Source: a virus. Taken from it: a stretch of 35,611 bases of DNA. This document shows, piece after piece, positions 1-35,611 of the stretch (its first letter is position 1; every line of letters begins with the position of its first letter). A program made the position numbers and the translations under genes. The notes under the pieces were generated by a model, which was not told the origin of the DNA, ran no database searches, and saw nothing but the letters and a program-made list of their open reading frames with translations. The stretch lies in IMG/VR virus record IMGVR_UViG_3300045135_000739, positions 1 to 35,611 of that record; one strand, given 5' to 3'.

Positions 1-308
1 TGGTTGACCTTTTTTGTCGCCCGTTTTATATAATACTGGTTGTTCGACTTCTTCAGTCTCGATGACCGCTTCTTCGTATACATCACCAATGTTTAGATTT
101 CTAGGGCCTTCACCCTCTGAGCCAAAGTCTAACCCTTTATCAATAACATCATGAGCAAGGAAACCCCAAACCGCTTCGCCGTCTGGATTGTTTTTCCAGT
201 TAAACAGTGTAAATGTGTCGTATATGTCATTGAATTTTGCGTCAATGTCTGCGTCTGTCGGTTTGCCGATAACAGATTTTAAACGGTTGTCCGATGTTGT
301 GTTGTAAG
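1..308. repeat. Terminal overlap, left copy
   Basis: Matches 35304-35611 over its full length with nine substitutions (left positions 88, 106, 133, 136, 151, 172, 175, 178, 181) and no gaps. It lies inside the fibre S74 domain. It indicates circular closure or terminal redundancy. Confidence 0.97.
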
Positions 309-1440
309 ATGTTGATGTGCCATCTGTTCGTATTGTACCAACTGTTCCATTGTCGTTTCTGTATGACACATGAGTTGAAGCCGCTACTCCCGTTCTTTGG
401 CTTATTATGGATGCGTTGTTATTACCAAGAAATAGTGCGCTAGGGCCAGGCGCAGCAGGAATATCAGTCGCGTTAAAACTTGCAAAGCCAGTATTACCAG
501 TATGATAGAGTTCTTGCCAAGGCCTTCTGCCTGACACTGTACCACCAATAAACGCTCTGTCAAAATCAACATCATTTATCCATAATTGTGCAATATTTGT
601 TGGACTTCTTGAGTTTGTTATCAGGAATCCATTTTCAGCAATTGGTGTGTTTAGTGATGTTGATAATGACTTAACAAACCCAGTTTGTGCATCATCTAGA
701 TCGCCACCAAAAACAGGAACGTCAACACCTATATTCCCATCCTTAGCACCTTTAATAGCTGTCGCTGCCTCTGCTGCTGTGACTCCGTTGCCGTTGTCGT
801 GGTAGATTTCGCGCCACCCTGACCATACTGATGTCGCAGACCTGTAATTGTTAATGAACGTCCTACCACCATTTGCACCAGTGCCGTAAAATATAAGCTG
901 TATATCGTCAGAATCCCACTTTGTGACTACTGCGCTATAATTCCCGTCACCGGCTATCGGTGCATCTGTACCACCAAAAACAGAATAAAACCCAGTAACC
1001 ACATCAGTATTAAGCACCGAAGTTCCATTTTTTGGATAATTACCAACCGGGGGGTTTATACCAACATTACCATCTTTAGCACCCTTTATTGCTGTGGCTG
1101 CTTCACTTGCAGTTACGCCATTGCCGTTGTCGTGGTAGATTTCGCGCCAAGGTTGCCATGTGCCAGAGTTTTGACTTCTAAACCATGCCCTTTGAGATGT
1201 TAATGCTGTAAATATCTGAGTGGTAAACGTACTTCCTATGCCACCAGTAACGACTAATGTTCCAGACAAAACCGCTGGTAGGTTGGGGCTAGCTCCTGAT
1301 AGAGAGTAAAACCCAGAGTTTACAATAGTGTCGGCATCAACAGTAATCTGAGTGCCATCCTTACCAATATTACCCGCGTCCGCATTATCTAAAACTTGGT
1401 CTATGTTCGCGCCCGTTCTGTCGCTTGTATAATCTGCCAT
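1..1440 (-). CDS. Tail fibre, N-terminal 480 codons (continues across the genome join)
   Basis: Open without a stop from the ATG at 1440 to the window edge. Joined to the right-hand part (stop at 35130-35132) it gives a 537-residue protein. It begins MADYTSDRTG and contains two copies of a module ending WREIYHDNGNGVTA, 111 codons apart, then a third diverged copy (WQELYHTGN). This is the usual repeated layout of phage side or central fibres. Near the left edge it reads TTSDNRLKS, the typical entry of a Peptidase S74 intramolecular chaperone domain. It starts one base after the stop of the third tail-tube paralogue, in the same late operon. Its base use differs from its neighbours: fewer CG-rich codons, and the only GGCC sites I found in the window. 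That suggests exchange with another phage. Role by family: receptor binding at the tail tip. Confidence 0.85.
   Translation of the reverse strand, partial: MADYTSDRTGANIDQVLDNADAGNIGKDGTQITVDADTIVNSGFYSLSGASPNLPAVLSGTLVVTGGIGSTFTTQIFTALTSQRAWFRSQNSGTWQPWREIYHDNGNGVTASEAATAIKGAKDGNVGINPPVGNYPKNGTSVLNTDVVTGFYSVFGGTDAPIAGDGNYSAVVTKWDSDDIQLIFYGTGANGGRTFINNYRSATSVWSGWREIYHDNGNGVTAAEAATAIKGAKDGNIGVDVPVFGGDLDDAQTGFVKSLSTSLNTPIAENGFLITNSRSPTNIAQLWINDVDFDRAFIGGTVSGRRPWQELYHTGNTGFASFNATDIPAAPGPSALFLGNNNASIISQRTGVAASTHVSYRNDNGTVGTIRTDGTSTSYNTTSDNRLKSVIGKPTDADIDAKFNDIYDTFTLFNWKNNPDGEAVWGFLAHDVIDKGLDFGSEGEGPRNLNIGDVYEEAVIETEEVEQPVLYKTGDKKGQP
788..816. repeat. Fibre module repeat, copy A (29 bp)
   Basis: Exact copy of 1121-1149, 333 bp away (111 codons, in frame). 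It encodes REIYHDNGN in the fibre. The match continues imperfectly for about 40 bp on the downstream coding side, so the repeat unit is a protein module. Confidence 0.9.
1121..1149. repeat. Fibre module repeat, copy B (29 bp)
   Basis: Partner of 788-816; see that entry. Such in-frame repeats allow fibre length change by homologous recombination. Confidence 0.9.
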
Positions 1441-1441
1441 G

Positions 1442-1927
1442 TTATGCCCTTACATAAAAATTGTCGCCGTCTGACGTGACAAAAAATTCACCGTCTGACG
1501 TTAAAAACCGATCGTATGTATTATCGAAAGTCGCCGGTTCCGTCGATTGAAAATTAACGGTTGTCGTTGTTTTGTCGTTATCTGGCGCGTTATCGCCCAC
1601 ACTTGTAACGTACATTTTAAAGCTATCACCGTCGACAACACCCGTACCGTTTAGTATTTGTAAGTCAACGATCGATTTACTGCGCGCCGCTGCTCGTAAA
1701 TATTCATACGCCGCGTCGTTGCTAAATATGATCTCGCTCGATACGTCAATGGTTTGTAAACCTTCTTCGTCTAAAATTTCACGCCATGAACCCGAACCCT
1801 TCCAAGTAACATCGATACCCGTATTTGTTTCGGTGACAGTGTGGGTTAACTGTAAGCCACACGTTAACCATTGGGACGCGGTTTTAACACGTATGATTAT
1901 ATCCGTGCCGTTAAATGCTTCGGTCAT
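1442..1927 (-). CDS. Tail-tube protein paralogue 3, with C-terminal extension
   Basis: 161 residues. It aligns along its first ~130 residues with the next two genes: shared NGTD/NGTN near the N terminus, LTHT, SWREIL..EGLQ, E.I.S.DA and PDNDK. The family resembles phage major tail-tube proteins (TP901-1/lambda gpV type), and the position between the tail terminator and the chaperone/tape-measure genes agrees. Unlike the other two it has a ~30-residue tail with a short internal repeat (LTSDGEFF, VTSDGDNFYV). Similar endings occur in phage tail proteins that carry an exposed C-terminal domain. Its ATG overlaps the end of paralogue 2 by 4 bp. Which of the three builds the tube is not visible. 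Confidence 0.75.
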   Translation of the reverse strand: MTEAFNGTDIIIRVKTASQWLTCGLQLTHTVTETNTGIDVTWKGSGSWREILDEEGLQTIDVSSEIIFSNDAAYEYLRAAARSKSIVDLQILNGTGVVDGDSFKMYVTSVGDNAPDNDKTTTTVNFQSTEPATFDNTYDRFLTSDGEFFVTSDGDNFYVRA

Positions 1928-2328
1928 ACCATAGCCCCCGTACTTTGTAGGTTTAGCGACCCGGTTTTCTTGTCGTTGTCCGGGTTAGAATCCGACACAC
2001 TAACGACATAAACATCGAATTCCATATCGGGAGTACCACCGGCGACGACTTGAATACGTTCGACCGTTTTATTGCGGGACGCGGTTTTAAGTAACCTTAA
2101 CGCCGCGTCGTTGCTAAATATGATCTCGCTTGTCACGTCAACCGTTTGTAAACCTTCACCGTCGATTAACTCGCGCCACGATTGCGACGCTTTATTTGTC
2201 TTGTCGATCGGTGCGTTATTCTCGTTAACAGTGTGGGTTAATTGTCCACCAATGGTTAACCACCCGCCACCGTTCGCGATCTTTAGAATAACGTTAGTAC
2301 CGTTTAACGCGTCGGCTAGTGTACCCAT
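1924..2328 (-). CDS. Tail-tube protein paralogue 2
   Basis: 134 residues. Shares the framework GGQLTHTV, ASQSWREL..GEGLQ, VTSEIIFSNDA and NPDNDK with its two neighbours, which points to tandem gene duplication. By family and place it should form or cap the tail tube. It ends with TGAMV and overlaps the start of paralogue 3 by 4 bp, so the three genes are translated as a coupled set. No membrane or signal segment is seen. Confidence 0.75.
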   Translation of the reverse strand: MGTLADALNGTNVILKIANGGGWLTIGGQLTHTVNENNAPIDKTNKASQSWRELIDGEGLQTVDVTSEIIFSNDAALRLLKTASRNKTVERIQVVAGGTPDMEFDVYVVSVSDSNPDNDKKTGSLNLQSTGAMV

Positions 2329-2331
2329 GGT

Positions 2332-2739
2332 TTACGCCCACACTACCGCGCCGCTTGATTGAAACGATAATGACGCTGTATATTTATCATTATCCGGTGC
2401 GCTCGTCGCGTGTGTTGCGATATACGCGCTAAATGTAGCCGTTTCGCCACCCATGGTGATACGATAACTCAAAATCGATTTGTTACGCGCTGCGGTTTTA
2501 ACCGTTGCGTAATAAGTATCGCTTGAAATAATCAATTCGAGTGACAGATCAAACGATTGTAAACCCTCACCCTCTAAAATTTCACGCCACGATTGTGACG
2601 CCTTGTTTGTTATATCGATCGGCGAGTTGTTCAACGTTGCCGTATGCGACGTTTGACCGCCGATCGTTTCGTATGTTCCGCCGCCGGGTGTTGTTTCAAC
2701 TTGTACCAGTATATCAGTACCGTTTTGTTCGCCTGCCAT
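2332..2739 (-). CDS. Tail-tube protein paralogue 1
   Basis: 135 residues and first of the triplet in reading order. It has MAGEQNGTDI, GGQTSHTATL, KASQSWREILEGEGLQS and APDNDKYTASLSFQS. It is closest to paralogue 2 in the central KASQSWRE segment. As the first copy after the tail-terminator gene it is the best candidate for the canonical major tail protein, by synteny with lambda-like siphophages. It starts only 4 bp after the end of the DUF3168-like gene. Duplication of this gene is unusual; most siphophages have one tube protein, a few have two. Confidence 0.78.
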   Translation of the reverse strand: MAGEQNGTDILVQVETTPGGGTYETIGGQTSHTATLNNSPIDITNKASQSWREILEGEGLQSFDLSLELIISSDTYYATVKTAARNKSILSYRITMGGETATFSAYIATHATSAPDNDKYTASLSFQSSGAVVWA

Positions 2740-2743
2740 AATG

Positions 2744-3151
2744 TTAACCTTCTATTATGTAAGTTTCGAAGCGGATCAACCCTTGTAACGTTTTGTTGTC
2801 AACTTCGGGGATCGTTGTGCTCAATATTGGTTTAAAATATACAACATTAAAACCGGGTACGCTAATATTATTAGTTAATAGATCACTAATGCGCGCCATA
2901 ATTTGTTTTAATGTTTTACGACTTGTGTCGCGGGTCCATGATCGGATCTCGATAATTCCGTCACTGTCGTAATTTGTTTTATTGTCACCGATCGCAAGTG
3001 TGTTATCACCGATCGCGACGTATGGGTACGGAACCCCGTCGGGTATTGTGTCGTATATACCGTTCGCACCGCTATCAAGTAACGCGGTTAATGTACCGTC
3101 GTTTCGTAACGCGTCATATATAGCGACTTGTAATTCGTAATCACCGCGCAC
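2744..3151 (-). CDS. Tail terminator / tail completion protein (DUF3168-like)
   Basis: 135 residues. It begins MRGDYELQVAIYDALRND and contains GIYDTIPDGVPYPYVAIGD, the recognisable DUF3168 pattern (Y(D/E)..P.....PYV.IG). DUF3168 proteins resemble lambda gpU, which caps the finished tail tube and joins it to the head. It lies between the gp10-like neck gene, which it overlaps by 11 bp, and the tail-tube genes: the standard place. The rest of the protein is soluble with no membrane segment. Confidence 0.82.
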   Translation of the reverse strand: MRGDYELQVAIYDALRNDGTLTALLDSGANGIYDTIPDGVPYPYVAIGDNTLAIGDNKTNYDSDGIIEIRSWTRDTSRKTLKQIMARISDLLTNNISVPGFNVVYFKPILSTTIPEVDNKTLQGLIRFETYIIEG

Positions 3152-3602
3152 CTTTATTCACCGCCTTTGCAATAGCTTTAACAATTTGTTTAACGTTTTT
3201 ATCGTACGCCGGTTGTAAAAATGGACGGGGCGCAATATACACGCCGCGTTTATCTCGTCCGCCTAATTCCAAACGACGCGCGTACGGTGCGCCATTTGTG
3301 GTTAAATCGTGTATACCAATTTCGGCGCGTAAATCGTTTTCAAAATAACGAGCGTTTAAATTAGTAACAAGGTTACCCGTATCGGTCGCGGGTGCTTCAC
3401 CGGGTGCCGACGCTTGATGTTCCACACTTCGACGTTTATATATTTCGCCTGACTTCGATCCGCTTTGTATTGATCTGATTGCGTCCGCGCGTATATCTTC
3501 CGCACCGCCTACAATTTCCGACCACACTTTCGCGCGTACTTTACCTGTCAACGCTTTTAACGTGGCGTCGAGATCGTCGAAACCGTCCGTGCTGCTAGGC
3601 AT
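3141..3602 (-). CDS. HK97 gp10-like neck / tail-component protein
   Basis: From the ATG at 3602, 153 residues beginning MPSSTDGFDDLDATLKAL. The pattern G(F/L)d.L...L..L near the start, the segment DTGNLVTNL, and PYARRLELGG followed by APRPFLQPA fit the HK97 gp10 / minor tail family acting at the head-tail joint. A longer frame runs up to 3692 (TTG) with an ATG at 3671, but neither has a convincing ribosome site. I chose 3602 because its ATG overlaps the stop of a small upstream frame as TAATG, the coupling style used elsewhere in this operon, and because family members normally start just before the G..L motif. Confidence 0.75.
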   Translation of the reverse strand: MPSSTDGFDDLDATLKALTGKVRAKVWSEIVGGAEDIRADAIRSIQSGSKSGEIYKRRSVEHQASAPGEAPATDTGNLVTNLNARYFENDLRAEIGIHDLTTNGAPYARRLELGGRDKRGVYIAPRPFLQPAYDKNVKQIVKAIAKAVNKGAR

Positions 3603-3736
3603 TAGATCACGCGTCCATTGTGGGTTACGATAAAACACCAACGCGGCGCGCTTATGTGCAACCGTCGACATAATGCAATAATAAATAAACAACCTTTACG
3701 CGGTGTTATATTAATCACAATTTTTGATTTTGCCAT
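3602..3736 (-). CDS. Possible 44-residue gene linking two neck genes
   Basis: A short frame starting MAKSKIVINITPRKG and ending HNGRVI. Both ends are tightly coupled: its ATG overlaps the stop of the head-tail joining gene as TAATG (3734-3738), and its stop overlaps the gp10-like ATG as TAATG (3600-3604). That geometry suggests real translation, perhaps only to carry ribosomes to the next gene. Against it, the residue make-up (Cys, Trp and Arg-rich in its second half) is unlike the neighbours, and the same bases are open in the frame of the gp10-like gene. No family is recognised. Confidence 0.4.
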   Translation of the reverse strand: MAKSKIVINITPRKGCLFIIALCRRLHISAPRWCFIVTHNGRVI

Positions 3737-4062
3737 TATTGCGCGACCCCTGTTAATCCGATTAGTGTCATATAATTATAGCGCATATTTCGATCGGCGA
3801 CTTCAGTCGGGTTAACGTTATACGGTTCACCGTTGTAAACAATACGCCAATTTGTCGCGTCGAAACTGTTGTCGCGTCGTAATGTGAAACGTCTAGCCGC
3901 TACCGGGGCGATACGTCCGACCTCGTCACGCTCTTGTAACGTAATATCTTCAACGAACGCGTAATCGTCGCGAACGCTAACCCACGACTCAGCCGCGCCG
4001 CCGCCTTCGTCGCGAACGGTTTGTCGCTGCTCAATCGTGATCGGCTGATTAGGTCGACGCAT
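3736..4062 (-). CDS. Head-tail joining (head completion) protein
   Basis: 108 residues. The layout matches the Phage_H_T_join / SPP1 gp16-like head closure family: short N-terminal ITIEQRQTVRDEGGG, then SW..V...YAFVEDIT..ER, ARRFTLR, and NWRIVYNGEPYNV....VADRNMRYNYMTLIG. These proteins stack under the connector and close the filled head. It follows the gp6-like connector gene by 2 bp, the usual synteny. The stop overlaps a following ATG as TAATG. Confidence 0.82.
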   Translation of the reverse strand: MRRPNQPITIEQRQTVRDEGGGAAESWVSVRDDYAFVEDITLQERDEVGRIAPVAARRFTLRRDNSFDATNWRIVYNGEPYNVNPTEVADRNMRYNYMTLIGLTGVAQ

Positions 4063-4064
4063 GG

Positions 4065-4634
4065 TTAGATCCTTGGGATTAAATACGGTTGTAATAGGTT
4101 ACGACTGATCGCCGGTATTTTCGCGCTAGGCGAGTCGTACAATTCGACTAAATACCACAATATCGCATTAATGATCGCTTCGGGTACGTCTGAAGCTGCG
4201 CCATACCCGACCGTATATTCTATTTTAACACCACCAAGATCAACCGGTTCAAACACTGAACCCGTAACGCGCGCTTGATCACTTTCTGGCGTGTTATTGA
4301 TTAGTTCGACGTTTGAAATTGCGTTACCGTTTGCCGTAACACTAACTAATGTTTTTACGGGACCACGGTATAACGTCGCATAATTTAAATTAACCGAATC
4401 GTAAAAATAATCGCGAGTTACGCGGATCGTTTGGTCAATCAACGAACGCCCAACCAATGATTCGATTTTGTTTTGTGCTGCAATAATAAGACTTGTTAAT
4501 TGAGCGTCGTCGTTATTATGAGATACACGAAGGAACGATTTAACAGTATCAAGATCAACCGCTTGCGTTGCCGGTGGTGTAACTATTTCATAACTGATAT
4601 TATTCGCCCGTTGTGTATTCTCACGTATTGACAT
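4065..4634 (-). CDS. Head-tail connector (gp6-like)
   Basis: 189 residues. It has VDLDTVKSFLRV followed by DDAQLTSLIIAAQNKIE, the hallmark of the gp6-like head-tail connector family (DUF3199/YqbG group): L...K..LR......D..L..li.aA....E...gr. Later comes VKIEYTVGYGAASDVPE, also typical. The connector forms the ring below the portal. It is directly downstream of an 83-residue unknown gene with a 0-bp gap and upstream of the head completion gene. Confidence 0.85.
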   Translation of the reverse strand: MSIRENTQRANNISYEIVTPPATQAVDLDTVKSFLRVSHNNDDAQLTSLIIAAQNKIESLVGRSLIDQTIRVTRDYFYDSVNLNYATLYRGPVKTLVSVTANGNAISNVELINNTPESDQARVTGSVFEPVDLGGVKIEYTVGYGAASDVPEAIINAILWYLVELYDSPSAKIPAISRNLLQPYLIPRI

Positions 4635-4886
4635 TTAAAGTTTCTTCCAATTGCCCGCGCGGGTTTTAGACTTGTCCGCTTTATGGATCGCCGGGTCCCA
4701 TTGGTCACCGCGCGCGTCTAATTCTTCGTCGTTGGTTTCCGTTTTAACGTCAACCGTTGCGATTTTATTCACCTTGATCCACTCTTGCGCCGACTTCGGT
4801 AACGAGTCGATCGCCGTACCCGCTTCTAACGTGGTTACTGTGATACCGTCAAGGCAAATTTTTAAACTGTTTTTTAATTTCGACAT
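4635..4886 (-). CDS. Small unknown protein with WD..I....GNW motif
   Basis: 83 residues with no family I can name. The C-terminal third reads DQWDPAIHKADKSKTRAGNW. This resembles a short motif scattered through phage proteins (WD.RIH......K..G.W), and a second copy occurs in the 230-residue early protein at 22449-23141. It sits between the putative decoration gene and the connector. Many HK97-like phages carry a small accessory head gene here, so a head role is possible but not shown. The ribosome site upstream of 4886 is weak. Confidence 0.55.
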   Translation of the reverse strand: MSKLKNSLKICLDGITVTTLEAGTAIDSLPKSAQEWIKVNKIATVDVKTETNDEELDARGDQWDPAIHKADKSKTRAGNWKKL

Positions 4887-4926
4887 AATAAAAACGATCG
4901 ACGTCCATGTCGAACCCTTATTCTAG

Positions 4927-5322
4927 TTATTCACTAAGCGCCGGTAATTTAACCGCGACAACACCCGCCGTTAAATTTGCTGTACCCGCTGCAACCAACG
5001 TTACACGAACATAACGACGACGCTTTAGATAACCGACACGGTCGATCGTATTCGCCGCGGTTACTGTCGCCGCTGTACCTAGTAAATTTGTCGCCGGTAC
5101 GGTTGCCGCGTCGGAAAGATCCGACTCGTCGCCTTCTTCGACTAACATTGTAACGTTACCCGCTGTAACTGCACCCGTTTGTAAAACGAATTCAATCGCT
5201 AACGTGTCCGCCATATCGATAATATTACCCGCCGTATTACCGTCGGCGCTGATCGCTGTTGTATCAACTGCAACCGCCGCCGAAATAACGTTGTGTAAAT
5301 CTGCTTGATTTCCTAATGACAT
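4927..5322 (-). CDS. Probable capsid decoration / head stabilising protein
   Basis: 131 residues from the ATG at 5322, which has GGGAG eight bases upstream. A 136-residue start at 5337 would swallow that site and is less likely. The sequence is rich in Ala, Thr and Val, with no charged N-terminal region: ISAAVAVDTTAIS, DTLAIEFVLQTGAVTAG, then YLKRRRYVRVTLVA. The last element (RYVRVTL) is common in small beta-rich proteins encoded next to the major capsid gene of HK97-like phages and is associated with decoration or cement proteins. It follows the capsid gene after a 66-bp gap holding a hairpin. Confidence 0.62.
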   Translation of the reverse strand: MSLGNQADLHNVISAAVAVDTTAISADGNTAGNIIDMADTLAIEFVLQTGAVTAGNVTMLVEEGDESDLSDAATVPATNLLGTAATVTAANTIDRVGYLKRRRYVRVTLVAAGTANLTAGVVAVKLPALSE

Positions 5323-5356
5323 GATCGTCACTCCCACAAATTAAAAATAAGTTAAT

Positions 5357-5380
5357 GACCCGGTACGTTAGCGCCGGGTC
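5357..5380 (-). terminator. Hairpin between capsid and decoration genes
   Basis: A 7-bp stem GACCCGG / CCGGGTC encloses a ten-base loop. On the minus strand it is followed by a T-rich but interrupted run (ATTAACTTATTTTTAA). It lies just after the capsid stop. It may be a partial terminator that lowers downstream transcription, or an mRNA-stabilising hairpin. The T-run is too broken for certainty. Confidence 0.5.
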
Positions 5381-5388
5381 GTGATCAA

Positions 5389-6717
5389 TTACGCGCTTGT
5401 TTTCATTACGCGAAGCGCTTCAGTGTCCGTAACACTTCCGCCCATGCGCTGATAGAACTTATAAATAACAAAGCGGTCGTCGCTTACTTCGTCGACTACT
5501 GTCATTAAGCCCATACGGTTCGCTACGTGGTACGCTTGACGCATATCACCAAACGCAAGCGACGCGCTGTTCGCTGCTAAACTTGGCATATCTTCGAAAC
5601 GTGCTACGCCGTAACCTAGTAATGTGGACGAAGCTAAACGCGTGAAGTCCGGTTGCCACAAGTAGTTACCGTCGCCGTCTTTCAATTTACGAACTTCGCC
5701 CAATGTGAACTTGTTCATAAACCAATTTGAACCGGCTTCGTACTGTGACTTCAACGACATTACCATGTCGACCATTTTGTCCGAAGTACCCGCCGCGAAA
5801 CCTGACGCGTTGCCAGTTGTAAACTCTTGCAACGTACCGAATGCGCGCGAGTCGTCGCCGTCTGCGCTACGTGGCGCATTTAGGAAACCTTGCGGTTGTG
5901 TTGCACCGTTACCCACAACGAACGAACGGTTAAACCCGCGACCTAAACGATCACCCGCTTTGTTAGCTACATATGACGCGAAGTCAATATTAGCGTCTTG
6001 AAGTGTACGACGTGAAACCGGAACTTTGATCATACCTTCGAACGCTTCAATTTTAAGCAATTTCAATGCTTGGTTTGAATCGTCGTCGTTTCCGTTTTCT
6101 TGTTCGTCCACCCATTTAAAGCCGAATTCGTCACGGTCGACAATATGTTCAACTGTGTTACCCGCGGTTAGTGTGGTTACTTCTGCATACTGAAGCATTG
6201 GACTTGTTTCGTACATTTTAGAAATAATACGACCCTGTTCCGCCGGTGGTACGTAATAACCCGCGCTTGATAAATCAGAAACAATAATGCCTTTTTTATC
6301 AATCAACGCGTCTTGTTGTGAATATAAACCGCCCGCGCCTTTTTGAGCTACACGACGGAAAAAGTCCTCGCTGTACGCGGTCATTTCTTCGCTTTTCTCA
6401 CCGAAGATCAATGATTGTTTAATACCCAACGCGTCAAGCGCCTGTTTAACTTCTTTACCCGCAGCGTCTAAACCTTTCGCGCTTGAAGCATTTGAAGCCA
6501 TACGCGTTAATGACGCGTGTAACTCTTTTTGCTTTTCTTCAAACGAGTTTAGTTTAGTTTGCATAGCGTCGGTAATTTCTTTCGCTTCTGCTTTGGCTGA
6601 ATCGCTTAGACCTTTTTGATCTTCTAGCGCGTTACGCATTTCGTCCCACGCTTTTTGTGAATCATCTTTGATCGCGGCGAGTGCCGTTTCAATTTGTTTT
6701 ACGTCTAGATCTGGCAT
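5389..6717 (-). CDS. Major capsid protein (HK97 fold) with N-terminal scaffolding domain
   Basis: 442 residues, typical for HK97-like capsids with a built-in delta domain. Residues 1-~105 are charged, helical and heptad-like (IETALAAIKDD, EMRNALEDQ, AKEITDAMQTKLN), the part usually cleaved by the prohead protease. The shell domain follows, with GGLYSQQD, SAGYYVPPAEQGRIISKM (N-arm entry), RRTLQDANIDF (start of the P domain region), and LGYGVARFEDMP....SLAFGDM....H..NRMGL near the end, a pattern highly typical of this family. It directly follows the prohead protease gene by 5 bp, the canonical protease-capsid order. Confidence 0.95.
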   Translation of the reverse strand: MPDLDVKQIETALAAIKDDSQKAWDEMRNALEDQKGLSDSAKAEAKEITDAMQTKLNSFEEKQKELHASLTRMASNASSAKGLDAAGKEVKQALDALGIKQSLIFGEKSEEMTAYSEDFFRRVAQKGAGGLYSQQDALIDKKGIIVSDLSSAGYYVPPAEQGRIISKMYETSPMLQYAEVTTLTAGNTVEHIVDRDEFGFKWVDEQENGNDDDSNQALKLLKIEAFEGMIKVPVSRRTLQDANIDFASYVANKAGDRLGRGFNRSFVVGNGATQPQGFLNAPRSADGDDSRAFGTLQEFTTGNASGFAAGTSDKMVDMVMSLKSQYEAGSNWFMNKFTLGEVRKLKDGDGNYLWQPDFTRLASSTLLGYGVARFEDMPSLAANSASLAFGDMRQAYHVANRMGLMTVVDEVSDDRFVIYKFYQRMGGSVTDTEALRVMKTSA

Positions 6718-6722
6718 GATCT

Positions 6723-7373
6723 TTACTCCGTTAATTTAAAGTTAGTTAATAGGTCAATGACCTGTTTTTCTTCTTCGGACTCGCTCCGATCCAATGCTTT
6801 AAAACCACGACTCGCGATCGTTACCGCTTCGCTTTTCGTGAACCCTGAATCTCTCAGGAATGTTTCAAAGTCTCGAATATTGTTTATAGACTCGCGATCA
6901 CTCTTAACGTCTGTGCTTGTCGCTTCTTCGTTCATTGGGAACGTGACGATCGACGTTTCGCGTAAATCTAATTTTGTCAGTTTACGAACGCGTTGATCTT
7001 CGTCTATCTCATAACCAACCACACGATAACCGATTGAAAGCCCGTCAATATCGCCCGCCTTCATTAGTGCGTATGCTTCGCGCGCTCGTTGGACGTCCAT
7101 ATTTAAACGTCCTTCGACGTATAAACCTTTTTCGTCCTCGCGCATAACAGTAAAACCACCGATCGGTTCGTTCGGGTTATGTTGCCATAATAATTTAACT
7201 TTGTTCGCGGGTCTGTCGTTGAGTGATTCTAAAAACGCACCTTTAACCACAATGTCGCGACCTTGGTCAATATTACCGAATGTCGATCCGTAACCTTTGA
7301 ATACGCCTTCTTCGGTTAATGCGTCGGCTTTTATCTCAATTGCCGCGCCGAATTGGTTTTTATTTCTAGCCAT
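6723..7373 (-). CDS. Prohead protease (HK97 family, S78)
   Basis: 216 residues. All family landmarks are present: EEGVFKGYGSTFGN.D...D.V.KGAF (residues 22-47), LLWQHNPNEPIG with catalytic-type His65, GLSIGYRV with nucleophile-type Ser113, and DLRETSIVTFPMNEEA (136-151), which carries the acidic member and the conserved P.N. It cleaves the capsid delta domain and itself during maturation. The C-terminal ~60 residues resemble the self-removed tail. The ribosome site is AAAGGGC before 7373. It lies immediately upstream of the capsid gene. Confidence 0.94.
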   Translation of the reverse strand: MARNKNQFGAAIEIKADALTEEGVFKGYGSTFGNIDQGRDIVVKGAFLESLNDRPANKVKLLWQHNPNEPIGGFTVMREDEKGLYVEGRLNMDVQRAREAYALMKAGDIDGLSIGYRVVGYEIDEDQRVRKLTKLDLRETSIVTFPMNEEATSTDVKSDRESINNIRDFETFLRDSGFTKSEAVTIASRGFKALDRSESEEEKQVIDLLTNFKLTE

Positions 7374-7400
7374 TTTAAAAGCCCTTTATACAATTAAAAA

Positions 7401-7601
7401 TTAATATAGCGCATTATACGGAACATTGAAAGCCGTAGTATTATTTAATGGTTCGCTGTCACCGTCTAAAACCGCTTTCATTAATTTAGCGACTCGAATT
7501 TGTTCTTTTTCGGGTGCGTTGTCCACTAATACGAAACTAAGATCGTCCGGGTATGCTGCGCGATATTCGTCGATAATGTCGATCGCGTCATATAAGTCCA
7601 T
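7401..7601 (-). CDS. Small acidic protein of unknown role, overlapping the MuF-peptidase gene
   Basis: 66 residues starting MDLYDAIDIIDEYRAAYPDD, strongly acidic in the first half, no membrane segment, no recognised family. Its first 14 bp overlap the end of the MuF-metallopeptidase fusion gene, so the two are translationally coupled. MuF-linked toxins are often followed by a small immunity gene, and an acidic partner directly behind the toxin domain fits that layout. This is inference from context only. It could equally be an accessory head protein. Confidence 0.6.
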   Translation of the reverse strand: MDLYDAIDIIDEYRAAYPDDLSFVLVDNAPEKEQIRVAKLMKAVLDGDSEPLNNTTAFNVPYNALY

Positions 7602-9366
7602 CGTTTAACCTCTCTAAATATTTTAATAATCGCGGCGCGATCACTTGTGTAAATCGTAAACCTAGCGCGCCCGACTCCATGGAAGCTAAGGCGAACACGT
7701 TCGCGAACGCTTCGGTATTGTTACCCACACTGATCCCTAAATATCGACGCTGTTTATAGTAGTTTTTACCGTGACCACCACCGAATGATTCGTTAGTAAT
7801 GGCGCCTAGTAAGTCGGCGGCATAAATACTATGTGGTACGTTGAATAACAATGTGGAACCGGGCGACCTATACATAACGTCGGCGATTAACACTTCAGCG
7901 CCCGCACGTTCGACCGCTACCATTTTCGCCATTAATCTATAGGCGGATTCGGGGCGACTGTTAATATAATCTTCGTTTAATACGTCGGCTAATAACCCGG
8001 TTAATTTGTTCGGGTCGCTGTTACTCTTGAACCATGCCACCGGGTCGCCGTCGTCTATTATTTGATTATAGTATTGATCGGCGTCTGCTTCGTATACTTG
8101 ACGAACTCGCGCGGAACTGTATCGCGTACCTTTCGGGACTAACCCGCGATCGCGCGCGTCGTTAAAATATGCCTTTGCTGAATCACTGATCGCGGTTGTT
8201 TCTTCAATACGTAACCGTTCGTAATTTATATCGCTCGAATGATTACCGGTTGTAACGTCGATATGGTGACCGAATTCGTGACGATACACCATTCGACCGC
8301 GTTCGTCGGTTTTTGAATACGACGACATATTGATCGAGCCATTACCCCCACGCATATAATAAGCGCCTTCACGTCGGCGGTTTAACGCTTTCGGTGACGG
8401 TACACGCTGAACAATTGGGGCGTATTTTGGGTCGTTAATACTCGCTTCGATCCATTCTTTCGTGTCTCTATCCGCTTCGGCGAAACCTTGCGGACGTGGT
8501 AAATTTGCGTCAACTGTCGCCGGTGGTGGCGGTGTAACTTCTTCGACTTCTGGTAACACTGGTTCGGTGCCACGAATGACGTTATACACTTGAACACATC
8601 GGCAATTAATCACATTGCCCGCCGAACCTTTCGGATCACCCGGACGCATGATCAACTCATAACCGCCGCGTTTACGTTTTATTTTGAACTTTTCGCCTTT
8701 GGGTACTTTTTGACCGTTCGCGTTTTTATGGTCGAACGCGTCGTCGCGGTCGCGGGTTCGTGGTCCTTGACTTGATACCCATTCTTTTTCATACGCGACA
8801 CCGATAGAATTCATTTGTGATTCACTTGCGTATTGTGTTGCGCCGTGTACTTCTGTGCGACTGATCACACGCGCACGGTTCGCGCCTATTGCGCCGCCTG
8901 TCATTTGTTCAATAATACGCCCGCCCGCTTCTTGTCCGACTCCCTCGTCGGTGATCTTAGCAAGCGCGGCGCGTATTTGTTTCAATGTGGTATCGCTTAT
9001 GTCGACAACATGGTCGCCCGCTTCATTGTTTACGAAGTTATTTAAATCGCGTTGGAATTGGTCGTCGTTTTTTGTCTCGATAAACCCTAAACCGCTTTTT
9101 ACGGTTTTGACCCGGTCGGCGAATTTGTTACCCGCTGCAATGGCGACCGGGAATATAATTTTACGTAAATTTTCTTGATGATCTAACTTGAATTGTTCAA
9201 CGTTTAAGATCGTACCGAATTCGGTATATTGTCGCCCTGCTTCAGTACCCACACGATTAAATTCGCGCCGTAAACCTTTCGCCATACGTGACTCGTATGT
9301 CGCCATTAATCGCGACTGTATTGTACGTTCGCGTTGTTTCTGGCGTTCGGTGCGAAGGTTGATCAT
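7588..9366 (-). CDS. MuF minor head protein fused to an anthrax-lethal-factor-like metallopeptidase domain
   Basis: 592 residues. Residues 1-~262 are a SPP1 gp7 / Mu gpF head morphogenesis domain: an N-terminal helical arm, RARVISRTEVHGATQYA (165-180), W......RDRDDAFDHKNANG and NVINCRCVQV (251-260), the usual end of the MuF fold. A proline-rich linker (PPPPATVDANLP, ~279-290) follows. The C-terminal ~300 residues carry VYRHEFGHHID, an HExxH zinc motif at 363-367, and TEAFANVFALAS with Glu552. The pair HEFGH...E.FA..F matches the anthrax-lethal-factor-like (M34/ATLF) arrangement of zinc ligands. MuF proteins enter the head and can be ejected with DNA, so the domain could act in the infected cell. 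Substrate unknown. It lies between portal and protease; the start overlaps the portal stop by 4 bp. Confidence 0.85.
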   Translation of the reverse strand: MINLRTERQKQRERTIQSRLMATYESRMAKGLRREFNRVGTEAGRQYTEFGTILNVEQFKLDHQENLRKIIFPVAIAAGNKFADRVKTVKSGLGFIETKNDDQFQRDLNNFVNNEAGDHVVDISDTTLKQIRAALAKITDEGVGQEAGGRIIEQMTGGAIGANRARVISRTEVHGATQYASESQMNSIGVAYEKEWVSSQGPRTRDRDDAFDHKNANGQKVPKGEKFKIKRKRGGYELIMRPGDPKGSAGNVINCRCVQVYNVIRGTEPVLPEVEEVTPPPPATVDANLPRPQGFAEADRDTKEWIEASINDPKYAPIVQRVPSPKALNRRREGAYYMRGGNGSINMSSYSKTDERGRMVYRHEFGHHIDVTTGNHSSDINYERLRIEETTAISDSAKAYFNDARDRGLVPKGTRYSSARVRQVYEADADQYYNQIIDDGDPVAWFKSNSDPNKLTGLLADVLNEDYINSRPESAYRLMAKMVAVERAGAEVLIADVMYRSPGSTLLFNVPHSIYAADLLGAITNESFGGGHGKNYYKQRRYLGISVGNNTEAFANVFALASMESGALGLRFTQVIAPRLLKYLERLNDGLI

Positions 9367-10655
9367 ACTTCGCCGTCGTCCGCTTCGAATCCTAGCGGTA
9401 ACAACCCGGCGTTAATTAATACTTCGTCGCCGCCGTCCACTTCTGGTAATTTTGATAATTTACGTTTTTCGTTGATCGTCATATGTTGAACGGTATCGAC
9501 TTTAACCGCAAGGTCGACCGCTGCGTCGCGAACTGAAGGTATACTCGTTTCCACTTCGCGGATCATTACTTCGTCACCATACACGAACGATATAAAATTA
9601 TTAAAATCCGATACGAATTTACGCGCGAACGGTAACACGGTTTCAAGTGCTAATTCTTCCTTCGCTTCTTTCACATTGTTATATGTTGATTGACCGGGAA
9701 CGACTAATGTAAACGGTACGCCGAATACGGTACATATTTCACGGGCGACGTTGAGTTTAGACTCGTTAAAATCTGCTTCGCGTAATGTCATACCTGTTTG
9801 TTGATAGTCGAGCCACCCTTCGAGTATTAATTCGTTACCCGCATTTGCGCCGCCTTTGTGGTTGTCGCGGATCATTTGTTTAAGTCGGTTATACATATCG
9901 TCGGGCATTTCCGCGTCGAGTCCTGACGCTTCAGACGGTTGGTATTTAAACACACCTGACGGACTCATGCCGTTTTCGGCTAATGCTTTGTTATGTTTTG
10001 CGTATTCGTTATGCTGATCGATAGCATAGCCCGCCGCTTCCATTGGTGGCATTCCGTAATAATCATCGTTATTTAATGGGTTAACGGTTGACGAGTGCAT
10101 GATCATATGATCGTTACTTCGTGTTAGGTCTGGATCACCCATTACGTCGAAGTGCCATTTAGCGGTCTGGTTACCGTTTTGGTCATAGTCGTAACGCTCC
10201 GGGTAATCGATACCGGGTACGCATTTTATACGATACGGTTTAGGTAAAAACATTTCGGTTATTTCGTCACCATTGTAAACGGTTGCGTCAATGTAGGCGT
10301 TACCAAGCAACCAATAATAAACGGCGTATGTCTCTAAAAATTGCGATCCGCTTAATCGTTTATTAGGTCGTTGGAATAGTTTATTTAACGGGTGTTTTTC
10401 GTCAACTTCACCGAATCGATTAACGACTTGGAATTCCATGGAACTAAACATACGCGCGATACGGTTAACACAAGCATATACGACGCTGTTTAACTGGTAA
10501 CCTTCTTTTACTAATGTTTCACCGCGGAATTGCGTAAACTGCGGTTGTCCGAGTTTCCCTTGGTTCATTGCTTGCGCGTAAAGTGCCGCTTTCATTTGTA
10601 ACGCGCTATATTCTCGTTGCGACAATCGTTTTGTCTTTTTAGGGAATAGCCACAT
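9363..10655 (-). CDS. Portal protein (HK97 family)
   Basis: 430 residues, the usual length. It has the landmarks of the HK97 portal family: NSVVYACVNRIARMFSSM near residue 60, HPLNKLFQRPN, GNAYI.....G.I.EM.LP.P, HMIMHSSTVNPLN..YYGMPP (wing/crown region), GGANAGNELILEG, then FGVPFTLV...QSTYNNVKEA. It forms the dodecameric ring at the head vertex through which DNA passes. It starts 5 bp after the large terminase stop with GGAG eleven bases upstream. The order terminase-portal-MuF-protease-capsid is standard. Confidence 0.94.
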   Translation of the reverse strand: MWLFPKKTKRLSQREYSALQMKAALYAQAMNQGKLGQPQFTQFRGETLVKEGYQLNSVVYACVNRIARMFSSMEFQVVNRFGEVDEKHPLNKLFQRPNKRLSGSQFLETYAVYYWLLGNAYIDATVYNGDEITEMFLPKPYRIKCVPGIDYPERYDYDQNGNQTAKWHFDVMGDPDLTRSNDHMIMHSSTVNPLNNDDYYGMPPMEAAGYAIDQHNEYAKHNKALAENGMSPSGVFKYQPSEASGLDAEMPDDMYNRLKQMIRDNHKGGANAGNELILEGWLDYQQTGMTLREADFNESKLNVAREICTVFGVPFTLVVPGQSTYNNVKEAKEELALETVLPFARKFVSDFNNFISFVYGDEVMIREVETSIPSVRDAAVDLAVKVDTVQHMTINEKRKLSKLPEVDGGDEVLINAGLLPLGFEADDGEV

Positions 10656-10659
10656 AATT

Positions 10660-12207
10660 TTATAATCTCCGAAGTCGTGGCGCGGCGCGTTTCGGCGCGG
10701 CGTCGTTATAGCCTGACGCTAATACTAAACTATCTAAACGGTTAGGGGATTTAATACCCCTCGCCTTCATTTTCTTTTTACTTTCAACCTTGATTCGACC
10801 GACCTCGTCATATTCGATTAACGGTTGACTGATTTCGTTAACCAATTCGTGATCGTTCGGTATGCTGATCAATTCGTGTGGTTCGTACTGCTCTATTTTG
10901 TTGACGTGTTTCCATGTTCTATGGAATTTTTCACGTAACGCCCACATCAATTTCGCTTTTAAGTTTACGAACATATCGGCGTTACGTCTACCAGTATCGC
11001 GCCATGTCCCGGGTAATTTCTTCGATCCGACGTTTATCGGCGTAAATGTAATACCCGAATGCGACTTAGCGGGACCACGAACACCGGCACCAACACCGAT
11101 CGAGTCATACCCGCATAAATTAATATTGTTGTCGTTACATATTGTCGCGGTGCGGTGTGTACTTGCCGACACGTCGACCCCGTTCCATTCGGTAACGGAT
11201 TTAACGACGGGACCTTTCATAACACACGCCGCGTTAGTGTCGACACCTTCTTCGTCGGCGACGTCGAAACCGACAACACCTTGACCGGTGTCGGGTATTT
11301 TTAAATTGATCGCCGCTTTGACCCATTTCGACGGGATAAATACACCTTCAACGGCGGCGGCGTAATCTCGATCGACTTCTTGCGCGAATATATGCCCTAT
11401 TCCTTGCGCTTCTGCTGTGTCTCGTCGCTTCTCGTACCATTCTTGATCTTTATCCGGGTGATCGCGCCAATCCATGACGAAAACACGTACACGCCCGCTA
11501 TGGCGTTTTTTATAGAATAGATTACCTGTTCCGTTTACGCTCGATATGTCAATTTGTACGTTAGTGTTATCACCGAGCGCCGCTTCGATTAATTCGGCGC
11601 GTTCATAGTGTGCGGACTCGTCTTTAAAATAGATTAATTTACGACCACCCCGCCCGATATTGTCGCCCGCTTCACCTGTGATCGTGTTGTTGTTCTCCGG
11701 GTTTATACACTTCATAAATGTTAAGTGTTCGCGCGAATTGAGCCCGTCGGGAAGTAGGAACGAAGGAAGGAATTTTATAAAATCGCGTATTTTTTGGAAT
11801 ATACTATCGGGATCACCGAGTCGATCGACGAGTGCTTCTTTACGTGAACCCCACCCGACCGACGCACCGGGAACGAACAACCACGCCCACACGCTAAATG
11901 CGACACACGTAACCGTTGCGCCCATGTCCCGCGCTTTTTCAACGAGTCCGTCCGCTTGATCCTTCATACAACTATGCAACCATTCGATAAAATCTTTTTG
12001 GTATTCGTATGGTATGAATGGCATTAGTGTCGGACGGTCGTCACGCGCCGCATTACGCGGGTCGTATGTTGTACCCCAATCGCTAATGAAATCGTATGGA
12101 TTATTTTTGTAATGTGATTTTAAAACGGCGATCGCTACTGGATCGCCTTTTATCGCTGCGTAACTCGCCGCACGTCGGGCGAATTCTTCGGTAAACTTAC
12201 TCGTCAT
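10660..12207 (-). CDS. terL: Terminase large subunit
   Basis: 515 residues with both halves of a packaging motor. The ATPase has a P-loop variant EKARDMGAT at 90-98 (the deviant Walker A common in terminases), LIYFKDESAH at 191-200 (Walker B plus catalytic Glu197), and a coupling-type segment ISSVNGTGN near 222. The RNase H-like nuclease has GFDVAD (Asp315), CGYDSIGVG (Asp368) and NRLDSLVLAS (Asp492). It translocates DNA into the prohead and cuts the concatemer. It overlaps the upstream virion protein gene by 4 bp, and the portal follows. Deciding between cos and headful type would need a tree. Confidence 0.94.
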   Translation of the reverse strand: MTSKFTEEFARRAASYAAIKGDPVAIAVLKSHYKNNPYDFISDWGTTYDPRNAARDDRPTLMPFIPYEYQKDFIEWLHSCMKDQADGLVEKARDMGATVTCVAFSVWAWLFVPGASVGWGSRKEALVDRLGDPDSIFQKIRDFIKFLPSFLLPDGLNSREHLTFMKCINPENNNTITGEAGDNIGRGGRKLIYFKDESAHYERAELIEAALGDNTNVQIDISSVNGTGNLFYKKRHSGRVRVFVMDWRDHPDKDQEWYEKRRDTAEAQGIGHIFAQEVDRDYAAAVEGVFIPSKWVKAAINLKIPDTGQGVVGFDVADEEGVDTNAACVMKGPVVKSVTEWNGVDVSASTHRTATICNDNNINLCGYDSIGVGAGVRGPAKSHSGITFTPINVGSKKLPGTWRDTGRRNADMFVNLKAKLMWALREKFHRTWKHVNKIEQYEPHELISIPNDHELVNEISQPLIEYDEVGRIKVESKKKMKARGIKSPNRLDSLVLASGYNDAAPKRAAPRLRRL

Positions 12208-13013
12208 ATTAGCGTTATAGCCCGCGTCGGATTACCTAACCAATTATAATCAAACAACGCAATGTCGGTATCAACGTACACGTCGCCGGTGCCGCTTGCG
12301 AGTTTTGCTTCGACGAGTATATCCAACGGACCGAGCGCGCCTATTGTAGTTGGTAACGCTGTCGGTCCACCTGTAAAAGCGATCTCTTTAACCGTGCGGA
12401 ATGGTCCAACATCACCGGGTAACACTTCAGCGGCGCGTATTCTAATTTGTCCGTTTTTGTTAGCGTCGACACCTGTCGTTATGATCCGAACAACGGCGAA
12501 AACTCCCGCCGGGATCGTGTACGTCGCTTGTAACGTTGAACCCGCACCGGCGGGCATATACGCAAGTACCGGTGTACCGGTGTACGTTGATCTAACCGTC
12601 ACATTGCCCGCGTTTGGTGTTTGTCTGTTCGAACTTTGATACACCTGTATACGATAAACACGACTAAACGATAACGTACTTGTAACCGCTGTCGTGCCGC
12701 TTGTCGGGTGCGCCGCTATAATTTCGCGGATCGGTTTGTAATCAACGTCTAACCCGAAAATAATATATTTTAAAGCCGGGTTTGCTGTTGTGTTGTCTGT
12801 TGTTGAACTCGATACAAGCGTGACGGGTTCCGCCACGCCATACGGTAAATTACCCGTATAGTTATTCGTAGGTCCTCGCCATATTGTCGCGTAACTTGTG
12901 TCAACACCTAAACGCGACCCGAATTTATTCAATACGTCACCACCGTCTAATAGTCCCAATTCAGCGGCGAGTAATGGATCGTTAGTTATAGTATTAGCTG
13001 TTAGATTAGTCAT
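12204..13013 (-). CDS. Beta-rich virion protein encoded between the terminase genes
   Basis: 269 residues, rich in Thr, Gly, Ala and Val. Segments such as DTSYATIWRGP near residue 40, IIFGLDVDY, RVYRIQVYQSS, NAGNVTVR and LQATYTIPAGVFAVV resemble a structural protein common in environmental phages, where G.n...t..tIW......Y and aYTIPaG recur. In other genomes these are encoded near head genes and are taken to be capsid-surface or head-fibre proteins. The placement between small and large terminase genes is unusual. No signal peptide or membrane segment. Structural nature likely; exact location unknown. Confidence 0.6.
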   Translation of the reverse strand: MTNLTANTITNDPLLAAELGLLDGGDVLNKFGSRLGVDTSYATIWRGPTNNYTGNLPYGVAEPVTLVSSSTTDNTTANPALKYIIFGLDVDYKPIREIIAAHPTSGTTAVTSTLSFSRVYRIQVYQSSNRQTPNAGNVTVRSTYTGTPVLAYMPAGAGSTLQATYTIPAGVFAVVRIITTGVDANKNGQIRIRAAEVLPGDVGPFRTVKEIAFTGGPTALPTTIGALGPLDILVEAKLASGTGDVYVDTDIALFDYNWLGNPTRAITLI

Positions 13014-13557
13014 GATCTTTCTTCATCAAAGCGGCGTATTTACGTGCTGCGGTGTCTGCGTCCATGTCGACCGTTACGACTGACTGAACCGGACCGCCTT
13101 CCGCGCCTGTCAATTGCGTAACTTGTTCGCTCTTGTCCTTCCAATCTAGTAAATTTTTCGCCACAAGTCCACTGAACATAGCGTTATAACGTCCCTTCGT
13201 TGTGTTGGTGATCAATATGTGCTCTTGATAGTCACGGATCAAACCGAAGGCAATATTAAGTTTAGGGTATTTCGGTCCCGCGTCCTCTTTGATCTTCGTC
13301 CCGTCGTCTTGTGTTTTGAATTTATGTTTACGCAATTTCAACCAATCGAAAAGTATACTACGCGGTACACCGATCGACGAACAAAACCCCGCCAATGTCG
13401 GAAGGTCGGCGACGGATTCGTTACCGTCCTCGTCTTTAATTATCGGGTCGATCGCGAAGTAGTCTATAAGTAAATCGGGATATTCTTCGCGGTAGCGCGG
13501 CGGACGACCACGCAAAATATCATGCACACCCGGCGGATATTGTTTTTTTTCGTACAT
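13006..13557 (-). CDS. terS: Terminase small subunit-like DNA-packaging protein
   Basis: 183 residues. The N-terminal part includes GRPPRYREEY, then LPTLAGFCSSIGVPRSILFDWLK (about residues 50-75), a helix-turn-helix like that of P22 gp3-type small terminases. RGRYNAMFSGLVAKNLLDWKDKS-like text (TKGRYNAMFSGLVAKNLL) is typical of the oligomerisation core in this family. It recognises the packaging start and loads the large subunit. It is the first gene of the late operon, with AGG seven bases before the ATG, and the repeat-rich gene-free region lies directly upstream: a natural place for its binding site. Confidence 0.85.
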   Translation of the reverse strand: MYEKKQYPPGVHDILRGRPPRYREEYPDLLIDYFAIDPIIKDEDGNESVADLPTLAGFCSSIGVPRSILFDWLKLRKHKFKTQDDGTKIKEDAGPKYPKLNIAFGLIRDYQEHILITNTTKGRYNAMFSGLVAKNLLDWKDKSEQVTQLTGAEGGPVQSVVTVDMDADTAARKYAALMKKDHD

Positions 13558-13928
13558 TTTACAACCTCAATATGTCTCGTAATGCCACAAATATAACCAC
13601 AATTTTACGTTAATTCAAACATACCCTATATACCCTACCATATACCCTGTCGTTTTCGATCCGTAAACCCTTGATTATGCTAGGTTATATATGTATTACA
13701 GTGTATATAAGGGTATATAGGGTATGTATATATTATATAGGGAATATATTATTTACCCTTATATAGGCGAATAATGACCCTATGTACCCTATATGCCCTA
13801 TTTCCTTATAAATCAATAACTTACAAAGGGTACATATACACTGCTATTGACGGTAAAAAATAAACTTTTGCTCGAAAGTGTACGTCGATATACCCTTATA
13901 TACCCTGTACTCTATATACAGCGCGCAC
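13558..13928. repeat. Gene-free AT-rich region with TATACCCT-type repeats
   Basis: About 370 bp without a plausible gene, between the small terminase and the early terminator. It holds many copies of an 8-bp motif. Forward TATACCCT at 13629, 13641, 13889 and 13899; CATACCCT at 13620. Reverse copies (AGGGTATA, AGGGTATG) at 13710 and 13719. Variants TTTACCCT (13752), TGTACCCT (13783; reverse at 13827), TATGCCCT (13792) and AGGGAATA (13739). Neighbouring copies are mostly 9-12 bp apart, about one helical turn. The centre (13680-13760) is very AT-rich. Candidate roles: replication origin with iterons, small-terminase packaging site, or late-promoter control region. Confidence 0.85.
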
Positions 13929-13950
13929 AAAAAACCCGCACAATGGCGGG
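13929..13950 (-). terminator. Intrinsic terminator of the leftward early operon
   Basis: Minus strand: stem CCCGC, loop CATTGT, stem GCGGG, then six T. It lies 20 bp after the stop of the DUF7768-like gene and separates early from late transcription. Confidence 0.85.
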
Positions 13951-13970
13951 TATATGTATTTGCGTGGTTG

Positions 13971-14453
13971 TTACACCTTCATTAATTCAAAAATAAAGCG
14001 GGTGTCGGTTACTTGTTCATACGATACGACCATGTATTTAACGCATTCAAATTCGACCGGCTCTTTGAATAACGCCGCTTTTTTTAATATTTTAACCTCG
14101 TTTAAACGTTCGACTTCGATCTTATTGGTTCGAGTCTTTTCTAACGTTCGGTATTCAACCTGTACGCCTAATTCGCGGGCTCGTTTGATACCTTCACTCA
14201 TACCGAGCGATATACCAAGATCAACATATACGACGCTTTTATTAGCCACAATTAACCATTCTAACCCCGCATTGATCCCTAACTTCCTTTCGTCCGGGTC
14301 GCCGTCGTTTAAAATACCTTCTTGCGTATACAATAAATGACTTGCGATCGGTGACTCGCCACGTTTTAAACAATCACGAACACACGCCCGCGCGTAACGT
14401 ACATTTGTTTCAACATTACCCGCGAACGGTGACTCTATTAATACTCTATTCAT
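13971..14453 (-). CDS. DUF7768-like protein (deoxyribosyltransferase-like fold)
   Basis: 160 residues. The first ~105 match a domain common in phages: VLIESPFAGNVETNVRYAR (4-22), RGESPIASHLLYTQ.G.L (31-48), ERKLGINAGLEWL and VYVDLGISLGMSEGI.RA (76-93). The fold is related to nucleoside 2-deoxyribosyltransferase / SLOG-like proteins and probably binds a nucleotide; the reaction is unknown. The extra ~50 residues at the C terminus (from TLEKTRTNKIEVE) are not part of the usual domain. It is the last gene of the leftward early operon, overlaps the XRE-like gene by 4 bp and is followed by the terminator. Confidence 0.72.
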   Translation of the reverse strand: MNRVLIESPFAGNVETNVRYARACVRDCLKRGESPIASHLLYTQEGILNDGDPDERKLGINAGLEWLIVANKSVVYVDLGISLGMSEGIKRARELGVQVEYRTLEKTRTNKIEVERLNEVKILKKAALFKEPVEFECVKYMVVSYEQVTDTRFIFELMKV

Positions 14454-14689
14454 AATTTCAATTCCCGTTCTTTTCGTAATGTTAGAATTATGTCGACCAT
14501 GTCTTGACCTAAAAACTCACATAACCCGGTTAAGTCGCTATATTTAACGTCACGGTGACCATTTAACCATTGGCTGAAACTCGCGTCACTTGTACCGTAT
14601 CGCGACACAATAACGTGGTGTTTCATACCTGACACGTCAACCGCGCGGCGTAATATCTCATGCGCGGGGATAATTGGCTTTTTACTCAT
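14450..14689 (-). CDS. Small XRE/Cro-like helix-turn-helix protein
   Basis: 79 residues. The segment HHVIVSRYGTSDASFSQWLN (about 24-43), followed by GHRDVKYSDLTGLCEFLGQD, has the five-helix Cro/CI-type pattern: helix-turn-helix with SDASFSQWLNG as recognition helix, then a helix ending at FLG. It probably represses or modulates a promoter of this phage. It sits in the last third of the early leftward operon with 4-bp overlaps on both sides, downstream of the operator-controlled promoter at 15.2 kb. No dimerisation extension is seen. Confidence 0.68.
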   Translation of the reverse strand: MSKKPIIPAHEILRRAVDVSGMKHHVIVSRYGTSDASFSQWLNGHRDVKYSDLTGLCEFLGQDMVDIILTLRKERELKL

Positions 14690-14874
14690 GGTTTGGCTTT
14701 CCTATCGTGACGGCTATATGCGAACCCGTCACGTTTGATTAACTTCAGATCTTCGCTTCGATCTGTGCTGTTAGACTCCGGTTTCGGTTTACCTAGCTTT
14801 TGCATGATCTCGTCGATCACGTCCTCGCCGTTGTATAACCTAGTTGCTAAGTCGTTCAATTTGATAATCGACAT
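14686..14874 (-). CDS. Small unknown early protein
   Basis: 62 residues, starting MSIIKLNDLATRLYNGEDVI and ending in a basic stretch (FAYSRHDRKAKP). No recognised family. Coupled by overlap to the genes on both sides: 35 bp with the 106-residue gene and 4 bp with the XRE-like gene. A basic tail on a short helical protein would suit nucleic acid or protein contact, but nothing more can be said. Confidence 0.6.
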   Translation of the reverse strand: MSIIKLNDLATRLYNGEDVIDEIMQKLGKPKPESNSTDRSEDLKLIKRDGFAYSRHDRKAKP

Positions 14875-15160
14875 AATTGTACGCCTTAAATATTGCGGTT
14901 AATAACTTACGTTGCCATTGTGATCGTTTATTCAATTGGTGACGTGGTACTAACGCGAACGTTTGGTCGCTCATACCGAGATCTAATTCAACACGCCCTA
15001 CGCGATAACCCGTAACCTTTAAATAACGCCCGTGACATTTAATTCGCTTCGGTTCGAGATCAACTATCGCGTCCATGATCACGGGTGTTTTTACATAGTC
15101 ACCCACAATAAAAGGTTTATTTGACGCGTATCGACGTTGTTCGTTTGTTAACTTAATCAT
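14840..15160 (-). CDS. Unknown early protein, first gene behind the 15.2-kb promoter
   Basis: 106 residues. N-terminal MIKLTNEQRRYASNKPF, then a beta-rich segment (VGDYVKTPVIMDAIVDLEPK, RYLKVTGYRVGRVELDLG) and a basic helical end (RSQWQRKLLTAIFKAYN). No family recognised. A good ribosome site (GAGGAAAG) precedes 15160. It opens the group 15160-13971 and is directly controlled by a promoter overlapping a TTGAC-N6-GTCAA operator. Confidence 0.65.
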   Translation of the reverse strand: MIKLTNEQRRYASNKPFIVGDYVKTPVIMDAIVDLEPKRIKCHGRYLKVTGYRVGRVELDLGMSDQTFALVPRHQLNKRSQWQRKLLTAIFKAYNYVDYQIERLSN

Positions 15161-15193
15161 TTTTTACTTTCCTCGTTATCGATTGACAATGTA

Positions 15194-15222
15194 AAGATAA
15201 ATCTTATTGACGGTGTCGTCAA
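15194..15222 (-). promoter_or_regulatory. Early promoter with one TTGAC-N6-GTCAA operator
   Basis: Minus strand: -35 TTGACG (15222-15217), 17-bp spacer, -10 TATCTT (15199-15194). The perfect palindrome TTGAC-GACACC-GTCAA (15222-15207) covers the -35. A second, degenerate half site (GTCAA) lies 14 bp further on. It drives 15160-13971. The shared sequence TTTAT.TT at the -10 matches the other two operator promoters. Confidence 0.72.
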
Positions 15223-15227
15223 CTATT

Positions 15228-17342
15228 TTAAATAGCTCTTTGTTGTTGGAACGGTAACAGTTTTTCGGGCATATCATAAACCCGGCGACCGTTTGATCGA
15301 CGCGCTTTTTTACCGAATACCTTTTGAACTATTGGTCCGAACTTACGCGACATACTATGTGACGGATCGACGCCTATTTCCTGTAATATCTCCGCGACGG
15401 TTAACATACGGGTACGTGGTGCGTTCAAGTCGTAGTTGATACGTAACAGATCTTCGTCGGTTGTAACGTGTTGGAAATCACTGTTTATATCTTCTAACAT
15501 AACGAGCTCGTCGCGAGTTAACCACGTTGTTACGTCCTTCTCCATGGTTAACATTTGCGCCCATATTTGTTGAGCGTCTAAACCGTGATCGGCGATCATG
15601 TTTTGACCAACTTCAATCGTCCAAAATCGACGGTTACCCGTATCGTCGTGCAAATATTCACGTGGGTTAACTGAAGCAAAAAACACCGTTTTACGCGGGA
15701 ATTTACTTTCGGCGCGCGCATAAGGTAAACGGAATTCGTCAACGTCTTTCGTGATAAATGCTTTCAACGCTGCTATGTCTGAACGTCTAAACGTTGCGTC
15801 TAACTCGCCCAATTCAACTAACCAATGACTAACACACTGTTTTACACTGTCGCGATCGGACGGGTTCAATATTGCGCCTTCTTTACTAAACCCGCCTGAT
15901 AGATTTTTTAACCAACGGGTTTTACCTAAATTTTGATCACCTTGTAATACAAGTACACCTGACGCGCTTATACCGTCCGGTCGAATTAATGCGCGTACTG
16001 CTGTCGCTAACCATTTTACGACTAACATTTTAGTCGTTTGGAACGAGTCGCCCGTGTCTAATGTGGTTACTAACGCGTCGATACGATCGACACCGTCCCA
16101 TGGTTTAGACTTGATCCAATTTAACGCCGGGTGGTACGCGTTTTGATCTGCCACAACCCCCGCGTAACGTTCGATCTCACTAACAGGAAATTCGACTTGG
16201 TTCGCCAAACTTGTTAATACGGCAAGCGCATTATTTTTAGCGTTATCTGTTGTAAATTCTGCGCCGGGGATCGTGATCTCTACTTCCTTCGACATAATAT
16301 TGTATTTACAACTAATACCCGCTTTATTAACTAAGTGTTTGAAGTTAACCAATGTACCTAATGGTTTACCGTTCGTTTTTGTTTCGGTAAATCCCACATG
16401 GAAATATGACCAACCCGCGCCAATATCGGCACCGTGACCCATGTCGCCCGTTAATTCGACTTGTTGACTAAAACACGACTGACACGAAGCAATACTGTTA
16501 CCGATCGTCGCTTGTACGTAGTCCGGGCGTGTGTCCCATTTGTCACGCATTAAACCCGACATTCTATATAAACGATCCATACGTGCCGGGTTCGCACCTG
16601 TCCAAAAAGCCAACGTATTAACAAGTGATTGATCCGCGCTTGACCTGTCAAAATCTCCACCGCTTGACGACGGGAACGCCTTCGCTAACTTTTCAACGTT
16701 GCAATCCCATAGATCACTAAATGACGCTTTATCACCAAACACCGCACCCGCTTGGTTATTGCTTTTACGCATTTTTTCGATCAAGTCGTCATCGCTACCT
16801 TTAAAGGTGTAACCGGGTAATGTCGGTTCGTCCTTCAGTGTGTCAAGTTTAACGACTTGCGCCGTATTACCGGGTTCGAAGTAGGTATTTATTAAACCCG
16901 GTAATAAGTCCGTACAATCGTGATCCATTGATCCATTCGCGTGTGTCCCTGTTAATATAATAAACCGCCCCGTATGGTAAAGCTCAATACCTAACGACAC
17001 GTTTTTACATTTATGATCGTCAATGTGGGTGTATTTACCTATAACGTGTAAACCCTTACCGCTTTGACTGACTTCCACATATGCACCCGGAAACATACCG
17101 GTTAATGTGGTCGCTAAGTCTGACCATTTTACGCCGTCATACGCTTTGTCAATATCTAAACAAAAATACGGATCGTTGTCTGTTAAAACTAAGCCGATCC
17201 CGTAGTCAACCCCGGCGGTATCTGCTGCGAATTTAATTGTATTATAATCTGACCATGTTAGCGGATCGGTACTACTTCCCGCGCTCATGGTTCTATAGTC
17301 GATCGGTAATTTCGTCGACTTTTTAACTAAAGTGTAAAACAT
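15228..17342 (-). CDS. Primase-helicase: AEP/Prim-Pol domain plus VirE/D5-type helicase
   Basis: 704 residues. The N terminus has the archaeo-eukaryotic primase pattern of Prim-Pol proteins: CLDIDKAYD (61-69, metal-binding Asp pair) and VSQSGKGLHVIGK (91-103, the S.SG.G.H motif). The C-terminal half is a VapE/VirE-like SF3/AAA+ helicase: VLQGDQNLGKTRW with Walker A at 468-475, WLVELGELDA (507-516, Walker B), RRSDIAALKAFIT, then FFASVNPREYLHDDTGNRRFW (554-574, sensor and Arg finger). It should prime and unwind phage DNA for the PolB polymerase encoded at 25.2 kb. It starts 28 bp after the end of the TetR-like gene and is followed by a separate promoter. Confidence 0.9.
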   Translation of the reverse strand: MFYTLVKKSTKLPIDYRTMSAGSSTDPLTWSDYNTIKFAADTAGVDYGIGLVLTDNDPYFCLDIDKAYDGVKWSDLATTLTGMFPGAYVEVSQSGKGLHVIGKYTHIDDHKCKNVSLGIELYHTGRFIILTGTHANGSMDHDCTDLLPGLINTYFEPGNTAQVVKLDTLKDEPTLPGYTFKGSDDDLIEKMRKSNNQAGAVFGDKASFSDLWDCNVEKLAKAFPSSSGGDFDRSSADQSLVNTLAFWTGANPARMDRLYRMSGLMRDKWDTRPDYVQATIGNSIASCQSCFSQQVELTGDMGHGADIGAGWSYFHVGFTETKTNGKPLGTLVNFKHLVNKAGISCKYNIMSKEVEITIPGAEFTTDNAKNNALAVLTSLANQVEFPVSEIERYAGVVADQNAYHPALNWIKSKPWDGVDRIDALVTTLDTGDSFQTTKMLVVKWLATAVRALIRPDGISASGVLVLQGDQNLGKTRWLKNLSGGFSKEGAILNPSDRDSVKQCVSHWLVELGELDATFRRSDIAALKAFITKDVDEFRLPYARAESKFPRKTVFFASVNPREYLHDDTGNRRFWTIEVGQNMIADHGLDAQQIWAQMLTMEKDVTTWLTRDELVMLEDINSDFQHVTTDEDLLRINYDLNAPRTRMLTVAEILQEIGVDPSHSMSRKFGPIVQKVFGKKARRSNGRRVYDMPEKLLPFQQQRAI

Positions 17343-17369
17343 GATCGCCTTACTCCGTGCGTTAGACTG

Positions 17370-17672
17370 TTATTTTAAAATTGCTTCTTTGGCTCTTGTC
17401 TGTAGTTCGATCGGTGCTTTCATTGCGTTATCGTCGGCGAGTACCACACCGATCCCGACGATCTTTAATAGCTCGTTATTAATAGCGTATCGCATAACCG
17501 CCCGTTTAAGTTGCTTCATAGTACCCAAGTGGTGACTAACTAAACCTTCGGTGACACCGGCTTCGCGGGCGACCTTTTCGCGGGTGATCGTTTGATACCC
17601 GTCGCGTTCGGCGACCTTAACCGCCGCCGCTAATATTTCACCTTTCCGGGTGTCTTTGTCTTTTCTTGCCAT
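17370..17672 (-). CDS. TetR-like transcription regulator (DNA-binding domain only)
   Basis: 100 residues from the ATG at 17672 (MARKDKDTRKGEIL). A TTG at 17708 would extend it by 12 residues but lies inside the operator. Residues 9-55 match the TetR N-terminal fold: RKGEILAAAVKVAERDGYQT, then ITREKVAREAGVTEGLVSHH (helix-turn-helix). The remaining ~45 residues are too short for the normal ligand-binding domain, so dimerisation must use a reduced helical end. It lies directly behind a promoter with two palindromes TTGAC-N6-GTCAA, the arrangement of a self-repressing TetR gene. The same site occurs at two other early promoters. TetR regulators are rare in phages, where CI/Cro types dominate. Confidence 0.82.
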   Translation of the reverse strand: MARKDKDTRKGEILAAAVKVAERDGYQTITREKVAREAGVTEGLVSHHLGTMKQLKRAVMRYAINNELLKIVGIGVVLADDNAMKAPIELQTRAKEAILK

Positions 17673-17676
17673 TTTC

Positions 17677-18213
17677 TTAAATCTCTTTGTTTTTGACTCT
17701 GTCGTCAATATAAACCACTCTTGACGGCGCGGTCAAGCCTAATTTTGTAAATACAATCGCGACGACGGGGAATTTCGGACCCTGTTTTTTACCGTCCGGT
17801 GTGGTGAATGGTTTCCCGTTCGGTCGTATGAAATTGATACGATACGGGAAGCGTAAAAACGTATCGCAATGATCCCACGCTTTGCGTATATAACCGACTT
17901 CGGGTTTATCGGGTATTAACATTACTGTCGTGTTACCCTTTTCGGCTTCGCTGATCGCTTTGTCTACCCATGGCATAATGTCGCTATATGGCGGGTTACA
18001 CCAATTTAAACTTAACCACGGTATTTTTAACGAGTCGATACCCTGTTCAATTAATGAATAATAAATCGGCGCTTTTGCGGTTGCTGCAATACAACACACG
18101 TCGAGATCGAACGGTCGCCCGGTGATATTATCTTCGATCCATTTAACTAATTCAGGCGGTGTTTGTGCGAGATCTTTTTCGTCGTCCGGTGTTGTGCTGT
18201 TGTTCATATCCAT
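17677..18213 (-). CDS. Phage DNA N-6-adenine methyltransferase (Dam-like)
   Basis: 178 residues. The layout of the phage Dam family (DNA N-6-adenine-methyltransferase) is clear: AQTPPELVKWIE (16-27), FDLDVCCIAATAKAP (35-49), LNWCNPPYSDIMPWVDKA with catalytic-type NPPY at 73-76, TVMLIPDKPEV, and INFIRPNGKP near residue 128. The enzyme would methylate adenine in phage DNA; the target site cannot be read from the sequence. It has the ribosome site AAAGGTAAATTAATAATG, which overlaps the end of the next gene upstream. Its last 20 codons contain the operators of the TetR-like gene. Confidence 0.88.
   Translation of the reverse strand: MDMNNSTTPDDEKDLAQTPPELVKWIEDNITGRPFDLDVCCIAATAKAPIYYSLIEQGIDSLKIPWLSLNWCNPPYSDIMPWVDKAISEAEKGNTTVMLIPDKPEVGYIRKAWDHCDTFLRFPYRINFIRPNGKPFTTPDGKKQGPKFPVVAIVFTKLGLTAPSRVVYIDDRVKNKEI
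17693..17736 (-). promoter_or_regulatory. TetR-gene promoter with two operators
   Basis: Minus strand: -35 TTGACC (17736-17731), 17-18 bp spacer, -10 TTATAT/TATATT (~17713-17707). Operator 1, TTGAC-CGCGCC-GTCAA (17736-17721), covers the -35. Operator 2, TTGAC-GACAGA-GTCAA (17708-17693), begins right after the -10. Starts are 28 bp apart, exactly as at 21.8 kb. The promoter lies within the 3' end of the adenine methyltransferase gene. Confidence 0.78.
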
Positions 18214-18215
18214 TA

Positions 18216-18575
18216 TTAATTTACCTTTTTAAAAAATGCGCCGTAAACCCGGCGGTTTGCTATTGTTAATTGACGATCTAAATGAGTAACACCAACGAAG
18301 GAACGATCACAATTGATCGCTGCCACGCCAACCGTACCCGCACCCATGGAAGGATCGAACACCACGTCGCCGGGTTTACTGTTGTCACGTATTAAGTTTT
18401 CAATGTAACAATATTTCGCGTAAATGGTTTTCGCTGCATTCTTCGGTACAATGTGAATATTACCCGACGGGCATAACGTGATCATGTTTAACGCTTGATC
18501 GTCCGTTGGTTTAAAACGAGTAACAATCATGTCGACGGTTTTGTCGTATTCTTTGTTCAATAATAATTCAATCAT
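18216..18575 (-). CDS. Truncated methyltransferase-like protein (SAM-binding half only)
   Basis: 119 residues. The second half reads GDVVFDPSMGAGTVGVAA (69-86), then RSFVGVTHLDRQL, the pattern F.DP..G.GT...A......(Y/F)(I/V)G.......Y of N4-cytosine / N6-adenine methyltransferases. The (D/N/S)PP(Y/W) catalytic motif is absent, and the protein is far shorter than the ~230-300 residues of complete enzymes. The remnant could bind SAM or DNA without catalysis, or work together with the adjacent Dam-like protein. No frame is open upstream that would supply the missing half, so the short form appears stable. Its start overlaps the 64-residue gene by 8 bp. Confidence 0.72.
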   Translation of the reverse strand: MIELLLNKEYDKTVDMIVTRFKPTDDQALNMITLCPSGNIHIVPKNAAKTIYAKYCYIENLIRDNSKPGDVVFDPSMGAGTVGVAAINCDRSFVGVTHLDRQLTIANRRVYGAFFKKVN

Positions 18576-18762
18576 GTTTTAACACCTTGTTTAATACTGC
18601 GGGTTCGATCACACGTTCGCATTTATCGCCGTTCAACTTGTAATAATAAATAACGTCGACATTACGTTCGCTTGTTACAAAATGCTTCGCGTGTTCACGT
18701 TTTACCGCCGGGATCGTACATTGCGCGTCGAAGTATATAATTAATGATAATAATTCAATCAT
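18568..18762 (-). CDS. Small unknown protein between repeated start sites
   Basis: 64 residues: MIELLSLIIYFDAQ, then a basic stretch and VIYYYKLNGDKCERVIEP. No family recognised. Its first codons (ATGATTGAATTATTAT) are identical for 16 bp to those of the following gene, and similar to those of the preceding gene. The gene is thus bounded by short direct repeats at both junctions (18560-18575 and 18747-18762). That suggests a cassette gained or lost by recombination at start sites. Confidence 0.6.
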   Translation of the reverse strand: MIELLSLIIYFDAQCTIPAVKREHAKHFVTSERNVDVIYYYKLNGDKCERVIEPAVLNKVLKHD

Positions 18763-19232
18763 AAATCACCCGGTGAATTAGCAAATTTAGCGAAACCGCC
18801 CGCCGCAATAACTAAATTAATAAACTTCAGTTGTGCCGCTTCTCGTTTGGTGCCTGTATATTTCCACTCGCTACGTTTAACCTCAACCGCTGCGAATTGT
18901 CCGATTGTTTTACCAACCATGTCGGGAGTAATTAAAACAGGGCGTATACCTATTAAGTCGCTACTTTTAACCTTCTCGTTTAGTGCTTTACTGTCATTCG
19001 CTAAACCGTAACGTACCGGAACCCCGCGATCGTCTTGCAATACACCCACATTATTACGCCACAATAGCCAACCGTTTTGGCTTGTCGCGAGTCGGATCGC
19101 ATTTTGTACCGCTGCTTCACCTGTCGCGGTTATTTGCACCCCTGTGTCGCTCGTACCTATTATTTCGCGTAACTCGTTTAATGCTTCAGTACTGATACCA
19201 TGGCGCACCGCCCATTCTGTAAATTCAATCAT
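18759..19232 (-). CDS. VRR-NUC family nuclease
   Basis: 157 residues. It matches the virus-type replication-repair nuclease domain: GEAAVQNAI (38-46, catalytic Glu39), LLWRNNVGVLQDDRG (56-70), YGLANDSK and SSDLIGIRP (Asp92), FAAVEVKRSEWKYTG (113-127, E-x-K with Glu117 and Lys119), then EAAQLKFINLVIAAGGFA (131-148). These standalone phage nucleases are Holliday-junction or flap enzymes acting in replication and recombination. Coupled by 4-bp overlap to the helicase gene upstream, so the pair may work together. Confidence 0.9.
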   Translation of the reverse strand: MIEFTEWAVRHGISTEALNELREIIGTSDTGVQITATGEAAVQNAIRLATSQNGWLLWRNNVGVLQDDRGVPVRYGLANDSKALNEKVKSSDLIGIRPVLITPDMVGKTIGQFAAVEVKRSEWKYTGTKREAAQLKFINLVIAAGGFAKFANSPGDL

Positions 19233-20824
19233 AAACCTAATACCTTATTCGTTAACTTCGTGGCGTCGTTTCTTCCGAGCGTTTGCGCGGTCATAATATC
19301 GACACCATATTTTAAATAGAATTTTTTATAAATTTCGCGATCCGACAATCCGTTCGCGCGCTCTACACCCGCCCACATTGCTATCGACTCGCGTAATAAT
19401 TTTTGCGATTCTTGTCTGATAATGTGGTTTTTACGTGCGGCGAGTTGTGCCGGTTTCGGTAACCCGTTCGGCGCGTAGAATTCACCGTCGACTTTCTCAA
19501 TTTGCCCGCGCATTTGTGCCAATACGGACGCGTCTAATTCGATTAAATCACCGTCGACAAATTCGGGTCCGCTACGTTGCGCTGGTGTTGGTATGTGTCC
19601 ACAATACGGGCATTCGACGCGGAAACGTTCATACACTCGCGTACATTCGTCGCAAGCCTTTAACGCTTCGCCTTCGTCGCGGTTTGTGCTTCGTTTCTCT
19701 CGTCTATCTAATGACCACACGCGCGGCGCGTCGGGTAATCCGTGTTTAATCACATTACCGACATGATCGATAATTATAGCGACGGTTTTACCTTCTAAAA
19801 TACGCAATACACGCCCGAATTGCTGAACATATAACCCGTATGACATTGTCGGACGTGCGAAGCTGACGACCTCAATAGCGGGGAGATCGAAACCTTCACC
19901 GAATAGGTCAACGTTGACGAGTTGTAATAATTGACCGTTGCGTAATTTTTTAACTAATGCTGTACGATCTCGATCTGGCGTACCACCATGAACAACCGCC
20001 GCCGGTACGCCCGCCGCATTGAAATTGTTCGCGATCTCCGTGGCGGTTTCTATATCCGGGGCGAAGGTAACGCCGCGTTTACCCGGTGCTATTTTTAGAT
20101 AATGACGAACAACGTCACCAATGACGTGCGAATTTTTGATCGCTTTGGATAATTGCGGCGGTTTATAGTCGCCATTACTTCCGAGCTCAACTTGATCCAA
20201 ATTTAGATCACTGGTTCGCGGCGCAAAAATACGATAATCCGTTAAAAACCCGTTATCGATTAAATAACGCATATTCGGACCTTCAACCATGTTATCGAAC
20301 ACGCCGTCGCTTTCTCGACTTAATCCGAACCCGTCCGCGCGTTCCGGTGTGGCGGTTACACCTAAACCGACTGCGCCCGGAAACATGGCGACCGCTTTAC
20401 CCCATTTATTCGCGGTTAATACGTGGTGTGTTTCGTCCATAACCCACAATTTGACATTGTTCGCCCATGGAAGATCGCGGCGTATGATCGTGTCAACGCC
20501 CGCAACTTTATTTACACCGTTCGGGTCAAAATAGCTTTTTCCGAATTCTTCGACGTGGTTTTCAACGCAATTTTTGATCACGTTGCGCGGTGCTATAATT
20601 TCGTGCTTCAGTCCTTCACGTGCTAATGCTTGACTAATTTGTCCAACTAACTCTTGACGGTGCGCGATAGCGACGCTTATACCCGGTGTGTAGTGCATAA
20701 CGTTGGATAATACGACGGTTTTACCCGCACCGGTAGGCATGACGGCGCATACATTACGGTCGCCGTTTTGCCAAGCTGTGCGAATACTGTCGACGAGTTG
20801 TGTTTGATATGGTCTTAATTGCAT
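19229..20824 (-). CDS. SF2 DEAD/DEAH-type helicase with zinc-finger insert
   Basis: 531 residues. Helicase motifs in order: Q-like LRPYQTQLV (3-11), Walker A MPTGAGKT (29-36), DETHH at 130-134 (DEAH-type box), GVTATPER (motif III), VVHGGTPDRDR, and QQFGRVLRI (motif VI). After the core comes CDECTRVYERFRVECPYCG, a four-cysteine zinc ribbon. The C-terminal part is helical and ends LTNKVLGL. It resembles UvsW/RecG-like type-III-restriction-fold helicases used by phages for replication or recombination. It overlaps the VRR-NUC gene by 4 bp and the upstream unknown gene by 10 bp. Confidence 0.9.
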   Translation of the reverse strand: MQLRPYQTQLVDSIRTAWQNGDRNVCAVMPTGAGKTVVLSNVMHYTPGISVAIAHRQELVGQISQALAREGLKHEIIAPRNVIKNCVENHVEEFGKSYFDPNGVNKVAGVDTIIRRDLPWANNVKLWVMDETHHVLTANKWGKAVAMFPGAVGLGVTATPERADGFGLSRESDGVFDNMVEGPNMRYLIDNGFLTDYRIFAPRTSDLNLDQVELGSNGDYKPPQLSKAIKNSHVIGDVVRHYLKIAPGKRGVTFAPDIETATEIANNFNAAGVPAAVVHGGTPDRDRTALVKKLRNGQLLQLVNVDLFGEGFDLPAIEVVSFARPTMSYGLYVQQFGRVLRILEGKTVAIIIDHVGNVIKHGLPDAPRVWSLDRREKRSTNRDEGEALKACDECTRVYERFRVECPYCGHIPTPAQRSGPEFVDGDLIELDASVLAQMRGQIEKVDGEFYAPNGLPKPAQLAARKNHIIRQESQKLLRESIAMWAGVERANGLSDREIYKKFYLKYGVDIMTAQTLGRNDATKLTNKVLGL

Positions 20825-21261
20825 ACACTAAAACCCCCGGCTTTTTCAAATAATGTCAACGCCTTTTTTTCGTCGAACTCGATCGGTGTGGCACTTGCTA
20901 ACCAACCCACGTTGATAAAATGGTTACCGTTAAACTCGTCTAATAACGCACGGTGTACGTCGGCGCATAGATCTGCAATCTCACTTTGGAAATAATATTC
21001 GGTACATTGTATTTCGTGCGACTTTATGTAACGACGGTTGTTATTATCAACACCTAGCGCGGCGACTAATATCGTCCATTTATGACGGTGTTCGGCGAAT
21101 GCTGCGATCTCGTTTTGTGTCGCCGGGTAACATATATTTAAACGCGGATCGGCTATTTGACATTTACCACCACCGACGAAAATAACATAACGACCACCGA
21201 TCAAACTTTTAGCGATCGCGTTTTGTCTTTTCATTGGGTTATTTTTTTTACGTTTTGGCAT
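20815..21261 (-). CDS. Unknown early protein
   Basis: 148 residues. A very basic N terminus (MPKRKKNNPMKRQNA) is followed by SLIGGRYVIFVGGGKCQIAD and a mixed segment with HRHKWTILVAAL. No recognised family; soluble. It lies between the sliding-clamp-like gene and the helicase, overlapping both slightly, so a replication accessory role is plausible but unproven. Confidence 0.6.
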   Translation of the reverse strand: MPKRKKNNPMKRQNAIAKSLIGGRYVIFVGGGKCQIADPRLNICYPATQNEIAAFAEHRHKWTILVAALGVDNNNRRYIKSHEIQCTEYYFQSEIADLCADVHRALLDEFNGNHFINVGWLASATPIEFDEKKALTLFEKAGGFSVCN

Positions 21262-21785
21262 TATTTTTTATTCTCCATTCTACACGGCATAACGATCGCG
21301 AACCCGTCGATCAATGGTGAAGTGAATTTAATAGCGTTACTGGCACCATGAAACGACATTAACATACCTTTTTCTTTACCCAACACACTCTTAAACGCTT
21401 TACCAATAAGCGACATATAACCCGGATCAACGCCGTAATCGATTACGTGTTCAACTTTTAAACCCTTCATTATAACGCGCCAATTAGGAAAACGACCGTC
21501 GATATTGCGCGCCTTGATCATATCGTTGATCATCGTGTGGGTTTTCGGTCCCGTAATACGCGCGCTGTTTACTTCACCGAATACTTTTAAATCGTCAATA
21601 TCAATAATTACGCTTTGACCCGGTTCGAAGTTGTGATCTGCTTCTATAACCACACTTGCTAATACGTGACCATTCGACGCGGTCAAACGTAGTTTGTCGA
21701 CTGTTTCATGTTCAAAACATACACCTTGTAAGTAATAGCGAATTTCATTTTTACCCGCTGCGAATGGTTTAACAAATTTCAACAT
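21261..21785 (-). CDS. Two-domain sliding-clamp-like protein (DnaN domains II-III)
   Basis: 174 residues from the ATG at 21785, which has GGAG nine bases upstream; longer starts at 21812/21818 run into the operators. It resembles the second half of the bacterial beta clamp: IRYYLQGVCFE (15-25; E. coli DnaN has RYYLNGMLFE), ASNGHVLA (36-43; compare ATDGHRLA), DGRFPNWRVIM (96-106; compare DGRFPDYRRVL), and a C terminus with GFAIVMPCRM (161-170; compare VVMPMRL). A normal clamp has three such domains and ~366 residues; this one has room for about two. Likely role: processivity ring for the phage polymerase. First gene of the leftward early operon. Confidence 0.75.
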   Translation of the reverse strand: MLKFVKPFAAGKNEIRYYLQGVCFEHETVDKLRLTASNGHVLASVVIEADHNFEPGQSVIIDIDDLKVFGEVNSARITGPKTHTMINDMIKARNIDGRFPNWRVIMKGLKVEHVIDYGVDPGYMSLIGKAFKSVLGKEKGMLMSFHGASNAIKFTSPLIDGFAIVMPCRMENKK

Positions 21786-21802
21786 TTTTTTATTCTCCGT
21801 TA

Positions 21803-21846
21803 TTGACAACATCGTCAAAAGTAATTTATATTGACGGGGAAGTCAA
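21803..21846. promoter_or_regulatory. Divergent early promoter region with two operators
   Basis: Plus strand: -35 TTGACA (21803-21808), 18-bp spacer, -10 TATATT (21827-21832). Minus strand: -35 TTGACT (21846-21841), 17-bp spacer, -10 TACTTT (21823-21818). Palindromes TTGAC-AACATC-GTCAA (21803-21818) and TTGAC-GGGGAA-GTCAA (21831-21846) start 28 bp apart and cover the elements of both promoters. Apart from the N6 spacers the plus-strand module closely matches the TetR-gene promoter (reverse of 17693-17736). One regulator could silence both early operons. Confidence 0.8.
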
Positions 21847-21872
21847 CAAAAAGAAGGTAAAATTTAATATGA
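21840..21872 (+). repeat. 33-bp direct repeat, left copy, carrying a start site
   Basis: Identical to 22420-22452, 580 bp away. It holds the operator half site GTCAA, the ribosome site AAGAAGG and the ATG of the inserted gene. Confidence 0.95.
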
Positions 21873-22447
21873 GATTAAGCAAAACAAACAAGTATTTAAT
21901 CTTAGAAAAAATTTACATAGATAAATTTAAAAAGGATTATGACGAATTAGTAAACGATTTAAAAAAATGGTTAGTTAATGAGTTTGAAAAGCAAAACAAA
22001 GATTTAATTGACATATTTGATAAATTATCCAGTGTCGATCAAGGTGCGTATGTTTCTTATATTAAATACAGCGCCCGTTTTAGCTTGTGTCGAAGTCTCG
22101 ACGAAGTGGATAAATTATCTTTTGGTATTGTTTTACATAATTCTAAAATTGATGGGTATATCGAGTGTAAAAAATACGCAAGTTCTTATTATTTGTCTTT
22201 CAAAGACGATAAAGAATTAAAAAACCGCATAAAAGAATTTAACAAAGATAAACAAGTTTTCGTCGAAAAATTAACCCAAATAAATAATGTTCTTCAATCT
22301 TGCGCAACTGTTGAAAGATTAATAAAACTGGTTCCTGAATTCGAAGAATACACCCCTAAACAAATTACTAATGTAGGTTTGATACCTATTGATCAAATTA
22401 AAGAAGTTAGCTTTATCCTAAGTCAACAAAAAGAAGGTAAAATTTAA
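21869..22447 (+). CDS. AT-rich inserted gene of unknown function (weak Nmad5 resemblance)
   Basis: 192 residues from ATG 21869, with AAGAAGG eleven bases upstream. Frames starting at 21803 run through the promoter and are not real starts. The protein is Lys-rich and mixed-charge: MRLSKTNKYLILEKIYIDKF, helical NDLKKWLVNEFEKQNKDL, late segment ATVERLIKLVPEFEEYTP. The opening MRL(S/T)K..... and the P(E)....(F/Y).P near the end recall Nmad5 (nucleotide-modification-associated) proteins of phages, but only weakly. Base use is very different from its neighbours: AT-rich, few CG-rich codons. It is flanked by 33-bp exact repeats. A recent insertion between promoter and operon is the simplest reading, making it the first product of the rightward operon. 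Confidence 0.8.
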   Translation: MRLSKTNKYLILEKIYIDKFKKDYDELVNDLKKWLVNEFEKQNKDLIDIFDKLSSVDQGAYVSYIKYSARFSLCRSLDEVDKLSFGIVLHNSKIDGYIECKKYASSYYLSFKDDKELKNRIKEFNKDKQVFVEKLTQINNVLQSCATVERLIKLVPEFEEYTPKQITNVGLIPIDQIKEVSFILSQQKEGKI

Positions 22448-22452
22448 TATGA
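22420..22452 (+). repeat. 33-bp direct repeat, right copy, carrying a start site
   Basis: Encodes the last residues (QQKEGKI, stop) of the inserted gene and at the same time provides the ribosome site and ATG of the next gene (22449). Confidence 0.95.
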
Positions 22453-23141
22453 CTATTTCAATATCGATACCGTCAACCGACGAACATAAATCACTCGCCG
22501 CCGCCATTGGTCGCGTTCTTATTGAATACGCCGAAGGCGAACAACCTGTCGATTTAACAAGTAAAGAAACGGCACCTAACCCGGTTGTTACGACCACGCC
22601 GCCGCAAGGTACATTTACGCCGGTTACTGAAACTAAAGTCGAGCAATTAACCGAAGAAGAACTTGCCGAAGATAAAGTTATCGAACAAATAGCGAATGAC
22701 GCGTCGAACGTATTCGGTAAAGTTGAACTTGACGCGAACGGCTGCCCTTGGGACGAGCGTATAAATACGTCAAATAAAGGTCAAACCGCTAAAGGCGTGT
22801 GGAAACGTAAACCGGGACTTGATTCAAATTTTTATAATGAAATTGTCGCAAGTATTAAACAACCGGTCGACGATACACCACCGCCACCGGCGCAAGCGGA
22901 AAACGACACACCGCCGCCACCGCCGCCACAAGTTGAAACGAGCGACGAAGGTACGTTACCATTTAGTGAATTATTTAAACTTGCCACAACTGCTATCAAT
23001 GGTGGTGTGGTAACCATGGATCAATTGAACGAATACGCGAAAGAATTCGAGTGTGATCAATTTATTATGGTGGGTTCGCTAACTGAAGATAAACGGGATC
23101 AAGTATGTTACAAGATAGCAAAGCGCGCGAACTTGGTTTAA
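22449..23141 (+). CDS. Early protein with WD.RI motif and proline-rich linker
   Basis: 230 residues, no named family. N-terminal helix (EHKSLAAAIGRVLIEYAEGE), then a Pro/Thr linker, then VELDANGCPWDERINTSNKG (about 91-110) followed by GVWKRKPGLD. This short motif (LDA.G.PWD.RI.......G.WK.K.G) recurs in many phage proteins near replication genes. A poly-proline stretch (TPPPPAQAENDTPPPPPPQ, ~140-158) precedes a C-terminal helical domain (ITM-like VVTMDQLNEYAKEFECDQF). Its position just before the DUF2800 and DUF2815 genes suggests a replication accessory. Its start lies in the right copy of the 33-bp repeat; its end overlaps the next gene by 37 bp. Confidence 0.72.
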   Translation: MTISISIPSTDEHKSLAAAIGRVLIEYAEGEQPVDLTSKETAPNPVVTTTPPQGTFTPVTETKVEQLTEEELAEDKVIEQIANDASNVFGKVELDANGCPWDERINTSNKGQTAKGVWKRKPGLDSNFYNEIVASIKQPVDDTPPPPAQAENDTPPPPPPQVETSDEGTLPFSELFKLATTAINGGVVTMDQLNEYAKEFECDQFIMVGSLTEDKRDQVCYKIAKRANLV

Positions 23142-24280
23142 ATAAACACTCACCGACCGCGCCAAGTGCGGCGCATAGGTGGGTTAATTGTCCGGGTTCT
23201 GTGAATTACGTTAAACAATTACCCGAACCACCAACGAGTGACGATTCGATCGCGGGTACTGCTTCGCATTGGGTCGCGGCGCAATTGTTAACGGTTCCTT
23301 CGAATTGGTCGGATTATGTCGGCGAAGTTTGTCCCGATACCGACACCGTAATTGACGAAGAACAAGCCGAATGCGCGGATTTTTACGCGTCATATGTGCT
23401 ACAACTCGCGGACGAAACAAACACGACCGACGCGATAAAAAGCGAAGTCTTTGTCTGGGCGAACGAAACGATCGGTTATAGTCTTTACGGTACGTGTGAT
23501 ACGTTTTTATTTGATAACGACAATAATACGCTTCACGTACTCGATTATAAATTCGGTCACCGAACCGTCGACGCGAAAGATAATTACCAATTGATAGCGT
23601 ACACGGTTGCGATCATAGAATCACATTTACGATTTAATGATCCTAGGTTACAAGTTAAGTTTCATATCGTACAACCTCGCGCGTTCCGGGCGGGCGGTCC
23701 AATTCGAACACACGAATATACAGTCGCGGAATTACAACCACACTTTGACCGTTTAAAACAAGCGTGGGACGAAGCACAATTACCCGAAGCGCGTTGTATA
23801 CCGGGTTTATGGTGTCGCGACTGCGTGGGTTTAGTTGATTGTAACGCGTCGCGTCGTTATGTGTATGACGGTGCGGATTATATCGATCGCGCTGAAGTTG
23901 TCGACATAACACCCGAAGTCGTGGCGAACGAATTACGTCTATTAAGTAGAATATCCGAAGCGGTTAAACATAAAATTACCGCATTGGAAGCAAGCGCGAC
24001 GGCGTTACTTAAAAAAGGCGTTGACGTTCCGGGTTACGAGTTACAAAAAAAGATCGGTCGTTTAGATTGGTCAATTAAACCCGAAGAAGTGATCGCAATT
24101 GGTGATCTAATGGGTGTTGACTTGCGTCACCCGGTCGCTAAAACAATAACACCAACGCAAGCAAAAAAAGTTATTGACGAAGCCGTCATTAACGGTTACG
24201 CTCATAAACCAGATCGCGGCGTTTCGCTTTCTGAAGTGTCAACTAAAACAAGTAGTATAATTTTTAATAAGGTAAAATAA
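23105..24280 (+). CDS. DUF2800 protein, Cas4/AddB-like PD-(D/E)XK nuclease
   Basis: 391 residues. HSPTAPSAAHRWVNCPGSV (15-33) and GTASHWVAAQLL (51-62) are the signature opening. GTCDTFLFD.....LHVLDYKFG (129-151) contains the nuclease core (Asp132, Asp147, Lys149), and NYQLIAYTVA is the Q..Y motif. Cys29 plus Cys231, 237, 240 and 246 (CIPGLWCRDCVGLVDC) have the spacing of an iron-sulphur cluster as in Cas4/AddB nucleases. DUF2800 genes are normally paired with DUF2815 and a DNA polymerase, as here. It likely acts as an exonuclease in recombination or replication. The ATG at 23105 overlaps the upstream gene; a strong ribosome site is not obvious. Confidence 0.88.
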   Translation: MLQDSKARELGLNKHSPTAPSAAHRWVNCPGSVNYVKQLPEPPTSDDSIAGTASHWVAAQLLTVPSNWSDYVGEVCPDTDTVIDEEQAECADFYASYVLQLADETNTTDAIKSEVFVWANETIGYSLYGTCDTFLFDNDNNTLHVLDYKFGHRTVDAKDNYQLIAYTVAIIESHLRFNDPRLQVKFHIVQPRAFRAGGPIRTHEYTVAELQPHFDRLKQAWDEAQLPEARCIPGLWCRDCVGLVDCNASRRYVYDGADYIDRAEVVDITPEVVANELRLLSRISEAVKHKITALEASATALLKKGVDVPGYELQKKIGRLDWSIKPEEVIAIGDLMGVDLRHPVAKTITPTQAKKVIDEAVINGYAHKPDRGVSLSEVSTKTSSIIFNKVK

Positions 24281-24283
24281 ATT

Positions 24284-25150
24284 ATGGCTGATAGAATCGA
24301 CGTTTTATTCCCTGTTGCTCGTGTCGTTACGGGTAACCTATATACACCAAACACCACCGACGCGGAAGGTAACCCGCTTGTAATCAAAACGGGACCTAAC
24401 GCGGGTCAACCTCGCGAAGATTATTATTTCGGTATTGCGATCCCTAAAGGAACCGAGCAACACTGGAACCAAACCGAATGGGGATCGAAAATTTACCAAG
24501 CCGGTGCGAACGCTTTCCCTAACGATGCGAGTCAATCGCCCACGTTCGCATGGAAGATCGCGGACGGTGACAGTACCGTACCTAATCGTGTTGGTACTAA
24601 ACCATGCGATCGCGTTGGTTGGGCGGGTAATTGGGTCGTGCATTTGTCTAGCTCGTTTGCTCCGAAACTTTACACCGATAACGGTAACAAGCAATTGTTA
24701 GAAAAAGACGCGATCAAGTGTGGTTATTTCGTGGAAGTATTCGGATCGGTAGGTGGTAACGGTTCAAGTCAACAACCGGGCGTATTTATCAATCACTCCA
24801 TGGTTAACCTAGTAGCGTACGGTGAAGTTATTAATACGGGTCCTGACGCTACTAAAGTCGGTTTCGGTGCTTCTGGTGGTGCATTACCACCGGGCGCAAG
24901 TGCGACACCACCGGCGCAAGCGGGCGGGTTTAATCCGGGCGCAACTCCACCACCACCACCGGCGCAAGCGGGCGCAACTCCACCGCCACCACCGGCGCAA
25001 CCACATACTGAAATATTGAACCCGGCGAATGCTGCGGCGCAACAAACACCGCCACCACCGCCACCACCGGCGCAACCTGATCCGCTTGACGCGTATCGTA
25101 AAGCCGGTTGGACTGACGACCAACTACGTGCGGCGGGTATGTTACAATAA
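24284..25150 (+). CDS. DUF2815 ssDNA-binding-like protein with proline-rich tail
   Basis: 288 residues. The first ~200 match DUF2815: GNLYTPNTTD, YYFGIAIPKGTEQHW, FAWKIADGD, KPCDRVGWAGNWVVHLSSSF, IKCGYFVEVFGSVGGNGSSQ, GVFINHSMVNLVAYG. DUF2815 proteins are taken to be phage single-strand DNA-binding proteins. A low-complexity tail follows (three blocks of PPPPPAQ(A/P), ~218-265) and a conserved-looking end DPLDAYRKAGWTDDQLRAAG. An exposed linker plus a short terminal peptide is how SSB proteins recruit partners. The ribosome site AAGGTAAAAT precedes the ATG; an intrinsic terminator follows 10 bp after the stop. Confidence 0.87.
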   Translation: MADRIDVLFPVARVVTGNLYTPNTTDAEGNPLVIKTGPNAGQPREDYYFGIAIPKGTEQHWNQTEWGSKIYQAGANAFPNDASQSPTFAWKIADGDSTVPNRVGTKPCDRVGWAGNWVVHLSSSFAPKLYTDNGNKQLLEKDAIKCGYFVEVFGSVGGNGSSQQPGVFINHSMVNLVAYGEVINTGPDATKVGFGASGGALPPGASATPPAQAGGFNPGATPPPPPAQAGATPPPPPAQPHTEILNPANAAAQQTPPPPPPPAQPDPLDAYRKAGWTDDQLRAAGMLQ

Positions 25151-25159
25151 TAATAATAC

Positions 25160-25181
25160 GGGGCGCTACGCCCCTTTTTTT
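25160..25181 (+). terminator. Intrinsic terminator after the DUF2815 gene
   Basis: Plus strand: GGGGCG, loop CTA, CGCCCC, then seven T. It lies between the ssDNA-binding protein and the polymerase gene, so the polymerase is probably expressed at a lower level by read-through. Confidence 0.88.
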
Positions 25182-25193
25182 AAGGTGTCAATT

Positions 25194-27149
25194 ATGTTTT
25201 ACGTTTACGATATTGAAACATATCCGAATTGTTTTACTTTTACGGGTATGTTCTTCGGTGATCCGTCGTCGCTTCGGATCTATGAAATAAGCGACCGAAT
25301 TAATAACTATGAAGAATTGATCCATTATTTGCACTGGTTACTCTCAACCGGGGCGCGTATGGTTGGTTTTAATAACGTCGGGTTCGACTACCCGGTTATC
25401 CACGATATGATCAACGGTAAACGCCGCACCGCCGCAGACGTGTACGCGTTGGTTGACTATATAATAAACAGTGAAGATCGTTTCTCCCATATTGTTTGGG
25501 ATCGTGATCGATTTATCCCGCAAGTCGATTTATTTAAAATTCACCATTTCGATAATAAAGCACGTTCCACTTCGTTAAAAATGCTCGAATTCAACATGAG
25601 ATCGGACGATATACAAGAATTGCCTTATACGCCGGGTTCATATTTACAACCACATGAAATCGATAAATTACGTTCGTATAATGTGTTTGATGTGGTTAAA
25701 ACTGCGGACTTTTTAAAAGAATCGTTAAATTTAATCGAGTTTCGCGACGAATTAAGTAATAAATACGGTCGTGATTTTACCAATTATAACGACACGAAGA
25801 TCGGGAAAGAATATTTTAAAATGCGACTTGAAGAAGCGTTACCCGGTTGTACTAAACACCAAACGCCGCGCGACTTCATTCGATTAAATGACGTTATATT
25901 CGATTACGTTAAATTTGAACACCCGGAATTTCAACGGATATTACAATATTTTCGTGATCAAGTTATTGTCGAAACTAAAGGCGTATTCGACGATCTCCAC
26001 GCTACGATCGACGGGTTTACATATCATTTCGGCGTCGGTGGTATTCACGGTTCGATTGAATCCGCAACTGTTGAAGCCGACGACCGTTATTGTATCGTTG
26101 ACATTGACGTAACGAGTTATTACCCGTCGTTAGCGATAGAGAACAACCTTTACCCGGCACATTTAGGACCGACATTTGTCGACATTTATCGCGACATTAA
26201 AGAACAACGTGTCGGGTACGCTAAAGGCACCCCCGAAAATGCAATGCTAAAACTTGCCTTGAATGGTGTATATGGTGCGAGTAACGACATATATAGCCCG
26301 TTTTATGATCCATTGTTTACCATGGCGATCACGATCAACGGTCAATTATTATTGTGTATGTTCGCGGAATGGGTAACGAGTAAAGTCGAAGGGTTAACCA
26401 TGATACAAGCGAACACGGACGGTATAACGGTTAAACTGCCAAAATTTAACCGCGGAACGTTGACGTATTATATAAAAGAATGGGAAAAACTAACCGGGTT
26501 ACAACTTGAACAAGTGTTATATAGTCGTATGTTTATACGCGACGTAAATAATTATTTAGCGGAAACCACCGACGGCAAGTTAAAAAATAAAGGCGCGTAC
26601 GAATACGACATAAATTGGGCTAAAAATTTTAGTCAATTAGTTGTACCAAAATGCGCCGAGTCTGCACTCGTTAACGGTGAAGATATAAACGCGTATATCA
26701 CCGATCCAAGTCGTGATAAATTCGACTTTATGTTACGTACTAAAGTACCTAGATCGTCGCGACTCGTTGCGGTTGACTCGCAAGGTAACGAAACCGAACA
26801 ACAACGTATTACCCGTTTTTACGTAGCTAATGAAGGCGTCGAGTTGTTTAAAATAATGCCCCCCACACCGGCGCAAATTAAAAAATGGCGAACTTCTCCG
26901 CAACTGTGGCATATGTTAACCAATGATCGAGTATGTACGACTAACCAAAAAGAAATAGATCGGTTAAAACGCAAAGGTTACATTGATACACCCGAGAATA
27001 TGCGCGTTGAAGCCCCGGAACGTCGTATCGCCATTTGTAAAGGTCATAAAGTGAAAGTGTGTAACAACATGAATGATTACGACCCGACAATATTAAATTA
27101 TCATTATTATATTACCGAAACTCGTAAATTAGTGGATCCGTTAAGATGA
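25194..27149 (+). CDS. Family B DNA polymerase with 3'-5' exonuclease
   Basis: 651 residues from the ATG at 25194 (AAGGTG six bases upstream); the frame is open further 5' but that part overlaps the DUF2815 gene. Exonuclease motifs: YDIET (Exo I, Asp6/Glu8), FNNVGFDYP (Exo II, Asp65), YNVFD (Exo III, ~162-166). Polymerase motifs: DIDVTSYYPSL (motif A, 303-313), KLALNGVYGASN (motif B, 353-364), QANTDGITV (motif C, 405-413). In motif C the usual DTD is NTD: the second Asp, the metal ligand, is kept and the first is Asn. It is compact for a family B enzyme. Replicates the phage genome together with the clamp-like, primase-helicase and ssDNA-binding proteins. Confidence 0.92.
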   Translation: MFYVYDIETYPNCFTFTGMFFGDPSSLRIYEISDRINNYEELIHYLHWLLSTGARMVGFNNVGFDYPVIHDMINGKRRTAADVYALVDYIINSEDRFSHIVWDRDRFIPQVDLFKIHHFDNKARSTSLKMLEFNMRSDDIQELPYTPGSYLQPHEIDKLRSYNVFDVVKTADFLKESLNLIEFRDELSNKYGRDFTNYNDTKIGKEYFKMRLEEALPGCTKHQTPRDFIRLNDVIFDYVKFEHPEFQRILQYFRDQVIVETKGVFDDLHATIDGFTYHFGVGGIHGSIESATVEADDRYCIVDIDVTSYYPSLAIENNLYPAHLGPTFVDIYRDIKEQRVGYAKGTPENAMLKLALNGVYGASNDIYSPFYDPLFTMAITINGQLLLCMFAEWVTSKVEGLTMIQANTDGITVKLPKFNRGTLTYYIKEWEKLTGLQLEQVLYSRMFIRDVNNYLAETTDGKLKNKGAYEYDINWAKNFSQLVVPKCAESALVNGEDINAYITDPSRDKFDFMLRTKVPRSSRLVAVDSQGNETEQQRITRFYVANEGVELFKIMPPTPAQIKKWRTSPQLWHMLTNDRVCTTNQKEIDRLKRKGYIDTPENMRVEAPERRIAICKGHKVKVCNNMNDYDPTILNYHYYITETRKLVDPLR

Positions 27150-27448
27150 TAGAAAAACTCGAAAAACTAGCAAAAATTGAAGGTTTAACCACAAGAACAA
27201 AAAAGGCGAGCCCTTCACCGTTCGCCGATCCTGTTTTATTCATTGTGAATAAATACGGTGCGTTAGACCGTTATAAACCCGACGCGTTAGCGTTAGCGTT
27301 AAAATATGGTATTGAAATTAAACCAGACGAATACGGTGTGGTCGTTAGCGCCGGGTTAGGTTTAGCGACGTATATCGTTGATAATGACCGCGAACAAGTT
27401 TACGAAGCGATTGTTAGCGCTATTATCGAAAAAAAACCCGCCAATTAA
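27146..27448 (+). CDS. Small unknown early protein after the polymerase
   Basis: 100 residues, no named family. A basic N-terminal helix (IEKLEKLAKIEGLTTRTKK) is followed by two helical blocks (DPVLFIVNKYG, KPDALALALKYGIEIKP) and a hydrophobic stretch VVVSAGLGLATYIV that is short for a membrane helix. It overlaps the polymerase by 4 bp and is the last gene of the rightward operon. Its stop codon lies in the loop of the terminator that serves the opposing late operon. Confidence 0.65.
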   Translation: MIEKLEKLAKIEGLTTRTKKASPSPFADPVLFIVNKYGALDRYKPDALALALKYGIEIKPDEYGVVVSAGLGLATYIVDNDREQVYEAIVSAIIEKKPAN

Positions 27449-27456
27449 GGCGGGTT
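27429..27456 (-). terminator. Intrinsic terminator of the late / lysis operon
   Basis: Minus strand: stem CCCGCC, loop TTAATT, stem GGCGGG, extended by two A-T pairs and followed by eight T. It sits inside the last codons of the convergent 100-residue gene. On the plus strand there is no T-run, so it works mainly leftward. Confidence 0.85.
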
Positions 27457-27493
27457 AAACGCACGGTGTCAACCATTGCCGGGAATAAATTTA

Positions 27494-27718
27494 TTACGTT
27501 TCGTCGTCCATCGGTGTTCGAAGATCTTTTAATATGTCTCGCGTACTAATTACCGCTTGTGTTAAAAAACCAAACACCGCGACGAGTGATTCCATATTAA
27601 GCGCGTGTAAATCTTTGAATATGATACGCACCACATAAACATACGACCACATTAAAACAAACGCCCACGCTACGGTAGGTATACGATAATGTCGCAATGT
27701 TTTATGATGTGGGATCAT
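27494..27718 (-). CDS. Small membrane protein, last gene of the lysis cassette
   Basis: 74 residues. One or two hydrophobic helices (TVAWAFVLMWSYVYVVRIIF, ~15-34, and SLVAVFGFLTQAVI, ~44-57) between a basic N terminus (HHKTLRHYR) and an acidic end (RTPMDDET). Size, topology and position in the lysis cassette fit a holin or holin-accessory protein, but no family is recognised. Overlaps the preceding gene by 4 bp. Confidence 0.6.
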   Translation of the reverse strand: MIPHHKTLRHYRIPTVAWAFVLMWSYVYVVRIIFKDLHALNMESLVAVFGFLTQAVISTRDILKDLRTPMDDET

Positions 27719-27909
27719 TCAACTACTTCTGCTGTCGTATTGATAATAGTAACAATTGCGTCGATAATACCAATGTCGAGTTTTACTTCAAGCACACCTA
27801 AAACGACAATTACGACCGCTGTTGTCGCTTTCTTATTTTTAAATAACTTTTTAAGTAACGCCATAATAGCCGCCTTTGTTAAATATCTAATTAATAATGT
27901 CTGGATCAT
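27715..27909 (-). CDS. Small holin-like membrane protein
   Basis: 64 residues. An amphipathic basic N-terminal half (LTKAAIMALLKKLFKNKK) is followed by one long hydrophobic helix (ATTAVVIVVLGVLEVK) and a second weak one (GIIDAIVTIINTTAEVV). Small size, basic juxtamembrane stretch and 4-bp overlaps with genes on both sides fit lysis membrane proteins. No family assigned. Confidence 0.6.
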   Translation of the reverse strand: MIQTLLIRYLTKAAIMALLKKLFKNKKATTAVVIVVLGVLEVKLDIGIIDAIVTIINTTAEVVE

Positions 27910-28277
27910 TTGCTTTGTTCTTTCAATGCTTCAGTGATCGCTTGCTTTGTTGCTTCGCTGTATTCTTCAACCGTCATCGGTCGTTGTTTTTTCGCTTCGT
28001 TCATAATGCTAACCGCGTCGTATGACAATTTTCCCGCGACACCTGTAAACACCGCCGCCATTAATACAACAACCCACATATATTGCTCAATTTTACGTAT
28101 ACGTGTTTCGTGATCACTCTGGTTAACTTCGACAACATCGATACGCGTTTCGTGCTGAGTCAATCGATCAAAACCGTCTACCAGTTTTTTTAATAGTTCG
28201 CCGTGTCCGTCTATTTTATCGTTAACACTGTTAAACTTTTCATTGATCCATTTGTGATCGCTGTTTACGTCTGACAT
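27906..28277 (-). CDS. XhlA-like lysis membrane protein
   Basis: 123 residues. The N-terminal ~65 residues are a coiled coil (INEKFNSVNDKIDGHGELLK, RIDVVEVNQSDHETRIRKIE). One membrane helix follows (MWVVVLMAAVFTGVAGKL, ~67-84), then a charged C-terminal tail. The coiled-coil plus single-helix order with T.IE.Y.W resembles hemolysin XhlA-type proteins that assist holins. A role as spanin-like partner is also possible. It overlaps the nested 46-residue gene by 38 bp and the following gene by 4 bp. Confidence 0.68.
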   Translation of the reverse strand: MSDVNSDHKWINEKFNSVNDKIDGHGELLKKLVDGFDRLTQHETRIDVVEVNQSDHETRIRKIEQYMWVVVLMAAVFTGVAGKLSYDAVSIMNEAKKQRPMTVEEYSEATKQAITEALKEQSK

Positions 28278-28380
28278 AATTATCGATTAACCCTATTACT
28301 ATTATTACTAATGAAATAAGCGCTACGGGTGCCGATATGATTAATAAAAGTATTGCGAATCCGAGCAATAAATTTTCCAT
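28240..28380 (-). CDS. Nested 46-residue single-helix membrane protein, holin candidate
   Basis: Starts MENLLLGFAILLLIISAPVA, continues LISLVIIVIGLIDNYV and ends with a basic tail (RRKQRSQMDQ). A good ribosome site (AAAGGCGG, six bases before the ATG) lies upstream. It overlaps the end of the 126-residue membrane protein by 101 bp and the start of the XhlA-like gene by 38 bp, each in a different frame. A hydrophobic helix-plus-basic-tail protein of this size in a lysis cassette is a typical small holin or antiholin candidate. Random nesting cannot be excluded, but the start signal is better than that of several neighbours. Confidence 0.5.
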   Translation of the reverse strand: MENLLLGFAILLLIISAPVALISLVIIVIGLIDNYVRRKQRSQMDQ

Positions 28381-28660
28381 TTGTGACCGCCTTTATTAAA
28401 ACAAACATTTCGACACACCTATAAATTAACAAATAATTAACAACATCGTACCAAATAAAACCACGTAAATAATTATAAACTTCGTTATTTATGGTAACTA
28501 TAAGTAAAAACCCGTAAATAAACGACATTACGATTAATGGTAATATTAGTTTATTTCTGCTAGTTTTATAACCTATATAACAAAATAAAGCTAAAAAACT
28601 ATATAAAATCGATTGCGTTAAATGTACCAATACATAACCGGGTAAAAACGGTTTAACCAT
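28280..28660 (-). CDS. Multi-pass membrane protein of the lysis cassette
   Basis: 126 residues from the ATG at 28660 (MVKPFLPGYVLV). Three to four hydrophobic helices: LTQSILYSFLALFCYIGY, LILPLIVMSFIYGFLLIVTI, FIWYDVVNYLLIYRC with VEMFVLIKAV, and a basic end. I prefer this start to the ATG at 28723 because it overlaps the stop of the 25-residue gene as ATGGTTAA, and the 28723 ATG lies inside that gene without its own ribosome site. Function unknown; placement suggests a holin-like or lysis-control role. Confidence 0.62.
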   Translation of the reverse strand: MVKPFLPGYVLVHLTQSILYSFLALFCYIGYKTSRNKLILPLIVMSFIYGFLLIVTINNEVYNYLRGFIWYDVVNYLLIYRCVEMFVLIKAVTNGKFIARIRNTFINHIGTRSAYFISNNSNRVNR

Positions 28661-28730
28661 TATCCGGGTTACCGTCGCCGTCTTTATCACGCGGATCGGT
28701 TGTTCCGCCGTCTTGTTCTGCATATAACAT
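28653..28730 (-). CDS. 25-residue peptide with DxDxDG-like acidic motif
   Basis: Reads MLYAEQDGGTTDP, then RDKDGDGNPDNG. It has one of the best ribosome sites in the region: the stop TAG of the endolysin continues into GGAG, eight bases before the ATG. Its stop overlaps the start of the membrane protein at 28660. The DKDGDGNPDN segment resembles a calcium-binding loop. It may be a functional peptide or a leader that couples endolysin and membrane-protein translation. Confidence 0.55.
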   Translation of the reverse strand: MLYAEQDGGTTDPRDKDGDGNPDNG

Positions 28731-28741
28731 TTTTAACGCTC

Positions 28742-29104
28742 CTATTTACCTAACCACACCACCCCGGCGGGTTTTGTTGGATCATTATCGGCGTGTATAA
28801 ACGTTTTGTAAACACCAATACGTCTAAACCCGGCGCGAATTAAACCGTTAAGTATGGCGAAACGTCGCGTACTGTCGCCGCCTGTGTGAATGTCGAAAGC
28901 ATAACCCGTTAAATGACTGCTTGTGTCGCTACCGCCGACCGACTCATTATGTGAAGGACACGAACACGAACGGTTAACAACGAAAGGAACGTTAGCAATT
29001 TTACGCGCTTCGTTTAACATTTCGAAGCTGTGTTCTTTAACGTTTGATAATCCACACCCACAACGGCACGACATTTCGTTACTTGTAAAATATTTCGATT
29101 GCAT
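28742..29104 (-). CDS. Endolysin, Peptidase M15 (D-Ala-D-Ala carboxypeptidase-like)
   Basis: 120 residues: a compact single-domain M15A enzyme. YFTSNEMSCRCGCG at the N terminus is typical (F...E..C.CGCG). Zinc ligands are visible as SSHLTGYAFDIH (His64, Asp71) and TFIHADND (His104, Asp106), the H......D...H.D pattern. VNRSCSCPSHNESVGG contains the conserved G(/S)..R...N...GG-type segment. It cleaves stem peptides in peptidoglycan to release progeny. It has no signal peptide, so it needs a holin from the downstream genes. Confidence 0.9.
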   Translation of the reverse strand: MQSKYFTSNEMSCRCGCGLSNVKEHSFEMLNEARKIANVPFVVNRSCSCPSHNESVGGSDTSSHLTGYAFDIHTGGDSTRRFAILNGLIRAGFRRIGVYKTFIHADNDPTKPAGVVWLGK

Positions 29105-29166
29105 TATATTTTAAACCTATAACAACAATAATTATTTAACTAACTATAACGTAAAGGTGTCAATTT

Positions 29167-29478
29167 ATGAAATATTTAACATTATTACTGTGTTTAATCG
29201 TGGGCGGGTGTGCGAGTCATAACCCTTATATTAAGATCGGCGCGGGTTATAAAATACAAGAACCGTATTACTATATTTATTCGTCGGGTAGTGGTGTATA
29301 TAGGTTAAGCGGTGATCCAATTAGCGCGCGCATTGAAGCGGGTATCGAAGTTAACGAGTCTATTAGTTACGGCATTTCGCACCATTCGCAATGGTTGGAA
29401 GGTCGCCCGTTTAACGAGCGAACCGAGTATTATAAAACCGAATTTTTTATCGACTATAAATATAATTTTAAGCAATGA
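29167..29478 (+). CDS. Small lipoprotein on the opposite strand (moron-type gene)
   Basis: 103 residues. Signal peptide MKYLTLLLCLIVGGC with lipobox IVGGC; the mature protein would start at Cys15 with lipid attached. The rest (IKIGAGYKI, ARIEAGIEV, SYGISHHSQW, FIDYKYNF) alternates like beta strands ending in an aromatic residue, as in short outer-membrane-barrel-like proteins. It is the only plus-strand gene within the late region, has AAAGGTG before the ATG, and overlaps the end of the tail-tip gene by 11 bp. Possible roles: superinfection exclusion or surface change. Direct proof is lacking. Confidence 0.72.
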   Translation: MKYLTLLLCLIVGGCASHNPYIKIGAGYKIQEPYYYIYSSGSGVYRLSGDPISARIEAGIEVNESISYGISHHSQWLEGRPFNERTEYYKTEFFIDYKYNFKQ

Positions 29479-31816
29479 AATTAGGTGTGTTACCGTTACC
29501 CTGTATATAGTTCGCGCCTATACTCGCACCGTATACGTTAACAGTAGCCGAACCGCCGAACTCGATAGCTTTACCCGCTGCGCCGCCGCCGTTACCGTCG
29601 TTATTGGCACCGGCTAAACCGTAATTTGTTGCGCCTTCCGTACCCGGTACACCGTCTAATGCGTTTACTGCTACACCTTGCGTACCCGGTATACCATTCG
29701 GTGAACCTTTACCACTTCCGCCACCGTCGCCCGCTGCACCCGCTGATCCGTCGAAACCTGACGCACCGCCGCCCGGCGCGCGTATGGCACCGTTGCACGA
29801 ATAACTCACACTTTGAACGGTGCGCGTACCCGTTAGGTAAATGTTAATTGTGTGCGAATGGGTTTCACTTACTTTTAATACCGTGCCGCCCGCGCCGCCC
29901 GGTTGACCTTGTGATATTATCCCTTTGATCGAGTCTCCACCCGTACCACCCGTACCGCCGCGCGCGTCTAATGGTGTGCTACCAAGTAAGACAATGTTTA
30001 TTATTGAACCCGTCACGAACGAACCCGTAATAATAGACTGCGGGAATTCACCTTGACCGATCGCCGTTGTGTCAAATATAAAAGTGCGTGTAACCGCTGA
30101 AGTTGGACCGCCCGCTAACACAAATAAATTAATATCTTGCGTCGCTGATACGGTGATCGGTTCGTCGCCCACACTTCCCGAATAGGGATTGTATGTGGTT
30201 AATAACATTTGATAATGTGCCGCGCGGTTATAAATGGGTTTTATCTGTGTGATCTGCGCGTTAACGCTTTGTTGATCACCCGCGTAATTTTGTATTTTAT
30301 CCGCGTTAAGTGTGACAACGTCCGACAATCGCGCGCTAATACTGTCAAGTTGATCTTGACTCAATTCTAACGAGTAATTGGTAACACGACCACCGTAACG
30401 GTTGACGAAGCGTATAACCGCCGTTTGTGCCGTTTCGTAATCTTTGTTCGAATTACCAAGCAATAAAACGTCGTCTAACTGTTTCGTTTTCTCACCGTTA
30501 AATAATAACGGATCTTCATAAAATGAATTGATCGCCGCTGCTATTTTTTTATAACTGGTTTTTTCGCTATCTTCAGTAATCCCGCGTTTATCATAACGGA
30601 ACGCGGCACGACTAAACCGTCCTTTTTTATCGCGTTGACGCTTCAATGTTCCGTAATCAAACTCGATACCCTCTGTTAACGTGTCTGTTACGTTCTGCCA
30701 TGGATCGGTAGCGGTAACTTGAATTTGCCCGGTTGTTAAATCTGTAAATATATTAACTTCGACTAACTGGCAAATACGGTTTAATACGTCGACCGCTGTT
30801 TCTGGTTCGTAGTAAATAGCATTAAATAAATTATTCGGGATCCAATCGTCTAACGTGTTAATAATTGTGAAGATATTGTAATATGACGAGTCAATACCGG
30901 ACGCGGTAAAAATACTTCGGATAATATACCCTAAATTACACTCGTCGAATAATTTACCCAAGAATACACCGTCGCCCGCTTCGTGCGCTTGTGGTGTGTT
31001 AGTAAAATCACGACTCCAAACACCCGCACCAATTTGAAACGACCCGCTAGGGCGTGTTACGTCGAACGTATACGAGTCGTCGGTAATACCCGCTAAACCC
31101 GTCGCGATCAATACGTCGTCGCCAATGATTAACACTCCGTTTTCTTCTGCGCCTGTGTTGATCCAATCGCCCGAAGTTAGATCGCTGTTTGTACGCGTGA
31201 TCGTAACCTGTGTACTTGCTGCGGTTATAGAACTAACCAACGATTCGTTATATTCTTTCGGGAATTGCGACTCGTCATTGTTTAACTTGGCTAATATGTC
31301 CGTCGCGGTCAATACATACTCGTCATTACCTTTGTATTTGTAATCTTCAGCGATCAATTTGTAATTAGTTTTTAACGTGTGGGTGTAACCGTCCGTTTCG
31401 TATAGCTCGATCTCAACGTCTAAATTTTGCAATATATAACGGTCGTCTAACTTGGCAAAATAACTACCACGATCCGCGATAGTTGGATCCGCTAATAACG
31501 CGGGCGACTCCGGGTTCGGATCGTGACCTGTGAAGTCTTTAAATACTACCGACGCGGTTGTACGCGAAGCCACACCGCCACCCGGTCGAAGTTTTGGCGT
31601 AGTAATAGACACGTCGACGACTTGTTTAAATATATCCGCTTCGAATAAATTACCGCTATAGTCTGTAAATTTTAGATCTTCATATGTAACGGATAATGTA
31701 CCCGCCTGTAATTGATCCGCGCAAGATAAAGGCGAACCGTAACCGGGCGAACCGTTGATCGTACATGATCCGGTCGACTTCGGTACGCTTATTTTCACAA
31801 TATAATAATGTTCCAT
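29468..31816 (-). CDS. Tail-tip / central tail protein with glycine-rich C-terminal adhesin-like domain
   Basis: 782 residues. The first ~560 residues resemble siphophage tail-hub proteins: ITTPKLRPGGG, an ETDGYTHTLKTNY strand region, YEPETAVDVLNRICQLVEVN (a baseplate-hub helix), TDPWQNVTDTL and YNRAAHYQMLL. After residue ~590 the protein becomes glycine-rich: GGTGGTGGDS, GGAGGT, IRAPGGGASG, AGDGGGSGKGSPN, NNDGNGGGAAGK. This poly-glycine architecture is known from phage adhesins such as T4-group gp38, where it presents receptor-binding loops. It is not collagen-like: no regular GXY. It sits after the distal tail gene, and its start touches that gene's stop. Confidence 0.78.
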   Translation of the reverse strand: MEHYYIVKISVPKSTGSCTINGSPGYGSPLSCADQLQAGTLSVTYEDLKFTDYSGNLFEADIFKQVVDVSITTPKLRPGGGVASRTTASVVFKDFTGHDPNPESPALLADPTIADRGSYFAKLDDRYILQNLDVEIELYETDGYTHTLKTNYKLIAEDYKYKGNDEYVLTATDILAKLNNDESQFPKEYNESLVSSITAASTQVTITRTNSDLTSGDWINTGAEENGVLIIGDDVLIATGLAGITDDSYTFDVTRPSGSFQIGAGVWSRDFTNTPQAHEAGDGVFLGKLFDECNLGYIIRSIFTASGIDSSYYNIFTIINTLDDWIPNNLFNAIYYEPETAVDVLNRICQLVEVNIFTDLTTGQIQVTATDPWQNVTDTLTEGIEFDYGTLKRQRDKKGRFSRAAFRYDKRGITEDSEKTSYKKIAAAINSFYEDPLLFNGEKTKQLDDVLLLGNSNKDYETAQTAVIRFVNRYGGRVTNYSLELSQDQLDSISARLSDVVTLNADKIQNYAGDQQSVNAQITQIKPIYNRAAHYQMLLTTYNPYSGSVGDEPITVSATQDINLFVLAGGPTSAVTRTFIFDTTAIGQGEFPQSIITGSFVTGSIINIVLLGSTPLDARGGTGGTGGDSIKGIISQGQPGGAGGTVLKVSETHSHTINIYLTGTRTVQSVSYSCNGAIRAPGGGASGFDGSAGAAGDGGGSGKGSPNGIPGTQGVAVNALDGVPGTEGATNYGLAGANNDGNGGGAAGKAIEFGGSATVNVYGASIGANYIQGNGNTPNFIA

Positions 31817-32607
31817 TAAAAAGCCGCCCTAAATGTTAATGATACGCTGACTAACTTCGCTAAATCACCATCGGCACTAATTTGGTTTTGAGTTAAACCG
31901 AACGCCGCCCACGCCCAATGTCGCGGCACTTCGCCCGTATCTAAAAGCGCGACACCATCGTAAACACTAATAACCCCTTGTGTGTTGTATAAATCGAATA
32001 CGTCTTGTAGATCTTCGTTTACCCAATAGTTAGGCATTTTGTTTAATCTGATCGGTACGATCGGCGTAACTCGTCGATTTATTGAACCCGTCGGCGCGCC
32101 GTTTTCGTTTGTGGTATTACGACTAATAAAATTATTTTGCAAATACGCGTAAACCTGACCACCTTGTACGCCGCCGTTCGGTACGTGTGTTACGTCACCC
32201 GCTTGTATAAAACCGAATGACCAATACGACGACGAATTTACCGAATTGTTAATTGTGATTAATACAACACCTGATAAACCGGCGAAGTCTGGATCATCGT
32301 TAGCGAAAATAATAGTGTGTGTTTTATCGGTGGCGGTATATAACGAGCTAACGCCGTCTATAGGTTGACCGTTAACGGTGACAGTTAGTAAAACACTATT
32401 ACCTTTTAAATTAGTATGTAAACCGTGTATAGCCACATATTTACAATTGGTTACGCTGCCAAGGTTTAATGTGATCGTCGCCCCGGTCATTGTTAAATTA
32501 CTAGACCAATTCGTATTTAATACGTTATTAGCCGAACCGCTAACGATCGAACCGTTAACAATTAAAACCGAATTACCTATTAGATCGTTTGTTTTTGATA
32601 ATTGCAT
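31816..32607 (-). CDS. Distal tail / tail-tip protein
   Basis: 263 residues, between the tape measure and the tail-tip protein, overlapping both by one base. Beta-rich: an N-terminal segment with NVLNTNWSS and ITLNLGSVTNCKYVAIHG (a galactose-binding-like jelly-roll pattern), a middle segment VLITINNSVNSSSYWSFGF, and a C-terminal segment PNYWVNEDLQDVFDLYN, GEVPRHWAWAAFG. Position fits the distal tail protein that starts the tip. I do not recognise a specific named family. Confidence 0.65.
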   Translation of the reverse strand: MQLSKTNDLIGNSVLIVNGSIVSGSANNVLNTNWSSNLTMTGATITLNLGSVTNCKYVAIHGLHTNLKGNSVLLTVTVNGQPIDGVSSLYTATDKTHTIIFANDDPDFAGLSGVVLITINNSVNSSSYWSFGFIQAGDVTHVPNGGVQGGQVYAYLQNNFISRNTTNENGAPTGSINRRVTPIVPIRLNKMPNYWVNEDLQDVFDLYNTQGVISVYDGVALLDTGEVPRHWAWAAFGLTQNQISADGDLAKLVSVSLTFRAAF

Positions 32608-34472
32608 TATGTACGCCCACTGTCGCGCGATCTTTCCACGCCCTTACTAATACCGTCGAATATGTCGTCGCCGCTATCCGTTGAAATAATAATACGTTGT
32701 GTTGCATTGTTTGTCGACACGTCCGATACACCTACTTCGATCGTCGGTGTTTGATCTTGCTGCGGTGTACTAAACGCAATTGTACCACCACCCGACGACG
32801 GCGCACCCGACGACGGCGCACCACCACCGAATGACATACTATTAACCGCTTGCAATTGTGCCAATGACGCGGTTAACGCTATACCCGCCGCTATCGATCC
32901 GCCAATTGGACCACCTAACGCCGAACCATAAGCGTATGAGTTTTGAACCGCTTCGGGTATTTTTAACGCGACTTGTGATTTAGTGTAAACTTTGTTTATC
33001 TCGAATAATGCGCGCGACTGCGACGCACCCGACGACAATAGATTTTCGAAAGTAGCTTTGCCTGCTTTTACCTGTTCGTTACCGTAAAACTTAGCTAGAT
33101 CCGCTTTCGATTTTAAGTATTGTTCCTCGTCAATCAACCCTTGTTCGCGCGCTTGTTTTAAATAATCTTCTTCGCGTTGTTTTTGCTGCATTAATATGTC
33201 GAATTCTGAAGCGAACGCGCTTGTAATTAATTCGGTACGTGTTGCGAATGATTGCGTTAACTCGTCGATCTCCGTTACCGCTTCAGCGCGCGACGACGTT
33301 TTACCGTCCAAACCTGTAAACACTTCGCCGCCTGTCGCTTCGGGTTTAATCTCGCCACCTTCGAAGCGTTGCGCGTCTGCTAGTTTCTTTTGTTCACTCT
33401 CTAATTCTTCACGGCGCGCTTTTAATTCTGCGATACGTTCTTCGAGTTGTTTCTTCTCTGCTGCGTCCGGGTCTTGTCCGCGCGCTTGACTAATACCACG
33501 CGCGAAACCGCCGCCCATATCCGCGACCCGTTGCGCTTTTTGTGGTAATTCTTCTAATTGTTTATTAAGGCTTTCGATTTGACGATCGACCGCTTGAATA
33601 CTATTTATTTGTTCCGCTTCTTTGAACGTGTTAATAAAATCAACTATTGCTTGCGTCGCGTCCGGGACTATCTCGATCACACCATTAAAAAAGTCGCTTA
33701 ATATCGGCGCTAATGTTGCGCTGATCAAGTTGGAACTGTTACCCATGGCGGTTGTCAACGTGTCCCAATCTTGTGCGGTTTGCGTTAACGCTTCTTGTTG
33801 CTCTGTTGTTAACTTCATCGACTCGTTGATCTTGTTATATCCGTCGCGAAGTCGGTTTAATTCCTTCGCTTGATCGGCGAATAGTGGGATTAATCGCGAC
33901 GCGTCGTTACCCATTGATTCCATGACGAACGTCATTTGTGAACCTGTCGCGTTTGCTTCTTCCATCATACCGACCATTTGACCCAATATTTGATCGCTGC
34001 TCATATACTGGAACTGATCAGCAAGTGTTAACGCTTCTTGTTTCGTTAATCCCACAACGTCGACGAAATCTTGAAACGCGCCTGTACCAACCGCCGCAAA
34101 TTCACCGACTCGATCCGCTACGTCTTTCGATATGTCGGCAATTTGATCCGCGTCGACGCCATATTGACGAGTCGCGAAGGATAACGATCTAAAGTCGTCA
34201 CCTGTTAATTTTGCTTGTTTCGCTAATATGTCTAATTCACGCGTACTTTTAGCCGAAGCAACCACCATGGTACTAATCGCGGTTGCGGCTGCTGCCATTG
34301 TCGCTACTGCTGTCGCGCTTATATTAACGAATGATTTACCCATGCGGGCGAAGTTGCTATCGAATATTGATCGCGTTTTGTCCGACTCGTCGCGCGCGTC
34401 TTCCATGGCTTCACGTAAACCGTCGATCTTACCGTCGATCGTTACAACTAATTTTTCTAAGTCAACCGCCAT
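32607..34472 (-). CDS. Tape measure protein
   Basis: 621 residues. MAVDLEKLVVTIDGKIDGLREAM is a typical N terminus. A membrane-like Ala-rich helix (ATAVATMAAAATAISTMVVA) is followed by long heptad-rich helices (EQQEALTQTAQDWDTL, ERIAELKARREELESEQKKL) and the C-terminal SALGGPIGGSIAAGIALTASLAQLQA, the second hydrophobic segment common near the end of tape measures. GGGAPSSGAPSSGGG is a short repeat. Length sets the tail: at ~1.5 angstrom per residue, about 90 nm. It lies directly after the chaperone pair, the invariant siphophage order. Confidence 0.92.
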   Translation of the reverse strand: MAVDLEKLVVTIDGKIDGLREAMEDARDESDKTRSIFDSNFARMGKSFVNISATAVATMAAAATAISTMVVASAKSTRELDILAKQAKLTGDDFRSLSFATRQYGVDADQIADISKDVADRVGEFAAVGTGAFQDFVDVVGLTKQEALTLADQFQYMSSDQILGQMVGMMEEANATGSQMTFVMESMGNDASRLIPLFADQAKELNRLRDGYNKINESMKLTTEQQEALTQTAQDWDTLTTAMGNSSNLISATLAPILSDFFNGVIEIVPDATQAIVDFINTFKEAEQINSIQAVDRQIESLNKQLEELPQKAQRVADMGGGFARGISQARGQDPDAAEKKQLEERIAELKARREELESEQKKLADAQRFEGGEIKPEATGGEVFTGLDGKTSSRAEAVTEIDELTQSFATRTELITSAFASEFDILMQQKQREEDYLKQAREQGLIDEEQYLKSKADLAKFYGNEQVKAGKATFENLLSSGASQSRALFEINKVYTKSQVALKIPEAVQNSYAYGSALGGPIGGSIAAGIALTASLAQLQAVNSMSFGGGAPSSGAPSSGGGTIAFSTPQQDQTPTIEVGVSDVSTNNATQRIIISTDSGDDIFDGISKGVERSRDSGRT

Positions 34473-34474
34473 TT

Positions 34475-34687
34475 TTAAACCTCGTAACCGTAGATCCGGC
34501 GTTCAATACTTAAAACAGTATAGCGCGGATCGACTATTTCTTCTTTCGATTCGTCCTTTAATAATCGCATAAAAAAAGAATAGGTTAAATTATTAAAGTC
34601 AAGCGGGGATATATTAAACCGTGTTTGTGCGATCTTAGCCCACAATAACCAATCGATCGGCGGTGGCGGGCTAAGATCTTCATACAT
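34475..34687 (-). CDS. Tail-assembly chaperone, second part (probably made as a -1 frameshift fusion)
   Basis: 70 residues if started at the ATG 34687: MYEDLSPPPPIDWLLWAKIA then a helical segment. It is in the -1 frame relative to the upstream chaperone gene, and that frame is open through the A-run at 34702-34710 without a stop. In lambda (gpG/gpGT) and most siphophages this second part is made only as a frameshift extension. No ribosome site precedes the ATG. The expected fusion is about 218 residues. It binds the tape measure during tail assembly and is absent from the virion. Confidence 0.8.
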   Translation of the reverse strand: MYEDLSPPPPIDWLLWAKIAQTRFNISPLDFNNLTYSFFMRLLKDESKEEIVDPRYTVLSIERRIYGYEV

Positions 34688-34692
34688 GAAAG

Positions 34693-35130
34693 TTAGGAAG
34701 GTTTTTTTTTACCGTCGTTTTTAGTTTTACCCATTAACACTGAAGTAACCGAGTCAACAAACATAATAGGGTAACTCAATGCGGTTTTACCTTCTTCGTC
34801 GACGTGTTGGTATGCGCGTTCTAACAATACGTTTTCTTGCATTTCGTCGAATGTGATCTTACTGTTATTCACTTTCGCCGCCGCGTAAAACCACACCGCC
34901 GCGTGTTTGAGTGTAACCGCTTGCGTCATTACTTCCGCTATGTCGAACGGATTTATGATCTTCTCCGCGCTACATTTACGCCAAGCATTGATCGCCTTGA
35001 ATGCGACCGCGTGGAAGTCGTCGCCCGTCATTTCTTCGAACGTTTGAATAGTCGCTAAATTGAACGTTAAGTCTAGCGGGTATTCAATCCCGCGAAACTT
35101 AACCGACGTTTTACCTGTTAATTGAGTCAT
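34693..35130 (-). CDS. Tail-assembly chaperone, first part (gpG-like)
   Basis: 145 residues: MTQLTGKTSVKFRGIEYPLD, LTFNLATIQTFEEMTGDDF, NPFDIAEVMTQAVTLKHAAV, ending KNDGKKKPS. The pattern (beta hairpin, L.F....I..(F/L)E...G, helical rest) fits the phage tail-tube-associated chaperone family. It lies between fibre and tape measure. The last codons GGT AAA AAA AAA form a slippery run at which ribosomes can enter the -1 frame of the next gene. The start overlaps the fibre stop as TAATG. Confidence 0.85.
   Translation of the reverse strand: MTQLTGKTSVKFRGIEYPLDLTFNLATIQTFEEMTGDDFHAVAFKAINAWRKCSAEKIINPFDIAEVMTQAVTLKHAAVWFYAAAKVNNSKITFDEMQENVLLERAYQHVDEEGKTALSYPIMFVDSVTSVLMGKTKNDGKKKPS
34702..34710 (-). 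other. Programmed -1 frameshift site (A9 slippery run)
   Basis: On the minus strand nine consecutive A follow GGT, containing the heptamer A AAA AAA in the correct frame. Slipping back one base continues as ACC TTC CTA ACT TTC ATG TAT into the second chaperone frame; not slipping ends three codons later at TAA (34693-34695). Confidence 0.78.
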
Positions 35131-35611
35131 TACGCGCCACCTTCTAACGCTGCGAGTCTGCGCTCTAGTTGTTCAATTTTAGCCACTAAATAAGGCACGA
35201 TCTTGGATTGATCGACCCCTGCCGGTGATACAATCTTCGCCGGTTGCACTTCTTTTTCGACGATTACGGTTTCCATCATAGGCGAACCGTCCGCGTTATA
35301 ACGTGGTTGACCTTTTTTGTCGCCCGTTTTATATAATACTGGTTGTTCGACTTCTTCAGTCTCGATGACCGCTTCTTCGTATACATCACCGATGTTTAGA
35401 TTTCTAGGTCCTTCACCCTCTGAGCCAAAGTCTAAGCCCTTATCAATAACATCGTGAGCAAGGAAACCCCAAACTGCGTCACCATCTGGATTGTTTTTCC
35501 AGTTAAACAGTGTAAATGTGTCGTATATGTCATTGAATTTTGCGTCAATGTCTGCGTCTGTCGGTTTGCCGATAACAGATTTTAAACGGTTGTCCGATGT
35601 TGTGTTGTAAG
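35130..35611 (-). CDS. Tail fibre, C-terminal part with S74-type chaperone domain (5' part lies at 1-1440)
   Basis: Read on the minus strand from the right edge, this frame continues the fibre. It contains WGFLAHDV, then DFGSEGEGPRN, then VDQSKIVPYLVAKIEQLEA, and ends LAALEGGA. WGF(I/L)A..V followed by (V/D)..SK(L/I)VP.L...I..LE is the classic C-terminal half of the Peptidase S74 intramolecular chaperone domain. That domain trimerises fibre and spike proteins and is often auto-cleaved. The stop codon overlaps the start of the tail-assembly chaperone as TAATG at 35128-35132, implying translational coupling. Positions 35304-35611 repeat positions 1-308, so this is the same gene as the left-edge fibre and not a second one, unless the genome carries two copies. 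Confidence 0.85.
   Translation of the reverse strand, partial: YNTTSDNRLKSVIGKPTDADIDAKFNDIYDTFTLFNWKNNPDGDAVWGFLAHDVIDKGLDFGSEGEGPRNLNIGDVYEEAVIETEEVEQPVLYKTGDKKGQPRYNADGSPMMETVIVEKEVQPAKIVSPAGVDQSKIVPYLVAKIEQLERRLAALEGGA
35304..35611. repeat. Terminal overlap, right copy
   Basis: Right-hand copy of positions 1-308. All nine differences fall in the third codon position of the fibre gene. Eight are synonymous and one exchanges Glu for Asp (left 175). Confidence 0.97.

Follow-up and report, generated by a model that had tools for sequence, protein, structure and literature searches.

The early region of this viral genome encodes a 100-residue TetR-like protein close to a set of repeated palindromes, which raises the question of whether protein and palindromes form one control system and what that system would do during infection. 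A sequence-only reading of the window (the whole stretch of viral DNA that was analysed, 35,611 nt) had pointed to five perfect TTGAC-N6-GTCAA palindromes, and all five were recovered at 15207-15222, 17693-17708, 17721-17736, 21803-21818 and 21831-21846. Only about 0.05–0.1 would be expected: simulated windows contained a mean of 0.05 perfect sites with a maximum of 1, and the 61 TTGAC and 65 GTCAA words of the window predict 0.11. Any other half-site in the same 5-N6-5 arrangement occurred at most twice. With up to one mismatch allowed, the count was nine compared to a mean of 1.19 and a maximum of 4 in shuffled sequences; this check for background sites in coding regions favours the earlier reading. 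The one-mismatch sites lie at 230, 35533, 20630 (inside coding sequence) and 24174, the first two being one site that is present twice via the duplicated contig ends. These ends (1-300 and 35304-35603) are 97% identical over 300 bp; the record, which IMG/VR classes as linear, probably represents a nearly complete genome in which the overlap of the ends joins two variants.

The palindromes had been said to overlap promoter elements, and an independent promoter scan indeed placed sigma-70-like promoters at these positions. At 17.7 kb the putative operator O1 of tetR (TTGACGGCGCGGTCAA, 17721..17736) contains on its reverse strand the TTGACC that serves as -35 of the tetR-primase promoter (TTGACC-18-TATATT, 17707..17736, minus strand, 10/12 match). 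Putative operator O2 (TTGACTCTGTCGTCAA, 17693..17708) is located between the -10 and the tetR start, with 20 bp between it and the ATG; the pair sits within the last codons of an upstream Dam-like gene (17677-18213). The second pair is found between two divergent operons, where two overlapping promoters point apart. Here, putative operator TTGACAACATCGTCAA (21803..21818) provides the -35 of a rightward early promoter (TTGACA-18-TATATT, 21803..21832, plus strand), which with an 11/12 match ranks in the scan's top two of 43. Its partner TTGACGGGGAAGTCAA (21831..21846), likewise a putative operator, lies 3′ of the rightward -10 and also provides the -35 of a weaker candidate leftward early promoter (TTGACT-17-TACTTT with a weak -10, 21818..21846, minus strand). 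In both pairs the first site carries the -35 and the second is placed at or just past the -10. The 28 bp distance between starts and the common 44-bp module reported earlier were reproduced: 33 of the 44 bp are identical after reverse-complementing one pair. The single putative operator TTGACGGTGTCGTCAA (15207..15222) forms the -35 of a leftward promoter (TTGACG-17-TATCTT, 15194..15222, minus strand) with a 9/12 match, a score that is frequent by chance in the scan. A candidate sixth operator with one mismatch (TTGACGAAGCCGTCAT, 24174..24189) is situated 95 bp 5′ of the SSB gene and is coding here (end of the DUF2800 gene); in Jedunavirus phages a perfect site stands before SSB, in two genomes tens of bases upstream.

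The genes behind these promoters are mostly replication genes. Downstream of tetR (17370..17672, minus strand) follows a VapE-like primase/helicase (15228..17342, minus strand). The leftward early operon (17677..21785, minus strand) encodes a clamp-like protein, an unknown 148-aa protein, a helicase, a nuclease, a small ORF, a methylase-like and the Dam-like protein; the rightward early operon (21869..27448, plus strand) comprises an Nmad5-like insert, an unknown gene, the DUF2800 exonuclease, SSB, DNA polymerase and a 100-aa ORF. Coordinate control of the early operons had been proposed, and sites do lie on the promoters of tetR and of these operons, with the correction that the 21.8-kb pair serves divergent operons. 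The operon behind site 15207 (13971..15160, minus strand) encodes proteins of 106 and 62 aa, an XRE-like protein of 79 aa (14450-14689) and a DUF7768 protein. Since no relative of this XRE gene was found among operator-bearing phages, it is best seen as a passenger, one of the controlled genes of the regulon. Some further features of these genes were noted. A perfect 33-bp direct repeat (AAGTCAACAAAAAGAAGGTAAAATTTAATATGA, 21840-21872 and 22420-22452) that contains half of operator 21831, a ribosome binding site and a start codon flanks the Nmad5-like gene (21869-22447); this AT-rich gene appears to have been inserted recently at the front of the rightward early operon. The clamp-like gene (21261-21785) receives conflicting labels, a DNA polymerase III beta domain from Pfam and a RusA-like resolvase from PHROG. 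Three adjoining genes at 1442-2739 encode similar proteins of 134-161 aa and are apparently tandem duplicates; two of them share 72% DNA identity over 163 bp.

The regulator itself carries a TetR_N helix-turn-helix with the recognition helix region GVTEGLVSHHL and belongs to PHROG 8723. The Pfam TetR_N match reaches 32.9 bits (curated cut-off 24, E 5.6e-8), and the phrog_8723 profile covers the whole protein (residues 2-97, E 1.8e-28). The AF2 model (pLDDT 92.4) displays the TetR helix-turn-helix followed by four further helices. In the PDB its best Foldseek matches are TetR-family proteins, matched over a portion of their chains; among the top predicted viral structural neighbours are two of 97-98 residues that align nearly full-length. 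Because the chain stops at residue 100 and the C-terminal ligand-binding and dimerisation core is absent, the protein is filed as a minimal TetR_N protein (mini-TetR) and not as a classical TetR; for the same reason it probably responds to its own concentration and not to an inducer. As is typical for the TetR family, the predicted operators at 17693 and 17721 overlap the promoter of the regulator's own gene.

TetR regulators had been called rare in phages, a view that does not hold: mini-TetR homologues are present in 100 annotated phage records and in 75 of 160 sampled loci. Carriers include Jedunavirus phages of Klebsiella and phages of Vibrio, Acinetobacter, Shewanella, Pseudoalteromonas, Pectobacterium and others. 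In most relatives read as a whole, helicase, nuclease, often a methylase, tetR and primase occupy one side of the early region and DUF2800 exonuclease, SSB and polymerase the other; PhiPLPE is an exception to this placement of tetR. Searches of viral contigs with the TetR and primase of the window, and of bacterial genomes with its TetR, yielded no close relatives; relatives were reached via annotated phages, a Jedunavirus protein, a helix subgroup, the helicase and the polymerase. In the Pectobacterium phage PEAT2 the mini-TetR gene (14201-14476) is absent from the record annotation, and an operator lies directly upstream.

We compared the occurrence of site and gene in these phages; sites, promoter geometry, gene co-occurrence and conservation were computed. 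The perfect TTGAC-N6-GTCAA palindrome occurs seven times each in JD001, MEW1 and ZCEC13, five times in LAPP1, nine times in PEAT2, six times in Vibrio phage 138 and three times in AAM22, whereas simulated sequence gave 0 to 0.2; the cultured relatives of this TTGAC class belong mostly to one lineage. Mano, ep3 and FoX1, which share primase, helicase and nuclease and lack tetR, contain no perfect site. In JD001, MEW1, LAPP1, PEAT2, ZCEC13 and Vibrio 138 the motif is the top or near-top palindrome. A site precedes tetR in JD001, MEW1, LAPP1, PEAT2, ZCEC13 and AAM22 and, with one mismatch, in Vibrio 138, and in JD001, ZCEC13 and Vibrio 138 many sites are located tens of bases 5′ of early or accessory genes, tetR included. 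The pair of gene and operator, for which a search in related phages had been suggested, is thus conserved, and autoregulatory placement is found in the window and in most TTGAC-class relatives. At 17 bp from the TTGACN half, 42 of the 119 site-strand contexts show a -10-like hexamer, whereas most other offsets give about 5; this spacing was seen again in a second set of loci. A promoter pattern with a fixed distance to the ATG gave no matches.

For an unbiased set, 160 environmental viral loci were picked solely for their helicase or polymerase homology. The 75 loci with a mini-TetR gene contain 54 perfect sites where 2.2 are expected, with about 2 for each other spacer, and the 85 loci without it contain 9 where 4.6 are expected. 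Among spacers of 0-15 bp, the 6-bp spacer accounts for 48 distinct sites and all others for 0 to 4. The TGAC core is enriched in 30/75 versus 3/85 loci (Fisher 6e-9, kinship ignored), a contrast that is partly one of lineage because the two groups come mostly from different searches: 73 of the 75 mini-TetR loci derive from the helicase search and 78 of the 85 others from the polymerase search. Neither the spacer spectrum nor the excess of sites seen inside the mini-TetR group depends on this lineage contrast. The 28-bp pairing is found beyond the window in four further loci (L013, L015, L016 and L085). When 2.9 million viral contigs were scanned for the 28-bp double site, four matches emerged, three of which encode the mini-TetR family; the weak fourth was left uncounted because ordinary cellular genomes, too, give matches to the PHROG 8723 model. 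This fourth match (L014, 8953-8996, with TTGACCAATTGGTCAA as first copy) has the same 28-bp double site on a non-phage-like contig, ∼0.9 kb from a cellular-type TetR gene, and is possibly a cellular relative of this operator layout. Taken as sequence comparison, these data strongly support that the 100-residue TetR_N protein and TTGAC-N6-GTCAA belong together; of the earlier claim that the protein binds this palindrome, the pairing of gene and site stands on strong comparative ground and binding is a prediction.

The putative operator differs between subfamilies of the regulator. In three loci (L063, L064, L065) whose helix is GESTVSYHF or GQSTVSYHF, the site is replaced by CTGAC-N6-GTCAG (23 sites versus 0.13 expected), which often lies between a poor -35 and the -10. 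Because one subfamily uses this variant, the palindrome appears to be more than a -35 box, which indicates an independent operator rather than a -35 by-product. In the same loci a conserved TGTGACG-like element, perhaps the site of a second factor, is often found ∼20 bp upstream. In the DNA read, the CTGAC class has no site directly before tetR; autoregulation is therefore not universal. The helices SEALLSHHF and VEATVSHHF are paired with TGACG-N4-CGTCA. No enrichment of a TGAC-N6-GTCA site is seen with mini-TetRs whose helices are PPALTYHF or SGQTINHYF, so that the pairing of gene and site is not universal either; TTAGCAA-like repeats in the divergent region of the PPALTYHF class were examined as a replacement operator and could not be established as such. 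In two loci, L013 and L044, the site is present although the usual helix residues are missing. In Pseudoalteromonas phage PY6 (L005, PPAVQHHF class), five GTAGCG-N6-CGCTAC palindromes versus 0.01 expected are located at 7107, 8014, 12382, 19992 and 28188 and may be operators or terminators. The association of helix and operator is clustered on the tree, and a test on independent pairs had too few of them to carry weight; as the association follows the tree, it supports co-evolution of helix and operator and does not prove it.

We propose that the protein is a minimal TetR repressor acting on TTGAC-N6-GTCAA as a polymerase-excluding, autoregulated early shut-off device resembling Cro, a reading to which we assign a probability of roughly three in four. 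The mini-TetR would bind the palindrome (family core TGAC-N6-GTCA) as a dimer. Most operators would be superimposed on early-gene promoters read by host sigma-70, the left half supplying the -35 and the right half falling within the spacer, and paired sites 28 bp apart would flank the -10; because of this superposition, bound repressor should exclude RNA polymerase. Just after entry no repressor would be present and the early operons and tetR would be transcribed; with its build-up, tetR/primase, the divergent replication operons and the accessory early operon would be shut off. We infer binding, dimerisation, polymerase exclusion, timing and repression rather than activation.

The system had been thought to replace a CI/Cro switch. 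In the sense of lysogeny this claim is not supported: no integrase or other lysogeny gene was seen among the window proteins scanned, which comprise all but a few small ORFs, and a Jedunavirus carrying a mini-TetR homologue is reported to be lytic and without lysogeny genes (PMC12518310). Cro-like early shut-off fits better for these two reasons. Divergent genes for CI- and Cro-type repressors are absent as well; the divergent region parts replication operons, and the only XRE gene seen is in a separate operon. That the mini-TetR maintains lysogeny in the manner of CI is consequently unlikely, even though its sites cover tetR and the early operons as those of an immunity repressor would and some relatives in IMG/VR have no assigned lifestyle. 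The 'putative integrase' of PY6 (L005, 1781-4126) is in fact a primase-helicase (VapE-like, PriCT-2, Prim-Pol).

Somewhat less probable still is that the protein binds its sites and activates the early promoters or tunes them both ways. Promoter-overlapping proteins sometimes activate, and in the CTGAC class the operator is placed after a poor -35 and ahead of the -10; however, the TTGAC-class site covers -35 and spacer, where a bound protein would block sigma, and both paired-site promoters look good unaided. We also considered that another factor recognizes the palindromes, either the phage XRE protein or a host regulator of TetR type. RutR would be such a host regulator with a box similar to the phage site; its box resembles TTGACCA-N2-TGGTCAA. 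Although the palindrome bound by RutR spans about 16 bp (PMC10891134), the enrichment tracks the phage gene across many hosts, the subfamily with another helix has another motif, and XRE has no relative in operator-bearing phages, which makes this explanation very improbable. Least credible is a chance symmetry of -35 boxes, with TTGAC on both strands, or a set of replication-origin repeats. In its favour, TTGAC matches the -35 consensus and the promoters at the 21.8-kb pair diverge, but enrichment is confined to the 6-bp spacer, most partner half-sites have no -10 on their own strand and the CTGAC variant is not a -35. Moreover, Jedunavirus sites are scattered genome-wide, phages without tetR have few or none, and the frequency differs between phages that have the gene and those that lack it. 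On this evidence the -35-only, replication-origin, host-regulator and XRE readings were rejected.

Beyond the window, we regard it as fairly probable that the module is conserved across many lytic phages on one replication cassette, as a ligand-independent mini-TetR with a -35-embedded operator in which helix and operator were changed together in subfamilies, giving natural orthogonal repressor-operator pairs. If true, regulator, operator and controlled gene set would be available for widespread phages, Klebsiella phages under study for therapy included, for whose temporal control the papers searched contain no description. It would further suggest that a TetR can function as little more than a DNA-binding part, and the matched small repressor-operator pairs could serve for studying changes in helix specificity and for building genetic switches. 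The pair of mini-TetR and site recurs in many otherwise unrelated phages and has apparently never been described as a control system: no prior description of the operator or of a phage TetR regulon was found in the open papers searched, a set that leaves most subscription journals aside. What appears to be new is a TetR_N repressor cut to little beyond its DNA-binding part that would run the early programme of phages.

Several known systems invite comparison. TetR/AcrR repressors (Tn10 TetR and, by fold, EilR and EbrR) share the TetR_N helix-turn-helix, promoter-overlapping palindromic operators and autoregulation, and Tn10 tet has two operators in a divergent control region, as observed here. 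In contrast to these proteins of ∼200 residues, the mini-TetR has 100 residues, lacks the ligand-binding and dimerisation core, is phage-encoded and has its sites on replication genes. The PHROG 8723 'TetR family transcriptional regulator' proteins (Jedunavirus, Vibrio CP-T1, 138) are homologous with a similar gene order near the primase; they have so far been annotated by name only, and those tested have the same operator as the window. In a 2012 comparison (PMC3391216), which proposed no operator, the tetR-like genes of PhiPLPE, CP-T1 and 138 were regarded as cellular regulators that had been co-opted. RutR of E. coli is likewise a TetR-family protein with a palindromic box of similar length, ∼16 bp (PMC10891134), but is a full-length, uracil-responsive host regulator. 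In its proposed role the mini-TetR resembles lambda Cro, a small autoregulated repressor that damps early operons in the lytic cycle; it differs from Cro in its TetR-type fold, in that no CI partner was found and in the distribution of its sites over several early promoters.
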